A stretch of 64,000 bases of DNA from positions 62,001-126,000 of the forward strand of contig NZ_JAHVJQ010000008.1 in assembly GCF_019801145.1 (NCBI RefSeq). Direction: 5' to 3'. The notes beneath the pieces were generated by a model. The model was not told the DNA's origin. It searched no databases and saw only the letters and a list, made by a program, of their open reading frames with translations. Source of the DNA: Leisingera aquaemixtae. GTDB taxonomy: Bacteria; Pseudomonadota; Alphaproteobacteria; Rhodobacterales; Rhodobacteraceae. Below, piece after piece: positions 1 through 64,000 of the stretch (positions are counted from its first letter, which is position 1; the number at the start of each line of letters is the position of its first letter). A program made the translations under genes and the position numbers.

Positions 1-232
1 CGACGGCAAGCGTTTCCACCTGCACATGCAAATGCTAGCCGGCGACAAAATTGCAGCCGCAGGTGAGTTTATGGAGCTTCACGTTCAGCAGAATCCGGAA
101 CCGCACGCGACGGCGATCCCGTCTGATATCCTGCGCCGCCTGCAAGCTGCAAAGATACCAGCGTCGGAGCGCCATAAATTGAAACACCGCTCGCGCTCGA
201 TTGGGCTGCAAGGCGGGCGGCAGGCGGGATGA
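1..232 (+). CDS. Thioesterase family protein, 3' end only
   Basis: The open frame enters from the left edge (frame of base 2) and stops at the TGA ending at 232. The visible tail of about 76 residues contains a run like FHLHMQML...EFMELHV, which resembles the last beta-strands of hot-dog-fold acyl-CoA thioesterases of the 4HBT superfamily. Closest in style, from memory, are the betainyl-CoA thioesterases linked to carnitine 3-dehydrogenase. The last 25 residues are basic and lie outside the fold. The start, active site and upstream partner are not in the window, so the carnitine link is only a suggestion. Confidence 0.6.
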   Translation, partial: DGKRFHLHMQMLAGDKIAAAGEFMELHVQQNPEPHATAIPSDILRRLQAAKIPASERHKLKHRSRSIGLQGGRQAG

Positions 233-353
233 GGGCACCATAAAGTTGCTTCACCAGCCTGGGATACAGCCGACAAGGTCGCTTGAATGACGCTCGCCTC
301 TGTTGCCGTCACCGATTTTAGCCCGACGCAATAGACATGCCGTCAGGCGGTGG

Positions 354-1220
354 TCAGCCGGTCACAAGCTGCGCGCGCAGGAAGGCGACGTTGAACGCAA
401 GACCAGGCAGAAGCCATTGGAACAACCGCACGACGGCGAGAACTTCATTCGGGTCCGCATCCTGTGCCGCAGCGGCTTCCAGAGCATCCGGCGTGAGACC
501 GGTGGCGTTTGGCAGGCCAAGTGCCAGTTCCACCGCCCGTTCGTGAATGTCCTGGACCGCGGGTTCGTATCCGCCGGACCGGATCACGGGCTTGAGATCT
601 TCCCAAGCCGCCGCAATATAACTCGGCCAGCGGGCAAAGGCGCGGTAATCGGTATTTACAAACGGCAACCCAAGCGTCTCGCGCAAGTCGGCGTAAAGCG
701 CCGCGGTGTCCGGGCTGGCATGATGGGCCTCCATCAGGACCGGGTGTTCGCCTGCTGCCGCCAGCGCGGACCGGGGTGCGGCCTCGCCTTGCGCGGTCCA
801 AGCCTGGCCTTCCAGCAGCGTCCGGGCCAGCGACGCCATCAGCAGATAGGGCATGTTGCCGGCAGAGAAGACCTCGTTGCAGGCGATGATCTGCTCCAGT
901 TCCGCCGCGTCATAGCCCGCGTCCTCGAGCCGTGCCTTGATGGGCGGCGGGGAGAACGAGCCTGCCCGCATTTCCGCGAAGTTGCGCAGGTCCTGACAGG
1001 CCGCGACGAAGGCCTCTGTCGCGGTCACCGGCTCCAGCGCTTGCCAGAGCGTTTTGTAGAAGCTTGGATAACGGGCAAAGGCCATCGCCACGACCCCCAT
1101 CCAAGGCACGCCCAGCCCGCGTTTGGTGCGCTCGTAGATTTCCGCCAGTTCGCCGGTTGCGGCGCGTTCGGGCACGGGGCGGATGGGTGGCAGCGGGGAC
1201 GGTTTTAGCCGCTTCAGCAC
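354..1220 (-). CDS. DehI-family (halocarboxylic acid dehalogenase-like) protein
   Basis: This 288-residue all-helical protein opens with the segment PPIRPVPERAATGELAEIYE followed by a helix like LGVPWMGVVAMAFARYPSFY, which is typical of the DehI family (group I 2-haloacid dehalogenases and many uncharacterised relatives). Two similar halves can be seen (ARYPSFYKTLWQAL near residue 49 and ARWPSYIAAAWEDL near 195), matching the pseudo-dimer architecture of the family. The GTG start lies one base after the stop of the HxlR gene, with GAGG upstream, so the two genes form an operon. Family membership is fairly secure. Actual dehalogenase activity is not, because most DehI homologues are untested. 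Confidence 0.75.
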   Translation of the reverse strand: MLKRLKPSPLPPIRPVPERAATGELAEIYERTKRGLGVPWMGVVAMAFARYPSFYKTLWQALEPVTATEAFVAACQDLRNFAEMRAGSFSPPPIKARLEDAGYDAAELEQIIACNEVFSAGNMPYLLMASLARTLLEGQAWTAQGEAAPRSALAAAGEHPVLMEAHHASPDTAALYADLRETLGLPFVNTDYRAFARWPSYIAAAWEDLKPVIRSGGYEPAVQDIHERAVELALGLPNATGLTPDALEAAAAQDADPNEVLAVVRLFQWLLPGLAFNVAFLRAQLVTG

Positions 1221-1221
1221 G

Positions 1222-1596
1222 TCAGGCCTCTGCCGTTATATGCTGCGGCAGTCCTTCACTCCATTTGCGCAACTCGTCCAGGAACCCCAATGCGGTGCGG
1301 CCAAGATCCGTGATCGCGTATTGCACCGACACCGGTGCGGTATCCAGAACCTGGCGGGTCACAAGACCCTGTCCTTCGAGCTGGCGCAGGCGTTCGGTGA
1401 TCATCTTCTTGCTGGCACCGCCGACCATGCGGGCGAGATCGTTGAACCGGACGGGTTCGTCTTTCAGGTGCCACAGGATGGAGCCGGTCCACTTGCCGCC
1501 GATGATCCGCATGCCGCGCTCGATTGCGCAGGGTTCAAAACAGGCGTCGTAGGCGTTGCGGCGGCCTTGGTCGTCTTCTTCCACGCGTGCTCGCAT
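1222..1596 (-). CDS. HxlR-family winged-helix transcriptional regulator
   Basis: The protein has the HxlR signature: a Cys followed by AIERGMRIIGGKWTGSILWHL, then a winged helix ending in LEGQGLVTRQV. Two cysteines (ACFEPC) precede the recognition domain. In relatives such as YodB and HypR, cysteines at this place sense quinones, diamide or aldehydes. The frame is open up to 1683, but GGAGG sits five bases before the ATG at 1596, giving 124 residues, the usual size; a start at 1608 is the alternative. It is cotranscribed with the DehI-family gene and divergent from the quinone reductase operon, so it probably controls that operon. Confidence 0.8.
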   Translation of the reverse strand: MRARVEEDDQGRRNAYDACFEPCAIERGMRIIGGKWTGSILWHLKDEPVRFNDLARMVGGASKKMITERLRQLEGQGLVTRQVLDTAPVSVQYAITDLGRTALGFLDELRKWSEGLPQHITAEA

Positions 1597-1672
1597 CATT
1601 GCCTCCATGGGTTTCCGGAGAGGATTCGGGAGGGCAGGAAAAGTGATCAGGTCTCTTTTCGTTGCTTGAGAA

Positions 1673-1699
1673 ACAAATTTCACAAATGTCCAAATTTGT
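1673..1699. promoter_or_regulatory. Inverted repeat in the HxlR / quinone reductase intergenic region
   Basis: ACAAATTT (1673-1680) and AAATTTGT (1692-1699) are perfect inverted arms separated by 11 bases. They lie upstream of the HxlR start in an AT-rich patch. It may be an autoregulatory operator or part of the regulator's promoter. No binding data are implied. Confidence 0.4.
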
Positions 1700-1795
1700 C
1701 AACGTGGGCAGGGCGTGGAAGTTTTCCGGTCTTATTTCATGACTTTAGTCAGGTCATTTGCGAAACCGCCCCATCCTTCCAGGCTGAATTTGGTG

Positions 1796-1823
1796 AAGGT
1801 TACCAAAAGTATACTAGTTGCGA
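1796..1823 (+). promoter_or_regulatory. 28-bp element upstream of the mdaB-like operon, shared with the iorA-like operon
   Basis: The 28 bases contain GGTTACCAAAAGTATACT and end in GTTGCGA. The reverse complement of 15221-15248 matches this element at 25 of 28 positions. The element lies 78 bases before the ATG at 1902. It contains short TAC/GTA half-sites of the kind bound by HxlR regulators. The most economical reading is an operator or activator site for the adjacent HxlR protein. Confidence 0.6.
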
Positions 1824-1901
1824 AATGTTTCGTCGTGTCCAGATTGCGGGCTGTGCGGCGGCTGATCCCGCCATGCCGCAGTCAATCGCAAGGAAGACAC
1901 C

Positions 1902-2513
1902 ATGAGCAATATTCTGATCCTCAACGGCCACCAGCCCTATCCCTTTGCCAAGGGTGAACTGAACGCAGCGCTGATTGACCGTGCCACCGCGTACCTGAAA
2001 GAAGCCGGACATGACGTGCGTGTGACCAAGGTCGCCGAGGGCTATGATGTCGAGCAGGAAATCGCCAGCCACCAATGGGCCGACACCGTCATCATGCAGT
2101 TCCCGGTAAACTGGATGGGTGTACCGTGGTCGTTCAAGAAATACATGGATGAGGTCTATACCGCAGGTATGGATGGCCGCCTGACCAATGGTGATGGCCG
2201 CGTCGCCGAAGCCCCGAAAGAAAACTACGGCATGGGCGGCTCGCTGACCGGCACCACCTACATGCTGTCCGTTACGCTGAACGCTCCGGCTGAGGCATTC
2301 GACAACCCGGCTGAGCCGTTCTTCGAAGGCGCGTCGCTCGACGATCTGCTGCGCCCGATGCACCTGAACGCCAAGTTCTTCGGCATGTCGCCGCTGCCCA
2401 CCTTTGGCGCCTTTGACGTGATGAAGAACGCCGATGTGGACACGGATTTCGCCCGTTTTGACGCGCATCTGGCCCGTGTCTTCGGTGCCAATTCCGTATC
2501 GGAAGTGGCCTGA
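1902..2513 (+). CDS. mdaB: NAD(P)H-dependent quinone reductase, MdaB-like flavoprotein
   Basis: This 203-residue protein has a flavodoxin-2 fold: it begins MSNILILNGHQPYPFAKGEL and contains QFPVNWMGVPWSFKKYMDEV, the FMN/FAD-binding and dimer segment typical of MdaB and NQO-type enzymes. Such enzymes carry out two-electron reduction of quinones with NADPH and so avoid redox cycling. It is the first gene of a plus-strand run of detoxification genes and lies 78 bases after a putative regulatory element. The size is normal for MdaB (about 195-205 residues). The exact substrate is unknown. Confidence 0.85.
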   Translation: MSNILILNGHQPYPFAKGELNAALIDRATAYLKEAGHDVRVTKVAEGYDVEQEIASHQWADTVIMQFPVNWMGVPWSFKKYMDEVYTAGMDGRLTNGDGRVAEAPKENYGMGGSLTGTTYMLSVTLNAPAEAFDNPAEPFFEGASLDDLLRPMHLNAKFFGMSPLPTFGAFDVMKNADVDTDFARFDAHLARVFGANSVSEVA

Positions 2514-2554
2514 TCCACGTTTGTGGAACTCATTCCAAAAAGGAGGCTTATGAG

Positions 2555-2908
2555 GTGAGCAACTCTCCCCTGATCACCGAAGGCCAGCGCGCGCCGCTGG
2601 CCGACGAAGCGTCGCCCGACATGTATGAAGAGCTGGTGAACACCGGAATTACGCGTCTGGTCCGCATGAAGATGCCGCCGGGTGCGACGGATGAGCCGCA
2701 CCGCCACCCTGAGGAGATCGTCTACTTCATCAAGGGCGGCCTGCTGTCGATCAAGCTGGAAGATGGTGGAACCATCGTGAAAGAGGTCGCCGATGGCGAT
2801 TTCATGCACAACGGACCTTGGACGCATCAGGTCAGCAATGTCGGCACCACCACGGTTGAGGCCGTGCTGTTTGAGCGTCTGGACAACGACGTGGAACCGC
2901 AGAACTGA
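2555..2908 (+). CDS. Cupin-domain protein
   Basis: This small (117-residue) single-domain cupin has motif 1 as DEPHRHPEEIVYFIKGG and motif 2 as GDFMHNGPWTHQVSN. Two histidines and a glutamate of motif 1 could bind a metal. The start is GTG at 2555, chosen because AGGAGG lies eight bases upstream; the ATG at 2549 leads straight to a stop. It sits 41 bases after the quinone reductase gene and 15 before an SDR gene, so it is in the operon. The substrate cannot be told from the sequence. Confidence 0.75.
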   Translation: MSNSPLITEGQRAPLADEASPDMYEELVNTGITRLVRMKMPPGATDEPHRHPEEIVYFIKGGLLSIKLEDGGTIVKEVADGDFMHNGPWTHQVSNVGTTTVEAVLFERLDNDVEPQN

Positions 2909-2923
2909 GACGAGGAACGACAG

Positions 2924-3727
2924 ATGACCAAGACTATTCTGATCACTGGTACCGGCTCCGGGCTTGGCAAGGGCGCGGCCTTCGAACTGGCGAAACAGGG
3001 TCATCGCGTGATTGCGACGACCCACGGCGCAAAAGGTGCCGAAACGCTCAAGGCAGAAGCGGCCGCGCTGGGTCTGACGCTGGAAACAGCCAAGCTGGAC
3101 ATCACCAGCGCCGAGGATCGTCAGGCCGCCTTTGACCGCTTTGGCGCCGATGTGGATGTCGTGGTGGCAAATGCCGCCATCGGCGATACCGGCCCGATTG
3201 CCGAGGTTGACGTGGACCGCATCCGGAATGTGTTCGAAACCAACGTGTTCTCGACCGTCGAGTTCGTGCAGCCCTATGCGCAGGCTTTTGCCCGCCGTGG
3301 GCGCGGCAAGGTGGTGTTCGTCTCGTCGATCGCCGGGTTCCTGACCTTCCCGTATCTGGCCCCCTATACCGCGTCCAAACACGCGCTGGAGGCGATCGCA
3401 GAACTGATGCGGGAAGAGCTTGAACCGATGGGGGTACAGGTCGCGACCATCAATCCGGGCGCGTACCGGACCGGGTTTAATGACCGGATGTATGACAAGA
3501 TGGACGAGTGGTACGATCCTTCGAGTAGCATTACGCCGCCGGAAGCGATCCGCAAGGTCCGCGACCTGTTTGCAGGCGACGGCTTGCAGATGGATCCGCA
3601 GCCAATGATCGACAAGATGGCCGAGGTCATCGCGGCGGATCACCACAAATTCCGCACTGTTTTCCCGGAAGAGGCGATCAAGGACGTGCTGGATTACCAG
3701 CAGAAACACTGGACGCTGGAAATCTGA
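2924..3727 (+). CDS. Short-chain dehydrogenase/reductase
   Basis: A classical SDR of 267 residues. The cofactor motif TGTGSGLG is at residues 8-15, NAA near residue 84, a serine in VSSIAG, and the catalytic YTASK at 148-152. The middle follows the usual Rossmann order. Members of this group reduce carbonyls or oxidise alcohols with NAD(P)H; a role in removing reactive carbonyls would fit the surrounding GST and quinone reductase genes, but that is inferred from context. An AGGA motif precedes the ATG. Confidence 0.85.
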   Translation: MTKTILITGTGSGLGKGAAFELAKQGHRVIATTHGAKGAETLKAEAAALGLTLETAKLDITSAEDRQAAFDRFGADVDVVVANAAIGDTGPIAEVDVDRIRNVFETNVFSTVEFVQPYAQAFARRGRGKVVFVSSIAGFLTFPYLAPYTASKHALEAIAELMREELEPMGVQVATINPGAYRTGFNDRMYDKMDEWYDPSSSITPPEAIRKVRDLFAGDGLQMDPQPMIDKMAEVIAADHHKFRTVFPEEAIKDVLDYQQKHWTLEI

Positions 3728-3785
3728 ACCCTTCGGGCCTGCGCGGCAACGAGCGGGCCCGGACACTTGCCCTCAGGAGACAATC

Positions 3786-4502
3786 ATGACCCAACCGGAC
3801 ATTCACCTTTACACCGCTGCCACTATGAACGGCTACAAGCCGGTTATTTTTCTGGAAGAAGCTGGTGTCCCCTATGACCTGACTTTCATCGATTTCTCCA
3901 AGCAGGAGCAGAAAACCCCCGATTTTCTCAAGCTGAACCCGAACGGAAAGATCCCCACGATCTATGACCGGGCCGAAGATCGGGCCATTTTTGAGTCCGG
4001 CGCCATTCTTTGGCATCTGGCCAACAAATACGGCAAGTTCCTGTCAAACGATCCGGTTACCCGGTCGGAAACGCTGCAGTGGCTGTTCTTTCAGGTCGGT
4101 CACGTCGGCCCGATGATGGGGCAAGCGATGTATTTTCAGCGCATTGCTGCCCCGAACGGGCATGAGGAGCCGTTCTCGATCAAGCGTTACGTGGATGAAT
4201 CCCGCCGCTTGATGGAAGTACTGAACACACAGCTGCAAGGCCGCGATTTCATTGCCGGGGAATACTCCATCGCCGACATGATGATCTACCCGTGGGCGCG
4301 GGCTTACCCGTGGGCGCGGGTCGAAGTTGACGACTTGCCGCACCTGAAGGCCTGGTTCGACCGCATCGACGCGCGCCCGGCGGTGCAGAAGGCGCTGATC
4401 ATCCCCAAGGCGCAGCCCCAGTTCTGGGACGAAAACGCGGATGCCGATGCCTTCCTGAAGGAAAACGCGGCGCGGTTTGCCGGCGATGTGAAAAACGCCT
4501 GA
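3786..4502 (+). CDS. Glutathione S-transferase, YfcG/Ure2p-like
   Basis: This 238-residue GST has a thioredoxin-like N-terminal half with LKLNPNGKIPTI (the cis-proline loop) and FESGAILWHLA (glutathione-binding Glu-Ser), then an all-helical domain with VGPMMGQAMYF. These segments are typical of the YfcG/Nu-class group, which often act as disulfide reductases using glutathione. It is clearly paralogous to the gene at 7806-8516. An imperfect internal duplication of 18 bases (4287-4322) encodes YPWARAYPWAR. GGAGA precedes the ATG. Confidence 0.88.
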   Translation: MTQPDIHLYTAATMNGYKPVIFLEEAGVPYDLTFIDFSKQEQKTPDFLKLNPNGKIPTIYDRAEDRAIFESGAILWHLANKYGKFLSNDPVTRSETLQWLFFQVGHVGPMMGQAMYFQRIAAPNGHEEPFSIKRYVDESRRLMEVLNTQLQGRDFIAGEYSIADMMIYPWARAYPWARVEVDDLPHLKAWFDRIDARPAVQKALIIPKAQPQFWDENADADAFLKENAARFAGDVKNA

Positions 4503-4581
4503 TCCAGCCGCAGCCTAGCTGGCGGCCGGTCTCCGGGCCGCCGAGGGCCGGAGGCAAATCAGATGAGAAAGACGCAATGAA

Positions 4582-5268
4582 ATGAGCATTACACTTGTTG
4601 GCTACCCGGTCTCGCCCTTTGTGCGCAAAGTGCGGGTGGTGCTGGAGCAGAAGGGGATCGGTTATACTCTGGACCCCGCCGTTCCCTATACCGAGCGGCA
4701 GAAGGTGCTGGCGGTCAACCCGGCCGGCACCGTGCCAGTGTTGCTGCCAGGTGATGGCCTGGCGCCAGTCACCGAAAGCGCTGATATCGCCGCCTGGGCG
4801 GAACAAACGGTGCCGCTGCCGGTGCTGATCCCGCCGCAGCCGGAGCTGCGCCAGCGGGCGTTGCGGATACAGCAGTTTGCTGACAGCCAGATGGCGCAGG
4901 TCTTTGGCGGCATGATGTTCGGCCAGCGCATCGTTGTGCCCTATTACTTCGGAAAGGCCGGCGGCAAGGAAGACATGGTCGAACATGCGATGACCGTGCT
5001 GGCGCCGCAATTGCTGGATTCGCTGGCGGAGCTCTTGGCCGATGCGGACTATGCCGCGGGCACCTTCAGCGTGGCGGATATCGCTTTGTCGAGCTGGTTG
5101 CGGGGAGCGGAGCTGGCGGGGTTCGCACTGGACGATGCGCGCTGGCCGTCTATCCGGAGCTGGCTGGATCGCTGCTATGCGCAGCCCGGATACGCCCGCG
5201 TGATCGCGGATGAGGAGCAGCTGGAGGTCGTCCGCTGGGCACGCAGCCGTTATGAGGGGGCAGCATGA
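4582..5268 (+). CDS. Glutathione S-transferase family protein
   Basis: A 228-residue GST with N-terminal GYPVSPFVRKVRVVLEQKG, the cis-proline segment VNPAGTVPVLL and Glu-Ser in PVTESADIAAW. It belongs to a different subgroup from the two YfcG-like GSTs beside it. The stop overlaps the ATG of the KefG-like gene by four bases (ATGA), implying translational coupling. KefC-type channels are opened by glutathione adducts, so a GST that makes such adducts upstream of KefG-KefC is functionally sensible. Confidence 0.85.
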   Translation: MSITLVGYPVSPFVRKVRVVLEQKGIGYTLDPAVPYTERQKVLAVNPAGTVPVLLPGDGLAPVTESADIAAWAEQTVPLPVLIPPQPELRQRALRIQQFADSQMAQVFGGMMFGQRIVVPYYFGKAGGKEDMVEHAMTVLAPQLLDSLAELLADADYAAGTFSVADIALSSWLRGAELAGFALDDARWPSIRSWLDRCYAQPGYARVIADEEQLEVVRWARSRYEGAA

Positions 5269-5879
5269 GGACTCTGGTTTACCTGGCGCATCCCCGGCCT
5301 GACCGTTCGGAGATAAACGCGCCGATGTTCGAGGCCGCGCGCGGGATCGAGGGCATAACTTGCGTCGACCTGTACGGCGAATACCCGTCATTTGAGATCG
5401 GCGTCGACCGTGAACAGCAGCGGATCACAGAACATGACGCGATTGTTTTTCTGCATCCTCTGTACTGGTATTCGGCGCCAGCATTGCTGAAGGAATGGCA
5501 GGACCTGGTGCTGGAGCATGGGTTTGCCTATGGCCATGCGGGCCACGCCCTGGACGGCAAGGTGACCTTCAACGCGGTCACTTGCGGTGCTGCGGCCGAA
5601 GCCTACACACCCGAGGGCGCAAACGGTGCGCATCTGCGCAACTTGCTGATGCCGTTTGAGAAAACTGCTGACCTATGCCGGATGCGCTACCTGGCGCCCT
5701 TCGCGCTGTTCGGCGCGGGGCGCGCGGTGGAAGAGGGGCGGGACAAGTCTCACCTCGCCGAGTGGCGGTCACTGCTGAAGGCGCTGCGTGACGACACGCT
5801 GGATATTGCGGCTGCCCGCGCGGCGCTGTCGCTGAATGGATTCACGGCGGCAGGGGCCGCCAAGCTGGAGGCCGTGTGA
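5265..5879 (+). CDS. kefG: KefG/KefF-type ancillary NAD(P)H oxidoreductase
   Basis: A 204-residue flavodoxin-2-fold protein starting LVYLAHPRPDRSEIN, with HPLYWYSAPALLKEWQDLVL, the classic KefF/KefG/NQO segment, and a GHALDGK turn. It is sandwiched between a GST and a KefB/C antiporter with overlapping start and stop codons on both sides. In enterobacteria KefF and KefG bind the antiporter and are needed for full efflux, and they also have quinone reductase activity. The gene symbol rests on this context. Confidence 0.85.
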   Translation: MRTLVYLAHPRPDRSEINAPMFEAARGIEGITCVDLYGEYPSFEIGVDREQQRITEHDAIVFLHPLYWYSAPALLKEWQDLVLEHGFAYGHAGHALDGKVTFNAVTCGAAAEAYTPEGANGAHLRNLLMPFEKTADLCRMRYLAPFALFGAGRAVEEGRDKSHLAEWRSLLKALRDDTLDIAAARAALSLNGFTAAGAAKLEAV

Positions 5880-7795
5880 TGGATCTTCTTGCTGCTGGTT
5901 TTGTCTACCTGGTTGCCGCGGTGATTGCGGTGCCGTTGGCCAAGCGTCTGGGGCTCGGTTCAGTGCTGGGGTACCTGATCGCGGGGGTGGTGATCGGCCC
6001 GGTGCTGGGCGTTGTCGGCGGCGAGACCGTCGACATCCAGCATTTTGCCGAATTCGGCGTGGTGATGATGCTGTTCCTGGTCGGTCTGGAACTGCAGCCC
6101 GCGATGCTATGGCGGATGCGGGCGCAGCTGTTGGGGCTGGGCGGGATGCAGGTGCTGGGCACCGCCGTGCTGATTGCCGCGGCGGCGCTGGTCTTTGGTG
6201 TTGCCTGGCAGGCATCACTGGCGCTGGGGATGATCCTGGCGCTGTCCTCGACAGCGATCGTGCTGCAGACGCTGGGGGAAAAGGGGCTGATGCCGACAGC
6301 GGGCGGCAAAGGCTCTTTCTCGGTGCTGCTGACTCAGGATATTGCGGTGATTCCGATGCTGGCGCTGATGCCGCTGCTGGCGGTGAATGCCGTTGCTGGC
6401 GGCCATGACGTTCACGGCGATTCCGGCCTTGGTGCGCCTGCGGCTGACGCGCACGGGCATGGTCATGGCGCGCCGACGCTGTTCGACACGCTGCCCGACT
6501 GGGCGCAGGCGGTGGCGGTCCTGCTTATTATCGGGGGCATCATCGTGGCGGGGCGGACGGTGATCCGGCCGGTCTTCCGCTTTATCGCCGAGGCGCGGCT
6601 GCGCGAGATTTTCACCGCCGCGGCGCTGATGCTGGTGATCGGCATTGCGCTTTTGATGAACAATGTGGGCCTGTCGCCTGCGCTTGGCACTTTTCTGGCC
6701 GGCGTGGTGTTGTCGGACAGCGAATACCGGCATGAGCTGGAAAGCGATATTGAGCCCTTCAAGGGGCTGCTCTTGGGGCTGTTCTTCATCACGGTCGGCG
6801 CGGGCATCGATTTCCAGCTGCTGCTGTCCAACCCCGTTGGGCTGGTTGGCCTGGCGCTGGGGCTGATGGCGCTGAAAGCGGGGGTGCTGTACGTGCTGGG
6901 CACTGGTTTCGGCCTGCGCGGCGCCGACCGCTGGCTGTTCTCGCTGGGTCTGGCGCAGGCAGGGGAGTTCGCCTTTGTTCTGTTCGGCTTTGCCGCCGGG
7001 GCCGACATCCTGGGTGCCGAGGTGATCAAGCCGATGACGCTGGTGGTGGCGCTGACCATGCTGCTGACGCCGCTGCTGTTCATCCTTTATGAAAAGGTGC
7101 TGGCACCGCGTGCGGTCCGGACAGAGGACCGCGCGGCGGATGAGATCGACGAGGCGGGCAGCATCGTGGTAGCGGGCATTGGCCGGGTCGGCCAGATCAT
7201 CACCCGGATGCTGGTCACTAACGGCCACAAGGTCACGGTGCTGGACCACGATCCTGAAACCATCGAGAACCTGTCGCGGATCGGCTTCCGCGCCTACTAC
7301 GGCGATGCCACCCGCCCGGACCTGCTGCACAGCGCCGGACTGGAAGGTGCCAGGCTGTTCGTCGCCGCGCTGGATGACCGGGAAAAGCAGACCGAACTGG
7401 TGCATCATGTCGCCAAGACCTATCCGCAGGTCACCATCCACGCCCGCGCCCATGACCGGCATCATGTCTACGAGCTGGAGCGGGCGGGCGCCCATCTGGC
7501 CCAGCGGGAGACCTTTGAGGGCGCGCTGGCGATGGGCCGCGATGCGATGACCGCCATCGGCTACCACCCGTTCCGGGCAGAGGCCGCCAGCCGCACCTTC
7601 CGCAGCCATGACCGCGAGGCGCTGGACGGGCTGCGGGAGAGCTGGAATGAAAGCGGGGTGTCGAAAAGCTATATCGATGCCATGCGGGCGCATTCGCAGA
7701 CTCTCTTCGAGCTGATGAAGGCGGACCGCCATGACACTCACGACCGTTCGGAACGCGGCTGGACCCCGCCGCCCAAGGGAGATGCGAGCCTGTGA
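5879..7795 (+). CDS. kefC: Glutathione-gated K+/H+ antiporter, KefB/KefC family (CPA2)
   Basis: The first 390 or so residues are about 12 hydrophobic segments of the Na+/H+ exchanger fold (LASSTAIVLQTLGEKG-like region near 120, LGTFLAGVVLSDSEYRHELESDIEPFK in the middle). They are followed by a TrkA-N Rossmann domain with GIGRVG near residue 432 and the HDPETIENL region. KefC releases K+ and acidifies the cytoplasm when electrophile-glutathione adducts bind, protecting the cell. The ATG at 5879 overlaps the KefG stop by one base; a GTG three bases earlier is possible. A histidine-rich loop (residues about 174-200) is an unusual detail. KefB versus KefC cannot be resolved. Confidence 0.88.
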   Translation: MDLLAAGFVYLVAAVIAVPLAKRLGLGSVLGYLIAGVVIGPVLGVVGGETVDIQHFAEFGVVMMLFLVGLELQPAMLWRMRAQLLGLGGMQVLGTAVLIAAAALVFGVAWQASLALGMILALSSTAIVLQTLGEKGLMPTAGGKGSFSVLLTQDIAVIPMLALMPLLAVNAVAGGHDVHGDSGLGAPAADAHGHGHGAPTLFDTLPDWAQAVAVLLIIGGIIVAGRTVIRPVFRFIAEARLREIFTAAALMLVIGIALLMNNVGLSPALGTFLAGVVLSDSEYRHELESDIEPFKGLLLGLFFITVGAGIDFQLLLSNPVGLVGLALGLMALKAGVLYVLGTGFGLRGADRWLFSLGLAQAGEFAFVLFGFAAGADILGAEVIKPMTLVVALTMLLTPLLFILYEKVLAPRAVRTEDRAADEIDEAGSIVVAGIGRVGQIITRMLVTNGHKVTVLDHDPETIENLSRIGFRAYYGDATRPDLLHSAGLEGARLFVAALDDREKQTELVHHVAKTYPQVTIHARAHDRHHVYELERAGAHLAQRETFEGALAMGRDAMTAIGYHPFRAEAASRTFRSHDREALDGLRESWNESGVSKSYIDAMRAHSQTLFELMKADRHDTHDRSERGWTPPPKGDASL

Positions 7796-7805
7796 GACCG
7801 AGGTT

Positions 7806-8516
7806 ATGAACGAGGGTAAACCGGATATCCTTCTGTACACGACGCCGACGATGAACGGCTGGAAGCCACTGATCTTCCTGCATGAGGCGGATGTGCCTTA
7901 TGAGCTGTCGGCGGTGGATTTTTCCAAGAAGGAGCAGAAGGCGCCGGAGTATCTGAAGCTCAACCCAAATGGCCGCATCCCCACCATCGTAGACCGCGGC
8001 AACGATGGTTTCGCGGTCTTCGAAAGCGGCGCGATCCTGTGGTATCTGGCCGAGAAGTACGGGCGGTTCCTGAGCGATGATCCCAAGGAACGCTCACAGA
8101 CGCACCAGTGGCTGATGTTTCAGATGGGCGGCATTGGGCCGATGATGGGGCAGGCGATGTACTTCCAGCGCATTGCCCGGCCCAACGGCCACGACGACCC
8201 CTATGCAATCAAACGCTATGTGGACGAGTCCCGCCGCCTGCTGGAGGTGCTGGACAGCCGCCTGCAGGGGCGCGCCTGGCTGGTGGGGGAGGAGATGTCG
8301 ATTGCCGATATCGCCACCTACCCCTGGGCGCGGTCCTATTTCTGGGCCGGAGTTGATGTCTCCGGCCTGGACCATCTGAACGCCTGGCTCGCTCGCATTG
8401 ACGTGCGGCCTGCCACCCAGGCGGCGTTGCAGCTGCCGAAACCGCGACCTGCCGTCTTTGGCCAAGGCGACACCGAAGCTGCGGCGGCTGCCAATGCCGC
8501 CAATTACAAGGAGTGA
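7806..8516 (+). CDS. Glutathione S-transferase, YfcG/Ure2p-like (paralogue)
   Basis: A 236-residue GST with LKLNPNGRIPTI, FESGAILWYLAEKYG and IGPMMGQAMYFQRIARPNG. It matches the protein at 3786-4502 along its whole length, so the two came from a duplication inside or before the cluster. The chosen ATG at 7806 gives a normal N-terminus (ILLYTTPTMNGWKP); the frame stays open upstream inside kefC. It follows the kefC stop by 10 bases. Only a weak ribosome site (GAGG, too close) is visible, so translation may be coupled to kefC. Confidence 0.85.
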   Translation: MNEGKPDILLYTTPTMNGWKPLIFLHEADVPYELSAVDFSKKEQKAPEYLKLNPNGRIPTIVDRGNDGFAVFESGAILWYLAEKYGRFLSDDPKERSQTHQWLMFQMGGIGPMMGQAMYFQRIARPNGHDDPYAIKRYVDESRRLLEVLDSRLQGRAWLVGEEMSIADIATYPWARSYFWAGVDVSGLDHLNAWLARIDVRPATQAALQLPKPRPAVFGQGDTEAAAAANAANYKE

Positions 8517-8520
8517 TCCC

Positions 8521-9177
8521 ATGACCGCAGAATCCCAGCCGATCCGCGTCGACATCGTCTCGGACGTTGTATGCCCCTGGTGCGCCATCGGCTATTACCA
8601 GCTGGCCGAGGCTGTGCGCGAGACCGGCATCGGGGTGGATATCCGCTGGCATCCGTTCGAGCTGAACCCGCAGATGGCGCCGGAGGGTGAGAACCTGCGC
8701 GAGCATCTGGCCGCGAAATACGGCACCACGCCGGAGGGTTCGCGCCAGGCGCGGGCGCGACTGACAGAGATGGGCGCGGCGCTGGGGTTCACCTTCAACT
8801 ACGCCGACGACATGCGGATGTATAACACCTTCCACGCCCATCAGCTGATCGGCTGGGCGGAGGAGCAGGGCAAGGCGCATGACGTAAAGCTGGCGCTGTT
8901 TGCGGCCTTCTTTACCCGGCGCGAGGATGTTTCCAGCATTGATGTTCTGGCCTCGGTTGCCGCTGGCGCGGGGCTGGATGGCGATGCGGCCCGCGCCATG
9001 CTGGAAAGCGGCGGTCGCGCCGAACAGGTGCGCGCCAAGGAGCAATTCTGGACCAGCCGCGGCGTCCAGGGCGTGCCCGCGATGATCTTTGAGCGCCAAC
9101 ATCTGGTGAGCGGTGCGCAGGGCGAAGAGAACTATGCCAGTATCCTGCAGCAGTTGAAGGCCGCGCAGGCGGCCTGA
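8521..9177 (+). CDS. DsbA family oxidoreductase, FrnE-like
   Basis: A 218-residue protein of the FrnE/2-hydroxychromene-2-carboxylate isomerase type: DIVSDVVCPWCAIGYYQL with CPWC at residues 18-21, RWHPFELNP, and the C-terminal GVQGVPAMIF with its cis-proline. There is no signal peptide, so it acts in the cytoplasm. FrnE proteins are thiol-disulfide oxidoreductases linked to oxidative stress. It starts four bases after the GST stop and belongs to the same operon. Confidence 0.85.
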   Translation: MTAESQPIRVDIVSDVVCPWCAIGYYQLAEAVRETGIGVDIRWHPFELNPQMAPEGENLREHLAAKYGTTPEGSRQARARLTEMGAALGFTFNYADDMRMYNTFHAHQLIGWAEEQGKAHDVKLALFAAFFTRREDVSSIDVLASVAAGAGLDGDAARAMLESGGRAEQVRAKEQFWTSRGVQGVPAMIFERQHLVSGAQGEENYASILQQLKAAQAA

Positions 9178-9247
9178 ACAGCAGTTAAGGGTAGCCGGCG
9201 CGTGCTAGCCCGACCTGGTGCGGAATTTCTGATGAGGGAGAAACCAC

Positions 9248-9970
9248 ATGAGACTTCAAGACATCAAGGCGCTGACATTTGATACCGGCGGCACCGTGCT
9301 GGACTGGCACAGCGGGTTCCGCGATGCATTCGCCGCGGCGGGACAGCGCCACGGAATCAGCCGTGACTGGGCGGCGCTGGCCAATGACCTGCGGCGGCGG
9401 TCGATGCAGGCGATGCTGAATCTCGGTGAGGATGGCCCGCCGACATACAACTTCGACGAAGCGCACCGGTTCTGTCTGGAGGCGCTGCTGAACGATGAAA
9501 GGCTGGAGACCTTTGACGCGCAAGATCGGCAAGCGATTGCTTGGGATGCACCACATGGGTTCGATGCCTGGCCCGACGTGCAGGAAGGGCTGGCGGCGCT
9601 TCGCATGAACCGCATCGTGGCGTCATTCTCGCTGCTGTCCTACCGGTTGATCATCGACAGCTCGCGCCGGAACGGGCTGGTCTGGGATGCGGTGCTGTCA
9701 TGCGAGGGGCTGGGCCTCTACAAGCTGCTGCCAGAAGCCTACCGGCGGGCGGCAAGGCGGCTACAGCTGGCGCCTGAGGAATGCCTGATGGTGGCTTGCC
9801 ACCCCTATGACCTGGACGCTGCGCGGCAGGTGGGGTTCCGCACCGCGCTGGTGCGGCGGCCTCGGGAATGGGGAGACCGGATGCCGGAGACGCCTGCACG
9901 GGGCGAAACCGGTGCTTATGATCTAGAAGTGGACAGTTTCAACGAACTGGCGGCGGCGTTGCAGGGCTAG
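9248..9970 (+). CDS. HAD-superfamily hydrolase, type II haloacid dehalogenase-like
   Basis: A 240-residue HAD protein. Motif I is LTFDTGGTVLDW, with the nucleophile D12 but no second acidic residue two positions later, as in L-2-haloacid dehalogenases rather than phosphatases. A cap-domain region with RRRSMQ follows, then motif III Lys in LGLYKLLPEAYR and motif IV near VACHPYDLDAARQVGFRTALVRRP. The usual LSNG of motif II reads FSLLSYR here, so the substrate may not be a haloacid. Its 3' end overlaps the converging GlxA-type gene by 32 bases. Confidence 0.8.
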   Translation: MRLQDIKALTFDTGGTVLDWHSGFRDAFAAAGQRHGISRDWAALANDLRRRSMQAMLNLGEDGPPTYNFDEAHRFCLEALLNDERLETFDAQDRQAIAWDAPHGFDAWPDVQEGLAALRMNRIVASFSLLSYRLIIDSSRRNGLVWDAVLSCEGLGLYKLLPEAYRRAARRLQLAPEECLMVACHPYDLDAARQVGFRTALVRRPREWGDRMPETPARGETGAYDLEVDSFNELAAALQG

Positions 9971-10856
9971 GCGCGTTCCAATGCGTGCGCCGGAAGCGGC
10001 CGGGGGTCATTCCGGCCTGACGTGAGAAAACCCGGTGAAAGGCTGGCAGGTCGGAATAGCCCACCTCTGCCGCGATCTCTGCCACGCTGCGTCCAGTTGT
10101 GGTCAGCAGGTCGCGGGCGCGTTCGATACGCAAGTTCTGCTGGTAGGCAGTAAGGCTGTGACCGGTGGTGCGGGTGAACCGCCGCTGCAGACTGCGCAGC
10201 GACAGGCCAACTGCGGCAGCAAGATCGGCGGCACTCAGCGGCTCAGCCAACTGAGCCTCGATCCGTTGCTGCGCGGCTAGAACAGGCCGGTCTCCGTGGT
10301 CCATCGGCGGCAGGAAGCGGCGGTAGCGGCGCTGGTCGCGGCGGCCGGGGTCGATGATGAAATGCCGGGCGGTGTCCAGCATTGCGGCGCGGCCCGCTAG
10401 CCGCTCAATCACCACCAGCGCCAGGTCGATCCAGGCCATAAGCCCACCAGCGGTCACCAAATCCGTGTGCTCGATCACCAGCCGGGCTGTATCGAGCTGA
10501 AGCGCGGGGTATTCCAGCCGTATGCGCGTCTCTAGCCCCCAATGGGTGGTTACTGGACGGCCCCGATCGATCCCTGCGGCGGCAATCCAGTGCAGCCCGG
10601 TGCAGGCAGAGCAGATGAGCGCACCCTGGGCGGATTGCTCCGCTAGCCAGCCGGTGACCCAGGGCGCATCCGAGGGATGCACCTCACACGCGGAAGGCGG
10701 CAGGATCACGGCGCGGGTATGGGCGGGTGCCAGGTCCGGCTGTGCGACCGTTAGCGGGGCCAGTCCGGCGTGGCTCAGAATGTCATTCAGCCCCAGCACA
10801 GCAGAGGGCATGGAACCGGGATAGTTCAGGATCACTGTGGGCTGTTGAAGTGGCAT
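9939..10856 (-). CDS. GlxA-type transcriptional regulator (DJ-1/PfpI + AraC HTH)
   Basis: The N-terminal part is a DJ-1/PfpI-like domain: VILNYPGSMPSAVLGLNDIL, ALICSACTGLHWIAAAG with the nucleophile-elbow Cys, and RPVTTHWGLETRIRLEYP. The C-terminal 100 residues are an AraC/XylS double HTH (LSAADLAAAVGLSLRSLQRRF, VAEIAAEVGYSDLPAFHRVFSR, GMTPGRFRR). I chose the ATG at 10856; TTG at 10895 and GTG at 10886 are alternatives. It is divergent from the MBL hydrolase gene, its likely target. The ligand is unknown. Confidence 0.85.
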   Translation of the reverse strand: MPLQQPTVILNYPGSMPSAVLGLNDILSHAGLAPLTVAQPDLAPAHTRAVILPPSACEVHPSDAPWVTGWLAEQSAQGALICSACTGLHWIAAAGIDRGRPVTTHWGLETRIRLEYPALQLDTARLVIEHTDLVTAGGLMAWIDLALVVIERLAGRAAMLDTARHFIIDPGRRDQRRYRRFLPPMDHGDRPVLAAQQRIEAQLAEPLSAADLAAAVGLSLRSLQRRFTRTTGHSLTAYQQNLRIERARDLLTTTGRSVAEIAAEVGYSDLPAFHRVFSRQAGMTPGRFRRTHWNAPSPATPPPVR

Positions 10857-10955
10857 GATTGGCGTAACTGGCAAATAGTTTGTCACGGGCGACAATACCC
10901 GCCACCTCAGCTTTGCGCCATATCCGGATCATCACACGCGAAAAGGAGAGCGCCC

Positions 10956-11759
10956 ATGCCCAATGCCCCTCATACACTGTCCGTCGGCCAGATCAGCCTT
11001 ACGGTGTTTGACGACGGTCATTTTGATCTGCCGCTGGAGTATTTTTCCGGCCTGTCCGGCGATCTGACCCAACGACTGAGCGCACCGCTGACCATCGGTG
11101 CCAACCTGTGGCTGATTGATACGGGCAGCCGACGGGTCCTGGTAGATACCGGGTCCGGCCAGGCGCTCGAGCAGAGGTTTCCCGCGACAGGCCAAGCTCT
11201 GGAGGCTGTCTCGGACGCGGAGGTCTCCGACATCGTGCTGACCCATATGCACGCTGACCACCTTGGCGGGTTGCTGGGCGGCGAATTTTCTGGGGTCCGG
11301 GTGCATGTGTCGAAGCCGGAATGGGAGTTCTGGACGCAGGCCGGGCTGGCCGATGCAGTGCCGGAGGAACAGCGCCCGATGATCGAAATGGTGCAGGCAG
11401 TGGCCGCATCTTTCGCGGACCGTGTGGTGACCCATGAGGGGGCCGCCGACCTTGGCGAGGGGCTGACGCTGGTGCCGCTGCCGGGCCACACCCCAGGCCA
11501 CACAGGGCTGCGCCTTAGGTCCGGCGGCGAGGAACTGCTGATTGTCGGTGACGCGGTGATCTCGGGACAGGTTCATTTTGCCGAGCCTGACGTAGGCTAT
11601 GCGCTGGACAGCGACGCTGATGCCGCCGCCGCCACCCGCCGCGCGCTGCTGGCCGATGCGGCGCAGTCGGGCACACCGATCGCCGCCACCCACCTGCCGT
11701 TCCCGGGTCTGGGCCGGGTCGAGGCGGAGGGCGATGCCTGGCGGTTCGTGCCACTCTGA
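10956..11759 (+). CDS. MBL-fold metallo-hydrolase
   Basis: A 267-residue metallo-beta-lactamase-fold protein with the zinc motif HMHADH at residues 97-102, further ligands in LPGHTPGHTG and VGDAVI, and a C-terminal histidine in ATHLPFPG. There is no convincing signal peptide. The ATG at 10956 follows AGGAGA. The family includes quorum-quenching lactonases and glyoxalase-like enzymes, but nothing fixes the substrate. It is divergently transcribed from a GlxA-type regulator across about 100 bases. Confidence 0.8.
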   Translation: MPNAPHTLSVGQISLTVFDDGHFDLPLEYFSGLSGDLTQRLSAPLTIGANLWLIDTGSRRVLVDTGSGQALEQRFPATGQALEAVSDAEVSDIVLTHMHADHLGGLLGGEFSGVRVHVSKPEWEFWTQAGLADAVPEEQRPMIEMVQAVAASFADRVVTHEGAADLGEGLTLVPLPGHTPGHTGLRLRSGGEELLIVGDAVISGQVHFAEPDVGYALDSDADAAAATRRALLADAAQSGTPIAATHLPFPGLGRVEAEGDAWRFVPL

Positions 11760-11799
11760 GCGGGCCCTTCCGGGTTTGACAATGGTCTGAACCGAAAAT

Positions 11800-11834
11800 C
11801 CGGCGGCTCCGAGGGGCCGCCGGTCTGTTTCTTC
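11800..11834. terminator. Intrinsic terminator between converging genes
   Basis: CCGGCGGC (11800-11807) pairs perfectly with GCCGCCGG (11816-11823) around an 8-base loop, followed by TCTGTTTCTTC. It lies between the converging MBL and cytochrome genes and could serve the plus-strand transcript; an A-rich stretch before it may help the minus strand. Confidence 0.65.
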
Positions 11835-11849
11835 GCGCAAGCCGTTGAC

Positions 11850-12473
11850 TCAACCGGGGCAGGCGGCACCGGTTTCGATCCAGTTCTCCGCCAGTTCGGC
11901 AAAGGCCTCCCAGGTGCCGGGCGCCGGGGTGCGGCCTTCGCCCGGGGTCCAGGCCCAGCCGACCAGGGAGTCATGGCCCATGTGGTGCGCCACCTCGGTC
12001 ATGGTGCGGCCTCCATTGCGCTCTGGATCCTTCAACTGGGCGCAGATCTCCGGCACGGTCAAGCCGACCCAGCCCATGCTGGCGGGTGCCAGCTGCCAGT
12101 GCCCATTGCCGGGCACCGAGCCGCTTTCCCCCAGAAACGGGCGGTTTTCTTCGCCGTGGCAGGTGGTGCAGCGCATCGCGACAACGCCGAAGTTGTCCTC
12201 GGTACGCGGCACGGGCGGCGAGTGCGGTTTGCGCTCGTCGCCCTGCAGCGGTCCGCTGTTGACCGGGTGGCAGTTCATGCAGCGCGGGTGAGTGATGACC
12301 TTGGCCATTTCGCCGAAGATCGCGGCAGAGCGCGCCTCTTCGGGGGCAATGCCTTCGAAAGCCTCGGCAGTTTTCAGGCCATTCACCTCCTGGGCGGCGG
12401 CTGTGCCGTCGGCGGTGAATTGCGCGAGCAGGGCCGCAACGGTCAGGGCCGCAGCGCGTTTGAAGAAGTTCAT
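11850..12473 (-). CDS. Periplasmic dihaem c-type cytochrome
   Basis: A 207-residue protein with a cleavable signal (KRAAALTVAALLAQF...AAAQ) and two haem-binding motifs, CMNCH near residue 65 and CTTCH near 102. It follows the molybdenum subunit gene by 14 bases and is the last gene of the iorAB-like operon, so it is the likely periplasmic electron acceptor for that enzyme. Length and layout match the cytochromes often found with isoquinoline 1-oxidoreductase-type dehydrogenases. Confidence 0.85.
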   Translation of the reverse strand: MNFFKRAAALTVAALLAQFTADGTAAAQEVNGLKTAEAFEGIAPEEARSAAIFGEMAKVITHPRCMNCHPVNSGPLQGDERKPHSPPVPRTEDNFGVVAMRCTTCHGEENRPFLGESGSVPGNGHWQLAPASMGWVGLTVPEICAQLKDPERNGGRTMTEVAHHMGHDSLVGWAWTPGEGRTPAPGTWEAFAELAENWIETGAACPG

Positions 12474-12487
12474 TGTCCGGTCTCCTT

Positions 12488-14632
12488 TTACGCGCGCACC
12501 AGCGGCAGGCGGCGCACTGGCTGGCCTTTTAGGACACGCCAGGCGTTGCTGACGGCCGGCGCAATCGGCGGGGTGCCCGCTTCTCCGATGCCGCCGGGTT
12601 TTTCATTGCTGACGGCAAGATCGATCTCGACCTCGGGCATCTCGTGGATCCGCAGCAGGCGGTAACTGTCGAAGTTCTCCTGCGCGACCTGGCCGTCTTC
12701 GGCAAAGGTGATCTCGTTGAACAGCGCGGCGCTGAGCCCATAGCCGAGCCCGCCTTCGATCTGCGCCTTAACCACATCGGGGTTGATGGCGATGCCGACG
12801 TCTGCGGCCACCCAGACCTTGCTCACGCGGGGTTCACCGGCCACCTCCGAGACCTCGGCGATATAGGCGAAATGGGCGTCATAGCTGGGATGCAGCGCCA
12901 CACCGTAGGCCTTGCCGTCAGAACCGTTCACGCCCTGCCAGTTGGCCATTTCCGCCACGCGCTCCAGCACCTTGCGGTCGCGCGGGGACTTGTCGCCCAG
13001 CAGCTCCAGACGGCCCGCGACCGGGTCTTTGCCCTTGGCCTGCAGCACCTCGTCCAGGAACACCTCGTTGGCGAATGCGGTGTGCGAGTGGCCGACTGAG
13101 CGCCACCACAGGTGCGGCACCTTGCTGTCGGTGCGCACCCAGCGGGCCTCAAAAGCGCCAAAGTCGTAGGGTTTGTGGATTGAGCCCTCAACCGAGAAGG
13201 GGTCGACGCCGTTCTGGATCACCACTTCGAAGGCGGAGCCGCCCATGATGCTTTCGGTGGCAAAGGTGTTCTGCCAGCCGATGATGCGGCCGCTCTCATC
13301 CAGCGCAGCGCGCTGGCGGTGGACGGCCTGCGGGCGGTAATAGGCGCCCTGGATGTCGTCCTTGCGGCTCCAGACCAGCTTGAAGGTGCCCTGGCCGCCG
13401 GCCTTGGCCACTTGGGCCAGCTCCTGGGCGAACTGCGAGTCATACTGGGCGCGGCGGCCAAAGCTGCCGCCGGCCATCAGGGTGTTGATCGCCACCTGCT
13501 CGGGCGCGATGCCGAGGATATTGGCGGTCACCTGCTGGTCGACGGTCTGCATCTGGCTGCCCATCCAGATCTCAGCGGCGTCGCCGCGATTCTCGATCAC
13601 CCCGTCCATCACCTCCAGCGGGGCATGGGCCAGGTAGGGCAGGCGGTATTCGGCCTCGATCACCTCAGCGGCACCGGCAAAGGCCGCGTCCAGATCGCCA
13701 TAGGTTTCGGCAACCACGCCTTCACCCGTCGCAGCGGCGGCGGCGACCTCTTCCATCTGTTCCTCGGCAGAGCGGGTTTCCGCTTCGCTCAGTTCCCAGT
13801 CGATTTCCAGCGCATCGCGGCCCTTGAAAGCGCTGTACGTGTTCTTGGCATAGACTGCGACGCCGGTGGGGATCGTCTCGACCTTCTCGACGCCATCGAT
13901 GGCCAGCGCGGCGGCGGAATTGACCGATTTTACCTTGCCGCCAATCCAGGGAGAGTGGGCGACGGCAACGGTCAGCATCCCCTCCCGGTAGACGTCGAGC
14001 GTGAACTGTGCTGCGCCGGTGGTCTTGTCCGCAGAATCGAGGCGCGGGACGTCCTTGCCGATCAGCACGAAATCTGCCGGGTCCTTGAGCTTGGGCTCTT
14101 CGGGCGGGGTGCTGTCATGAGCGGCGGCAACGAGCTCGCCGAATTGCGCCGAATTGCCACTGGCCGCGTGGCTGACGACGCCCTTGGCGACGGTGATCTC
14201 ATCCTCGGGCAAACCCCATTCGCGGGCGGCGGCCTGCACCAGCATGGAGCGGGCCGCTGCGCCGGCCTGGCGCATCTGGGTAAAGGCATTGCGCACCGCG
14301 GTGGAGGCGCCGGTGCCCTGGATGCCAAAGGCGAAGTTCTGATAGGTGGCGGTGTCCGCAGGCGCGTGTTCGGCGCGCATCTGCGACCAGTCGGCGTCCA
14401 GCTCTTCCGCGACGAGGGTGGCGAAGCCGGTAAAGGGCCCTTGGCCGAATTCGATGTGCTTGACGATTACCGTGACTGTGTTGTCCTCGGCGATGCGGAC
14501 GAAGGCGTTGAGGCTGATCGGGCCGGAGGCTGCCTTCGCCGCCATCTTGCCGCCAACAGGAAGATGCGCGCCGATGATAAGGGCTGCGCTGCCGGCCAGG
14601 AAGCCGCGCCGGGTCGGGGAGAACTTGGTCAT
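12488..14632 (-). CDS. Xanthine dehydrogenase-family molybdenum-binding subunit, IorB-like
   Basis: A 714-residue protein starting with a Tat signal, RRGFLAGSAALIIGAHLPVG, so the complex is exported folded. GGSFGRRAQYDSQFAQELA and KLVWSRKDDIQGAYYRP are hallmark segments of the isoquinoline 1-oxidoreductase beta-subunit group, and GGIGEAGTPPIAPAVSNA near the end carries the catalytic glutamate region. The enzyme probably hydroxylates an N-heterocycle or oxidises an aldehyde, passing electrons through the small 2Fe-2S subunit to the cytochrome c encoded next. The substrate is unknown; an aldehyde would fit the shared control element with the detoxification block. Confidence 0.88.
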   Translation of the reverse strand: MTKFSPTRRGFLAGSAALIIGAHLPVGGKMAAKAASGPISLNAFVRIAEDNTVTVIVKHIEFGQGPFTGFATLVAEELDADWSQMRAEHAPADTATYQNFAFGIQGTGASTAVRNAFTQMRQAGAAARSMLVQAAAREWGLPEDEITVAKGVVSHAASGNSAQFGELVAAAHDSTPPEEPKLKDPADFVLIGKDVPRLDSADKTTGAAQFTLDVYREGMLTVAVAHSPWIGGKVKSVNSAAALAIDGVEKVETIPTGVAVYAKNTYSAFKGRDALEIDWELSEAETRSAEEQMEEVAAAAATGEGVVAETYGDLDAAFAGAAEVIEAEYRLPYLAHAPLEVMDGVIENRGDAAEIWMGSQMQTVDQQVTANILGIAPEQVAINTLMAGGSFGRRAQYDSQFAQELAQVAKAGGQGTFKLVWSRKDDIQGAYYRPQAVHRQRAALDESGRIIGWQNTFATESIMGGSAFEVVIQNGVDPFSVEGSIHKPYDFGAFEARWVRTDSKVPHLWWRSVGHSHTAFANEVFLDEVLQAKGKDPVAGRLELLGDKSPRDRKVLERVAEMANWQGVNGSDGKAYGVALHPSYDAHFAYIAEVSEVAGEPRVSKVWVAADVGIAINPDVVKAQIEGGLGYGLSAALFNEITFAEDGQVAQENFDSYRLLRIHEMPEVEIDLAVSNEKPGGIGEAGTPPIAPAVSNAWRVLKGQPVRRLPLVRA

Positions 14633-14635
14633 GGA

Positions 14636-15094
14636 TCAGGCCTCCAGCATCTTGGCTGCGTTGTGGATCGCCTTGCGGATGCGCACGTAGGTGGCGCAGC
14701 GGCAGGCGTTGCCGGCCATCGCGTAGTCGATATCTTCATCCGTCGGGTTGGGGATTTCGGTCAGCAGGGCGGCGGCGGCGATGATCTGGCCGGACTGGCA
14801 GTACCCGCACTGGGGCACGTCGATGTCGACCCAGGCCTTGCGCACCGCGTCGGCCTCGGGGCCTTCGAGCGCCTCGATGGTGACAACGTCGGAGCCATCG
14901 AGCGCCTCCACCGGGGTCACGCAGGAGCGCACCAGCATGCCGTCGACCATGACTGTGCAGGCGCCGCATTGGGCAATACCGCAACCGAATTTGGTGCCGG
15001 TCAGGCGCAGATCGTCGCGCAGCGCCCAAAGCAGCGGCGTGTCGCCGGGGACGTCGAGTGTGACGTCCTTTCCGTTGATGGTGAGGTCAGTCAT
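14636..15094 (-). CDS. 2Fe-2S subunit of the molybdenum hydroxylase, IorA-like
   Basis: A 152-residue protein with a plant-ferredoxin-type cluster ([17 protein letters not shown]) and a second cluster (CGYCQSGQI and CRCATYVRI), the standard double 2Fe-2S small subunit of this family. The frame is open to 15256, but AGGAGG lies just before the ATG at 15094, which also gives the expected N-terminus [11 protein letters not shown]. It is first in a three-gene operon with the Mo subunit and cytochrome c, and the shared 28-bp element lies 126 bases upstream. Confidence 0.9.
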
Positions 15095-15220
15095 TTTTGG
15101 GGTGTCCTCCTTTGGCTGGTCCTGGAGATTGGCTTCAACGCCTTTTGGCGCTGCCCTGCCGAGAGTGGCAGGGCCGAGGTTGGGGCGGTTCGCGCTTACC
15201 GTTTCACCGCAGGTTTCGAA

Positions 15221-15248
15221 TCGCAACCGGTATACTTTTAGTAACCTT
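15221..15248 (-). promoter_or_regulatory. 28-bp element upstream of the iorA-like operon
   Basis: Read on the minus strand this contains GGTTACTAAAAGTATACC and ends GTTGCGA. It matches 1796-1823 at 25 of 28 positions, in the same orientation relative to the downstream gene. TACTAAAAGTA inside it is an 11-base inverted repeat (TACT/AGTA). A common regulator for both operons is the natural explanation, and the HxlR protein at 1222-1596 is the prime candidate. Confidence 0.6.
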
Positions 15249-15283
15249 GTGGCCACACAAAGCCCGCGAAGCAGGGCCAGGGC

Positions 15284-16273
15284 CTAGAGGCTGACTTCCG
15301 GAGACGCGAAAGTGATTGGTTTCCAGTTGGGATTGCGGTCCTTCTCAATGATCGCGGCCCGCACGCCTTCGAGAAAGTCGCCTTCGGCCAGACAGTATGA
15401 CGCGGCGTTCAGATCGCGGGCCAGACAGCGGAGCAAGCTGGAATCTTGCCGCGCTGCATCCAGCAGTTTCAATGTGAGCTGGAGGGAAATCGGCGAGGCT
15501 CGGCGCAATGCAGCGGCTGCATTTTGCGCCCAATCCTGGCGATTCTGCTCCAGCCGCTCAGCGATTGCTTCGGGCAGCTGCCCTGCGAACGTCTCCGCCG
15601 CGGCTTGAGGATCGGGCAGGGTTCCGGGACCGGGCGGTTCGCTGAAAGCCGCGATCGGGCTTGTGTCCGCCGCTTCCATCAATGCGCTGGTCAGCGCTGG
15701 CAGCTGGTCGGAGGGCACAAAACTGTCTGCGAGTCCCAGCGCGATGCAGTCGGCGGGACCAAGCCGAAGCCCGGTCAGCGCAATCAGCCGCGCCAGCCCT
15801 TCGGGAGCACGGGCCAGCAGGTGGCTGGCGCCCACGTCGGGCACCAGGCCGATGCCGCATTCGGGCATCGCCAGTAAGGTGCGTTCGGTGACGACACGGT
15901 GCGCGCCATGGGCCGAGATGCCGACGCCGCCACCCATCACAATCCCGTCCATCAGCGCCACATAGGGGGTGCTGAGGCCGGCAATCTGGGCGTTCAGAGC
16001 ATAGTTTTCTGCCCAGAAATCGGTGCAATAGGCGTTATTGCCCGCAGTGCCCTCGGCATAAAGCCGGGCCACGTCGCCACCGGCGCAGAAGGCCCTGTCC
16101 CCGGCGGCATCGGCGACGACCAGCTTTACCCCTGGGTCGGCTTCCCATTCCGACAGGATGCGCGACATGCGCTGCACCATTTCACGGGTCAGGGCGTTCA
16201 GCGCCTTGGGGCGGTTCAGGGTGATCCGCGCGGCGGCGCCAGCTTTGGTTTCTTTAACTTCGGGTTCCAGCAT
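15284..16273 (-). CDS. Enoyl-CoA hydratase/isomerase family, 3-hydroxyisobutyryl-CoA hydrolase-like
   Basis: A 329-residue crotonase-fold protein with RPKALNALTREMV, RAFCAGGDV (first oxyanion hole), GIVMGGGVGISAHGAHRVVTE and MPECGIGLVPDVGASHLLAR. The PE...G.xPDVG pattern is that of HIBCH, which frees 3-hydroxyisobutyrate in valine breakdown. The ATG at 16273 is preceded by AAGGAGA; the frame extends to 16315. It lies at the 3' end of the Liv-type ABC operon and overlaps the ATPase gene only if the longer frame is used, so the transported compound may pass through an acyl-CoA route. Confidence 0.8.
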   Translation of the reverse strand: MLEPEVKETKAGAAARITLNRPKALNALTREMVQRMSRILSEWEADPGVKLVVADAAGDRAFCAGGDVARLYAEGTAGNNAYCTDFWAENYALNAQIAGLSTPYVALMDGIVMGGGVGISAHGAHRVVTERTLLAMPECGIGLVPDVGASHLLARAPEGLARLIALTGLRLGPADCIALGLADSFVPSDQLPALTSALMEAADTSPIAAFSEPPGPGTLPDPQAAAETFAGQLPEAIAERLEQNRQDWAQNAAAALRRASPISLQLTLKLLDAARQDSSLLRCLARDLNAASYCLAEGDFLEGVRAAIIEKDRNPNWKPITFASPEVSL

Positions 16274-16311
16274 TCCGGTCTCCTTTGGCTTGAACCAGTT
16301 GCGGGAAGTGG

Positions 16312-16956
16312 TCACGCGGGATGCGTGGCCCCGCGTTCGATGCGGTAGCTGCGGTCCAGCAGGTCGGCGCAGTGGTGATCGTTGGATTCCGCGATCAGGA
16401 TCGACATGCCTTCGGACTTCAGGTCCCGCAGGATTTCCGAGATCCGCCGCGCCAGCACCGGGGCGATGCCCTCGGAGGGCTCATCCAGCAGGATCAGCCG
16501 CCCGCCCATCATCAGGGCGCGGGCCAGCGCTGCCAGTTTCTGTTGGCCGCCGGACAGCGAGGTGGCGCTGCGGCCGCGGAACTCGCGCACCTCGGGCATC
16601 AGGTCATAAATCCATTTCAGCCGGTCCTGATAGTCGGGGATGTCTACCGCCCAGACCGGCATCATGATGTTTTCCTCGGCCGAAAGCTGCGGTACCAGCT
16701 TGCGGTCCTCGGGCATGTAGCCGATGCCGATGCGGGCGCGGTCTTGCGGCGGGGTGGCGGGCAGCTGGTAATGGTCAAAGCTCATCGTGCCGGACTGTGC
16801 CGCCAAGAGCCCCATGATCGCGCGCATCATCGTGGTCTTACCCGCGCCGTTGGGGCCGATCAGGCCGATCATCTCGCCGGTCTTCACCGTCAGCGCGCTG
16901 TCGCGCAGGATCGGCACCGGGCCGATGGAAACGTTCAGGTTACTGATCTCAAGCAT
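16312..16956 (-). CDS. livF: ABC transporter ATP-binding protein, LivF-type
   Basis: A 214-residue ATPase with Walker A GPNGAGKTT, signature LSGGQQKLAALARAL and Walker B LILLDEPSEG. The short length and ELAPVLARRI-like stretch are typical of LivF. It overlaps the LivG gene by eight bases. With the genes upstream it completes a HAAT-family importer for branched-chain amino acids, amides or related organic acids. Confidence 0.88.
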   Translation of the reverse strand: MLEISNLNVSIGPVPILRDSALTVKTGEMIGLIGPNGAGKTTMMRAIMGLLAAQSGTMSFDHYQLPATPPQDRARIGIGYMPEDRKLVPQLSAEENIMMPVWAVDIPDYQDRLKWIYDLMPEVREFRGRSATSLSGGQQKLAALARALMMGGRLILLDEPSEGIAPVLARRISEILRDLKSEGMSILIAESNDHHCADLLDRSYRIERGATHPA

Positions 16957-17737
16957 AGGCTGTCTCCGCCTTTTGGGTTGGGGCGTGGGTGTCGCCGATC
17001 ACCAGTTCCCGCACCTTGGGATCGATCAGCGCCCGGGCGGGCGGGGCGTCGCAGATCACCTCGCCCGAGAAGAAGGCCAGCACCCGGTCGACGTAGCGTT
17101 CGACGATCTCCATGTCGTGCTCGATGAACAGGACGGTGGTCCCGGAGGCCTTGAGCGCCGACATCACCGTGTCCATGATGGCGAACTTCTCCTCGGCGGC
17201 GACGCCGGAGGTGGGTTCGTCCAGCAGCAGCATCTTGGGGCCGCTGACCACCGCCATGGCGATGTCGAGCAGTTTGCGCGAGCCCTGCGAAAGCGCGCTG
17301 GCCTCGTGATCGGCCACATCCGACAGGCCGTAGCGGGCCATTATGGCGTCGCATTCCGCCAGCAGGTCCGGGCCGGCGATGGGACGCAGCAGCGCGCCGC
17401 CCTTGCGCCGGGCCAGCGCCAGCGCCGACAGCAGGTTCTGCCGCACGCTGAGGGTCATGAACACCTGGCTGACCTGGAACGAGCGGGTGAGGCCCTGATG
17501 CACTGCCAGCCGCGGCGCGATGCCGGTGATGTCTTTGCCGCGGAACCGAATGGTGCCGCCCGAGGGTTTCAGGTAGCCGGTGACCATGTTGACGAAAGTG
17601 GTCTTGCCCGCACCGTTGGCTCCGATCACGCCGACCACCTGGCCTGCGGGGATGTCGACGTTGATGTCCTTGGCCGCGGTCACGGCGCCAAAGGATTTCT
17701 GCAGGTCCGTGACGGACAGGATGGGCGTATCAGTCAT
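16949..17737 (-). CDS. livG: ABC transporter ATP-binding protein, LivG-type
   Basis: A 262-residue ATPase with Walker A GANGAGKTT, a slightly atypical signature ALSQGSRKLLDIAMAV (LSQGSR in place of LSGGQ, common in LivG) and Walker B MLLLDEPTSGV, then the H-loop FIEHDMEIVERY. The end overlaps livF and the start overlaps livM, so translation is coupled through the operon. Confidence 0.88.
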   Translation of the reverse strand: MTDTPILSVTDLQKSFGAVTAAKDINVDIPAGQVVGVIGANGAGKTTFVNMVTGYLKPSGGTIRFRGKDITGIAPRLAVHQGLTRSFQVSQVFMTLSVRQNLLSALALARRKGGALLRPIAGPDLLAECDAIMARYGLSDVADHEASALSQGSRKLLDIAMAVVSGPKMLLLDEPTSGVAAEEKFAIMDTVMSALKASGTTVLFIEHDMEIVERYVDRVLAFFSGEVICDAPPARALIDPKVRELVIGDTHAPTQKAETAYA

Positions 17738-18689
17738 GACGGAGCCTCCGGATAAGGGGGATGCGTTCCAGCAGCGACCAGATACCGCCGGGCAGGAAGA
17801 AGATGATCAAGAGCAGCGTGCCGCCGACGATCAGCTGCCAGGCGTGAGGGGCGATTTCGAACGCGTAGGTGCGCAGGAACTCAAAGATGATGGCGCCGAT
17901 GAATGGGGCCAGCACGCTGCCCGGTCCGGCCATGATGGTGATGAAGACCAGCTCGCCCGAGACGGTCCAGTAGACCATGCTGTCGGGATCGACCTGTCCC
18001 AGCGCCATCGCCATCATGCCGCCCGCGGCGCCGGCCAGAGCAGCCGAGATCACGTATTTGATGTGAATGGCCTGCGCCACCGAATAGCCCAGGTATTCCA
18101 CCCGGATCTCATTGTCGCGGATCGCGGTGGTCAGCCGTCCTAGGGTCGACCGCAGATACATCTGCACCAGCACCGCCAGCGTCAGGCAGACGGCGATGAT
18201 GGCCGTAAACAGCACCTGCTTGCCTTCGGGCGCCCAGCCCAGGAAGGTGGTCTGCGACACCGAGAAACCATCGGTGGATCCCAGCGCCTCGGTCTTGACC
18301 AGGATGCCGTAGAGAACCATCGAAAACGCCAGCGACAGCATCGCAAAGAAGATGTCGCGGTAGCGGCGCAGGATGAAGCCGAGGGCAAAGCCCGCGATGA
18401 CCGCGGCCAGCATGGCGATGATGATGCGCAGGGCAAAATCGCTGAGGCCCAGCCATTGCTCGGACAGCGCCACCGCATAGGCGCCAAGCCCGAAGTAGAG
18501 CCCGTGGCCGAAGGACATCAGCCCCGTGCGCCACAGCACCAGAAGCCCTAGCACAGCAGCGCCGCGGGCCAGGCCGAACATCATGTTGTTGACGACCCAG
18601 GCCGGCAGCATCAGCCCGGCCGCAGCCAGCGCCAGCAATGCTAGTGCGGTCAGCCGCACTGTCTTGTCGGATAGAATTTCTTGCAGCAT
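17730..18689 (-). CDS. livM: ABC transporter permease, LivM-type
   Basis: A 319-residue membrane protein with about nine hydrophobic segments and the family segments MSFGHGLYFGLGAYAVAL and RVEYLGYSVAQAIHIKYVISA. The start shares a base with the livH stop and the end overlaps livG by eight bases. It forms the inner-membrane channel with LivH. Confidence 0.88.
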   Translation of the reverse strand: MLQEILSDKTVRLTALALLALAAAGLMLPAWVVNNMMFGLARGAAVLGLLVLWRTGLMSFGHGLYFGLGAYAVALSEQWLGLSDFALRIIIAMLAAVIAGFALGFILRRYRDIFFAMLSLAFSMVLYGILVKTEALGSTDGFSVSQTTFLGWAPEGKQVLFTAIIAVCLTLAVLVQMYLRSTLGRLTTAIRDNEIRVEYLGYSVAQAIHIKYVISAALAGAAGGMMAMALGQVDPDSMVYWTVSGELVFITIMAGPGSVLAPFIGAIIFEFLRTYAFEIAPHAWQLIVGGTLLLIIFFLPGGIWSLLERIPLIRRLRHD

Positions 18690-19585
18690 CAGATTTTCCT
18701 CGCCTTGGCCGGTGCGAACAGCCCCTCGGGGCGCACGATCAGAACTGCGGACATCACCAGGAAGATCACGAACAGTTCCAGCTCCGGCAGCTTGTGGACC
18801 GCCAGCGCGCGCAGCAGGCCGACCAGCAGCGCGCCGATCAGCGCGCCGGGGATCGAGCCCATGCCGCCGATCACAACAACGGCAAAGCTGAGCACGATGA
18901 CATCGACCGCAAAGCCGGGCGCCACCGACACGGTGGGTGCGATATAGGCGCCGCCAAGCGCACCCAGAACGGCGCCAGCGCAGAATGTGACGACGAACAG
19001 GCGGCGCACGTTGATGCCGACGATCAGCGCCATCTCGCGGTCATGGATGACGGCGGTGATCAGCTTGCCCCAGCGGGTGCGGGTCAGCATCCACCAGCTG
19101 CCTGCAGCGACGAGCAGCGCGACGCCAAACAGGGTCAGCGAGTAGACGTCGCGGAAGATGCCGCCCATCTCGACGCTGCCGAGGGCCACCATTGGCTGAT
19201 AGGCGAAATAGGGGTTCACTCCGAAGATCAGCAGGATCAGATCCTCGAGGATCAGGAACACCCCGAAAGTGGCCAGCACGATCAGGATTTCCTCGTGATC
19301 GTACAGCCTGCGCAGCACGATCCGCTCGATCAAAAGGCCCAGCACGATGCCGACGGCCAGCGCCGATCCGGCGATGATCAGGAAACCGAACCAATCGGGA
19401 AAGCCCATCTCGGATGCGGAGCCGATGAAATAGGCGGCGGTGTAGGCACCCCAGGCGTAAAAACCGCCGTGGGCCACGTTCAGGATCTTCATCACCCCGA
19501 AGATGATGGTGAGACCCGCCGCAACGATGAACAGGTATGAAGCATAGACCAGCCCGTCCAGCAGTATGGTAAACAGTAGTTGCAT
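18689..19585 (-). CDS. livH: ABC transporter permease, LivH-type
   Basis: A 298-residue polytopic membrane protein, with LTIIFGVMKILNVAHGGFYAWG near the N-terminus and FAVVVIGGMGSIPGALIGALLVG near the C-terminus, both signatures of LivH. A GGAGGAAAA ribosome site precedes the ATG. A 77-base gap without an obvious terminator separates it from the binding-protein gene. Confidence 0.88.
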   Translation of the reverse strand: MQLLFTILLDGLVYASYLFIVAAGLTIIFGVMKILNVAHGGFYAWGAYTAAYFIGSASEMGFPDWFGFLIIAGSALAVGIVLGLLIERIVLRRLYDHEEILIVLATFGVFLILEDLILLIFGVNPYFAYQPMVALGSVEMGGIFRDVYSLTLFGVALLVAAGSWWMLTRTRWGKLITAVIHDREMALIVGINVRRLFVVTFCAGAVLGALGGAYIAPTVSVAPGFAVDVIVLSFAVVVIGGMGSIPGALIGALLVGLLRALAVHKLPELELFVIFLVMSAVLIVRPEGLFAPAKARKI

Positions 19586-19662
19586 GAGTATTTTCCTCCT
19601 CCCTTCTTCTCCAGCAGCGGACAGGGCAGGGCCGCCCCGCCCGCCACCGGGGAGAGCCGGGG

Positions 19663-20967
19663 TCAGCAGCTGGCGCCGGGCATGCCGGCCTCAAGCCATT
19701 CGATGCCTGACTGGCCTTCGGGCGGCATGATGCAATTAGCGGGGTAGAACACGACGTCGGTGGCAACCGGTTCGCCGCTGTCCTTGTTCCAGCCGGTGAT
19801 GCCATAGCCCACCGGATGCACTGCTTGGTGGCCGCCACCGAGCGTCATCGAAATGCGGCCGCCGAAGCTGTCCCATTCAAGTCCTGTCAAGGCGTCGATG
19901 ACCTGCGCTTGCCCCGGGAAACCGCCGACTGCCTCCGCGGCTTTGTCCATCGCGATCTTCAGCGCCAGGATGGACTGGGCGTACTGATAGGACGGCCCCA
20001 GCGGGTATTCGCCGTATTTTTCCTTGTAGTGGTCGACGAACCAGCGGTTCAGCGGCGTGTCCATGTCGCGCACCAGGAGGCCGTATTCGCCGCGGGTGCC
20101 CATCACTACGCCTTCGGGAAAGCCCTTGCCCAGGCGATCCACTGCCGAGGCGCCGAGCGTCGAGATGAAGGTTTTCTGCCGGAAGAAGCCGCGCACGTTG
20201 GCCTGCAGAACAAAGGCCTCCATGTCGCCGTCCCAGAAGCTGGAATGCACCAGCGGCGCCTTGTCGAGCGACAAGGTGGAAATCTCGGTGCCGAACTGGC
20301 CCGCGAACAGTTTCGGGAACTGTGGGTTGTCGGAGGCCTTGGTGTCCGGGTTGATGGTCTCCATCGCCAAGTCAAAGAACTTGTAGCTGTCCTGGCCCCA
20401 GGCGTAATTCTGGTTGATGCCGGTATAGGCAGGCGCATCGCCGAACTTGTCGCGAACATAGAGCGCGGCAGCAACGCCATCGCCAACCGCGTGGCCGGTG
20501 GTGCGGAAGACGTATTCCTTGCCGCCCTCCTCGAACAGACGTGGCGAACCGCAGACCGGGATGATGGTCAGCGTCTTCAGCTCTTCGGCGACCGGCGCCA
20601 CCGACAGGCAGGACCCCGACGAGATATAGCCGATCACTGCGTCCACGCCCTGTTTCTGGACAAGGTTGCGGTATTCAGCGACTTGCTTGGTATTGCCGCC
20701 GGCCTCGTCCACGAAAATCGGGGCAAGCCGCGCCCCGGCAAAACCGGGGGTATTATAGGGGGCGGGCAGCTCGCCTGCGTTGATTGCTTCAATGACCAGT
20801 TCGGCGCCCTGGTGGCCCGGTACACCGAACGGCCCGGCGGCGGGGCCGGACAGAAAGGTAACGATGCCGACCTTGAATTCCTCCTTGGCGGCTGCGGGTA
20901 GCGCATTGAGCGCGGTGCTGGCCGCAAGGCCGAAGACGCAGGCAAGTTTCAACAGGTTGGGTTTCAT
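19663..20967 (-). CDS. ABC transporter substrate-binding protein, LivK/amide-urea type
   Basis: A 434-residue periplasmic binding protein (type 1 fold) with signal peptide NLLKLACVFGLAASTALNALPAAA and then KVGIVTFLSGPAAGPFGVPG. The region GYISSGSCLSVAPVAEELKTL lies in the ligand cleft. It ends in a cysteine two residues after glycine. The chosen ATG at 20967 has GGGAGGAAAATCC before it; the frame runs on upstream into the flavoprotein gene. The length is longer than LivK and closer to proteins for aromatic acids or amides, so the ligand should not be assumed to be an amino acid. Confidence 0.85.
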   Translation of the reverse strand: MKPNLLKLACVFGLAASTALNALPAAAKEEFKVGIVTFLSGPAAGPFGVPGHQGAELVIEAINAGELPAPYNTPGFAGARLAPIFVDEAGGNTKQVAEYRNLVQKQGVDAVIGYISSGSCLSVAPVAEELKTLTIIPVCGSPRLFEEGGKEYVFRTTGHAVGDGVAAALYVRDKFGDAPAYTGINQNYAWGQDSYKFFDLAMETINPDTKASDNPQFPKLFAGQFGTEISTLSLDKAPLVHSSFWDGDMEAFVLQANVRGFFRQKTFISTLGASAVDRLGKGFPEGVVMGTRGEYGLLVRDMDTPLNRWFVDHYKEKYGEYPLGPSYQYAQSILALKIAMDKAAEAVGGFPGQAQVIDALTGLEWDSFGGRISMTLGGGHQAVHPVGYGITGWNKDSGEPVATDVVFYPANCIMPPEGQSGIEWLEAGMPGASC

Positions 20968-20980
20968 GGATTTTCCTCCC

Positions 20981-22639
20981 TTACAGTGCTGCGGCCAGGG
21001 GGTGTTTCCCCAGCGCGATGTCGTGGATTTCCAGCCCTGCGCCGTTGAGGCGCACGGCCTGTTTGCGCTGCCATTCGCCGGTCTCTTCCGGGAAGTCGCT
21101 GCGCATGTGGGTGCCGCGGGATTCCTGCCGCCGCCGCATCGCCAGGCACATGGCCTCGGCCAGGCGGGCGACCCGGGCCAGACGCTGGACCTCGGCAAAG
21201 CCGTCGAGATCGTCCCAACCCAGTCCGGCGATCTCGCCCTGCAGGGTTCGGATCTGCGCAAGCGTTTCCGCCAGCAGCGCGTCGGAGCGGGCAGGGCCCA
21301 GGCCTTTCTGGGTGAGCTGGCGCACCTGTGCCAGCAGGCCCGCGGGGAGGGCGCCGTTGCCCGCGCGCCGGGCTGGGGGCGGATAGTCGGTGGAACGCGC
21401 CATGTTGGAACGCGGCTGCAGATTGGTGGCCGCGTGGCGGCCGGAGATGGCGCCATAGGTCATCGCCTCGACCAGCGCGGTGCCGCCGTGGCGGTTGGCG
21501 CCGTGCAAACCGCCGGCCACCTCGCCCACCGCATAGACGCCGGGGATCGAAGTTTGACCGTCGGTGTCCACCCGCACGCCGCCGATGGTGTAGTGCGACG
21601 AGGGCGAGATCCGGACCGGGCGCTCGCGGTAATCCGGCACGTGTTTGGACAGGAAGGTCGCGGTCAGCGAGTCCGGCGCCCATTCGGCGTCCTGGGTTTC
21701 GCGGAAGTCGATGAAGACCTCGCGCCCCTCGATGATCTCCGACTGGATGATGAAACTGAGGAAGTCCCAGTTGTGCAGCGCGGCCAGCGCCGACTGGCCG
21801 GGGCCCATGTGTTTCAGGATCAGGTCCTCGCCGTCGGAATTCACCAGCTTGGCGGTGGAAGGGTAGTCCGGGTAGAGGAAGATCGCGGGTGCGCCTTCTT
21901 CGTTCACCGCCAGCGGGTAGAACTGGATGAACTCCATGTCGACCAGCTCGGCACCCGCTTCCAGCGCCATCGATTGGCCGTCGCCCAAGAGGTTCTGCGG
22001 GGTGTCGGTGAACTCATAGACGCCCTGCATCCCGCCGGTGGCCAGGATCACTGCCCGGGCGGCGATTTTCACTGGAGAGCCGTCCAGATCGGCCCAGACG
22101 CTGGGTCCCTCGCGGTGCAGCGACAAGGCGCTGCCCTTGATCCGGCGCACGCTGCTGGATTTGACCGCCTTGCGCAGTTGCGAGAATAGCGCCGTGCCGT
22201 GGGTGGAGGAGAACTCCATCATCAGCCCGGTCATGTCTTCCGCACCGTCGCTGCCGTAGGTTTCGTCCAGGATGTCTTTGCCGCGCATTCCGGTGGACCG
22301 CCGCACCCGGTAGCCGCGCGGGGCGCGGTCGACGGGGATGCTGTATTTTTCGATGATCGCGCCCATTTCGGCGGGCGCCTCATCCACCAGCCGACGCAGC
22401 AGGGCGGTGTCGCACAGCCCCTTGCCGGTCACGTCGGACATGGCATCAAAGACCTCCTCCTTCGGGAAGCCGTCATGCGCGGCATAGGTCAGGAAGCCGG
22501 TGGAGATCGCGGTCGAAGAGGCCTGCCCGTTGAACAGCAGGACAACATCGGCGCCCGCTTCGCTTGCTGCCAGGGCCGCGACCTGGCCTGCGCTGCCTTC
22601 TCCTATGACGAGAACGTCGGTTTCGATGATATTAGTCAC
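20981..22639 (-). CDS. FAD-dependent dehydrogenase, fumarate reductase/succinate dehydrogenase flavoprotein-like
   Basis: A 552-residue flavoprotein with DVLVIGEGSAGQVAALAASEAG at the N-terminus (dinucleotide fold), GGLHGANRHGGTALVEAMTYG (FAD-binding) and the C-terminal QESRGTHMRSDFPEE, as in SdhA/FrdA/NadB relatives. The start is GTG at 22639, supported by CAGGAGGAACAA directly before it; the upstream ATG at 22666 has no such site. It is first in the operon with the ABC importer, 13 bases before the binding-protein gene, so it probably oxidises the imported compound. No iron-sulfur partner is seen nearby. Confidence 0.82.
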   Translation of the reverse strand: MTNIIETDVLVIGEGSAGQVAALAASEAGADVVLLFNGQASSTAISTGFLTYAAHDGFPKEEVFDAMSDVTGKGLCDTALLRRLVDEAPAEMGAIIEKYSIPVDRAPRGYRVRRSTGMRGKDILDETYGSDGAEDMTGLMMEFSSTHGTALFSQLRKAVKSSSVRRIKGSALSLHREGPSVWADLDGSPVKIAARAVILATGGMQGVYEFTDTPQNLLGDGQSMALEAGAELVDMEFIQFYPLAVNEEGAPAIFLYPDYPSTAKLVNSDGEDLILKHMGPGQSALAALHNWDFLSFIIQSEIIEGREVFIDFRETQDAEWAPDSLTATFLSKHVPDYRERPVRISPSSHYTIGGVRVDTDGQTSIPGVYAVGEVAGGLHGANRHGGTALVEAMTYGAISGRHAATNLQPRSNMARSTDYPPPARRAGNGALPAGLLAQVRQLTQKGLGPARSDALLAETLAQIRTLQGEIAGLGWDDLDGFAEVQRLARVARLAEAMCLAMRRRQESRGTHMRSDFPEETGEWQRKQAVRLNGAGLEIHDIALGKHPLAAAL

Positions 22640-22776
22640 TTGTTCCTCCTGATGTCTCAGCTTCAAGGCTACGGCTGCGGGGCGGCGGGGCCGCTGCTGA
22701 ACCGGGGCAGGAGGCAGAAATATTATCCTTTATTTATTAGTGGCTTGCGGAGCTTTCGTCTGACTGGCGCAAGTGA

Positions 22777-22820
22777 TTGGTGTCAAAATTGAACCTATAT
22801 GATATCAAAAATGACACCAA
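22777..22820. promoter_or_regulatory. Long inverted repeat between the flavoprotein operon and its divergent regulator
   Basis: TTGGTGTCA (22777-22785) and TGACACCAA (22812-22820) are perfect 9-base inverted arms with a 26-base AT-rich spacer containing GATATC. The second arm ends 22 bases before the regulator ATG. It is a good candidate for the regulator's binding site, allowing control of both divergent transcripts. Confidence 0.55.
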
Positions 22821-22842
22821 GTCGGGCTCGGGAGGCACTGGC

Positions 22843-24540
22843 ATGAAACGCGAATCGGATATTCTGGACATGTTGCCCTTTGGGGTGCTCAGGCTGCAGG
22901 GGGAGCGGATCACCTATGCCAACCGGATGCTGCGCAGCCTGTTTGACGGCGGGCTGACGACGCTGTCTGAACTCGCCGACCGATATCCGGAGCTGGAGGA
23001 TCTGCGCCGCCGCGACGGGGCGGAGCAGGCGCCGGCCTGGATCACCATCAACGCCTCGGTGTTTTGCGTAGCCAGCGTCCGGCGCGACACTGCGGTGGAG
23101 CATTATTTCCTGCCTAGCTGGTTCGTCTCGGCCACCGACGAAGGGCTGAAGGCGCTGCAGGATAATTTCGACGATTTCGTCGAAATCTTTGAAAACTGCT
23201 TTGATGGCATCTACGTCGCGGACGGGGCGGGACGCACCCTGTGGATGAACGCCGGTTTCGAGCGCTGTTACGGCCTGAGCGCCCGTAACTTCCTGGGGCG
23301 CGACGCCAGCAAACTGGAACGCGAGGGGTATCTCGATCCGCTGATCACCTGGAAGATCATCACCACCAAAAAGCGCCAAACCGCGCTGCAAACAACGAAA
23401 TCCGGGCGCAAGGTACTGGCCACCGGCATCCCGCTGATGGCGCCGGACGGCACGGTGCGGCGGGTCATCATCAATTCGCGCGACACGACTGAGCTGATTG
23501 AAATGCAGGGTAAGCTGACGGCTGCTGAACAGGAGATCCGAAACTACGAAAGCGAGTTGCGGGAAATCCGCGAGAACGCGGCGCAGGATGGTGAGTTGTT
23601 CTGGGCCAGCGAGGACATGCAGGAGACCGTCCGTCTTGCGATGCGGGTGGCGCGCACAGATGCGGCGGTGCTTATCAGCGGCCCGTCGGGTGTTGGCAAA
23701 CGCAAGCTCGCGGATTTGATCTTCCGTTACAGCAAGCGCAGCCGCAAGCGGCTGCTGCGCTTCGGATTTGGCGGCTTACCGGAAGCCGCGGTTATGGAGG
23801 AGCTGTTCGGCAAGGAGGCAGCCGAGGCTGGCCGTGACGAGGGTCTGCTGGCGCGGGCAGTTGGCGGCACCATGATCTTGGAGCGGGTCGACCTGATGCC
23901 GCCGCGGGTTCAGGAAAGGCTGTCCTCTTGGCTGCGTACAGGAAAATCACGCCCTGGCCGCGAAGGCAGGGACCTGCGGTTGATCGCAACCAGCCGCGGC
24001 GATTTGAGCACGATGGTTAACGCGGGCAGATTCCGTGAAGATTTGTACTACCGCCTTGCAGTTGCTGAGATATGCATTCCGCCTTTGCAAGACCGCGTCG
24101 CGGACATTGCCGGGCTTGCGCAGCATTTCCTGGAAGCTTTCAACAAGCTGCACGGTGCGGAAAAATACTTTGACCGCGCGGCAATTAACCGTTTGGCGCG
24201 CTGGACCTGGCCGGGCAACGTTCGGGAGCTGCGGACCATGGTCGAGCGGATGGTTGTCACCGGGGAGGAGGCACGCATATCAGCGGCCATGGTTGAAGCC
24301 GCCTTTGCCGGAGCGACAAATCCGGTGATCCCGCTGGGTGGGATGTCAGGCCGGGTGCCAGCCGAAGAAGTGCGCGACAGGGTCCGGGCCTTTGAGGCTG
24401 ATCTGCTGCACGATCAGGTAGCCCGCGCGGGCAGTATTCAAAAGGCCGCCGATGCGACCGGTATCAGCGTTTCCACGATCAAGCGGAAGCTTGCCTGGAG
24501 GAAGGTCTCGGAGGCAGCCGGGACAAAATTGCCAGAATGA
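22843..24540 (+). CDS. NtrC-family-like regulator: PAS + degenerate AAA+ domain + Fis-type HTH
   Basis: A 565-residue protein. Residues about 100-235 form a PAS domain (FENCFDGIYVADGAGRTLWM). The AAA+ domain follows, with Walker A GPSGVGK at 280-286 and WPGNVRELRTMVERM. The Fis HTH is at the end (SIQKAADATGISVSTIKRKL). Two key features of sigma-54 activators are missing: the GAFTGA loop (the region after ELFGKEAAEAG, about residue 325, has no such motif) and the Walker B Asp-Glu, which reads MILERVD near 344-350. The ATG at 22843 follows GGGAGG. It is divergent from the flavoprotein/ABC operon and presumably controls it, perhaps through sigma-70 promoters, as R. capsulatus NtrC does. Confidence 0.85.
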   Translation: MKRESDILDMLPFGVLRLQGERITYANRMLRSLFDGGLTTLSELADRYPELEDLRRRDGAEQAPAWITINASVFCVASVRRDTAVEHYFLPSWFVSATDEGLKALQDNFDDFVEIFENCFDGIYVADGAGRTLWMNAGFERCYGLSARNFLGRDASKLEREGYLDPLITWKIITTKKRQTALQTTKSGRKVLATGIPLMAPDGTVRRVIINSRDTTELIEMQGKLTAAEQEIRNYESELREIRENAAQDGELFWASEDMQETVRLAMRVARTDAAVLISGPSGVGKRKLADLIFRYSKRSRKRLLRFGFGGLPEAAVMEELFGKEAAEAGRDEGLLARAVGGTMILERVDLMPPRVQERLSSWLRTGKSRPGREGRDLRLIATSRGDLSTMVNAGRFREDLYYRLAVAEICIPPLQDRVADIAGLAQHFLEAFNKLHGAEKYFDRAAINRLARWTWPGNVRELRTMVERMVVTGEEARISAAMVEAAFAGATNPVIPLGGMSGRVPAEEVRDRVRAFEADLLHDQVARAGSIQKAADATGISVSTIKRKLAWRKVSEAAGTKLPE

Positions 24541-24620
24541 CCCCGCCTGGCGCCGGGCGCGGCCTTTCAGCAGAGCGGGCTTCGGTCCACATCATGCTCC
24601 TAGGCCGCGAGCAGACCTGC

Positions 24621-25007
24621 CTACTTCGCGGCGATGACCTCTACTTCGACCTTGAACTCTTCGCGTGTGAACCCGGAAACGATCAGCAGGGTTGAGCTGG
24701 GGATCCGCCCGGTTCCGGCTAGGAATTCATCCCGCGCGCGCATGTAGCCTGACATGTGATCGCGGCTGGTGACATAGGCCGAGATATGGGCGACGTCGGA
24801 GGGCGCCATACCTCCTTCACGCAGGATTTCCCGGATGTTTTCGAAGCAGATCAAGGCTTGGTCATAGCTGCTTTCGGGGATCGAATCATCCGGCCGGATG
24901 CCAAGCTGACCGGAGGTCACAACGACCCGTTTCCCAGCCGGAATTTCAGTGCCCTGCGCGTAGGCAGCGAAAGGAGGCCGAATAGTGGCTGGGTTTAAAG
25001 CTTTCAT
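24621..25007 (-). CDS. RidA family protein
   Basis: A 128-residue protein of the YjgF/YER057c/UK114 family: VVVTSGQLGIRPDD, QALICFENIREILREGGM and FKVEVEVIAAK. The conserved Arg at the active site is probably in YMRARDEFLAG or TGRIPSSTLLIV. RidA proteins deaminate reactive enamine/imine intermediates. The ATG at 25007 has AAGGAC before it. It is divergent from a nitrogen-compound operon whose reactions might release such intermediates. Confidence 0.85.
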   Translation of the reverse strand: MKALNPATIRPPFAAYAQGTEIPAGKRVVVTSGQLGIRPDDSIPESSYDQALICFENIREILREGGMAPSDVAHISAYVTSRDHMSGYMRARDEFLAGTGRIPSSTLLIVSGFTREEFKVEVEVIAAK

Positions 25008-25035
25008 TTTATGTCCTTTTTTCTGAACTCTCAAA

Positions 25036-25068
25036 AGGCTTGCAAGAGGGCAAAGAGTTTGCAAGCCT
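25036..25068. promoter_or_regulatory. 10-bp inverted repeat in a divergent promoter region
   Basis: AGGCTTGCAA (25036-25045) and TTGCAAGCCT (25059-25068) are perfect arms with a 13-base spacer, midway between RidA (minus) and the amidotransferase operon (plus). There is no U-tract to suggest a terminator, so an operator is likelier. No regulator gene is adjacent. Confidence 0.5.
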
Positions 25069-25135
25069 AAAGACACTCTCTGGCACAGATCAACATCAGG
25101 GCCACGCAAAACCAATTCTCTGAAGGAGGGGGAAT

Positions 25136-25831
25136 ATGGCACCGCGTGTCCTTTTGGTGCGCCATGGCGATGAGCCTGCCGATGACCGTGTGGTCACCTG
25201 GCTGGCGGCGAACGGCTATGAGGCCGTGACCCGGAAACCTTTTGCGGGCGACCGCCTCGATGATGTGGGCCAGGTCAAGGCATCGGTGATCTACGGCGGT
25301 CTGTTCGACGTCTTTGAGACAGCCAAATACCCGTTCTTGCTGGAGGAAGACCACTGGATCGCGCAGTGCCTGGAGAAAGGCATCCCGCTGCTCGGTATCT
25401 GCCAGGGGTGCCAGCAGATCGCCTATCATCTTGGCGCTTGGGCGGGGGCGCCGGAGCGGGAATTCTTCGAGTTCGGCTATTACCCGGTTGAACCCGCTGA
25501 GGAGGCCGGAGAGTTCCTGGAGGCACCGCTGGTCGTCACCCAGGCACATTACCACACATTTGACTTGCCCGAGGGCGCGGTCCGGCTTGCCGGAAATTCA
25601 GAATACCCGAACCAGGCCTTCCGCTATGGCGAAAACGTCTTTGGCTTCCAGTTCCACGCCGAAGTGACACCGGCCGGCTTCCGCCGCTGGCAGGACAGCA
25701 AAGCGCATGTTTACGGGCGGCCCGGGGTTCAGGACGTGCAATCCCAGAACCGGCTTATGGCGGCTCATGATGCGGAGCAGGCGCGCTGGTTCAACGGGTT
25801 TCTTGACAGTTTTCTGGGGCAGGCAGCATGA
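25136..25831 (+). CDS. Class I glutamine amidotransferase-like protein
   Basis: A 231-residue stand-alone GATase-1 domain. The nucleophile is in LLGICQGCQQIAYHLG and the catalytic His in VFGFQFHAEVTPAGF. Such free-standing proteins (GuaA-like N-domain or PuuD type) hydrolyse gamma-glutamyl amides or pass on ammonia. AAGGAGGGGG precedes the ATG. The stop overlaps the next start (ATGA), the first of three such couplings in this operon. The true substrate is unknown. Confidence 0.82.
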   Translation: MAPRVLLVRHGDEPADDRVVTWLAANGYEAVTRKPFAGDRLDDVGQVKASVIYGGLFDVFETAKYPFLLEEDHWIAQCLEKGIPLLGICQGCQQIAYHLGAWAGAPEREFFEFGYYPVEPAEEAGEFLEAPLVVTQAHYHTFDLPEGAVRLAGNSEYPNQAFRYGENVFGFQFHAEVTPAGFRRWQDSKAHVYGRPGVQDVQSQNRLMAAHDAEQARWFNGFLDSFLGQAA

Positions 25832-26619
25832 GCGTTCAGGGACATTGGGCTGAGCTGAAGGCGCCGGATTTCCAGGCTTTGCCGGCGGATTGCGTGGCGG
25901 TGCTGCCGCTGGGCGCGACCGAGCAGCATGGACCGCATCTGCCGCTGTCGGTCGATACGGACCTGACGCAGGCGGCGGTTAGGCTGATGCTGGCGGATCT
26001 CAGCCCTGAGCAATCGGTTCTGGTGCTGCCCGCGCTGACTATCACCAAGAGCAACGAGCACGACCGCTTTGCCGGGTCGCTGAGCCTGTCACCGGAGACG
26101 CTGCTGGCGGTGCTGCGTGACATCGGTGCCTCGGTGGCTCGTGCAGGGGTTGCCAGGCTGGTGTTGTTCAACGGGCATGGCGGCAATACCGCGCTGCTGC
26201 AGGTGGCAGCGCGTGAATTGCGCATCAGCCACGATCTGATCATGGCCGTTTGCTCATGGTCGGGCTTTGCTGAATCGGAGGGTCTTTTCGAACCCGGCGC
26301 TTATGCGGTGGACCTGCATGCGGGCGACAGTGAGACTTCGGCGATGCTGGCCGCCCGGCCCGATCTAGTGGACATGGGCAAGGCAAAGAATTTCCGCACC
26401 GCAATGGAGGACTGGGCCGGGAATTTCCGTTTTATCGGACTAACCGGCCAGCCGGCTGCGCCGGGCTGGATTGCCGGCGATCTGAACCCCGAGGGGGTGT
26501 GCGGCGATGCCTCCGCGGCCACCGTGGCAAAGGGGGAGGCGATGCTGGCCTCTGCCGGACGCAACTTCGCGCTGTTTCTTGCGGAGTTTGCCCGCTTTGA
26601 TCACAGGAACGGCTCATGA
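25828..26619 (+). CDS. Creatininase-family amidohydrolase
   Basis: A 263-residue protein with the family's metal ligands in LGATEQHGPHLPLSVDTD, FNGHGGN and DLHAGDSETS. The family contains creatininase, mycofactocin MftE and formamide hydrolases that open cyclic or linear amides. Overlaps of four bases with both neighbours place it in one transcription unit with the GATase and the amidohydrolase. Confidence 0.85.
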   Translation: MSVQGHWAELKAPDFQALPADCVAVLPLGATEQHGPHLPLSVDTDLTQAAVRLMLADLSPEQSVLVLPALTITKSNEHDRFAGSLSLSPETLLAVLRDIGASVARAGVARLVLFNGHGGNTALLQVAARELRISHDLIMAVCSWSGFAESEGLFEPGAYAVDLHAGDSETSAMLAARPDLVDMGKAKNFRTAMEDWAGNFRFIGLTGQPAAPGWIAGDLNPEGVCGDASAATVAKGEAMLASAGRNFALFLAEFARFDHRNGS

Positions 26620-27857
26620 GGGATACCCTTCCTGCAGATGCGCGCCTGCCCGGTGTGCTTATCCCGGCTGCACTGATCGCTGCAGCAGACCGGTTCGGCG
26701 GGCAGTTGTACGGCGATTGCCTGGCGGGTGACCTTGTGCTGCGGGACGGCCGGGCGGCTGGACTTGAACCGGCCACGGTTCCGCCAGAGCGGTTGGTGCT
26801 GCCCAAGTTTACCGAGCCGCATGTGCATCTCGACAAATGCCACACCATTGACCGGATGCAGGGGATCGGCGGCGGGCTGGGTGATGCAATCGCCGCACAG
26901 GCGCAGGACCGCAGGATATGGACAGCCGAAGACATCCATCGGCGGGCGGGTCGCGGACTGCAGGAGCTGCTGTCGGCAGGCTGTGCCACTGTTCGCACGC
27001 ACGTCGATTGGGGTATCAGCCCGGACCCGGCGGCTGCACCATTAGCCTGGGACATCCTGCGGGAACTGAGGGAAGAGGCCCCGGCAGGAGTGATCCTGCA
27101 ACGGGCGGCGCTGACCGGTGCCGATATGATGGCCGACATCAGCTATGCCCGTGCCTGCGCCCGCCGGGTGGCACAGGGCGGTGGCGTTCTGGGCGCCTTT
27201 GTGCTGGGCCAGCCTGAGCGGCAGGCCGGCATTCTCAACACCTTCCGTGCCGCGGAGGAAGCCGGGCTTGCGCTGGATTTTCACGTCGACGAGGGCCTTG
27301 CGCCCGGCCTCGACGGATTGGAGATGATCGCCGATGTGGCGCTGGAAACCGGGTTCCAGGGGCCGGTTCTGTGCGGCCATGCCTGCAGCCTGATGAACCG
27401 CACCGATGCAGAGGTGCAGCGGATCGCGGAGAAGCTGGCCCGTGCGGGGATTTCGGTGGCAGCACTGCCCGCCACCAACCTGTACCTGCAAGGGCGCAGC
27501 GCAGGCACCCCGGACCGCCGCGGGTTGACCCGAATCCATGAATTGCAGGCCGCAGGAGTCAATGTGGTGCTGGGCACCGACAACGTGCGTGACGCATTTT
27601 GCCCGCTGGGCAGCCACGATCCGCTGTCGACCCTCTCGCTGGCGGCACTGGCCGCGCATCTGGACCCGCCTTTTGGCAACCATCTTCCGATGATCACCAC
27701 CGGCGCCCGCAAGGCGCTTGGCCTTGCGCCCGTAACCGTCGACGGGGCTGCAATCGGGGATCTGCAGCTGTTCGACGCTCTCTCGGTCACGGACATTCTG
27801 GGCAGCCGTGCTGCCCCGCAACCTCTGGCCGAGGCCTTGCAAGGAGAACAACAATGA
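26616..27857 (+). CDS. Amidohydrolase, cytosine deaminase-like
   Basis: A 413-residue metal-dependent hydrolase with metal motif PHVHLDKCHTIDR, FHVDEG, LCGHACSLM and VLGTDNVRDAFCPLG, the order seen in CodA and related N-heterocycle deaminases. The enzyme probably removes an exocyclic amine or opens a ring. It overlaps the creatininase-like gene upstream and the FAD oxidase gene downstream (ATGA in each case). Pyrimidine, creatinine-like or hydantoin-like substrates are all possible. Confidence 0.85.
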   Translation: MRDTLPADARLPGVLIPAALIAAADRFGGQLYGDCLAGDLVLRDGRAAGLEPATVPPERLVLPKFTEPHVHLDKCHTIDRMQGIGGGLGDAIAAQAQDRRIWTAEDIHRRAGRGLQELLSAGCATVRTHVDWGISPDPAAAPLAWDILRELREEAPAGVILQRAALTGADMMADISYARACARRVAQGGGVLGAFVLGQPERQAGILNTFRAAEEAGLALDFHVDEGLAPGLDGLEMIADVALETGFQGPVLCGHACSLMNRTDAEVQRIAEKLARAGISVAALPATNLYLQGRSAGTPDRRGLTRIHELQAAGVNVVLGTDNVRDAFCPLGSHDPLSTLSLAALAAHLDPPFGNHLPMITTGARKALGLAPVTVDGAAIGDLQLFDALSVTDILGSRAAPQPLAEALQGEQQ

Positions 27858-29263
27858 TAGAGATGCCGCTGGAACACCCCCGCACCGATTGGGCCGCATT
27901 TGCTGACAGCCTGTCGCCGGTGGAGGTGATTGACGAGCCGGTGCTTGTGAAGAAACGCTCGCGCGACTTTTTCTGGTACAGCCCGGTTCTGAACGCCCAG
28001 CTCAAGAAGTGCTTTGGCGATCTGGTTGCGGTGCCCAAAACCCCGGATGAAATGCGCCACTGCCTGCAGCGCGCCTTTGGGGCGGATGTTCCGGTCACCC
28101 TGCGCGGCGGCGGCACCGGCAATTACGGTCAGGCGGTGCCGCTGAAGGGCGGGCTGATCATCGAGACCACGAAGATGAACCGCATCCTGGAGGTCGGCGA
28201 GGGCTATGTGCGGGCCGAAGCCGGGGCGCTGATGGCCGATGTGAACGCTGCTCTGATTGAGCAGGGCTGGGAAATGTCGATGTTCCCTTCGACCCAGGAC
28301 ATTGCCACTATCGGCGGCTTCGTGGCCGGCGGATCAGCCGGGATCGGGTCGATCGCCAACGGCGCCCTGCGGGAAAAGGGCAATATCATCCAGCTCAAGG
28401 CGCTGTCGCTGGAAGCAGAACCGCAGGAGCATGCTTTTGACGCCGAAGCGGCGCTGCAGATCCACCACGCCTGGGGGCTGAACGGCGTAATCACCGAAGT
28501 CACCCTGCGCACGGTGCCGCACCGCAACTGGGTCGGCTGCATGGCCACCTTCGACAGCTACCGAGACTGCTATGCCGCGGGCTATGCGCTGGCGGCTGCG
28601 CCGGACATCGGCTGCAAGCTGGCCAGCACGGTCGAGGCGCGGATCGTTGACTACTTCCCGCGCCTCAAAGGGCACCTGCGGGAGGGCAGGCACCTGCTGG
28701 TCTCGCTTGTCCCGGCGGAGGATATGGATGCCTTCCGCGCGCTCATTGCGGCGCAGGGCGGCCATCTGGATCTGGCGATGAGTGATGCCGAGCGGCAGGC
28801 GGCAAAGCTGCCGCATGTTTTTGAGTTCGCGTATAACCATACGACCCTGCAGGTGCTGAAGGCGGACCGCTCGGCCACGTATCAGCAGATCGGGGTGCCG
28901 GATCCGTCGGACGCGGATGCGGTTGCCGCCGCGGGCGCGGCTTTGGGTGATGACGTCTGGCAGCACCATGAGTTTGCCCGGCTGGACGGCAGGATCGCCG
29001 CCTTTGATCTGCCGATCATCTGGTTCTCGGACGAGGTGCGGTTGCGCGAGATCAACAGCATCTACGAGCAGCACGGACACAGCGTAGCAGACGCGCATAC
29101 CTATTTCGTCGAGGGCGGCGGGCTGAAGAACGCCGACTACCGGCACCTCGCGTGGAAAAAGCGCATGGACCCCAAGGGACTGCTGAACCCTGGCAAGTCA
29201 CGGGCCTGGGAGAAGGTGAAACACCTCTCCGCTGAGGAAATCGAAGCAAAGGCAAAGGGCTGA
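27854..29263 (+). CDS. FAD-linked oxidase (PCMH/VAO-type)
   Basis: A 469-residue protein with a PCMH FAD-binding domain: VPVTLRGGGTGNYGQAVPL, STQDIATIGGFVAGGSAGIG and GVITEVTLRTVP, and C-terminal RMDPKGLLNPGK as in glycolate oxidase GlcD and D-lactate dehydrogenases. The ATG at 27854 overlaps the amidohydrolase stop and is preceded by AAGGAG. It would oxidise a hydroxy acid or amine released earlier in the pathway. Confidence 0.85.
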   Translation: MIEMPLEHPRTDWAAFADSLSPVEVIDEPVLVKKRSRDFFWYSPVLNAQLKKCFGDLVAVPKTPDEMRHCLQRAFGADVPVTLRGGGTGNYGQAVPLKGGLIIETTKMNRILEVGEGYVRAEAGALMADVNAALIEQGWEMSMFPSTQDIATIGGFVAGGSAGIGSIANGALREKGNIIQLKALSLEAEPQEHAFDAEAALQIHHAWGLNGVITEVTLRTVPHRNWVGCMATFDSYRDCYAAGYALAAAPDIGCKLASTVEARIVDYFPRLKGHLREGRHLLVSLVPAEDMDAFRALIAAQGGHLDLAMSDAERQAAKLPHVFEFAYNHTTLQVLKADRSATYQQIGVPDPSDADAVAAAGAALGDDVWQHHEFARLDGRIAAFDLPIIWFSDEVRLREINSIYEQHGHSVADAHTYFVEGGGLKNADYRHLAWKKRMDPKGLLNPGKSRAWEKVKHLSAEEIEAKAKG

Positions 29264-29274
29264 GGAGACCCGAG

Positions 29275-30159
29275 ATGACGACTATTCAGACAAAACCGCT
29301 GACGCCGAATTTTGGTGTCGAAGTGAGCGGAATGAACCTCTCCGACGTCAGCGAGGGGCAAATTTTCGCCAAGCTGCGTGCGCTGTTCGAAGAGCATTCA
29401 GCGCTGCTGTTCCGGGCGCAGGACATTAGCAACGCAGAACATATGGCGCTGGCGCAGCTGTTCGGCCCGATCGAGGACCGCAAGGCGGACGAGCGCAAGC
29501 CGGGCGAGAAATTCGAGGTGCCCGAGGTGTCCAACGTGCAGAAAGACGGCTCCACCTCCGGCGAGATGGATCTGCACACGCTGAACCTCAAGTCCAATTT
29601 CCTGTGGCATTCGGACAGCACTTTCCTGCCCACGCCCGCGCTGACCAACATCCTGATCGGCCGGGTTGTCACCAGCGAGGGTGGTGCCACTGAACTGGCC
29701 AGCACCCGCGCCGCCTGGGCGGCGATGCCGGAGGCGCTGAAGGCAAAGATCCGCGGCCGCGGTATCTGGCACCGCTACAGCCATTCCCGGCGAAAGATAT
29801 CCCCTGAGCTGGCTGAATTGCCGATGTTCAACAAATGGCCCGACCAGCATTGGAACGCAGTCTGGCCGAACCCGGTCAATGGGCGAGAGGCGCTCTATAT
29901 CGCCAGCCATGCCTTCAAGGTCGATGGCTATGACGAGACCGAAAGCCAGGCACTTCTGGATGAACTGATGGCGTTCTGCACGCAGCCGGAATTTACCTAT
30001 TCTCATCAGTGGGCTGTAGGCGATGTGCTGATTTGGGATCAGCGCGCGGTGCTGCACCGCGGCACGCCATGGCCCTACGAACAGCCACGCACCCTGTCCA
30101 GCATTTGCGCGTCGGTGACAGAGGACGACGGGATCGGCAGCATCCGCATGCCTGCATAA
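29275..30159 (+). CDS. TauD/TfdA-family Fe(II)/2-oxoglutarate dioxygenase
   Basis: A 294-residue protein with the HxD half of the iron triad in [11 protein letters not shown] and the distal His in [21 protein letters not shown], where the arginine binds 2-oxoglutarate. The family hydroxylates taurine, 2,4-D or gamma-butyrobetaine-like compounds. It starts 11 bases after the FAD oxidase gene and ends just before a large hairpin that separates it from the binding-protein gene. Confidence 0.87.
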
Positions 30160-30163
30160 GCCC

Positions 30164-30195
30164 TGCACTGGCCGGGCGGGGTCCCGGCCAGTGCA
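30164..30195 (+). promoter_or_regulatory. 13-bp perfect hairpin between dioxygenase and binding-protein genes
   Basis: TGCACTGGCCGGG (30164-30176) pairs fully with CCCGGCCAGTGCA (30183-30195) around six bases. No T-tract follows, so it is more likely an mRNA-stability or processing element, or a weak attenuator, than a full terminator. Confidence 0.6.
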
Positions 30196-30251
30196 ATACT
30201 GCGCCGCAGAGCGCTTTCGGCCAGCCTCACGGCACAACAGAGAGGGAAACA

Positions 30252-31916
30252 ATGACCTATTTTACCAGCACAGGAAAACCGCTGCCGGATTCACTTACAC
30301 AGCAGGCCCGCCGCCTCGGAGCTGATCCTGTCAGCCGCCGGGAATTCCTGGCAACGGCGTGCTCCTTTGGTGCAACCGCCGCAACCGCCTATGCGATGAT
30401 GGGCCTGACTGCGCCCGTACAGGCCGCGGTCAACGCGCAAATGGGCGGCACCGCCCGCATTCAGCAGCAACTCGTGGCAATGCGCGACCCGCGCAAGTTC
30501 GACTTCAACTCCCTTGCAACCTTCACCCGCGGCTGGCTGGAATACCTCGTCCAGTACAATTCGGACGGCACCTTCACCCCGGTCCTGCTGGAAAGCTGGG
30601 AGATCAGCGATGATGCCACCGAATACGTGCTTCATGTCCGCGAGGGTGTGACCTGGAACAACGGCGACCCCTTCACCGCCGAAGATGTTGCGGCCAACAT
30701 CGCCCGCTTCTGCGACGGCACCGTCGAGGGCAATGCCATGGCCGGCAAGCTGCAGGTGATCATCGACCCGGAAACAAAAAAACTGCTGCCAAATGCGGTC
30801 GAAGTGACCGGCAGCCACACCGTGCGGCTGAAACTGCCGCAACCGGATATTTCGCTGATCGCCGGCTTTGCCGACTACCCGGCCGCCATCGTGCATTCTT
30901 CGTTCGACGAGGTCACAATGCTGGACAATCCGATCGGCACCGGCCCTTATCTGCCGGAATTCTACAGTACCGGCGACAGTGCCGCACTGGTGCGCAACCC
31001 GGACCACACATGGTGGAACGCCGGCAACGGCGCCTACATGGACCGGGTCGAATTTCTCGACCTGGGCGCCGACCCGGCTGCGTTTTTTGCCGGTGCCGAC
31101 GCCGATGAGTACGACGTCAACTTCGACACCGAAGGCGATTATATCGCGTCCTTCGACTCGCTGGACGGCTGGACCAAGCATGAAGTCACCACCGCGGCCA
31201 CGGTTCTGGCCCGCTGCAACCAGACTACCGAGGTGGATGGCACGGCCATTTATGCCGATGCGCGGGTGCGCCGGGCGCTGGCAATGGCGGTGGACAATGC
31301 GGTGGTACTGGAAATCGCCTATGGCGGCCAAGGCCGCGCGGCAGAGAACCACCATGTGTCGCCTGTGCATCCCGACTATGCCGATATCGGCGCGCCGGTG
31401 CGTGACCCCGAAGGTGCCATCAAACTGCTGGAAGAGGCTGGCATGGCGGACTTCGAGCATGAACTGATCTCGCTCGATTCTGCGTTCTGGAAGGCAACGG
31501 GCGATGCTATCGCCGCGCAGCTGCGCGATGCAGGCATCAAAGTCAGACGAAAGGTTTATCCTACTGCGACATTCTGGAACGATTGGGCGAAGTACCCGTT
31601 TTCGGTCACCAACTGGAACCACCGCCCGCTGGGTATCCAGACACTGGCGCTGGCCTACCGGAGCGGCCAAGGCTGGAACGAGTCCGGTTTTGCCAATGCC
31701 GAGTTCGACGGTCTGGTCGAACAGGCTCTGGCAACCGCCGACCCGGCGGCTCGCAGCAGGATCATGGCTAAGCTCGAACAGATCATGGTGGATGAAGGCG
31801 TCATCATTCAGCCCTACTGGCGATCGCTCTACAACCACTCCAAGAGCAACCTTAAGGGGGCCGCGGTCCACATCTCCAACGAGCTTTACCCGCAGTACAT
31901 GTACTGGGAAGCCTGA
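30252..31916 (+). CDS. ABC transporter substrate-binding protein, family 5 (peptide/opine type), Tat-exported
   Basis: A 554-residue protein with an N-terminal Tat motif, [25 protein letters not shown]. It continues as a DppA/OppA-type binding protein: [31 protein letters not shown], then [10 protein letters not shown] and [10 protein letters not shown]. The ATG at 30252 follows GAGGGAAAC. No permease or ATPase genes are adjacent, so it is an orphan that must use a transporter encoded elsewhere. Strong hairpins lie just before and just after the gene, a pattern often seen when the binding protein is made in excess. Confidence 0.85.
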
Positions 31917-31927
31917 CCTTTGAACAC

Positions 31928-31957
31928 TCTGCCCGCCGGCCGGATTCGGCGGGCAGA
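31928..31957 (+). promoter_or_regulatory. 11-bp perfect hairpin after the binding-protein gene
   Basis: TCTGCCCGCCG (31928-31938) pairs with CGGCGGGCAGA (31947-31957) across eight bases. No U-run follows. Together with the hairpin at 30164-30195 it brackets the binding-protein gene and may protect that mRNA segment. Confidence 0.55.
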
Positions 31958-31977
31958 CAGCAGCGGAGAGCAGAGCA

Positions 31978-32484
31978 TTGCTGGAAACCACCGTACTGGC
32001 CGCGCAGGCCGTCAGCGTTGCCTTCATGGCCGCCTGGCTGACAATCGGCGCGCTGGAAAACCTCCTGCATCCCTTTCTGAATGAAACCTACACCGCCGAG
32101 GTCATGGACATGACCCGCATGCGGGAGGAGTACCCGGAAGCCTACCGCTTTGTCGCTTATCGCCGGGTCACCAGCAGCAGGCTGCGCCGGGGCCTGTTCC
32201 GGTGCATTGTCGTTTGGGAAATCGCGGCCACTGCAGCGCTCTGGGCCGGATCAGCCGCGCTTGCCATGTCCGCCGCCGGACGGCTGGCACAGGACACGGC
32301 CATTTCCCTGGGGCTGGCTGGAACCTTGATGTTTACCGCGACCTGGTGCGGGTTTCTGATCGTCGGGAACTGGTTTTGCTACTGGTTCGGGCACGAAGGC
32401 GGCCAGAACACGCATTTCCAGATGACGCTGTGGGGCATGCTCAATGCCGTGCTGCTGGTCGGCGGCGCCGTTGTTGTTCTCTAA
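31978..32484 (+). CDS. DUF2165 family small integral membrane protein
   Basis: A 168-residue protein with four hydrophobic helices, a first loop NLLHPFLNETYTAEVMDMTRM and the C-terminal NWFCYWFGHEGGQNTHFQMTLWG that is characteristic of DUF2165. The start is probably TTG at 31978, because GGAGAG lies a suitable distance upstream and no ATG gives a full first helix. Its function is unknown. It is the last gene of the nitrogen-compound cluster. Confidence 0.75.
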   Translation: MLETTVLAAQAVSVAFMAAWLTIGALENLLHPFLNETYTAEVMDMTRMREEYPEAYRFVAYRRVTSSRLRRGLFRCIVVWEIAATAALWAGSAALAMSAAGRLAQDTAISLGLAGTLMFTATWCGFLIVGNWFCYWFGHEGGQNTHFQMTLWGMLNAVLLVGGAVVVL

Positions 32485-33300
32485 AGCAGGCGGTTGAAGT
32501 GAAGAGCGGCTGTTCCTGCCGGGCGGGGCCGGCTGCACCTATCAAATCTTCTGCAACTTCTGTCGGCCCCAAGGGTAGCCTGTGTTGTGGAACGCGGCCG
32601 TAAGATTTCTGCGGTGACAACGCAGGCCGGAAGGCTAAGGCCGGATATGCTTTGGCATGCCCGCGCCTTTTGCCATCCACCAAACTCCGCAAATCAGAGA
32701 CGAAGCAAGGCAGATAGACGTTATCGCAGATATTGCTTCTGACTGGTCATGACGACGCAGCTTTGAGAACAACGCCGAGAGGATTGCCCCGACAAAAGCA
32801 AGACCGTAGCGGAATGTCTCACATAGGCGCCTTTTGAGGCCGTACGCTATTATGCGTTTATATGATTGCGGAGAGGGCAGGTAGGATACGGCGGTTGCCT
32901 GCTCCCGCAACCAACGTTTCCGGCCAAGCCCTCGCCACCAGCGGGGGCTTTGTTGATTCCGGCGTCCCAAAAGCCATCAGCCCCGCCAATTCCCCAACAA
33001 GTTCAAGCTGATGCCCGCCCGGCGCATCCGCGTCCGGAACCATCCGCACCTCCGAAATCAAAGCCCGCAGCGATGCCGCCGCCTCCCGCTGTACCTCCGG
33101 CGCGTTCAGGAAGCCAGCAAGATGCTCGATCAGCTCGCCGTAGCGCGCCGACGGTTCGGCCCGCTGGCACTACAACAGCAAGAGACCCCACAGTGCATTG
33201 GACTATCGCCCACCGGGCTCGGAAACTATCATCCCGATGGAATGCAGGCCAATCATGCACTAACAATCAGCTTGGACCAATCAGATGAGGCTGCTCAACA
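32485..33300. other. Gene-poor stretch with a recombinase remnant
   Basis: No intact gene is supported here. The left third (32485-32860) shows no recognisable sequence. The right part carries a C-terminal fragment of a serine recombinase on the minus strand (listed separately) and a CTCCCGCAACCAAC motif at 32902-32915, repeated at 40031-40044. Confidence 0.5.
32855..33161 (-). pseudogene. C-terminal remnant of a site-specific serine recombinase
   Basis: Read on the minus strand the frame gives RYGELIEHLAGFLN, then EAAASLRALISEVRMV and HQLELVGELAGLMAFG, the pattern of the end of large serine recombinases (leucine-rich helix, then ALRxLIxxV, then ELxGELAxLLA). The frame is closed upstream by TAG just before this part, so the catalytic domain is gone. 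The tail contains LVAGAG, a segment commonly seen at the end of such genes in Rhodobacterales. It is decayed mobile DNA and not functional. Confidence 0.6.
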
Positions 33301-35906
33301 TCATACGAGGAACACGGCGTCATCCAGTATAAACCCATCGGCTGCGTAGATGTTAACCTGATCGACCTGATCGAAAGTCTCGTCAAACAGAACGAGAGAT
33401 TCTTTCTTGTCAGAAATACTGTAGGTCAATGTTCCAACGAAAGTGTTATCCAGCCAGCCCTCAACAATCAGATCTACATTTCGACCATTGACGGAAGTAA
33501 AATAGCCGCTTTCGAAGTCGAATGTCTCGCTGTCGCTCCTGAATATCGAGATCGTTTCGACGTCCGACTGCAAAGCCTGAACACCCGACACCACCCCCTT
33601 GGCTTGCGAACTCGTGGTTGCTCCGAGAAAGTCGAAGTCACCCACCCTGATCGGATCCCCCTGCACCACTTCCTCAAAGTCCAGTTCGAATACGGTCCTC
33701 AGCGGAGGTGCCGGCTGGAAACCGTCGCCGGGAGCCATAACTTCTATGTCATCGACGAGGATAGGCCGGTCTGATCTTACGACGATACGATCCACGCCGT
33801 CAAAATCCTCTCCTAGTGCTACCGGAGCCGGTGAGTTCGAACTGACCCGGAAATTAGCGGTACCTACCAGTGCTTCATTGTTCCACGCCTCAATAACAAC
33901 ATTAGCCTGACCCCGGGCGGCCTGCAGCAGCAGGGCATCGAAATCAAACTCACCCGACTTGGCGTCAATCTCGAACATTCCGTCCCGGCCGCTTTCGCCG
34001 GCAAAGTCACCATTCATTTCGCTCGAACTGACGACATTGAGGCCGGATACGGCAAGCGCGCTCACTTCTTGGCTGGTGCCGCTTTCAAAAGTAAGCATTT
34101 GCGAATAGACAGTGGGTTCAGAGTTGGCAGGCTCAACCAATACGGTAACCGTTGCCGTGCCCTCTCCGCCGTGACTGTCAGAAATCGTGTACGTGAAGCT
34201 ATCTGTACCCTGAAAGCCCTGATTGGGCGAATAAACAAGAACTTCTCCCTCATGCGTTACCGTTCCGTTTGTCGCCTGGCTGAAATCCAGAATGCTTATC
34301 GCTTCACCGTCCGTGTCCGAGTCATTTGAGAGTACAGAAATTGAGACGACGGTATCCTCATTGGTCGATGCCGCGTCGTCTACAGCGACGGGGGGGGCGT
34401 TCTCAGAGCCGCCGGTGATATGCCCATAAAGATCCGACCAACTCCAGGAAATATCTGCGAACCGGATCTCTTCAACAGTATCCGCGATCCAATCCAGGGC
34501 CAGCGATCCCACGGTGATGAAGTTTGAACCGGCGCTCAAACCGTAAGATTGGAAGTCGCCATCAAAGCTGACCGTGTCGTAGCCGGATTCGCCGAAATAG
34601 GTGTCCGATCCCAGACTGTCATGGAAAGTGTCGTTGCCGGCCCCGCCCCAGAACTTGTTGTCGGCGGCGTTACCAATAAACCAGTCATCGCTCGACCCGC
34701 CGATTGCGTTCTCGATGAGCGATCGCGTGTCCCCCTCATACAGCAGGGCGTTCGCTATATGCCCGCGAGCATAATTGCCTGCTCCGAGATGGGCACGCTG
34801 GAATGTGCCCCGGTATCAAGGTCGACCCATTCCCCCGGACGCAGGTCTACGCCAAGCGAGGTGGAGTAGTTCGAAAAATCATAGGTATCGACGCCATTTC
34901 CGTCCCATATCGTCCGGAATACCGTATCGGCACCATCCACCTTGGTCAGGCCTGCCTCTGCGATCACGTCGGCGCCGTTGACAAACATCCGCCCGGTGTC
35001 GAGGTCGAAGGAATATACCGTATCATCTGCGTTTGCGGCGAAATTCGCGCCGTACAGCCGCTGGATCGCCGCGATGTCGAGCATCATCAAGGATTGCGCG
35101 AAATCACCGTCGGAGTTCGAATAGGCGCCGCCGAGAGATCCGACATAAGAATTATAGGTCATGACCGTAAACTCCATTGAGTTCAAGTCATATGGCACGG
35201 CGCCACCGTGTGTATCCTCATGCGCGTGGTTCAGACCGAGCGAATGCCCCGTCTCGTGAAGAAAAGTATGAAAATCAAATGACCCGACCTCTGGTGAGAC
35301 CGGATCTGTCAGGTACCACCCGTACCAGGAATCGCCGCCAGAGCTTCCATTGCTCGGCAGGTAGGCGTAAGCGCTGATGAAATCCGGATCGAGCGCAATC
35401 CGCAGGTCCGCATCATCGTCCTGGTCGCCAGTGATTTCGGTGAAGGTCAGCATGGAAATACTGGAATACTCGGTCAGAGCCGCGCGTGCCAATTGCTGCA
35501 AATCGCCTGTCATCGGCGCAAATGATCCGATGGGATAGTAGCTATAGTCGTCGGCGCTGTCGGGGAAACTGTAGGTCAGTTCGGTGGTATCCCACTTGTA
35601 CGGCGACAGCAGTGCGTCGACGCCCTGATCGACGTCGCCCGGGTCCGTGTCGACTGGAACGTCTGCCGTGCCAGCGTTCTGCTCCAGCGGCGCCAACGTG
35701 TCCGGTCCAGATTGATCCCACAGTTCGAAAAGGCGTTTCAAGGCCTCCGGATTGCGGTTTTCAAGCGCTGATTTGGCTGCCTCGCCGCGCCTGCCAAATG
35801 CACCGGGAAGCGGCTGGGAAAAATGGAATTCCATATCCTGCAGCCCAAGAGTATTCAGTTTTTCGGGAGACAGTGCTAAGTTTCTGCTGCTATTCATGTT
35901 TTTCAC
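33301..35906 (-). pseudogene. Serralysin-like M10 metalloprotease with Ig/cadherin-like tail, frameshifted
   Basis: Frame one (35906 to the TAG at 34755, 383 residues) holds the catalytic domain: zinc motif HETGHSLGLNH at residues 217-227 and Met-turn MTYNSY at 249-254. Frame two opens directly at ATAGCGAAC (34758) as IANALLYEGDTRSLIENAIGG, the normal next serralysin segment. It then has an RTX-like stretch (GGAGNDTF, GSDTYFGESGYDTVSFDGD), an Ig/cadherin-like repeat near EDTVVSISVLSNDSDTDG, and ends at 33301. One missing base in GGCATATAG explains the break. There is no signal peptide, as expected for type I secretion. The start is GTG 35906 or ATG 35897. If the frame break is a sequencing error, this is one gene of about 867 residues. 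Confidence 0.75.
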
Positions 35907-36208
35907 GACCGCTCGTTCACCTGCGGCGGCCTATCCGTTAGGGTTAGACTGCGAAACACTCGGAATCTGGTAAGGAACACGCGGAAAGAATCCAGCGTGT
36001 AGGACTGCGTTCAACCTCAATTCTCAGGCCCAATAAGGGCTCTCTTTGGTGGCAATTTGGTGAAAACGTATCAGGCTGTCACGCGGGATTGCGAGAACAA
36101 GTCCAATTCGGCGGTTTGTTGCCGCCAGAGTGTGTCACCAATTGTGTCAATGTCACGTAATAACGGGGCGGCCCGAAGGCGGCCCCGCATGTTTGGCGGC
36201 GGAACGTA
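35907..36208. other. Intergenic region between two exported-protein genes
   Basis: No gene is supported. It holds the presumed promoter of the protease gene on the minus strand and, at its left end, a UUCG-type hairpin that can end the transcript of the large 910-residue protein gene. GTGTCA is repeated near 36133 and 36146. Confidence 0.5.
36165..36186 (-). terminator. Hairpin with a TTCG loop
   Basis: On the minus strand GGGGCCGCC-TTCG-GGCCGCCCC forms a 9-base stem with one mismatch and a very stable UUCG loop, followed by GTTATTACG. Being upstream of the minus-strand gene ending at 36209, it cannot terminate that gene. It lies between the protease start (35906) and that stop, so it is downstream of the 910-residue protein gene and upstream of the protease gene. 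Confidence 0.5.
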
Positions 36209-38941
36209 TCAGGCGAGGATGTCGAAAGACGTATCCAGCGCAACGATATTGTCGTTTGCTTCAGGTCCGTCGACTTCGACGGTCCAGCTTGCAACGGCTG
36301 TCTGATCGCCATCCACGGTCTGTTCGTCCGCGAAGATCTCGAACGGCAGGATGTAATCCTCTGCAGGTGCTTCGGTGATCAGGCTGACTTGGTTGATCCG
36401 GAACTTGTCGTTGCCATCCATGCCACTGCCGGCCGGGGGCTCCCCAACCGTACCGACATAGAGTTCTTCGAAGGCAACACCAGGCTCGATGTTCACCTCC
36501 TTGGGGCCTGTATTGTTGGTGAGATCCAGTTCGATTTCACCGAAGGCGACTAATGAACCGCTGTCCCATGCTTCCCAGACAATCGTTTCAGTGCCGATAC
36601 CGCCACCAACACCCTGGACGATGAACTGAATACCCGTCGGCGGAGGCGAGGCAGCCGACACATCAATCAGCAGGCCTTCTGCAGTTTCGATGTTGCCGTT
36701 GCCGACACCGATACCACCGGCATTGTTCGGGTTGACGTCATCAGATCCTCCGCCGATGTCGTCGATCTTCATGTTGGCCAAGGAATCTCCATTAAGCGGG
36801 CCTGACAGCCCGTCGTAATTGGTGCTGAGATCGGTATTGCTGTAGAAGAACCCGTCGAACGTCACGCTGGAGACCGTGAGCGTTTCCTGCGGGCCGCCGG
36901 CCTTCACAGAGGAGAAGTCGACCGGTATGATGATCGTTGGCGGGCTGGCTTTCTGCGTGAAGGTATATTCGGCTAGGTTGTTGCCGTTCGCATCCGTGCC
37001 GCCGCCGTCTCTATCGACTGCCAGCTCGTAGAAGACGAAATCGTCGGCATCATCGACGGTCCCGTTATCCGAGGTGCCGATGACGAGAATGTCGCCATTG
37101 GCTTGGTAGTCAACCGCTGATGTAATTGTCCAGTCGTCATCTCCGGCTTCGACGACAAACGTGTCCGGAATGCCGTTCATCAGCAGATTGGAGCCATCGG
37201 CGCTATCGACAAAGATGAACGTGTCGGAAACCGAAGCGTTTGCAGTGAACGCAACCGTCTTATTGTCCACTGTATCCGACCCGACGCTATCCGGGCCGGT
37301 TTCGATCAGCGGGATGTCGTCGATGATTTCCGCCGAAGCAGAGGTAACATTGTTCGTTCCGCCAGGCTGGCCCGTGAAATCGAGGACATAGGCGGTTTCG
37401 GCCCCGTTCAGCGTCCCGTCGGTGAAGCCGAGGTTCAGCGTGTCAAAGACACCGCCATTATGTCCGTTTCCAGACGAATGGGTGGCACTGGTGTCATGCG
37501 TGTAGCTGACGCCAGTGATGACAGCCCCGGCACCGAGCAAAGTCCAGTCCCCGTAATCGTCCGAGATCACGTCTCCGGCCATTGACCCGATGACACCTTC
37601 GCCATTCCCGTCGACGAGCGTGAGGAAGATCGTATCGCCTTCGGGATCGAGTAGCGACAGCGCCGCCAGTTCCGCCGAGAAGTCATAGACCCGCGTGACA
37701 GTATCGCCGGTCGGGAATGTCTGGTCCCCACCGTCCTGGCTGCCATCCGCCAGACCCGATTCAAAGACCTGCGCGTTCTTGGCCGCGATATTGCCGAAGA
37801 CCGGGTCATTCGCGCCATCTATCTTCACAATGACAGTCGCCTGATCGGGGTTGCCTTCCGCATCGTTGGCTGTGTAGTCGAAGGCTACATAAGCACACTC
37901 ACCTTCGGCCAAGAACTCAAACTGTCCATCCGGGTCGAAGGTGAAATTGCCATCGGCATCGAAGTCGGCCAGCACTCCGGTCGGCCCTGCGATCATGGCT
38001 CCGAATTCATCCACCGCCCGCAGACTGCCGGCCACGAGCTGCGCGGCCAGTATGTCTCCGGCATCGGGATCACTGTCGTTGTCAAGAACGCTGCCGCGCA
38101 CGACTGGACCGTCATCCTCGCCGACAGTGTAGCTGTCATCGAGTGCAGTCGGGTTCTGGTTGGCAGGCAAAACGGTCACGCGCACCACGCCGGTATCAGA
38201 CCCGCCTTGCGGATCTTCGACGGTGTATTCGAAGGTGTCCACCCCGAAAAAGCCCGCGGCTGCCTGGTACAGAATCTGGCCGCCGGAAAGTGTCACGGTG
38301 CCGCCGGCATCTGTTGTCAGATTAAGTGAACCATTACCCGACGATCCTCCGCCATTGTTGTCGTTGATGTCTGAGAATGAAGTGATGGCCAGAAGCCCGT
38401 TGTCATCGACCGGCCAGACATCGACATCGGTGTCGCCGTCCAGCGCGTCGATGAGCACCGAACCACCCGAAGTGGTCTGACCTGCGTCGTCGTCGGCCAC
38501 GGGCGCGTCATTGACGCCGATGATCGTGAAATAAGCTATGCCGCTGTCCGAGTCCTGGCCGTCAATTACGTTGTAGGTAATCTTGTCGACGATGATGCCA
38601 CCTTCGGAGAGGGAGTCGAACCCGTTTGGGAGCACGACGTCACCGCCGCCGCTGACAAGGAAACCGTCCTGGCCGCCAGGGGTGTAGTCGAGGTCAACGA
38701 GCGTCGTATCCACGGAAAGCGGGCCGTGGTAACGGGCGTCGTAGGTCAGCGCGCCGTTTGTGTTGAGATCAAACAGCGGATTAACTGGCCCGGAAGTAAG
38801 TATCGCGGCCAATTTCGCAGCGTCACCTGGATCTGGATCGCTGTCGTTATTAAGAAGGCCGAGGCCAGGCGCGACTTTTAGGAAACTGTCCTCGTTTAAT
38901 ACGTAAAAATCATTTACCGCTGTTGGTGCTGTATTTGGCAT
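36209..38941 (-). CDS. Large acidic exported protein with cadherin/VCBS-like repeats
   Basis: A 910-residue, very acidic protein poor in Cys and Lys, with repeated Ig-like units of the type NTAPTAVNDFYVLNED...LLNNDSDPDPGD, NQNPTALDDSYTVGEDD...VLDNDSDPDAGD and GVNDAPVADDDAG. It lacks a signal peptide and ends in DTSFDILA, a short hydrophobic C-terminal tail like those of type I secretion substrates. It is probably a secreted matrix protein or adhesin. GAGGAAGT precedes the ATG at 38941. No secretion ABC/MFP genes are in the window. The middle and C-terminal parts (residues 450-910) are not recognised. Confidence 0.75.
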   Translation of the reverse strand: MPNTAPTAVNDFYVLNEDSFLKVAPGLGLLNNDSDPDPGDAAKLAAILTSGPVNPLFDLNTNGALTYDARYHGPLSVDTTLVDLDYTPGGQDGFLVSGGGDVVLPNGFDSLSEGGIIVDKITYNVIDGQDSDSGIAYFTIIGVNDAPVADDDAGQTTSGGSVLIDALDGDTDVDVWPVDDNGLLAITSFSDINDNNGGGSSGNGSLNLTTDAGGTVTLSGGQILYQAAAGFFGVDTFEYTVEDPQGGSDTGVVRVTVLPANQNPTALDDSYTVGEDDGPVVRGSVLDNDSDPDAGDILAAQLVAGSLRAVDEFGAMIAGPTGVLADFDADGNFTFDPDGQFEFLAEGECAYVAFDYTANDAEGNPDQATVIVKIDGANDPVFGNIAAKNAQVFESGLADGSQDGGDQTFPTGDTVTRVYDFSAELAALSLLDPEGDTIFLTLVDGNGEGVIGSMAGDVISDDYGDWTLLGAGAVITGVSYTHDTSATHSSGNGHNGGVFDTLNLGFTDGTLNGAETAYVLDFTGQPGGTNNVTSASAEIIDDIPLIETGPDSVGSDTVDNKTVAFTANASVSDTFIFVDSADGSNLLMNGIPDTFVVEAGDDDWTITSAVDYQANGDILVIGTSDNGTVDDADDFVFYELAVDRDGGGTDANGNNLAEYTFTQKASPPTIIIPVDFSSVKAGGPQETLTVSSVTFDGFFYSNTDLSTNYDGLSGPLNGDSLANMKIDDIGGGSDDVNPNNAGGIGVGNGNIETAEGLLIDVSAASPPPTGIQFIVQGVGGGIGTETIVWEAWDSGSLVAFGEIELDLTNNTGPKEVNIEPGVAFEELYVGTVGEPPAGSGMDGNDKFRINQVSLITEAPAEDYILPFEIFADEQTVDGDQTAVASWTVEVDGPEANDNIVALDTSFDILA

Positions 38942-39426
38942 TTTTTACTTCCTCGCTATGGCAATTCTTGATTTCCTTCATATTTTTTGTGCCGGTTGGA
39001 GTTTTGCCAGAGCAACAAAAGGCGCTGGCGAACCCGTTGCCGGATTCACCTGTCCCTTAGCCTCACGCGAAAGGTGAGGCTAATTCTCGAGTTATTTCTT
39101 CGCGGGAAATACCGGCGCAAGCCGATACGAGCGAATTTTTTGTTTTAGGTTGGTCGGTCTGTTGACGGGAATGTCTGTCAATCTGACGCGCTTGCGGCGA
39201 ATTTCGCGCTCAGCTTCGAAGCCATATTACTCCCCCTCATCGATACCAATTTGGCCTCACCGCTCGTGACCTCGCTGGTATTGATTCTTTCGTCAAATTG
39301 GCTTGCAACATATAGTGTATCATGAATTCCACAAAATTTCTGCAGGCTCCTAAGCTGTATTGACAAGAGGGGTTTGCTCCGGGCGGCAGTTTCGTTGCGT
39401 AAGCGCCGAGTGGCGATTCGCCTTGT
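38942..39426. other. Upstream region of the large exported protein, no gene supported
   Basis: This AT-richer region should contain the promoter of the 910-residue protein gene on the minus strand, and includes the long hairpin at 39057-39083. A 95-codon minus-strand frame at 39178-39465 has no recognisable features and overlaps the transposase remnant, so it is not annotated. Confidence 0.45.
39057..39083. promoter_or_regulatory. 10-bp perfect inverted repeat upstream of the exported-protein gene
   Basis: TTAGCCTCAC (39057-39066) and GTGAGGCTAA (39074-39083) pair perfectly around GCGAAAG. It is about 115 bases before the start at 38941. It could be an operator or a leader hairpin; no U-tract follows on either strand. 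Confidence 0.45.
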
Positions 39427-39847
39427 GAAGCCTGCGTGGCAGCTCAAGTGCATAAGCAGCCCCATACCGCCGAACTACAAGACCAAGTACAGGCCAGCCT
39501 ACTGCCAAGCCTTGATGAAGCGCGGCTCCCTAACTATTTGGTTTGACACGGAAATGGCTTGAGTGCCAACGCGGATTGGCAGGCGCGGTTGATGGGCTCA
39601 GGAGAGCGCCGCCGCGATCCAATCCTGTCTGACCCCGAAGGATTTGTTCGGGATGGCGCTCCGGCAGACGTCAGGCTTCGTCGATAGCCTCTTGCGCCTG
39701 GTCGGTTTGGACTGGGCCGTATCTGACTTCAGTACCCTGAGCCGGCGCCGGCAGACCCTAGCAGTGAACATCACCTGCCGCGGCTCAAAGTGGCTTTTGC
39801 ATCTTCTGATCGGCAGCGCGGGCATCGAGGCCGAGGGCGAACCCTAA
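39427..39847 (+). pseudogene. IS5-family transposase remnant (N-terminal half)
   Basis: Translated pieces read NYKTKYRPAYCQALMKRGSL then TIWFDTEMA, a stop, VPTRIGRRG, another stop, and then FGMALRQTSGFVDSLLRLVG, LDWAVSDFSTLSRRRQTLAV and HLLIGSAGIEAEGE. This order is that of IS5-type transposases (the usual text is ALRQTxGFVESLLRLxGLDW, DFSTLSRR, HLLIDSTGIK). The first catalytic Asp (LLIDST) is replaced by Gly and the sequence ends after GIEAEGE, so it is inactive. No terminal inverted repeats were recognised. Confidence 0.75.
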
Positions 39848-40117
39848 ACCTAAGAAAGCGGCGTCAGCCGGACTTAGTGCACTATGGCGGGCGGTAGTTT
39901 CGAGAAGATTGGGATCATCGACCTTCGATCCAGGCGCTTCAACGAAACCGTTTTTCCGTTCTCATCTATGCCATGCGCCTGGAAAACGCTCTTGGCTACC
40001 CGAACCGAATGAAACAGTGTCCACATCCTTCTCCCGCAACCAACTTCCGCGAACTTTCCAATTCGGCGCCAGCGGCCTGGGATTTAGCCCCATAGCATCC
40101 CCCGGCCTTCGGCAGTT
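39848..40117. other. Spacer after the IS5 remnant
   Basis: No gene is supported. It contains the second copy of CTCCCGCAACCAAC (40031-40044). The sequence has no clear coding character. Confidence 0.4.
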
Positions 40118-41509
40118 TTACTGGTTTCCACGGTCCAAACTGCCGCGGGCCGCCTGCAGCGTGTTCAGCAGGACATCGATATCCTGATCACTGGTGCGCC
40201 AGGACGACACGCTGATCCGCAGGGCCGGTTCGCCGTTCCAGACGGTGCCGCCGAACCACGCTTTCCCGGAGCGCTCCACCCGCTGTTGAAGCTCCCTGGT
40301 CTGCGCCTCGGTGCCATAGCGGAACAGGACCTGGTTCAAGACGGGCTCGCACAGCAGTTCAAACCCAAGGCCGGGCAGGGCCTTGGCAATGCGGGCAGCC
40401 ATGCTGCAGTGCTGCTCGATCAGTTCGGCGACGCCGGCGCGGCCAAGCGTGCGCAGGGCCGCCCAGATCGGCACGCCGCGGGCGCTGCGGGAAAATTCGA
40501 TGCCCAGGTTCTTCTGGCTTTCAGTGGACGCAGTGGAATATACCGCGTCGCTGTTCATGGCGGCCGCCATTGCGTTGCGGTCGCGGCAGATGCCCGCCGC
40601 GCCGTCATACGGGGTATTGAGCCATTTGTGGCCGTCAGTGGTCCAGCTGTCCGCGCCCTCTATACCGCTGGTCAGGCCGCGCTTTGCCGGGGACGCGCGC
40701 GCCCACAATCCAAAGGCCCCGTCGACATGCACCCATGCGCCGGCCTGTTTCGCTTTTTCGATAAGCGGCAGGAAGGGATCAAAGCTGCCCGTATTCACCT
40801 CGCCGGCCTGCAGGCACAGAATGGTCTGCCCATCCAGTGCAGGAAGCCGGGCCGGGTCAATGCGGCCGGCGCTGTCAACCGGTGCTTTGATCAGCCGGGC
40901 CTGGCCGAAGCCCAGAATTCTGAGGGCTTTGAGAACCGTGATATGGGCCAGTTCGGAAACCACAACCTTGATTTCCGGCGCGCCCAGCAATCCCATGGCA
41001 TCGAAGTCCCATCCGCATTTCTTCAGCAGTTCGCGCCGCGCGACGCTGAGGCAGACAAGCGTGCTCGCGGTTGCCGAGGTGCCAAACGCCACGCCGCTTT
41101 CGCGGGGCAGGTCCAGGATCTCCAGCAGCCAACGCGCCGCGACTTTCTCGATCTTGTCCGCCACCGGAGAGTTCATTTGCGAGGAGGCGCATTGATCCCA
41201 GGCCGACGCCAGGCGCTGCGCGGCGGCGGCGACCGGCAGCGTCGCACCGATTACAAAGCCAAAGTACCGGGGGCCGTTTGAAACGGTTGTCGCCGGCGAG
41301 CCGGCCTCATCAAGCAGCGCCAGCGTTTCGGTTGCATCCCTCCTGGTGTCCGGCAATGGCTCATCAAAGCGTGCAAGCTGCTGCCGGGCGGCGGCAGCGG
41401 GAAAAACAGGCATCTCCGACACGCTGGCAATGTAGCGCGCGGCTCTGGCCTCTGCATCGCGCAGCAGCTGCAGCTCGCCCTGCTGTTCTTCTGTCGCCGT
41501 CCGTTGCAT
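40118..41509 (-). CDS. PLP-dependent group II decarboxylase
   Basis: A 463-residue fold-type I PLP enzyme of the aromatic-L-amino-acid/glutamate decarboxylase group. It has GVAFGTSATASTLVCLSVAR, AWVHVDGAFGLWAR (cofactor Asp), the lysine K295 in WTTDGHKWLNTPYD, and LRISVSSWRTSDQDI at the end. AAGGAGTTCAG precedes the ATG at 41509; the frame stays open further upstream into the hydrolase gene. The substrate (an aromatic amino acid or diaminobutyrate-like compound) is not defined by the sequence. Confidence 0.85.
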   Translation of the reverse strand: MQRTATEEQQGELQLLRDAEARAARYIASVSEMPVFPAAAARQQLARFDEPLPDTRRDATETLALLDEAGSPATTVSNGPRYFGFVIGATLPVAAAAQRLASAWDQCASSQMNSPVADKIEKVAARWLLEILDLPRESGVAFGTSATASTLVCLSVARRELLKKCGWDFDAMGLLGAPEIKVVVSELAHITVLKALRILGFGQARLIKAPVDSAGRIDPARLPALDGQTILCLQAGEVNTGSFDPFLPLIEKAKQAGAWVHVDGAFGLWARASPAKRGLTSGIEGADSWTTDGHKWLNTPYDGAAGICRDRNAMAAAMNSDAVYSTASTESQKNLGIEFSRSARGVPIWAALRTLGRAGVAELIEQHCSMAARIAKALPGLGFELLCEPVLNQVLFRYGTEAQTRELQQRVERSGKAWFGGTVWNGEPALRISVSSWRTSDQDIDVLLNTLQAARGSLDRGNQ

Positions 41510-41673
41510 TCTGAACTCCTTGTCTGAGACCGTTCTCAGGTCGATAGCAGGCCCGCAGACTGCGGTCATTGCTGCCCGTTCTGCGCCTGGCCTGCGCCCC
41601 ATGCTGCCGCGCCTGCCGCATCCGCGCCGGAGAAGGTGCAGATGCAGAGCCTTGCTGATAGCACGCCCGCCGT

Positions 41674-42663
41674 TCAGCTGGTTGCAATAAACTCGGACAC
41701 CAGGCCGGATACTAGCTGCGGCGCGTCTTCCGGGCTGTAGTGGCCAGTTTCGGGCAAGGTCTTGATCTGACCGCTGGGGAACGCCTGCCGGAACAGGGGC
41801 AGAAACTGCTCTGCCTGCAGCGTCCTGTCGGCTTCGCCCCAGATGGCGATAGCAGGTTTCTTTGCCAGCTCGGACTTTACGGCGCCGCTCGCCTCTTCGA
41901 ACGCATGTTTGCCGGTGGCAAAGCCTTTGGCCCAGCCGATTGCGCCCGCAGCAAATCCAGGCGTAGGAAACGGCGCCCGGTAGGCATTCAGCCAAGTGTC
42001 GGTGATCAGCTCATTCCGGACAAATCCATTCAGCTTGAGTGTCGACAGGATGTTGTAGTCAAGCTGGCCGAGCACCGCTTCCAAGGTGCCGTTTTCCTCT
42101 GCCTGCATGATCCACTGAAACCAGGGTGCAGCACCGGCATTGGCAATCAAGCGATCCAATAGATCAGGCTGCCCGAGGGGCGTCGGGCCGTTGACCGAAA
42201 CGATCCGTTTGATCCGGTCCGGGTGCCGGATGGCCACGCCCATGCCAACCGGCCCGCCGAAATCATGCATGACAAGGGTCACATCCCGGAGATCCTGCTC
42301 CAAAACAAAGCGTTCCGCATTGTCGATGTGATCCTGCAGCCAATAGCTGCGGTCTTGCTGGGTGGCGCTTTTGCCAAATCCCATATGGTCAAGGGCAATC
42401 ACACGGGCATCACGGGACCATTCAGCAATCTGAGCACGGTAAAGATAGCTCCAGGTCGGTTCGCCATGCAGCAGCAGCAGCGTCTCCGGGCCGCTGCCCT
42501 CATCGACATAGTGCATCGGATAGCCGGAGGCGGAACTGTAGCGGGCTTGAAACGGCCAAGTTCCCTCAAAGGTCTCTTCGGCAGGGACTGCGATCAGGTG
42601 CGGATCATGGCCTGGAGCGGATTGCTGCGATGCCGACTCACTGGTCTGAAGGTCAACGGTCAT
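41674..42663 (-). CDS. Alpha/beta hydrolase, haloalkane dehalogenase-like
   Basis: A 329-residue alpha/beta-hydrolase with the oxyanion-loop motif LLLHGEPTWSYLYR and nucleophile Asp in VMHDFGGPVGMGVA, the arrangement of haloalkane dehalogenases such as DhlA (HGEPT, then D at the elbow). The residue after the nucleophile is Phe where DhlA has Trp, so the halide site differs. C-terminal acid and His are in IWGEADRTL and PETGHYSPEDAP. GGAGA lies before the ATG at 42663. It is divergent from a MarR-type regulator across two strong palindromes. An epoxide hydrolase role is an alternative. Confidence 0.8.
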   Translation of the reverse strand: MTVDLQTSESASQQSAPGHDPHLIAVPAEETFEGTWPFQARYSSASGYPMHYVDEGSGPETLLLLHGEPTWSYLYRAQIAEWSRDARVIALDHMGFGKSATQQDRSYWLQDHIDNAERFVLEQDLRDVTLVMHDFGGPVGMGVAIRHPDRIKRIVSVNGPTPLGQPDLLDRLIANAGAAPWFQWIMQAEENGTLEAVLGQLDYNILSTLKLNGFVRNELITDTWLNAYRAPFPTPGFAAGAIGWAKGFATGKHAFEEASGAVKSELAKKPAIAIWGEADRTLQAEQFLPLFRQAFPSGQIKTLPETGHYSPEDAPQLVSGLVSEFIATS

Positions 42664-42680
42664 TGGGCTTCTCCATAAAT

Positions 42681-42697
42681 GTGTGTGAGTCACATAT
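42681..42697. promoter_or_regulatory. MarR-type operator, copy 1
   Basis: GTGTGTGAGTCACATAT holds the perfect palindrome TGTGAGTCACA at 42684-42694. It lies 18 bases before the hydrolase ATG on the minus strand. An exact copy of the 17 bases is at 42721-42737, 40 bases away. Confidence 0.65.
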
Positions 42698-42720
42698 ATA
42701 AATGACTCCTTCCAAATCAA

Positions 42721-42737
42721 GTGTGTGAGTCACATAT
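42721..42737. promoter_or_regulatory. MarR-type operator, copy 2
   Basis: This is an exact repeat of 42681-42697, with palindrome TGTGAGTCACA at 42724-42734. It covers the region just before the regulator ATG at 42745. The 40-base spacing is about four helical turns, putting both sites on the same face of DNA. Confidence 0.65.
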
Positions 42738-42744
42738 TGTCCGT

Positions 42745-43263
42745 ATGACGGATGATTCACGGCGGACTGCGAATTTACTGGGGGCGGCGGTGCTCTGCCT
42801 GCACGATGAACTGAAGACGGTTCTGGCGAGGCAGTTCCACCGCTCCGGAGAAGGGCCGGCGGCGCTTTGCGCGCTCGGCCACCAGCCAGGTTTGTCGAAT
42901 GACGCACTGAGCCGGCTTTTGGATCTCACCCATACGGGCACGGTGCGCCTGATCGACAGGCTGGCCGAGGACGGCCTTGTTAGACGACAGGCGGCGGAGC
43001 ACGACAAGCGCAGCATTGCGCTTTATCTCACAGAAGCCGGCCAAGCCGCTCGGGAGAACATACTGCGCGAGCGGCTGGCCGCACTTGAGGCAGTGACCGG
43101 CAGCCTGTCCGCTGACGAACAAAAGGACCTGGCCCGGCTGCTGGAAAAACTGCTGCAAGCTGCTGCCGGTGACGACACGCACAAGCTGCGGACCTGCCGG
43201 CTGTGCGACAGCCGCGCCTGCACAAATTGCCCGATACTGGTGCCTGTAAGCGGGGCGGACTGA
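42745..43263 (+). CDS. MarR-family regulator with Cys-rich tail
   Basis: A 172-residue winged-helix protein: GLSNDALSRLLDLTHTGTVRLIDRLAEDGLVRRQ is the DNA-binding helix and LVRRQAAEHDKRSIALYLTEAG the wing. The C-terminal part carries CRLCDSRACTNC, four cysteines as CxxC-x4-CxxC, which could bind a metal or form disulfides. I chose ATG at 42745, because the earlier GTG at 42721 would put an operator inside the gene. It probably represses itself and the hydrolase. Confidence 0.82.
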   Translation: MTDDSRRTANLLGAAVLCLHDELKTVLARQFHRSGEGPAALCALGHQPGLSNDALSRLLDLTHTGTVRLIDRLAEDGLVRRQAAEHDKRSIALYLTEAGQAARENILRERLAALEAVTGSLSADEQKDLARLLEKLLQAAAGDDTHKLRTCRLCDSRACTNCPILVPVSGAD

Positions 43264-43266
43264 AGC

Positions 43267-43298
43267 GCCTGGCAATAGTGCCAGGCTTTACCTTTCAA
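43267..43298 (+). terminator. Terminator of the MarR-type gene
   Basis: GCCTGGCA (43267-43274) pairs perfectly with TGCCAGGC (43279-43286) around ATAG, followed by TTTACCTTT. It starts four bases after the stop codon. Confidence 0.75.
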
Positions 43299-43321
43299 AG
43301 GCCAACGTGGATTCAACCCGA

Positions 43322-43484
43322 GAAGCCAGCGTGGTTGCCTAAGAAATGAGCAGACACCAACCAACCGCAAGACCTGTTACTGGTCAGCCTGCAACCAAGC
43401 CCTGAAGAAACGCAGCTCCCTAGCATCTGGCTTGGGCTAGAAAGGGTTTGGGGGCACCGCGAATTGGCAGGCGCGTTCGACATT
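43322..43484 (+). pseudogene. Second IS5-family transposase remnant (N-terminal piece)
   Basis: The DNA runs parallel to 39427-39590: both begin GAAGCC-GCGTGG, both have CAAGACC, CAGCCT, CCAAGCC-TGA-GAA-CGC and GCTCCCTA, and both end GATTGGCAGGCGCG or GAATTGGCAGGCGCG. Translation gives CNQALKKRSSLASG, matching CQALMKRGSLTIW in the other copy, then a stop. It is a short relic with no catalytic residues left. Confidence 0.6.
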
Positions 43485-43837
43485 CCCAGCGCCCTGGAAA
43501 TCAAAGTGGTTTCCGGGTGCTCCCTGGGCTGCCTGCCGCTATTCTCCTCAGGGCAGGAACGGCCGCTCTTTTCCGCTCAAGCGACCTTCATCATGCCTCT
43601 GACTTCACGCCTGCCGCGAACGGCAGCTTCGGTGAAGCTGCACCGCAGCGCCTGGCTCGGCGGTCAAGGTCGGGAAAGGGCCGTTCATACCGGAGGATCT
43701 CTTTGGTATGGCCATCGCTCTGCGTTGCATCTGAGACAGGTTGGGGCCCTAAGCCTAGATCAACAAAGTTTGGAGGGCATCCGAGCATCGCTTTGAGGGG
43801 GCGCGGTCAGCCTTGCCTCAGCTTGCTGCTTGTCAGC
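43485..43837. other. Non-coding spacer before the cyclase gene end
   Basis: No gene is supported in this stretch. Its main content is repeat copy 1 (43582-43682). The remaining sequence shows no coding pattern. Confidence 0.45.
43582..43682 (+). repeat. Diverged 101-bp direct repeat, copy 1
   Basis: It aligns without gaps to 45729-45829, with 87 of 101 bases identical by eye. Shared blocks include TTCATCATGC, TCTGACTTCAC, GCGAACGGCAG and TCGGTGAAGCTG. The two copies flank the adenylate cyclase gene in the same orientation. Confidence 0.7.
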
Positions 43838-45613
43838 CTACTTCAGTCCGGCCCGGCGCAACCGGTCGAGTAGTTGCTCGAGATTTTCCGGGTCCTTATA
43901 TGGCTGGGACGCGGCAAATTTCTCAAGCGTGAAGTCCGGCTGAATTTTCTTAACGGTGCAAGCAGCTTGATACGCCTCTTCGTTTCGCCCCAGCGCAATG
44001 CTAGACTCCACCAGCACGAGATATGGCTCGACAAGGTTCCCATCGATTTCAATCGCTGACTTGGCTGCTTTGATGGCCTCATCATGCCGATCAGCCCCAT
44101 AAAATGCGCTAGCCAGGATTGCCGGGTAAATTGGGACCGACTGGTGAGGCACCAGGCGCAATGCGAACTCAGCGTGCTCGATGGCCTCGCCCGAGCGTCC
44201 GAGAAAGTTCAGAACTCCGGCCTTGAGTGCATACGAGGCGGGGCAACTTGGTCGAGCGGATACGGCCAAGTCGGCCTTTTCACTGGCATCTCTGAATTCC
44301 CTACGGCTCAAATGCAGGTGTGCCAGAACCATATGAGGATACCCTGTAGCATCTCCGAGGCGAATTGCTTCAAGGGCAAGCCATTCTGCGCGCTCCAAGA
44401 CTTGAGCAACGCTTTCCTCAGGTGCGGAGAATACAGCTGCCCAGTAGGCAAGAGATCCTGCTGCGTAGCTCGCCGAGCATGTTGGTTCAAGGCGAATTGC
44501 TTCCTCTAGCAGATGCTGCGCTCTTTGCAGATCCAAACCAGATTTCGCATTGAAGATCAGATACTCACCTTGAAAATAGGTTTCTAGCGCCTCCGAATTC
44601 TTGAACATCTTGCGGACGATGCGAACGGCTTCGCCGCCGAACAGTTTGACGCCCAGAAACTCAAGAATCTGCTCGGTGATTTCGTCCTGAAGGGCAAATA
44701 GGTCATCGTAGTCGGCGAGATTGCGGTCAAACTTTTCTGCTGAGAGATACCGGCCGGTCGACACCTCCATCAGCACCGTGTTCACCCGAACCCTGGTGCC
44801 AAGCTTTCGCAAATCGCCCTTAAGCAGAAATTGCACATCAAACCGGCGGGCCAGTTCTTGGTCACCCATTGAACTCGATAGAGTCAGAAATGGCGTCTCA
44901 TCTTGAACAATAATTAGGCCGGGAACCCTCGCGAGCGCCGCAAGAATACCGTTTGACAAGGCGTTAGCGAAGACATCTTGCTCGGGATCACCGCTGAGAT
45001 TTTCGAATGGCTTGACGGCCAGCGAGGGTTCCAAGCCACTCCGGTCACCAGCCAACGGCAGTGGTCGCTTCGGTATCGGATTCGGGCCGCCAATAAACCG
45101 GTAAGTGCGCACGGGCTTTGCTATATTCTTCACGAACTGTTCGCCAACGAACTCAAAGGCTGGTGCCAGTTCGCCTCCGATAGCATCGTGTACAGCTCCA
45201 GAAACAAAAATACCGCCGGGTTCGGCCATGGCTTCCAACCGCGCTGCGACATTCACGCCCTCTCCATAGATATCGTCGCCATCCGGAATCACATCGCCCA
45301 GATTGACACCGATCCGCAGCTCGAGCCGCCGGTCATCTGTCATGTCTGTGTTGCGCACAATCATCTCGCGCTGCAGTTCGACGGCACACCGGACCGCGTC
45401 CAGCACGCTGGCGAACTCTGCTAGGGTCCCATCACCCATCAACTTAACGATCCGGCCTCGATGTGCTGCCAGCAGCGGGTCAATCAGCGAGCTACGAAGG
45501 TCCTTCAGGGCCGAGAGCGTCGCTGCCTCGTCTTGCTCCATGAGGCGGCTGTAACCGACTACGTCAGCGAGGATGATTGCCGCGAGGCGACGGTGATCGT
45601 ACTGTTCTGCCAT
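43838..45613 (-). CDS. Class III adenylate/guanylate cyclase with C-terminal TPR region
   Basis: A 591-residue soluble protein. Residues 1-175 are a cyclase catalytic domain: metal Asp in AIILADVVGYSRLMEQDE, second Asp in VKLMGDGTLAEFAS, and the transition-state Asn/Arg in GEGVNVAARLEAMAEPGG. Then follows a TolB-like segment (PSLAVKPFENLSGDPEQDVFA) and several TPR-like helices (EAIRLEPTCSASYAAGSLAY, EIDGNLVEPYLVLVESS). This architecture is common in rhizobia and roseobacters, and its signals are mostly unknown. It stands alone between two copies of a diverged repeat. Confidence 0.87.
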   Translation of the reverse strand: MAEQYDHRRLAAIILADVVGYSRLMEQDEAATLSALKDLRSSLIDPLLAAHRGRIVKLMGDGTLAEFASVLDAVRCAVELQREMIVRNTDMTDDRRLELRIGVNLGDVIPDGDDIYGEGVNVAARLEAMAEPGGIFVSGAVHDAIGGELAPAFEFVGEQFVKNIAKPVRTYRFIGGPNPIPKRPLPLAGDRSGLEPSLAVKPFENLSGDPEQDVFANALSNGILAALARVPGLIIVQDETPFLTLSSSMGDQELARRFDVQFLLKGDLRKLGTRVRVNTVLMEVSTGRYLSAEKFDRNLADYDDLFALQDEITEQILEFLGVKLFGGEAVRIVRKMFKNSEALETYFQGEYLIFNAKSGLDLQRAQHLLEEAIRLEPTCSASYAAGSLAYWAAVFSAPEESVAQVLERAEWLALEAIRLGDATGYPHMVLAHLHLSRREFRDASEKADLAVSARPSCPASYALKAGVLNFLGRSGEAIEHAEFALRLVPHQSVPIYPAILASAFYGADRHDEAIKAAKSAIEIDGNLVEPYLVLVESSIALGRNEEAYQAACTVKKIQPDFTLEKFAASQPYKDPENLEQLLDRLRRAGLK

Positions 45614-45904
45614 TTCGAATACCAGTCACGACGATACCACAGTCTACTCGATGAGGCAGGTCATTAGAACAGGTGCGATTACGCTGCTAATCCTCCTAAA
45701 CGGCAAATCGCAGTTGTGTCCCGTGATCCGACTTTCATCATGCTTCTGACTTCACACCTGCAGCGAACGGCAGGCTCGGTGAAGCTGTGCTGCAGCGCTT
45801 GACTCGGCGGTGAAGGCCGGGAATGGGCCATCGGCTCCATTACGCATACATGTTAATGCGACCGGAGCGCCTTCGTCCGGTCGCTTGCCGAGAGTGACCG
45901 GCGG
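45614..45904. other. Intergenic region upstream of the cyclase gene
   Basis: No gene is supported. It contains repeat copy 2 (45729-45829) and presumably the minus-strand promoter of the cyclase gene. Confidence 0.45.
45729..45829 (+). repeat. Diverged 101-bp direct repeat, copy 2
   Basis: This is the partner of 43582-43682 (87 of 101 identical, no gaps). Neither copy has a conserved reading frame, so it is probably a dispersed non-coding element or a relic of a duplication bracketing the cyclase gene. Confidence 0.7.
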
Positions 45905-46240
45905 CTATTGCATGGGCCGTTCGAGCGTCGGTTGCTGGCTTCCTTTGGGGCCAGCCACGATGAGCAGGAACCCGGCAAGCCCCAGGTTGGCTGCGATGCC
46001 AGCGGTGATGTGCCAGTCCGGGACATATTCGGTATTCCCAAAGTGGAACGCGTCCCAAACCGCATGCAGTCCAACGCCTATCCAGATGAAATCTGTGCGC
46101 CAGCGGGATAAGACCGCGAACTCCATCCAAAAGACGAGCCCAAGGAGTTCGAGCCATAGTGCTTCGGCCGAGTGTCCCCAGCGAAGCCAGTTGGCGACGT
46201 AGATTACGGGCAGGCCAGCCAGGAAAACCGCGTCGTTCAA
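45905..46240 (-). pseudogene. Small membrane protein, DUF6010-like, probably 5'-truncated
   Basis: A 111-codon frame with three hydrophobic stretches and the segment FIWIGVGLHAVWDAFHFGNTEYVPDWH, which resembles DUF6010-type membrane proteins (LHAxWD, PDW). It has only a TTG start, with an in-frame TGA nine bases upstream and no ribosome site, and it starts inside what should be the first helix region. It may be a truncated gene; a functional short protein cannot be excluded. Confidence 0.45.
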
Positions 46241-46428
46241 GGTTTCCCATCAAGGCTTTGTCGTGAAAGTCCCTTGAGTTGCCTATTTTGGTTTCAGCAG
46301 CTGGTTAGCTGCAAGCGAAGCAGGGGTAAGCCATAGATTTCTTTTTCCTAATCCTGAGATGTGAAAATTCTGTCAGGGAAGACCGGCAGGCAACAGCCCG
46401 CGCCGGAGTGTCAGAAGAGGGTTTGGAA

Positions 46429-47703
46429 ATGGCGATAGAAAAGGTAGACACGCTGGTTGTTGGTGCGGGCCAGGCCGGGGTGGCAATGAGCGAGCATCTG
46501 ACCAGCCACGGCGTGCCGCATCTGGTACTGGAGAAGAACCGGATTGCCGAGGCCTGGCGGTCGGGCCGCTGGGACTCTCTGGTGGCCAACGGCCCGGCCT
46601 GGCACGACCGGTTCCCGAACCTGGAGTTCACCGGAACTGATCCGGAAGCCTTTGCCGGCAAGGAGAGGATCGCGGACTACTTTGTGGAATACGCCGAACG
46701 CTTCAATGCACCGATCCGCACTGGCGTCGAGGTGACCAAGGCTGAGCGTCTCAACGGCAGCGGCGGGTTCCGGGTCGATACCTCGGACGGAGTGATCGAG
46801 ACGCAGCGGATCGTGGCTGCCACCGGCGCCTTCCAGCATCCGGTGATCCCGCCTCTGGTGCCGGAAGGCGCAGAGGTGAACCAACTGCACTCCTTCCACT
46901 ACCGCAACCCGGATCAGCTGCCTGAAGGCGCGGTGCTGGTGGTCGGCGCCGGGTCCTCTGGCGCTCAGATTGCAGACGAACTGAACCGGGCCGGCCGCAA
47001 GGTTTATCTCTCGGTTGGTCCGCACGACCGCCCCCCGCGCATGTACCGGGGCCGGGATTTTGTCTGGTGGCTGGGTGTTCTGGGCTTGTGGGACCAGGCG
47101 GCGCTGGAGCCGGGCAAGGAGCATGTGACAATCTCGGTCAGCGGCGCATACGGCGGCCAGACCATGGATTTCCGCCGGCTGGCTGGCGAAGGCGTGACCC
47201 TGCTGGGCCTGACCGAGTCCTACGTAAGCGGCACCATGAATTTTGCCGGCGACCTGCAGGAGAACATAGCCAGTGGTGACGCCGACTACCTGACGATGCT
47301 GGACCTGGCAGACGCCTATGTCGAACGCACAGGCATTGATCTGCCGGAAGAACCGGAAGCGCGCAGTGCCTTCCCCGACCCGGACAGCCTGACAAACCCG
47401 ATCCGCGAGCTGGATCTAGCGGCGGAAGGCATCACCACCATCCTCTGGGCCACCGGCTTTCGCCAGGACTTTGACTGGTTGAAAGTGGATGCTTTTGACG
47501 AGAGGGGGCGCCCGCAGCATCAGCGCGGCGTGTCTGCAGAGCCTGGGATCTACTTCCTGGGTCTGCCCTGGCAGTCGCGCCGCGGGTCGACCTTCATCTG
47601 GGGGGTCTGGCATGATGCCAAGCACGTGGCTGACCAGATCGCTATCCAGCGCCATTACGAGGGCTACCGCGGCCCCGGCGAGCGCCGTGCCGATGTGCTC
47701 TGA
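46429..47703 (+). CDS. FAD/NAD(P)-dependent monooxygenase-like flavoprotein
   Basis: A 424-residue protein with two dinucleotide folds, TLVVGAGQAGVAMSEHL at residues 8-24 and VLVVGAGSSGAQIADEL near 166, as in flavin-containing monooxygenases and CzcO-like proteins. WRSGRWDSLVANGPAWHD and ILWATGFRQDFDWL are further family signatures. The ATG at 46429 follows GAGG. It is the first of a plus-strand group of amine-related genes; N-oxygenation or oxidative deamination of an amine is possible, but the substrate is unknown. Confidence 0.82.
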   Translation: MAIEKVDTLVVGAGQAGVAMSEHLTSHGVPHLVLEKNRIAEAWRSGRWDSLVANGPAWHDRFPNLEFTGTDPEAFAGKERIADYFVEYAERFNAPIRTGVEVTKAERLNGSGGFRVDTSDGVIETQRIVAATGAFQHPVIPPLVPEGAEVNQLHSFHYRNPDQLPEGAVLVVGAGSSGAQIADELNRAGRKVYLSVGPHDRPPRMYRGRDFVWWLGVLGLWDQAALEPGKEHVTISVSGAYGGQTMDFRRLAGEGVTLLGLTESYVSGTMNFAGDLQENIASGDADYLTMLDLADAYVERTGIDLPEEPEARSAFPDPDSLTNPIRELDLAAEGITTILWATGFRQDFDWLKVDAFDERGRPQHQRGVSAEPGIYFLGLPWQSRRGSTFIWGVWHDAKHVADQIAIQRHYEGYRGPGERRADVL

Positions 47704-47834
47704 GCGCGCCGCTTAGCTGCAGCCTAAGCAACGGGTAGCCAGACGGTAATATTGCTGCCCCGACGTGTGTGCGACTGTCACCGGTAAACGCGATGCCGGC
47801 CGCACCCGCCATCTCGCCATGCCAGGAGGACATC

Positions 47835-48251
47835 ATGGCCCATACCCGCATCCGCAAGTTTAACACATCGGATACTTACCCGGAACAGAACCTGGACAAT
47901 GATCTGTGCCAGGCGGTGGTGACCCAGGGCGGCAAGACCGTTTACCTGCGTGGCCAGTGCCCGCAGAATCTGGACGACGCCAAGAACATCGACAGCCACG
48001 ACCCGGTCGAGCAGACCCACAAGGTGATGCAGAACATCCAGCAGTTGATCGAGGAGTGCGGCGGTTCGATGGAGCATCTGGTGAAGGTGGTGGTCTATAT
48101 CACCGACGTGCGCCACCGCGAGGCTGTCTACCGCACAATGGGTGAATACATCAAAGGGGTGCACCCCGTGTCGACCGGCCTGGTGGTACAGGCGCTGGCG
48201 AGGCCGGAATGGCTGGTGGAAATCGACGGCACCGCGGTCATTCCGGACTGA
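47835..48251 (+). CDS. RidA family protein
   Basis: A 138-residue YjgF/UK114-type protein: TVYLRGQCPQNLDDAKN, VMQNIQQLIEECGGSMEHLV and VVYITDVRHREAVYRTMGEY. CCAGGAGG precedes the ATG at 47835, and upstream codons are ignored. It is a second, distinct RidA in the window (the other is at 24621). The position among flavoenzyme and dehydrogenase genes suggests it clears imine intermediates of an oxidative pathway. Confidence 0.85.
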   Translation: MAHTRIRKFNTSDTYPEQNLDNDLCQAVVTQGGKTVYLRGQCPQNLDDAKNIDSHDPVEQTHKVMQNIQQLIEECGGSMEHLVKVVVYITDVRHREAVYRTMGEYIKGVHPVSTGLVVQALARPEWLVEIDGTAVIPD

Positions 48252-48263
48252 TCCGGAAGCGCG

Positions 48264-48301
48264 GAGGGGGTTGTCGGCCCCCTCTTGAGCCTCAGGCTCA
48301 A
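48264..48301 (+). terminator. Tandem hairpins after the RidA gene
   Basis: GAGGGGG/CCCCCTC (48264-48270 and 48278-48284) is directly followed by TTGAGCC-TCA-GGCTCAA (48285-48301). Both stems are perfect 7-mers. It lies between RidA and the DUF1028 gene and may be an attenuator or partial terminator; only short T-runs follow. Confidence 0.45.
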
Positions 48302-48372
48302 TTCACCCCCGAGGATATTTCCGGCCAGATGAAGAACGGATCATCTCTAGTGGCTGGTGAGGAGGAGAGACG

Positions 48373-49047
48373 ATGACATTTTCGCTTGTGGCGCGCTGCG
48401 CGGAAACGGGCATGTTCGGGGTGGCGATCTCGTCCTCTTCGCCTGCAGTGGCGGCGCGCTGTTCCTTTGCCCGGGCCGGTGTCGGCGCGGTGGCAAGCCA
48501 GAATGTGACCGACCCAAGCCTTGGCCCGATGGCCTTGGACCTGATGGAGCAGGGCATGACCGCGGCTGAAGCCGTGGAACAGGTGCGGGCGCAGGGCAAA
48601 TTCATCGAATACCGCCAGGTGCTGGTGGTGGACATGCTAGGCGGCACTGCGATCCATTCCGGGCCGAACTCCCTGGGCATCTGGACCCAGGCGGAGGGGC
48701 GGGATGTCGCCTCTGGCGGCAATCTGTTGGCCAACGACGGGGTGTGCCAGGCGATTGCGGACGGGTTTCAGGCGGCTGAGGGCCATCTGGGCGACCGGCT
48801 GATTGCCGCGATGCGGGCTGGGCTGGCGGCCGGCGGCGAGGCCGGACCGGTGCATTCGGCGGGACTGAAGATCGTCGACAAGGTGAGCTGGCCAGTGGCC
48901 GACCTGCGTTGCGACTGGTCTGAGGACTGCCCGATCGAGAACATCGCCGCCGCCTGGGACATCTACAAGCCGCAGCTGGACGCCTATGTGCAGCGCGCGC
49001 TCGACCCGCGCGCGGCGCCGTCTTACGGCGTTCCCGGGGACGAATAA
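48373..49047 (+). CDS. DUF1028 family protein
   Basis: A 224-residue protein starting MTFSLVARCAETGMFGVAIS and continuing FARAGVGAVASQNVTDPSLGPMAL, the hallmark of DUF1028, an Ntn-hydrolase-like fold of unknown function. GAGGAGGAGAG precedes the ATG. The stop is 14 bases before the aldehyde dehydrogenase start. It is often found next to RidA and amine catabolism genes, as here; a peptide or amide hydrolase role is only a guess. Confidence 0.85.
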   Translation: MTFSLVARCAETGMFGVAISSSSPAVAARCSFARAGVGAVASQNVTDPSLGPMALDLMEQGMTAAEAVEQVRAQGKFIEYRQVLVVDMLGGTAIHSGPNSLGIWTQAEGRDVASGGNLLANDGVCQAIADGFQAAEGHLGDRLIAAMRAGLAAGGEAGPVHSAGLKIVDKVSWPVADLRCDWSEDCPIENIAAAWDIYKPQLDAYVQRALDPRAAPSYGVPGDE

Positions 49048-49061
49048 TCAGGAGAGAGAGC

Positions 49062-50558
49062 ATGCTGGACTATTCATATGACGACTGGAAAACCCGCGCT
49101 GCAGGTCTCTCGTTCCGCGGGCAGGCCTTCATAGACGGCAAGTTTTCGGACGCGGCATCGGGCAAGACATTTGCCAGTGTGAACCCGGCGACGGGTGAAG
49201 TGCTGGCGCAGGTGTCCGAGTGTGATGAAGAGGACGTGAACCGCGCCGTGGCGGCGGGCCGCAGGGCGTTCGAGGACGGGCGGTGGTCGCGGATGGCGCC
49301 GGGGGACCGCAAGGCGGTGCTGCTGAAGCTGGCGGACCTGATCCGGGGCAACTTGGAAGAGATGGCGCTTCTGGACAGCCTGGACATGGGCAAGCTGGTG
49401 ACTGATGCGGCCACAATCGACGCACCCGGTTCCGCGCATTTCTTCCAGTGGTATGCAGAAGCCATCGACAAGGTCTATGACGAGGTGGCGCCGACCGGGC
49501 CGGGCGATCTGGCGCTGGTTTCCCGCGTGCCTCTGGGAGTTGTAGGAGCGGTGACGCCCTGGAACTTCCCCCTGGACATGGCGACATGGAAGGCCGCGGC
49601 CGCGCTGGCGGCCGGCAACTCCGTGGTTTTGAAACCGGCGGAGCAATCGCCGCTGTCTGCCCTGCGGCTGGCAGAGCTGGCGGCAGAGGCCGGCGTGCCG
49701 GATGGGGTATTCAATGTGGTGCCCGGCTTTGGCGCCACCGCTGGGAAGGCACTGGGGCTGCATATGGATGTGGATTGCCTCGCCTTCACTGGCTCCACCG
49801 CCATCGGCAAGATGTTCATGCAGTATTCGGGGCAATCGAACCTGAAACAGGTCTGGCCCGAAACCGGCGGCAAGAGTCCCAACCTGGTGTTTGCGGACTG
49901 CGAAGATCTGGAAACGGCTGCCGACATGGCCGCATTCGGTATCTTCTTCAACCAGGGCGAAGTCTGCTCTGCCAACTCGCGGCTCTATGTGGAGCGCTCG
50001 ATCAAGGATGCCTTTGTCGAGAAGCTGATTGCCCGCGCCGCGGCCACACAGCCGGGCGATCCGCTGGATCCGGCCTCGAAAATGGGTGCCATCGTGGATG
50101 AGAGGCAGACCGAGGGCATTATGCGCTTTGTCAAGGCAGGCAAAGCTACGGCCAATCTGGTGGCGGGCGGCGAACGTGTCACCGTCGATGGCAAGGGCTG
50201 TTTTGTGCAGCCGACGATTTTTGACGACGTAGGCCACGACAACCCGCTGGCGCGGGATGAGATTTTTGGCCCGGTGCTGTCGGTGATCCCGTTTGACAGC
50301 GAGGATGAGGCGGTCGCCATGGCCAATGACTCGATCTATGGCCTGGCAGCTTCAGTCTGGACCGATAATCTCAGCCGCGCGTGCCGGGTGTCGGACAAGC
50401 TGCAGGTGGGCACGGTTTCAGTCAACACGGTGGACGCTCTGTCTGCGCAGACGCCCTTTGGCGGCATGAAACAATCCGGTTTCGGGCGCGATTTGTCGCT
50501 GCACAGCCTGGAAAAATATACCGCACTGAAAACCACTTGGATCAAATACCGGGCTTGA
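49062..50558 (+). CDS. Aldehyde dehydrogenase, PuuC-like
   Basis: A 498-residue NAD(P)-dependent aldehyde dehydrogenase. The catalytic Cys is at 302 in FNQGEVCSANSRLYV and the general base Glu in VWPETGGKSPNLVFAD, with the cofactor segment VTPWNFPLDMATWKAAAAL. The N- and C-terminal style matches gamma-glutamyl-gamma-aminobutyraldehyde dehydrogenase (PuuC) and betaine/aminoaldehyde dehydrogenases. It likely oxidises an aldehyde made by the amine-oxidising enzymes around it. Confidence 0.87.
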   Translation: MLDYSYDDWKTRAAGLSFRGQAFIDGKFSDAASGKTFASVNPATGEVLAQVSECDEEDVNRAVAAGRRAFEDGRWSRMAPGDRKAVLLKLADLIRGNLEEMALLDSLDMGKLVTDAATIDAPGSAHFFQWYAEAIDKVYDEVAPTGPGDLALVSRVPLGVVGAVTPWNFPLDMATWKAAAALAAGNSVVLKPAEQSPLSALRLAELAAEAGVPDGVFNVVPGFGATAGKALGLHMDVDCLAFTGSTAIGKMFMQYSGQSNLKQVWPETGGKSPNLVFADCEDLETAADMAAFGIFFNQGEVCSANSRLYVERSIKDAFVEKLIARAAATQPGDPLDPASKMGAIVDERQTEGIMRFVKAGKATANLVAGGERVTVDGKGCFVQPTIFDDVGHDNPLARDEIFGPVLSVIPFDSEDEAVAMANDSIYGLAASVWTDNLSRACRVSDKLQVGTVSVNTVDALSAQTPFGGMKQSGFGRDLSLHSLEKYTALKTTWIKYRA

Positions 50559-50591
50559 TCGGCCCGGTCCTGCTCCGGCATAGTCGCTGAC

Positions 50592-51536
50592 ATGCCTTTG
50601 CGTTTCACACTGCGCCAGTTGGAGTATTTCGTCGCCGTCGGCGAGGCCGGGTCTATTGCCCTGGCCTCGGAGAAGGTGAATGTGTCCTCGCCGTCGATCT
50701 CGGCGGCGGTGTCGCAGCTGGAAAATGAGTTCGGCCTGCAGCTGTTCGTGCGCAAGCACGCACAAGGTCTGTCGCTGACCCAGGCCGGGCACCAGTTCAT
50801 GGATCAGGCGCGCGCTGTTCTGTATGAGGCCGGCGCTCTCAGCCGGCTGGCAGACAATATCTCGGGTTTTGTGCAGGGGCCTTTGTCAGTGGGCTGCCTT
50901 CTGACTTTTGCCCAGCTGATTGTGCCGGGCCTGCGCCGCCAGTTCGAGGCGCTCTATCCTGCAGTCACCATCAGCCAGATGGAGCGCGACCAGTCCGGTC
51001 TCATCGACCTGATCCGCCAGGCGCGGATCGACGTGGCGCTGACTTACGACCTGAACATTCCTGCAGACCTGAAGTTCAGCGCACTGGCGGAGCTGCCGCC
51101 CTACGCCTTGCTGAGCGAGGATCATCCGCTTGCTGGCCGCGAGAGTGTCGCTGTAGAGGAACTGGCCGCACATCCGATGGTGTTGCTCGACTTGCCCTTG
51201 AGCGCCGAATATTTTCTATCGTTCTTTGAGGATGCCGGCGCCGCCCCACAGATCGCCGAGCGCACCCGCGATATGGCGGTGATGCGCGGGCTGGTGGCGA
51301 ACGGGTTCGGCTATTCAATCGCCAATATCCGCCCGGTGACGGACATGGCGCCGGACGGACGCAGGCTGAAGTTCGTGCCGATTGAGGGCAAGCTGCGGCC
51401 GATGCGGATGGGCTTGCTAACCGCCGAAGGCGCCGAGAACGTGCTGACAGTCAAGACCTTCATCAGCTACTGCCAGGAACGGATCACTGACGGCACCGTT
51501 CCGGGGATCCGCATCGGGGACGGCAGCGGCGCTTAG
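50592..51536 (+). CDS. LysR-type transcriptional regulator
   Basis: A 314-residue LTTR with the N-terminal HTH (RQLEYFVAVGEAGSIALASE, NVSSPSISAAVSQLENEFGLQLF) and a periplasmic-binding-like effector domain (GPLSVGCLLTFAQLIVPGL). It lies between the aldehyde dehydrogenase and the iron-sulfur flavoprotein genes, all on the same strand, and is the natural candidate to regulate one or both. No clear T-N11-A site was chosen. Confidence 0.87.
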   Translation: MPLRFTLRQLEYFVAVGEAGSIALASEKVNVSSPSISAAVSQLENEFGLQLFVRKHAQGLSLTQAGHQFMDQARAVLYEAGALSRLADNISGFVQGPLSVGCLLTFAQLIVPGLRRQFEALYPAVTISQMERDQSGLIDLIRQARIDVALTYDLNIPADLKFSALAELPPYALLSEDHPLAGRESVAVEELAAHPMVLLDLPLSAEYFLSFFEDAGAAPQIAERTRDMAVMRGLVANGFGYSIANIRPVTDMAPDGRRLKFVPIEGKLRPMRMGLLTAEGAENVLTVKTFISYCQERITDGTVPGIRIGDGSGA

Positions 51537-51628
51537 GCGGCGGCTAATCAATGCTTCCGTAAGCGCAACTTTCGCCTGTGGCCGGGTCCTGTACCCTTTG
51601 AGTGCTCTTGCACCGAAGGAGATGGAAA

Positions 51629-53698
51629 TTGCGCGACCCCCGCTATGATATTCTGTTCGAGCCGATGAAGATCGGCCCGCTCACCGCCAAAAACCGCTTT
51701 TACCAGGTGCCCCATTGCAACGGCGGCGGCTACCGTGACCCCTCTGCCGCGGCAGCGATGCGGGGCATCAAGGCCGAAGGCGGATGGGGCGTCATCTTCA
51801 CTGAACAGTGCGAGATGCATCACACCTCTGAAATCACGCCTTTCATCGAATTGCGCCTGTGGGAGGACAAGGACATCCCGCAGCTCAGGAAGATGTCGGA
51901 GCGGATGAAGACCCACGGCGCACTGGCCGGTATCCAGCTGGCCTACTCCGGGATCAACGGTCCGAACCTCTATTCCAAGGAGGTGCCGCTGGCGCCCTCT
52001 GCGCTGCCGATCCGCACCTTCACCAACGACCCGGTGCAAGCCCGCGCGCTGGACAAGCAGGACATCAAGGATCTGCGCCGCTGGTTCGTGAATGCGGCTA
52101 AGCGGTCCAAAGAGGCCGGGTTCGACCTGATCTGCCTTTACGGCGCGCATGGCTTTGGCATCTTTCAGCACTTCCTGAGCCGGGCGACCAACCAGCGTTC
52201 GGATGAATACGGCGGCTCCTTGGAAAACCGGGCGCGTTTCAGTCAGGAAGTGATTGCCGACATGCGCGATGCTGTGGGTGACACCATGGCGATTACGCTG
52301 CGGGTGTCGCTGGACGAGACTATCGGCGAGCTGGGTTTCTCCAACGCTGAGGTGCGTGACTATATCGAGATGAACAAGGACCTGCCGGACCTTTGGGACC
52401 TGGCACAGGGCACCTGGGAAGACTGCTCGGGCCCGTCGCGCTTCAAGGAAGAAGCCGCGCAGGAACAGCTGGTGCGGGGCATTCATGAGCTGACCGACAA
52501 GCCTATCGTTGGCGTCGGCCGCTTCACCAGCCCGGATGTGATGGCCAAGATGGTGAAGTCCGGCACGCTCGATTTCATCGGCTGTGCGCGCCCCTCGATT
52601 GCTGACCCCTTCCTGCCAAAGAAGATCGAGGAGGGCCGGATCGAGGACATCCGTGAATGCATCGGCTGCAACATCTGCATCACCGGCGACATGACCATGT
52701 CGATCAGCCGCTGCACCCAGAACCCGACCTTCATGGAGGAATGGCGCAAGGGCTGGCATCCGGAGAAGATGAATACCAAGGGTGACAGCTCCAACGTGCT
52801 GGTGGTCGGCTCCGGCCCTGCCGGCCTTGAAGCCGCCTGGGCGCTGTGCCGCCGCGGTTATGATGTGGCGGTGGCAGAGGCCAAGGATGTGATCGGCGGG
52901 CGTGTGACCCGCGAGCGCACACTGCCAGGCCTCAATGCCTGGGGCCGCGTTGTGGATTACCGCGACTACCAGCTGAGCCAGCGCCCCAATGTGGAGATCT
53001 ACCGCGAAAGCCCGCTGGATGCGGACAGTATCCTTGAGTTCGGTTTTGAGAACATATGTATCGCCACCGGCTCCACCTGGCGCCGGGACGGAGTCTCGCG
53101 CCAGCACGTAGTGCCAATGCCGATTGCAGAAGGGGCCAAGGTCTATACGCCGGACGACCTGATGGACGGCACCATCCCCGAAGGCCGCGTGGTGGTCTAT
53201 GACGACGATCACTATTACATGGGCGGCGTTCTGGCCGAACTGCTGGCCTCCAAGGGCGCGCAGGTGACGCTGGTCACGCCCTCGGCCTTTGTCAGCGACT
53301 GGACCAACAACACGCTGGAACAGGTGGCGATCCACCCGCGCCTGGTCGAGGCCGGGGTGGAGATCGTGCTGAACCGCGGGGTGACTGAAATCCACGCGGG
53401 CCATGTGGTCAGCAACTGCACCTACACGGACCGCACCTGGAACATCGAGGCGGATGCCGTGGTGATGGTCGCCTCGCGCACCGGCAACGACAGCCTCTAC
53501 GAAGAGCTGCGCGCCCGCGAGGCGGAATGGGCGGATGCCGGCATCAAGTCGGTCAAGATCATCGGCGACGCCAGCGCGCCTGGTCCGATTGCATGGGCGA
53601 CCTACGCGGGCCACCGCTATGCACGTGAGCTTGACGGCCCGGACATCGGCGATGCGCTGCCCTTCCGCCGCGAGATCACCGAGCTGGCCCTGGACTGA
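51629..53698 (+). CDS. Trimethylamine/dimethylamine dehydrogenase-type iron-sulfur flavoprotein
   Basis: A 689-residue protein of the old-yellow-enzyme/TMADH group: an N-terminal FMN barrel (YDILFEPMKIGPLTAKNRFYQ), a 4Fe-4S cluster in CIGCNICITGD and SRCTQNP near residues 343-363, and an NAD/FAD-like domain (VLVVGSGPAGLEAAWAL). The start is TTG at 51629, because GAAGGAGATGGAAA lies directly before it and there is no nearby ATG with the right N-terminus. It may demethylate a methylated amine such as a betaine or dimethylglycine. No electron-transfer flavoprotein genes are seen nearby. Confidence 0.85.
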   Translation: MRDPRYDILFEPMKIGPLTAKNRFYQVPHCNGGGYRDPSAAAAMRGIKAEGGWGVIFTEQCEMHHTSEITPFIELRLWEDKDIPQLRKMSERMKTHGALAGIQLAYSGINGPNLYSKEVPLAPSALPIRTFTNDPVQARALDKQDIKDLRRWFVNAAKRSKEAGFDLICLYGAHGFGIFQHFLSRATNQRSDEYGGSLENRARFSQEVIADMRDAVGDTMAITLRVSLDETIGELGFSNAEVRDYIEMNKDLPDLWDLAQGTWEDCSGPSRFKEEAAQEQLVRGIHELTDKPIVGVGRFTSPDVMAKMVKSGTLDFIGCARPSIADPFLPKKIEEGRIEDIRECIGCNICITGDMTMSISRCTQNPTFMEEWRKGWHPEKMNTKGDSSNVLVVGSGPAGLEAAWALCRRGYDVAVAEAKDVIGGRVTRERTLPGLNAWGRVVDYRDYQLSQRPNVEIYRESPLDADSILEFGFENICIATGSTWRRDGVSRQHVVPMPIAEGAKVYTPDDLMDGTIPEGRVVVYDDDHYYMGGVLAELLASKGAQVTLVTPSAFVSDWTNNTLEQVAIHPRLVEAGVEIVLNRGVTEIHAGHVVSNCTYTDRTWNIEADAVVMVASRTGNDSLYEELRAREAEWADAGIKSVKIIGDASAPGPIAWATYAGHRYARELDGPDIGDALPFRREITELALD

Positions 53699-53700
53699 CA

Positions 53701-54840
53701 ATGACAGCGACGCTGCACATACTGGAGCGGCTGACCGGGTTCGACACGGTCAGCCGCAACTCCAATCTGGAGCTGGCTGCCTATGTGGAGGGCTTCCTGG
53801 TTGAGCGGGGCTTTGCCGTGATGCGGCTGCCCTCGCCGGATGGCTCCAAGACCGGGTTATATGCAGAGAAAGGTCCGGGGGGGCAGGGGATTCTGCTGTC
53901 TGCGCACACGGATGTGGTGCCGGTGGACGGGCAGGACTGGACCCGCGACCCGTTCCGTCTGACCCGTGATGGCAGCCGGGTCTATGGCCGCGGGTCCACC
54001 GATATGAAGGGCTATGTTGCCAGTGCCTTGGCTTTGGCTGATCGGGCGGCGAAAGCAGAACTGAAAGAGCCGCTGAAGATCGCGCTGTCCTATGACGAGG
54101 AAGTCGGCTGCGTCGGTATCCAGGAGATGCTGGAGCGCCTGGCGCTGCTGATCGGCAAGCCGCGGGCCTGTTTCGTGGGGGAGCCGACGGAGATGAAAGT
54201 CGCCATCGGCCACAAAGGCAAGGCTGCCTTGCGTGCGGTTTGCCATGGCCAAAGCGGCCACTCCGCACTTGCCCCGAATTTAACCAACGCTTTGCATCTG
54301 GCTGGAGACTTCCTGGCCGAACTGCGGGCGCTGCAGGAGGATTTTGCTGCCAATGGCGCGCGGGATGCAGCTTACGCAGTGCCGTACTCGACCGTGCATG
54401 TCGGCAAGATGATCGGCGGCACAGCGCTTAACATCGTGCCGGACCGGGCAGAGCTGACATTCGAATACCGCCATCTGGCGGCGGACCGCGGCGAGGACAT
54501 CCTGGCCCGCATCCATGCTGCCGCCGAGCGGGTCAGCAGCCGTTTCCCGGCGAAGGCCTGCATCGAGGTCGAGCAGTACAACGCCTATCCCGGCCTCGAC
54601 GTGTCCGCAGACAGCCCTGTCGTCCCTTTTGCCCAGAAGCTCGCCCAGAGCCACACCACCACCAAGGTCGCCTTTGGCACTGAGGCCGGGTTCTTTGACC
54701 AGTTGGGTATCCCCACGGTGGTCTGCGGTCCGGGTTCGATGGAGGGGCAGGGGCACAAGCCCGACGAGTATCTGGAGCTGAGCCAGCTCAGCCAATGCGA
54801 CGCGATGATGGACCGGATTCTGGAAGATCTGACAACTTAA
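53701..54840 (+). CDS. argE: M20 family acetylornithine deacetylase
   Basis: A 379-residue M20 metallo-deacylase with HTDVVPVD and GRGSTDMKGYVAS (metal ligands), YDEEVGCVG (Glu pair), HKGKAALRAVCHGQSGHSA and the final GPGSMEGQGHKPDEYLELSQL. It resembles ArgE of Rhodobacterales that removes N-acetyl from ornithine. It starts two bases after the iron-sulfur flavoprotein stop, so a role on an acylated catabolic intermediate is equally likely; ArgE is the usual name given. Confidence 0.82.
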   Translation: MTATLHILERLTGFDTVSRNSNLELAAYVEGFLVERGFAVMRLPSPDGSKTGLYAEKGPGGQGILLSAHTDVVPVDGQDWTRDPFRLTRDGSRVYGRGSTDMKGYVASALALADRAAKAELKEPLKIALSYDEEVGCVGIQEMLERLALLIGKPRACFVGEPTEMKVAIGHKGKAALRAVCHGQSGHSALAPNLTNALHLAGDFLAELRALQEDFAANGARDAAYAVPYSTVHVGKMIGGTALNIVPDRAELTFEYRHLAADRGEDILARIHAAAERVSSRFPAKACIEVEQYNAYPGLDVSADSPVVPFAQKLAQSHTTTKVAFGTEAGFFDQLGIPTVVCGPGSMEGQGHKPDEYLELSQLSQCDAMMDRILEDLTT

Positions 54841-54850
54841 GGAATGTGAC

Positions 54851-55231
54851 ATGGCAATGACCGCCTATCTGCAAACCATGGAACGCGGAGACCTGGAGCC
54901 TTGGGGCACGCCGGAGGACATCGGTTCGGAAACCATTGAAGGCACGCCTGAATGTGCGGGCAGTTTTGCGCTGGGCACTCCCGGTGATCCGGTGTTTGGC
55001 GGTTTGTATAGCGTGACCAAGGGCAAGTACCGCGTCACTTACGGCTTTCACGAGCACGCTACCTTGCTGGACGGTGAGGTGGCACTGACCAATGAAGCCA
55101 ATGGCGAAACCGTGATCTATGGACCGGGTGATAGCTGGATCATTGCCAAGGGCACCCCTGTCCTATGGGACATCCGCAGCAACATTGCGCGCAAATCCTA
55201 TCTGGCGGTGACCACGGATCTTCCCGTGTGA
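54851..55231 (+). CDS. Cupin-domain protein (DUF861-like)
   Basis: A 126-residue cupin with HEHATLLDGEVALTNE and GPGDSWIIAKGTPVLWDI, the pattern of the EutQ/DUF861 cupin group. It follows the deacetylase by 10 bases and its stop overlaps the next start by one base (TGATG). The function is unknown. Confidence 0.78.
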   Translation: MAMTAYLQTMERGDLEPWGTPEDIGSETIEGTPECAGSFALGTPGDPVFGGLYSVTKGKYRVTYGFHEHATLLDGEVALTNEANGETVIYGPGDSWIIAKGTPVLWDIRSNIARKSYLAVTTDLPV

Positions 55232-55482
55232 TGGCGGAAATCACCTGGTTCGACGCGCTCGGGCTTGCCGGCTCGGTGATCATCGTTGCGGCCTATTATC
55301 TGGCCACGCGTGGTGCGCTGCCTGCGGACAGGATCCCGTTCAATGCCGCAAATATCGCGGGCGGTGCGCTGGTGATGCTGTCGCTGGTCTACCGCCCCAA
55401 CCTCGGCGCCATCGTGATCGAGGTGATGTTCTTGCTGATTGCTGTGCTTGCCATCCTGCGGAACCTGCGGGCCAGAGCTTAA
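55231..55482 (+). CDS. Small membrane protein, CBU_0592-like
   Basis: An 83-residue protein with three hydrophobic segments (LGLAGSVIIVAAYYLATRGAL, ANIAGGALVMLSLVY, IVIEVMFLLIAVLAILRNL). It fits the CBU_0592 small-membrane-protein group. The ATG overlaps the cupin stop by one base. It ends four bases into the converging aspartase gene. Role unknown. Confidence 0.65.
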   Translation: MAEITWFDALGLAGSVIIVAAYYLATRGALPADRIPFNAANIAGGALVMLSLVYRPNLGAIVIEVMFLLIAVLAILRNLRARA

Positions 55483-56879
55483 CGCTCCGGCCCGTTCAGC
55501 GTGGCAGCGGGTGACAGGATTTCATAAATCCTGTCCGCAGGCAGGCTGCCCTCTTCCTCCAGTACGGCGCGGATGCTGCGGCCCGAGGACAGCGCTGCCT
55601 TGGCTATCCTGGCGGCGGCGTCGTAACCTAGATGCGGGGCAAGAGCAGTGGCCAGCACCAGGCTGTTGTCCAGCAGGGCGGCGCAGCGGTCTGCATTAGC
55701 AGTAATGCCGTTCACGCATTTCTCCGTTAGCACGTCAACGGCGTTTCTCAGGATGCGGATGGATTCTAGCAGGTTGTAGGCGACCACCGGCTCCATTGCA
55801 TTCAGCTGCAGTTGCCCTGCTTCCGCAGCCATGGTGATGGTGAGGTCATTGCCAATCACCTGGAAACAGACCTGATTGACCACCTCTGGGATTACAGGGT
55901 TCACTTTGCCCGGCATGATCGACGACCCCGCCTGTACCGCGGGCAGGGTGATCTCGCCAAGTCCGGCGCGGGGGCCGGAGGACAAAAGCCGCAGGTCATT
56001 GCAGATCTTCGAGAGCTTCACCGCCACCCGTTTCAGGATGCCGGAATAGGCGACAAAGGCGCCTAGGTCGGACGAGGCCTCGATCAGGTTGCCCGCTTGC
56101 TGTAGCTCAAACCCGGACATTTCCGACAGATACTGCAGCGCCAGCGGGGCATAGCCGGGTTCGGCGTTGACGCCTGTGCCGATCGCGGTGCCGCCCAGGT
56201 TAACCTCGGTCAGCAGGCGGCTGACATCGCGCAGCCGGTCGACGTCCTCGCCCACGGTGACGGCAAAGGAGGCGAATTCCATGCCCAGAGACATCGGCAC
56301 CGCGTCCTGCAGCTGGGTGCGGCCAACCTTGGGGATGCCGTCAAAGGCCTCTGCACGTTCGCCGAATGCCTGCTGCAGCCGGTGCAGCGCCTCGCACAGC
56401 GGTTCGGTGCTGGCCAGCACCGCCAGCCGGATCGCGGTCGGGTAGACGTCATTGGTGGACTGACCGTGGTTCACGTCGTCATTCGGGTGCAGATGCGCGT
56501 AGCTACCGGGCGGGTGCCCCATATGCAGCAGCGCCAGATTGGCGATCACCTCATTGGCGTTCATGTTGGTGGAGGTGCCCGCCCCGCCCTGGATCATGTC
56601 GACGCTAAAGTGCCGGTGGTGGCGGCCGCGCACAATCTCCTTGCAGACGACGGCAATTGCCTTTGCCTTCTCCGTCACCAGGCCGCCGGTTTCCTCATTG
56701 GCGCGGGCGGCGGCGGATTTCACCATCGCCAGCGCCCGCACCAGTGCAGGGAAATGCGACAACGGCACCCCGGTGATCGGGAAGTTCTGCCGGGCCCGCT
56801 CTGTCTGGATGCCGTGCAGGCAATCTGCGGGCAGCTCAACCTGGCCGATGGAATCCCGTTCCGTGCGCGTTTTTTGCAT
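55479..56879 (-). CDS. aspA: Aspartate ammonia-lyase
   Basis: A 466-residue fumarase/aspartase-superfamily enzyme with the signature GSSIMPGKVNPVIPE, an N-terminal QGGAGTSTNMNANEVIANLAL and STNDVYPTAIRLAV, typical of AspA. It deaminates aspartate to fumarate and ammonia in the cytoplasm. It is divergent from the Pot-type transporter across about 260 bases. Fumarase C is less likely given the N-terminal sequence. Confidence 0.85.
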   Translation of the reverse strand: MQKTRTERDSIGQVELPADCLHGIQTERARQNFPITGVPLSHFPALVRALAMVKSAAARANEETGGLVTEKAKAIAVVCKEIVRGRHHRHFSVDMIQGGAGTSTNMNANEVIANLALLHMGHPPGSYAHLHPNDDVNHGQSTNDVYPTAIRLAVLASTEPLCEALHRLQQAFGERAEAFDGIPKVGRTQLQDAVPMSLGMEFASFAVTVGEDVDRLRDVSRLLTEVNLGGTAIGTGVNAEPGYAPLALQYLSEMSGFELQQAGNLIEASSDLGAFVAYSGILKRVAVKLSKICNDLRLLSSGPRAGLGEITLPAVQAGSSIMPGKVNPVIPEVVNQVCFQVIGNDLTITMAAEAGQLQLNAMEPVVAYNLLESIRILRNAVDVLTEKCVNGITANADRCAALLDNSLVLATALAPHLGYDAAARIAKAALSSGRSIRAVLEEEGSLPADRIYEILSPAATLNGPER

Positions 56880-57140
56880 TGTCTGCTGTCCTGCTGCTGG
56901 GATGTCTTCTGTGACCTTAACAATATCTGCTGCCGCGCCAAAGCTGTGGTTTCCGCTGCGCGGATTAGGAGCTGCCGAAGCAGGCGCAGGACTGGTCTGG
57001 GAGTGGTCAATTCATTGATTTTGAAGTTATTTTAAAAGGTTAGGCAAAGGCTAACATTTGCTGAGGGAGTCAATTCTTAAGCAAGCCCCCCGGCCTTCCT
57101 ATGCTGGTTCAAACGACACGCGGCAGATGGGGAGGCGCAA
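56880..57140. promoter_or_regulatory. Divergent promoter region, aspA / potA
   Basis: This AT-rich stretch contains AGTTATTTTAAAAGG near 57025 and a weak inverted repeat GTTAG-GCAAAGG-CTAAC (57040-57055 approximately). It must serve both the aspartase gene and the polyamine transporter genes. No stronger motif was identified. Confidence 0.35.
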
Positions 57141-58232
57141 GTGCCTGGCAACAAGACAGATGCGATTGATGTGCGGAATGCGGTCAAACGCTATGGGGAC
57201 TTCACCGCCCTTAAGCGGATCTCGCTGACCATCAAGGACAATGAGTTTTTCACTCTGCTGGGCCCTTCGGGTTGCGGCAAGACCACCCTCTTGCGGATGA
57301 TCGCCGGGTTCGAGGATGTGACCGAGGGTGAGATCCTGCTTTACGGCGACGAGATCGAAAGCCTGCCGCCGCATCAGCGCCCGGTGAACACCGTGTTCCA
57401 GAACTACGCGCTGTTCCCGCATCTGACCATTCTGGACAACGTGGCCTTTGGCCTGGAGATGCGCGGCAAATCCAAAGCCGCCGCCCGCAAGCGCGCGGGC
57501 GAGATGCTGGAACTGGTCCAGCTGTCGCAATTCGCTGCACGCAAACCGTCCCAGCTCTCAGGCGGCCAGCAGCAGCGTGTGGCGCTGGCGCGTGCGCTGG
57601 CGCCACAGCCTAAAGTCCTTCTGCTGGACGAGCCGCTGTCGGCGCTCGACCTGAAGCTGCGCAAGGCCATGCAGCTGGAACTGAAACATCTGCAGCGGGA
57701 AACCGGGATCACCTTCATCTTCGTGACCCACGACCAGGAAGAAGCGCTGACCATGTCCGACCGCATCGCGGTGATGTCAGCGGGCGAGATGCAGCAACTG
57801 GGCACCCCGACCGAAATCTATGAACAACCGCGCAACATGTTCGTGGCGGATTTCATAGGCGAGACAAACCTGCTGGAAGTCTCGGTTGATCAAGTCATGA
57901 ACGGCCGCGCGCTCTGCCACCTGGGCGGCGGCCACGCGCTGACCTGTAACTCGGTCGAGGGCATCGGCGAAGGCGCCAAGGTGCATATGTCTGTGCGGCC
58001 GGAACGGCTGTTTATGTCCGATGTGCCGGTGGAGACCGAGAGCCTCAAGGGCCGGGTTGCAGAGAACATCTTTGTCGGCACCGACATCAGCACGCTGGTC
58101 GATCTGGCCGAGGGGCCGCAGTTCATTGTGCGGACCTCCAATTCCGACCGCGGCAATAAGCGGATCTTTGAGCCGGGCAGCGAGATTTTCGTCAACATGG
58201 AGCTGGGGGCCGGGCGCCTCCTGATGGACTGA
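57141..58232 (+). CDS. potA: Spermidine/putrescine-type ABC transporter ATP-binding protein
   Basis: A 363-residue ATPase with Walker A GPSGCGKTT, LSGGQQQRVALARAL, Walker B VLLLDEPLSALD, H-loop FVTHDQEEALTMSDR and a C-terminal TOBE-like domain (NLLEVSVDQV...SVRPERL). The start is GTG at 57141, supported by GGGGAGGCGCAA. The stop overlaps the potB start (TGATG). Confidence 0.88.
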   Translation: MPGNKTDAIDVRNAVKRYGDFTALKRISLTIKDNEFFTLLGPSGCGKTTLLRMIAGFEDVTEGEILLYGDEIESLPPHQRPVNTVFQNYALFPHLTILDNVAFGLEMRGKSKAAARKRAGEMLELVQLSQFAARKPSQLSGGQQQRVALARALAPQPKVLLLDEPLSALDLKLRKAMQLELKHLQRETGITFIFVTHDQEEALTMSDRIAVMSAGEMQQLGTPTEIYEQPRNMFVADFIGETNLLEVSVDQVMNGRALCHLGGGHALTCNSVEGIGEGAKVHMSVRPERLFMSDVPVETESLKGRVAENIFVGTDISTLVDLAEGPQFIVRTSNSDRGNKRIFEPGSEIFVNMELGAGRLLMD

Positions 58233-59161
58233 TGGCAGCAGGCGCAGCAAGCGGCGGTTCAGCCCGCGCAGACACATACAAGGACGCCCGCGGCTGGCTG
58301 CTGCTGCCGTCCTGGGCGGTGCTCGGCATCTTTGTGCTGGGTCCCGTCTGCATGATGCTGATCTATTCCTTCCTGACCAAGGAATTCCGCGGTGGAGTGA
58401 TCTGGGAGTTCAGCCTCGCGGCCTATGACCAGTTCTTCTTTGACCGCGGGTTGTTCGGGGATGAGCCCCCCAGCATCGAATGGACCTATATCACCATCTT
58501 CTGGCGTTCGATCTGGCAGGCCGGGGCGGCGACGCTGCTCAGCCTTCTGATCGGCTTCCCCACCGCCTATTTCATCGCCACGCGGCCCGAAAATGTGCGG
58601 CCTGTCTGGGTGTTCCTGATCACCATTCCCTATTGGGTGAACCTGCTGATCCGCACCGTTTCGATGAAGTTCCTGCTGCGCGATCAGGGGCCGCTGAATG
58701 ATTTCCTGATCGGCACCGGGCTGATCGACAGCCCCATTCACATCGTCAACACCAACTTTGCGGTGCAGCTGGGCCTGTTCTACTCCTACCTACCGTTCAT
58801 GGTGCTGCCGGTCTATGCGGCGGTGGAACGCTACAACTTCTCGCTCAGTGAGGCTGCGGCGGATCTCTATGCCAGCAAATGGACCACCCTGCGCCGGATC
58901 GTGCTGCCCGCGGTGAAACCGGGCGTCGTAGCGGGCTGCATCCTGGTGTTCGTGCCGTCGATGGGATCCTTTCTGGCGCCCGATCTGCTGGGCGGCGCCA
59001 AGAACTTCATGATCGGATCGCTGATTGAGGAGCAGTTCAAGGGCAACGCAGGCAACTGGCCGTTCGGCGCCGCCGCCTCAATGATCCTGCTGACCATGGT
59101 GCTGATCATTCTGATGTTCTCCGCCCGCCAGCAGGCCAAAGCAGACAAGACAGAGGGCTGA
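58232..59161 (+). CDS. potB: Polyamine-type ABC transporter permease
   Basis: A 309-residue inner-membrane protein with six or more hydrophobic segments and an EAA-loop in YNFSLSEAAADLYASKWTTLRRIVLPAVKPG. It is coupled to potA by overlap and followed by potC after three bases. It forms the channel with PotC. Confidence 0.87.
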   Translation: MAAGAASGGSARADTYKDARGWLLLPSWAVLGIFVLGPVCMMLIYSFLTKEFRGGVIWEFSLAAYDQFFFDRGLFGDEPPSIEWTYITIFWRSIWQAGAATLLSLLIGFPTAYFIATRPENVRPVWVFLITIPYWVNLLIRTVSMKFLLRDQGPLNDFLIGTGLIDSPIHIVNTNFAVQLGLFYSYLPFMVLPVYAAVERYNFSLSEAAADLYASKWTTLRRIVLPAVKPGVVAGCILVFVPSMGSFLAPDLLGGAKNFMIGSLIEEQFKGNAGNWPFGAAASMILLTMVLIILMFSARQQAKADKTEG

Positions 59162-59164
59162 GCC

Positions 59165-59974
59165 ATGGCGCATGTGAATGACAATATCAAAGCCTACAAG
59201 GGCTTCCGCTCCGTCACCCTGCTGTGTCTGGTGGTCCTATATGCCCCGCTGGTGATCGTCACCATCTACAGCTTCAACGCCTCCCAATCGATCACCAACT
59301 GGGAAGGGATTTCCCTGCGCTGGTACGCCGATGTGTTCACCGGGCCGGAAAGCGAGAAGTTCAAAGTCGCAGCCTTCAACAGCTTCACCATCGCGATCAT
59401 TGCGGCCACTTGCAGCACTGCAATTGCGACACTGGCGGCCACAGCGATGGTCCGCGGCGGCAACTTCAAGCTGCGCACCGTGTCTTTCGGCCTGATCTCA
59501 CTGCCGTTGATGGTGCCGGAGATCGTGACTGCGGTGGCCACGTTGATCTTCTTCAATTCGATCGGCTTCACCCGCGGCTACATGACCATCCTGGTTGCTC
59601 ATATCGCCTTTTGCATACCCTTCGCCTACCTGCCGATTTCGGCCCGGATGCAGGGGATCGAGGACAGCTTCGAACAGGCGGCGATGGATCTTTACGCAAC
59701 CCGCAGGCAGGCCTTCACTAAGATCCTGATGCCGCTGATGGCACCGGGTATCATCTCCGGCTTCCTGCTGGCCTTCATCGTCTCGCTCGACGACTTCATC
59801 ATCACCAACTTCGTCAAGGGCGCGGGTATCGAGACACTGCCCACCGCGATCTTCGGCTCCGTCAAACAGGGCATCAAACCCAACATCATGGCGATCTCGA
59901 CCATGCTGCTGAGCGTCTCCATCGTGATGGTCACCATCAGCTACTTCGTCAGCAAGTCCGACAATACAAAATGA
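59165..59974 (+). CDS. potC: Polyamine-type ABC transporter permease
   Basis: A 269-residue permease with six hydrophobic segments and the EAA-loop [33 protein letters not shown]-like [14 protein letters not shown] at the N-terminus and [14 protein letters not shown] near the end match PotC. It lies in the potABCD operon. Confidence 0.87.
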
Positions 59975-59994
59975 TCCAACCCGGAGGAAAACAC

Positions 59995-61032
59995 ATGAAA
60001 AACCTGCTGATAGCCAGCGCCGCAACCCTTGCTTTGAGTGTTGCCGCCAATGCCGCCGCGGCCGAGGGCAAACTGGTCCTCTACCACTGGTTCGAATACA
60101 TGCCGCAGGAGGTGCTGGACAAGTTCACAGCGGAAACCGGCATCGAGGTGACAATGGACACCTACGATTCCAATGAATCCATGCTGGCAACGCTGAAGGC
60201 TGGTGGCATGGGCACCTATGATCTGGCAGTGCCGGGCGACTATATGGTCAGCATCATGGCAGGCGAGGGCCTGCTGGACACCATTGCCGACGGCGAACTG
60301 GCCAACAAGGGCAACATCGCCCCGGAGTGGGCCGACCCCAGTTTCGACCCGGGCCGCGCTTCCTCGATCCCCTACCAGTGGGGATCCACCTCCTTTGCTG
60401 TGAACCGCGACGCCTACAGCGGCGACATCCAGACCACCGACATCCTGTTCAACCCGCCGGCAGAGCTGTCGGGTAAGATCAACATGCTGGACAGCCAGGG
60501 TGAGGTGATGGCGATGGCTTCGCTGCATCTGGGGATCCCGCAATGCTCCGCCGACCGGGAACAGCTAAAGGCGCTGAATGCCATGCTGCAGGACGCCAAG
60601 CAGCATTGGGCCTCGTTCAACTCAGACACTGCCAAGGAAGTGCTGGTGTCCGGCGACGCGGCAGTCGGGCAGATCTACGATGGCTTTGCTGCCAAGGCGA
60701 GAGAGGAGGGCGCCAATGTGGAATATGCCTATCCGACCCAGGGCTACGTCGCCTGGATGGACAATGTGGTTCTGCTGAAAGACGCCCCCAACCGCGATAA
60801 TGCTCTGAAGTTCATGGACTTCCTGCTGGAACCGGAAAACATCGCCGCCGTCACCAACTATGCGCAGTACAATGCCGGGGTGACCGGGGTCGCCGATTTC
60901 CTGGATCCCGCTCTGGCCGCGCAACCGGAAAAGAACCCTCATGCCGATGCGGGCGATGGCGTATTCATTGAGGTCTGCGACCAGGAGACCCAAGCGGTCT
61001 ACGACCAGATCTGGACCAACCTCAAGAAGTAA
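59995..61032 (+). CDS. potD: Polyamine-type ABC transporter substrate-binding protein
   Basis: A 345-residue periplasmic protein with signal peptide NLLIASAATLALSVAANAAAA and PotD/PotF features: LVLYHWFEYMPQEVLDKF, GMGTYDLAVPGDYMV and SIPYQWGSTSFAVN. The ATG at 59995 follows GGAGGAAAACAC; the longer start at 59971 is not supported. The ligand is probably spermidine, putrescine or a related amine. Confidence 0.87.
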   Translation: MKNLLIASAATLALSVAANAAAAEGKLVLYHWFEYMPQEVLDKFTAETGIEVTMDTYDSNESMLATLKAGGMGTYDLAVPGDYMVSIMAGEGLLDTIADGELANKGNIAPEWADPSFDPGRASSIPYQWGSTSFAVNRDAYSGDIQTTDILFNPPAELSGKINMLDSQGEVMAMASLHLGIPQCSADREQLKALNAMLQDAKQHWASFNSDTAKEVLVSGDAAVGQIYDGFAAKAREEGANVEYAYPTQGYVAWMDNVVLLKDAPNRDNALKFMDFLLEPENIAAVTNYAQYNAGVTGVADFLDPALAAQPEKNPHADAGDGVFIEVCDQETQAVYDQIWTNLKK

Positions 61033-61065
61033 GAACCTCCCCTGAATGCCCGCTAGGGCAAACTG

Positions 61066-61094
61066 CCCCGGGCATGCATCGCCCGGGGTCTTTT
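61066..61094 (+). terminator. Terminator of the potABCD operon
   Basis: CCCCGGGC (61066-61073) pairs perfectly with GCCCGGGG (61081-61088) around seven bases and is followed by TCTTTTGT. It begins 34 bases after the PotD stop. Confidence 0.85.
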
Positions 61095-61314
61095 GTGTCG
61101 GATTGAGAAGCGGTGGCAGTCCTTGGATCTGTTTGGAACGGGGGCCGGTTTTCTGCTTGCTGGCAAACGGACCTGCGGACGGCACAGCAAATACAGCACG
61201 CTGCCGCATTGTTGACCGGCAGCTTGTGATCCACCATCCTGCGGTAACGTCCGCCACAAGCGGCTTGGCCCAGGGCGGATATCTTGCGGCGGTCATGACA
61301 GTGAGGCCAGCCTA

Positions 61315-62520
61315 ATGCCAAAGGCACAGCGGAAAGGATATCTGCACGACACTCACCGGCTGTGTGATCCGGCGCAGACGCTGGCCGCTGTCCGCCCGCA
61401 CCTGGCGGATATGGGCATCACCCGGATTGCAAATCTGACCGGGCTGGACCGGGTTGGCCTGCCGACGGTGATGGTGACGCGGCCCAATTCCCGCTCAGTT
61501 GCTGTGGCATTGGGCAAGGGGCTGACGCTGGACGCGGCCCGGGCATCGGGCGTGATGGAGGCCGTTGAGACCTGGCATGCGGAACGGGTCGCGCTGCCCT
61601 TGCGCGCGGCCAGCTATCAGGATCTGCGGCAGGAGGCGCGTGTCGCCGATGTCTGGCGGCTGCCGCGCGTGACCGGCGGCAGTTTCGACCCGCAATCCCG
61701 TATGCTGTGGATCGAGGGCGCCGATCTTGCAACGGGCCTTGCGCACTGGCTGCCATATGAAATGGTGGACACAGATTACACTACCCGGCCCTGTGGCGGG
61801 CAGGGCGCGTTTCCGAGAACGACCAACGGTCTTGCCTCCGGGAACAGCCTGGCAGAGGCCGCCTGCCATGCTATTTGCGAGCTGATAGAAAGGGATGCGA
61901 TCACCCTGTGGCATCACGCGCCGCCGGGCCCGCGGTTAGACCCGGCAACCATTGACGACCCGCGCTGCCAGGAAGCGCTGAACCTGTTTTCTCAGGCGGG
62001 GTTGCTGGCTGGCGTGTGGAATATTGCTTCGGACATTGGTGTTGCGGCGTTTCACTGCATGATTTGCGAAGCCGGTAGTGTGCCCGGCCACATCGGCATT
62101 GGCAGCGGCTGCCATCCGGACCGTTCTATTGCTCTGCTGCGGGCGCTGACCGAAGCGGCGCAAACCCGGTTGACCTATATTTCCGGCGCACGCGATGATC
62201 TGGACCCGGAGGAGTTCACCCCGGCGGCCTCAGCAGAGCGGGCGCAGTTTGTCCGCAATCTGCTTTCCCGGACACGGGCTTTGGACCGCTTTCAGGATTG
62301 CCCATCGTTTTCATCACCTTCCTTCGAGGAAGATCAGGCCTGGCTCCTGCACCAGCTTGCCGGCGCGGGGATGGCCCAGGTCCTTATCGTGGATCTGTCA
62401 CGCTCCGATTTGGGAATCTCAGTGGTAAGGGCGGTCATTCCCGGATTGGAAGCGCCGCATGACGATCCGGATTTCGTGGCCGGAGAACGGGTGCAGAAAG
62501 CAGCGGAGGCTCGGGAGTGA
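61315..62520 (+). CDS. YcaO-domain protein
   Basis: A 401-residue YcaO protein. Conserved parts of the ATP-grasp-like site are visible: SGVMEAVETWHAERV near residue 78, NGLASGNSLAEAACHAICELIERDA near 165-195 and the C-terminal ISVVRAVIPGLEAPHDD. YcaO enzymes phosphorylate a peptide backbone amide to form azolines, macroamidines or thioamides. There is no C-terminal PxPxP, as in TfuA-associated forms. GAGG is 10 bases before the ATG. Its stop overlaps the TfuA GTG start (GTGA). Confidence 0.87.
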   Translation: MPKAQRKGYLHDTHRLCDPAQTLAAVRPHLADMGITRIANLTGLDRVGLPTVMVTRPNSRSVAVALGKGLTLDAARASGVMEAVETWHAERVALPLRAASYQDLRQEARVADVWRLPRVTGGSFDPQSRMLWIEGADLATGLAHWLPYEMVDTDYTTRPCGGQGAFPRTTNGLASGNSLAEAACHAICELIERDAITLWHHAPPGPRLDPATIDDPRCQEALNLFSQAGLLAGVWNIASDIGVAAFHCMICEAGSVPGHIGIGSGCHPDRSIALLRALTEAAQTRLTYISGARDDLDPEEFTPAASAERAQFVRNLLSRTRALDRFQDCPSFSSPSFEEDQAWLLHQLAGAGMAQVLIVDLSRSDLGISVVRAVIPGLEAPHDDPDFVAGERVQKAAEARE

Positions 62521-63863
62521 GTGCGGTTGTCTTCGCAGGCCCGACAATCGGGGCCAAGGACGTTCAGTCGGTGCTGGAGGCCACCGTTCTGCCGCCCGCG
62601 GGCCAGGGCGATATCTTTCGGGCAGCCCGTCTGGGGGCTACGGCCATCGGGTTGATAGACGGGTATTTCCAAGGTGTGCCCTCGGTCTGGCACAAGGAAA
62701 TCCTCTGGGCACTGGAGCACGGCATTGCGGTGTTCGGGAGCGCCAGCATGGGGGCACTGCGCGCCGCGGAATTGTCAGCTTTCGGGATGATTGGCGTTGG
62801 CAGGATATACGAGGCCTATGCCGCGGGGGCGATCAGTGACGATGACGAGGTGGCGGTTCTGCACAGCCCGGCGGAACTGGGGTTCGCACCTTTGAGCGAG
62901 CCGATGGTTTCCATCCGCGCGACGGTGGAGAGCGCGGTCAGCAGTGCTGTCCTGGATGCAGATCAGGCGGCAGCGGTGCTGAAAGCCGCCAAGGCGCGGT
63001 TTTATCAGCAAAGAACCTGGCGGAACATCCTCGCGGATATTCCTGCGGCGCCCTGGCTGGACCGGTTTTCGGCCTGGGTGAAGACCGGGCAGGTAGACAC
63101 GAAACGCAAAGATGCTCAGGAGATGCTTGCCCGGATGGCGGCGTTCCTAAACGGCGAAGACCGTGTGCCAGGCACAGCTGCAGAACCGATGGAGTACACC
63201 TTGGCCTGGAAGGGGCTGGTCCGGCGCGTCGAGGCGCAAGAGCGAGGTTTGCAGTATACAGACCGGCGGGTACTGGATGAACTGCGGCTGGACCCGGAGC
63301 GTTTCGGCCTGTTCCGGACCCGGGCTGCATTGCGATTGCTGGCATTGAAAGAGGCCCGCCGTGAGGGTGCCCAGGCCGAGCGGCAAGAAATCCTGACCCA
63401 ACTGAACAGCCACCGGCAGGCGCAGAGACTGTTCCGCAGCAAAGACCTGCAGAACTGGCTGCAAGAGAACGGGCTGACGGCTGCGGAGTATGAAGACCAG
63501 ATGGAGGAGACAGTCCTTGCCGGGGCTGCCATAGATGCCCGCCAACAAGACTTGGAGCCGCACTTGCTGGCCGAACTCCGGCAGGCAGGCGCCTTTGCCG
63601 GGCTGAAAGCGCGCGCGGCCGATAAAGAGCTGCAGATCGCCGCAATAAGTGAGCCAGGCAAGCCAGAGACTGATGCAGGCCGCCTGCAGCTGGCGGTCTG
63701 GTATTTCGAAACGCGCCTCCACCGGGACGTCCCCGAGGACTTCGGCGCTTATGCTGAGTCCATCGGCCTCAACGGTGCGGAAGAATTCTTTGAGCTGATC
63801 CGGCGTGAATTCATGTATCATCAGGGGTGCAAAACACAATCTGCTCGAAAAAGCAGGGGCTAG
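62517..63863 (+). CDS. TfuA-like protein
   Basis: A 448-residue protein whose N-terminal 140 residues form the TfuA core: VVFAGPTIGAKDV, LGATAIGLIDGYFQGVPSVWHKEILWAL, VFGSASMGALRAAEL and GMIGVGRIYEAYAAG. The rest is a helical extension without a recognised domain. TfuA partners YcaO in thioamide formation and is thought to supply or carry sulfide. The GTG start overlaps the YcaO stop, so the two are co-translated. The protein is much longer than the minimal TfuA domain. Confidence 0.87.
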   Translation: MSAVVFAGPTIGAKDVQSVLEATVLPPAGQGDIFRAARLGATAIGLIDGYFQGVPSVWHKEILWALEHGIAVFGSASMGALRAAELSAFGMIGVGRIYEAYAAGAISDDDEVAVLHSPAELGFAPLSEPMVSIRATVESAVSSAVLDADQAAAVLKAAKARFYQQRTWRNILADIPAAPWLDRFSAWVKTGQVDTKRKDAQEMLARMAAFLNGEDRVPGTAAEPMEYTLAWKGLVRRVEAQERGLQYTDRRVLDELRLDPERFGLFRTRAALRLLALKEARREGAQAERQEILTQLNSHRQAQRLFRSKDLQNWLQENGLTAAEYEDQMEETVLAGAAIDARQQDLEPHLLAELRQAGAFAGLKARAADKELQIAAISEPGKPETDAGRLQLAVWYFETRLHRDVPEDFGAYAESIGLNGAEEFFELIRREFMYHQGCKTQSARKSRG

Positions 63864-63905
63864 GCAGGGCAATCGGGCGAAACCTCCGCAGGGTTGGAGG
63901 ACCGA

Positions 63906-64000
63906 ATGGAAGACCCGTACGAGATGGCGGAGGAAGCTCCGGGAACCCGCTTTTTGCTGTTTCCGCAATCCCCTTTCCGAAACGAGGACCCGGTGCTGGA
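63906..64000 (+). CDS. Unidentified protein, 5' end only
   Basis: An ATG at 63906 with GGAGG upstream opens a frame (MEDPYEMAEEAPG then TRFLLFPQSPFRNEDPV) that runs off the window. It lies 42 bases after the TfuA gene on the same strand, so it is probably the third gene of the YcaO-TfuA unit. The visible 31 residues match no family I recognise. Confidence 0.6.
   Translation, partial: MEDPYEMAEEAPGTRFLLFPQSPFRNEDPVL

Follow-up and report, generated by a model that had tools for sequence, protein, structure and literature searches.

The window, by which we mean the whole stretch of 64,000 nucleotides from Leisingera aquaemixtae analysed here, carries a regulatory gene of the HxlR/DUF24 family, a series of genes for detoxification and redox proteins and a molybdoenzyme operon (Table 1). 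The two operons that share an element were originally described as distant; both lie within a single cluster of ~15 kb. Read from the ATG at 1599, just upstream of which lies GGAGGC, hxlR encodes a product of 125 amino acids with an HxlR winged-helix domain (PF01638, 82.1 bits against a cut-off of 20.8), and this protein stays below the NCBIfam cut-offs for RrpA and RrpB (52.1 and 51.8 bits against 185 and 175). The genome encodes 11 HxlR homologues, and only this one adjoins an exact copy of the site discussed below. The DehI-like gene also adjoins hxlR in the Leisingera relatives, on contig C20 of genome G045, in Ruegeria arenilitoris and in Tropicibacter.

Table 1. Genes and candidate operators of the cluster, in window coordinates.
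Feature	Position	Strand	Remarks
DehI-like (halocarboxylic acid dehydrogenase)	354-1220	-	Directly after hxlR
hxlR, HxlR/DUF24 regulator	1222-1599	-	Pfam HxlR, 2.6e-23; longer reading 1222-1683
Operator 1 (candidate), AGGTTACCAAAAGTATACTAGTTGCGAAATGTTTCGT, 37 bp	1797-1833	+	Upstream of flavodoxin-fold reductase operon; PWM 47.5
Flavodoxin-fold oxidoreductase	1902-2513	+	First gene after operator 1
Cupin	2555-2908	+	
Short-chain dehydrogenase	2924-3727	+	
Glutathione S-transferase-like	3786-4502	+	Nearest NCBIfam GSH-dependent disulfide bond oxidoreductase, below cut-off
Glutathione S-transferase-like	4582-5268	+	
KefF-like oxidoreductase	5265-5879	+	179.5 bits; NCBIfam cut-off 210
KefC-like K+ efflux antiporter	5876-7795	+	680.4 bits; NCBIfam cut-off 752
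Glutathione S-transferase-like	7731-8516	+	Start uncertain, perhaps 7806
DsbA-like oxidoreductase	8398-9177	+	Start uncertain
HAD-type hydrolase	9248-9970	+	
AraC-type regulator	9939-10895		Inside cluster
Probable c-type cytochrome	11850-12473	-	Two CxxCH motifs, from sequence
Molybdopterin large subunit (IorB-like)	12488-14632	-	8gy3_C, 3.1e-68
[2Fe-2S] small subunit of molybdoenzyme (IorA-like)	14636-15094	-	8gy3_B, 8.5e-60
Operator 2 (candidate), AGGTTACTAAAAGTATACCGGTTGCGATTCGAAACCT, 37 bp	15211-15247	-	Upstream of molybdoenzyme operon; PWM 47.7

Bases 1796-1823 of the forward strand and the reverse complement of 15221-15248 are identical at 25 of 28 positions, which confirms the match first reported. 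Arithmetic with equal base frequencies gives an expectation of ~0.006 such pairs per 64-kb window, so the pair of 28-mers is by itself suggestive and it is the cross-genome data that decide. Only two places in the window match the 17-bp core, GGTTACYAAAAGTATAC, with three or fewer mismatches, and both match it exactly; 100 shuffles of the window gave a mean of 0.03 matches, and none reached two. In the 4.88-Mb Leisingera genome there are these two exact matches and one with three mismatches (reversed-pattern control, 4+4). The three-mismatch relative (G000:C6:4926-4942; L003 1501-1517) overlaps an in-frame ATG that is the likely start of an HxlR paralogue and has no conserved 37-bp form (PWM -17.6), and it is therefore probably coding sequence and chance. 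The first 28-mer is separated by 78 bp from the start codon (ATG) of the flavodoxin-fold gene and the second by 126 bp from the ATG at which the IorA-like gene probably starts; a GTG at 15256 in the list of open reading frames is not a likely start for the latter.

The match is real, although conservation across genomes spans 37 bp, with the core inside it, and not the 28 bp of the original prediction; the right-hand part is weak at operator 1. The best unrelated place in the window has a PWM score of -12.9. The sequence suggests an element of imperfect two-fold symmetry in which a pair of 17-bp boxes, GGTTAC-N5-GTATAC and GGTTG-ATTTTN-GTAACC, are spaced 18 bp apart. Among 99 non-redundant sites, columns left free in the search pattern are conserved as well (A/T at position 0, T18 in 97%, G23 in 98%, C34 in 83%), and the reverse complement of positions 0-11 recurs, in approximate form, at positions 25-36. 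The reverse half-site TTTTNGTAACCT placed at +25 matches at a mean of 6.54 of its 11 positions, compared with a baseline of 2.94 (sd 0.53, next highest 4.02) over offsets outside -12..24, a baseline in which the +25 value is itself included; seven or more positions match in 58.6% of the sites versus 0.6% of flank windows. The second box has a median score of 10 across the sites; it reaches 6.1 at operator 2 and 0.9 at operator 1, the latter no better than random (99th percentile for random, 2.0), and before the molybdoenzyme genes of Ruegeria, Tropicibacter and Mameliella it is poor. A single box may therefore suffice at operator 1 and at those molybdoenzyme sites. Between the window genome (G000) and G016, operator 2 is identical at 37/37 positions, compared with 29/60 upstream and, downstream, 18/20 and then 41/60. 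At operator 1 one operator base differs among Leisingera and the flanks are also well conserved, so that no footprint can be read there.

A scan for consensus sigma-70 promoters found none at either site. A TTG at positions 21-23 is conserved, weak -10-like columns lie at about 43-48 and T48 is present in 83% of the 99 sites. These may be promoter elements within or just after the operator, in which case HxlR would be a repressor, but given the result of the scan such an overlap is a guess. A weak terminator-like hairpin (15275-15263) lies between an enoyl-CoA hydratase gene and operator 2; the scan found terminator-like hairpins no more often (11) than in shuffles (13.4). We note also that the stretch between hxlR and operator 1 holds a perfect 8-bp inverted repeat, ACAAATTT/AAATTTGT, with 11 bp between its arms (1673-1699), which is kept in three other Leisingera except for one base in G001 and may belong to the promoter region of hxlR or be a further operator.

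The original prediction asked whether the element is conserved upstream of both operons in relatives, and with no more than one mismatch it is found there in four Leisingera, R. arenilitoris, Tropicibacter sp. R16_0 and Mameliella sediminis. In the four Leisingera, the window's included, both sites precede the same genes and lie 12.7-13.4 kb apart, and the two-operon cluster is kept together in the Leisingera relatives, R. arenilitoris and M. sediminis. In Tropicibacter sp. R16_0 (L265/L266) the regulator cluster and the molybdoenzyme operon are near opposite ends of one contig of 96985 bases, as if a circular replicon had been cut open between the two parts. A third site is present in two Leisingera, G019 (L065 9557, minus strand) and G016 (L066 8399, minus strand); that of L065, a tentative site, precedes an HlyD/ABC-2 permease/DUF2165 operon by ~330 bp, and a decayed gene may lie in between.

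The element and the regulator occur together. Among 148 genomes (own included), six have the core with at most one mismatch, and the same six, and no others, have an HxlR orthologue at E<1e-60; the best HxlR match in any other of these genomes is 1.9e-22. Core matches with two mismatches, the sole matches in 15 of the 21 genomes with a hit among the 148, were left out as sites because the reversed-pattern control matched in more genomes than 15. Of 295 genomes of the family, 12 carry the site (up to two mismatches) and 13 the HxlR (E up to 1e-30). The 12 all belong to the 13, which leaves 282 with neither; matches to the reversed pattern occur in 4/295. The thirteenth HxlR genome, G202, has a diverged site at the equivalent place (GGTTACCAAAAGGTACC; GGTTACCAAAAGGTACCTAATTG), between hxlR and an apparent GST gene, as joint change of operator and regulator would lead one to expect. 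Forty genomes chosen for holding the site contain 58 sites, one to four per genome, and the reversed pattern matched nowhere in them. Chance, which had been called very unlikely, is rejected by the whole-genome, 148-genome, 295-genome and 40-genome scans, and the low number of sites per genome in the 40 leads us to reject a dispersed repeat or general promoter.

Scanning of a GTDB collection with the exact pattern GGTTACNAAAAGTATACNRGTT returned at least 118 stretches. Most of the 118 matches listed come from Alpha- and Gammaproteobacteria; cyanobacteria, Myxococcota and a few isolated records under other labels are represented too. The candidate regulon reaches far beyond the Roseobacter group. 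A divergent adjacent HxlR is found at 101 of the 118 matches listed, with both cysteines (see below) in 101/101. The other 17 comprise seven at the edge of a stretch (L078, L079, L090, L110, L113, L148, L177), three second sites (L088, L092, L126) and seven others; in four of these last an HxlR is in the stretch and not in the required position (L098, L156, L163, L184), and in the stretches of L143, L152 and L186 no HxlR was found. L152 is an exact operator pattern in a metagenome-assembled genome labelled as a Nitrososphaeraceae archaeon and is chance or a misbinned contig. First downstream genes could be classed at 110 of the 118 matches listed, by homology to the window proteins or to Pfam-named representatives: flavodoxin-fold reductase (54), aldehyde dehydrogenase (23), GST (20), AhpC/TSA-type redoxin (6), IorA (2) and one each of KefF, LtrA, nitroreductase, GFA and CMD. 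With the exception of the one LtrA, all are families that handle electrophile or redox stress; among the eight left unclassed, L168 resembles Old Yellow Enzyme by eye. In a tree, a single clade (support 0.83) takes in the 102 site-linked HxlRs and that of G202, and 24 other HxlRs fall outside it.

In an AF2 model of the 125-residue HxlR (mean pLDDT 90, pTM 0.75) the N-terminus forms a hairpin; Cys20 follows in a loop, and Cys24 immediately precedes helix 1 (residues 25-33). Cys24 is the N-terminal cysteine of the family and is present in 102/102 site-linked and 22/25 other HxlRs; the Cys20/Cys24 pair is invariant in the clade and is also found in 6/25 other HxlRs, that of G202 included. We propose that sensing would be by reaction of one or both of these cysteines. 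HxlR of Bacillus subtilis is reported to sense formaldehyde through a methylene bridge between Cys11 and Lys13, with DNA binding gained on formaldehyde (PMC7835342). The protein of the window is a winged-helix homologue of that regulator (PDB 7bzd, 7bze and 7bzg; E of 7e-16 and 4e-16) and shares the family cysteine that is Cys11 there. However, lysine at +2 from this cysteine occurs in 0/17 aligned clade sequences, the window protein having C-A-I-E, so that the reported bridge (PMC7835342) cannot form in the same way and the sensor chemistry probably differs.

Both molybdoenzyme subunits have 8gy3 as best PDB match, over nearly their full length; this structure is that of a membrane aldehyde dehydrogenase of Gluconobacter, of the AldFGH type. 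Of the IorAB-like molybdoenzyme with cytochrome c originally proposed, the molybdoenzyme and a probable cytochrome gene stand, and the IorAB label is better replaced by aldehyde dehydrogenase-like, this being the activity of the closest solved relative. Small [2Fe-2S] and large Mo subunits match those of 8gy3 and the probable cytochrome c gene follows them, although this cytochrome has only two CxxCH motifs, no Pfam match and no convincing PDB match. TRRGFL near the N-terminus of the large subunit is a Tat-type export motif. Another molybdoenzyme of the same superfamily is PaoABC of Escherichia coli, a periplasmic aldehyde oxidoreductase with a role in aldehyde detoxification; the match to PaoC is weak (5.3e-25; 87.9 bits against a cut-off of 1180) and, unlike PaoABC, the window operon is without an FAD subunit gene and has the cytochrome instead.

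The site accompanies close homologues of the molybdoenzyme and is missing where the homologue is distant. The site precedes an IorA-like gene in Leisingera, R. arenilitoris, Tropicibacter sp. R16_0 and, with one mismatch, M. sediminis, and the last three have it before a flavodoxin-fold gene too (3/3). Within Leisingera the large subunit is present at 97-100% identity in 4/21 genomes, the same four that have both sites, and the other 17 hold homologues at 45% identity or less. Of the 40 site-holding genomes, 25 have an IorA homologue (E up to 1e-50): where identity is 80% or more the site lies upstream in 5/5 (two Leisingera, R. arenilitoris, Tropicibacter and Mameliella), and where it is 72% or less (20 of the 25) no site is near the gene. 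Of 30 IorA loci scored with the PWM, only the window's own has a site (47.7). The other 29, whose identity reaches 74% at most, have none (best score -19.4); one of these 29, L201, is in a genome (G024) that has HxlR and the site elsewhere.

We consider it highly probable that the HxlR-family regulator encoded beside the shared element uses this element as its operator and that the regulon includes the molybdoenzyme. The candidate electrophile regulon of HxlR and a molybdenum hydroxylase that had been put forward is supported in so far as the site tracks the HxlR clade almost perfectly and its targets are mostly detoxification families. We infer that HxlR binds the element and represses rather than activates, with an electrophile as inducer and cysteines as its point of attack. 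One or two HxlR dimers would bind the operator, cover the promoter of the downstream operon and keep the operon off. Electrophiles such as quinones and reactive aldehydes would be sensed through the cysteine pair before helix 1, and on release of the DNA by HxlR a cytosolic detoxification set (flavodoxin-fold reductase, GSTs, KefFC, short-chain dehydrogenase and DsbA-like protein) would be turned on together with the exported molybdenum aldehyde dehydrogenase-like enzyme, which would pass electrons to cytochrome c. Whether HxlR also controls its own gene is less clear in Leisingera, where ~200 bp separate the operator from the start of hxlR, compared with ~20-30 bp in three closely inspected loci.

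Another possibility is that the site is indeed the operator of HxlR but that the protein is an activator which needs an electrophile to bind. The lack of good -35 and -10 elements at the sites would fit an activator-dependent promoter, and DNA binding of the B. subtilis protein is reportedly gained on formaldehyde (PMC7835342); the crosslinking lysine is nevertheless absent from all 17 clade sequences aligned, and the conserved TTG and T48 could themselves be promoter elements. We regard activation as unlikely, though less so than the readings that leave HxlR out altogether. Among these, the element could be a promoter, or the operator of another regulator such as the AraC-type protein, shared by happenstance. 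The AraC-type gene lies within the cluster and stays there in three Leisingera relatives, but the stretches from Ruegeria, Tropicibacter and Mameliella contain a sole AraC-type match, which is 28% identical, in Ruegeria, and 8 kb from the site; moreover the site adjoins the HxlR clade at most of the matches listed and is present one to four times per genome in the 40 genomes scanned. We regard this explanation as very improbable. Least probable of all is that the two near-identical 28-mers, within 13 kb of each other, are a recent duplication or dispersed repeat with no regulatory role: the genome has no further exact copies, other genera keep the site in front of the same genes, identity with G016 ends at the upstream edge of operator 2, and co-occurrence of site and HxlR across genera contradicts it.

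The preferred reading, of HxlR as a repressor of detoxification genes, places the system beside YodB/CatR, HypR and QsrR, the quinone- and electrophile-sensing HxlR/DUF24 repressors of Firmicutes. It belongs to the same Pfam family, has sequence matches to the YodB and QsrR structures and shares the conserved N-terminal cysteine; reductases and other detoxification families lie beside the regulator and, judged by genomic context and family names, form a detoxification regulon of the kind that YodB/QsrR-type repressors control. It differs in falling into a clade apart, with a recognition region (GGASKKM) and a 37-bp candidate operator of its own, in occurring mostly in Alpha- and Gammaproteobacteria and also in cyanobacteria and Myxococcota, and in having a molybdenum aldehyde dehydrogenase-like target. 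Clade and operator are a new and widespread addition to the HxlR electrophile sensors, and the kind of system is itself known. A search of the titles and beginnings of abstracts listed, a weak one with subscription journals largely outside its coverage, found no description of the operator or clade; HxlR is absent from the text of PMC5343134 and from that of PMC3223726, which covers the CalR and SO1578 regulons.

Perhaps, and this we offer tentatively as somewhat more doubtful than not, an undescribed HxlR clade, patchy and probably spread by gene transfer in marine Proteobacteria, cyanobacteria and Myxococcota with a near-invariant two-box operator, acts as a general electrophile and aldehyde switch to which the Roseobacter group has recruited an exported molybdenum aldehyde dehydrogenase, with Cys-x3-Cys as the sensor; the presence of the cysteine pair in some HxlRs outside the clade lowers the odds of this. 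If true, thiol damage in the cytosol would turn on aldehyde removal outside the cytoplasm in bacteria of the Roseobacter group, and the sensor, a Cys-x3-Cys motif following an N-terminal hairpin, would be chemically unlike the Cys-Lys bridge of B. subtilis HxlR. The analysis predicts an exact pair of operator and regulator at ~100 loci of little-studied bacteria (101 of the 118 matches listed), and suggests a role in defence against reactive aldehydes or quinones for many reductases and GSTs and for a molybdenum enzyme. The regulator is also a candidate thiol switch, open to direct tests or to use as an electrophile biosensor.
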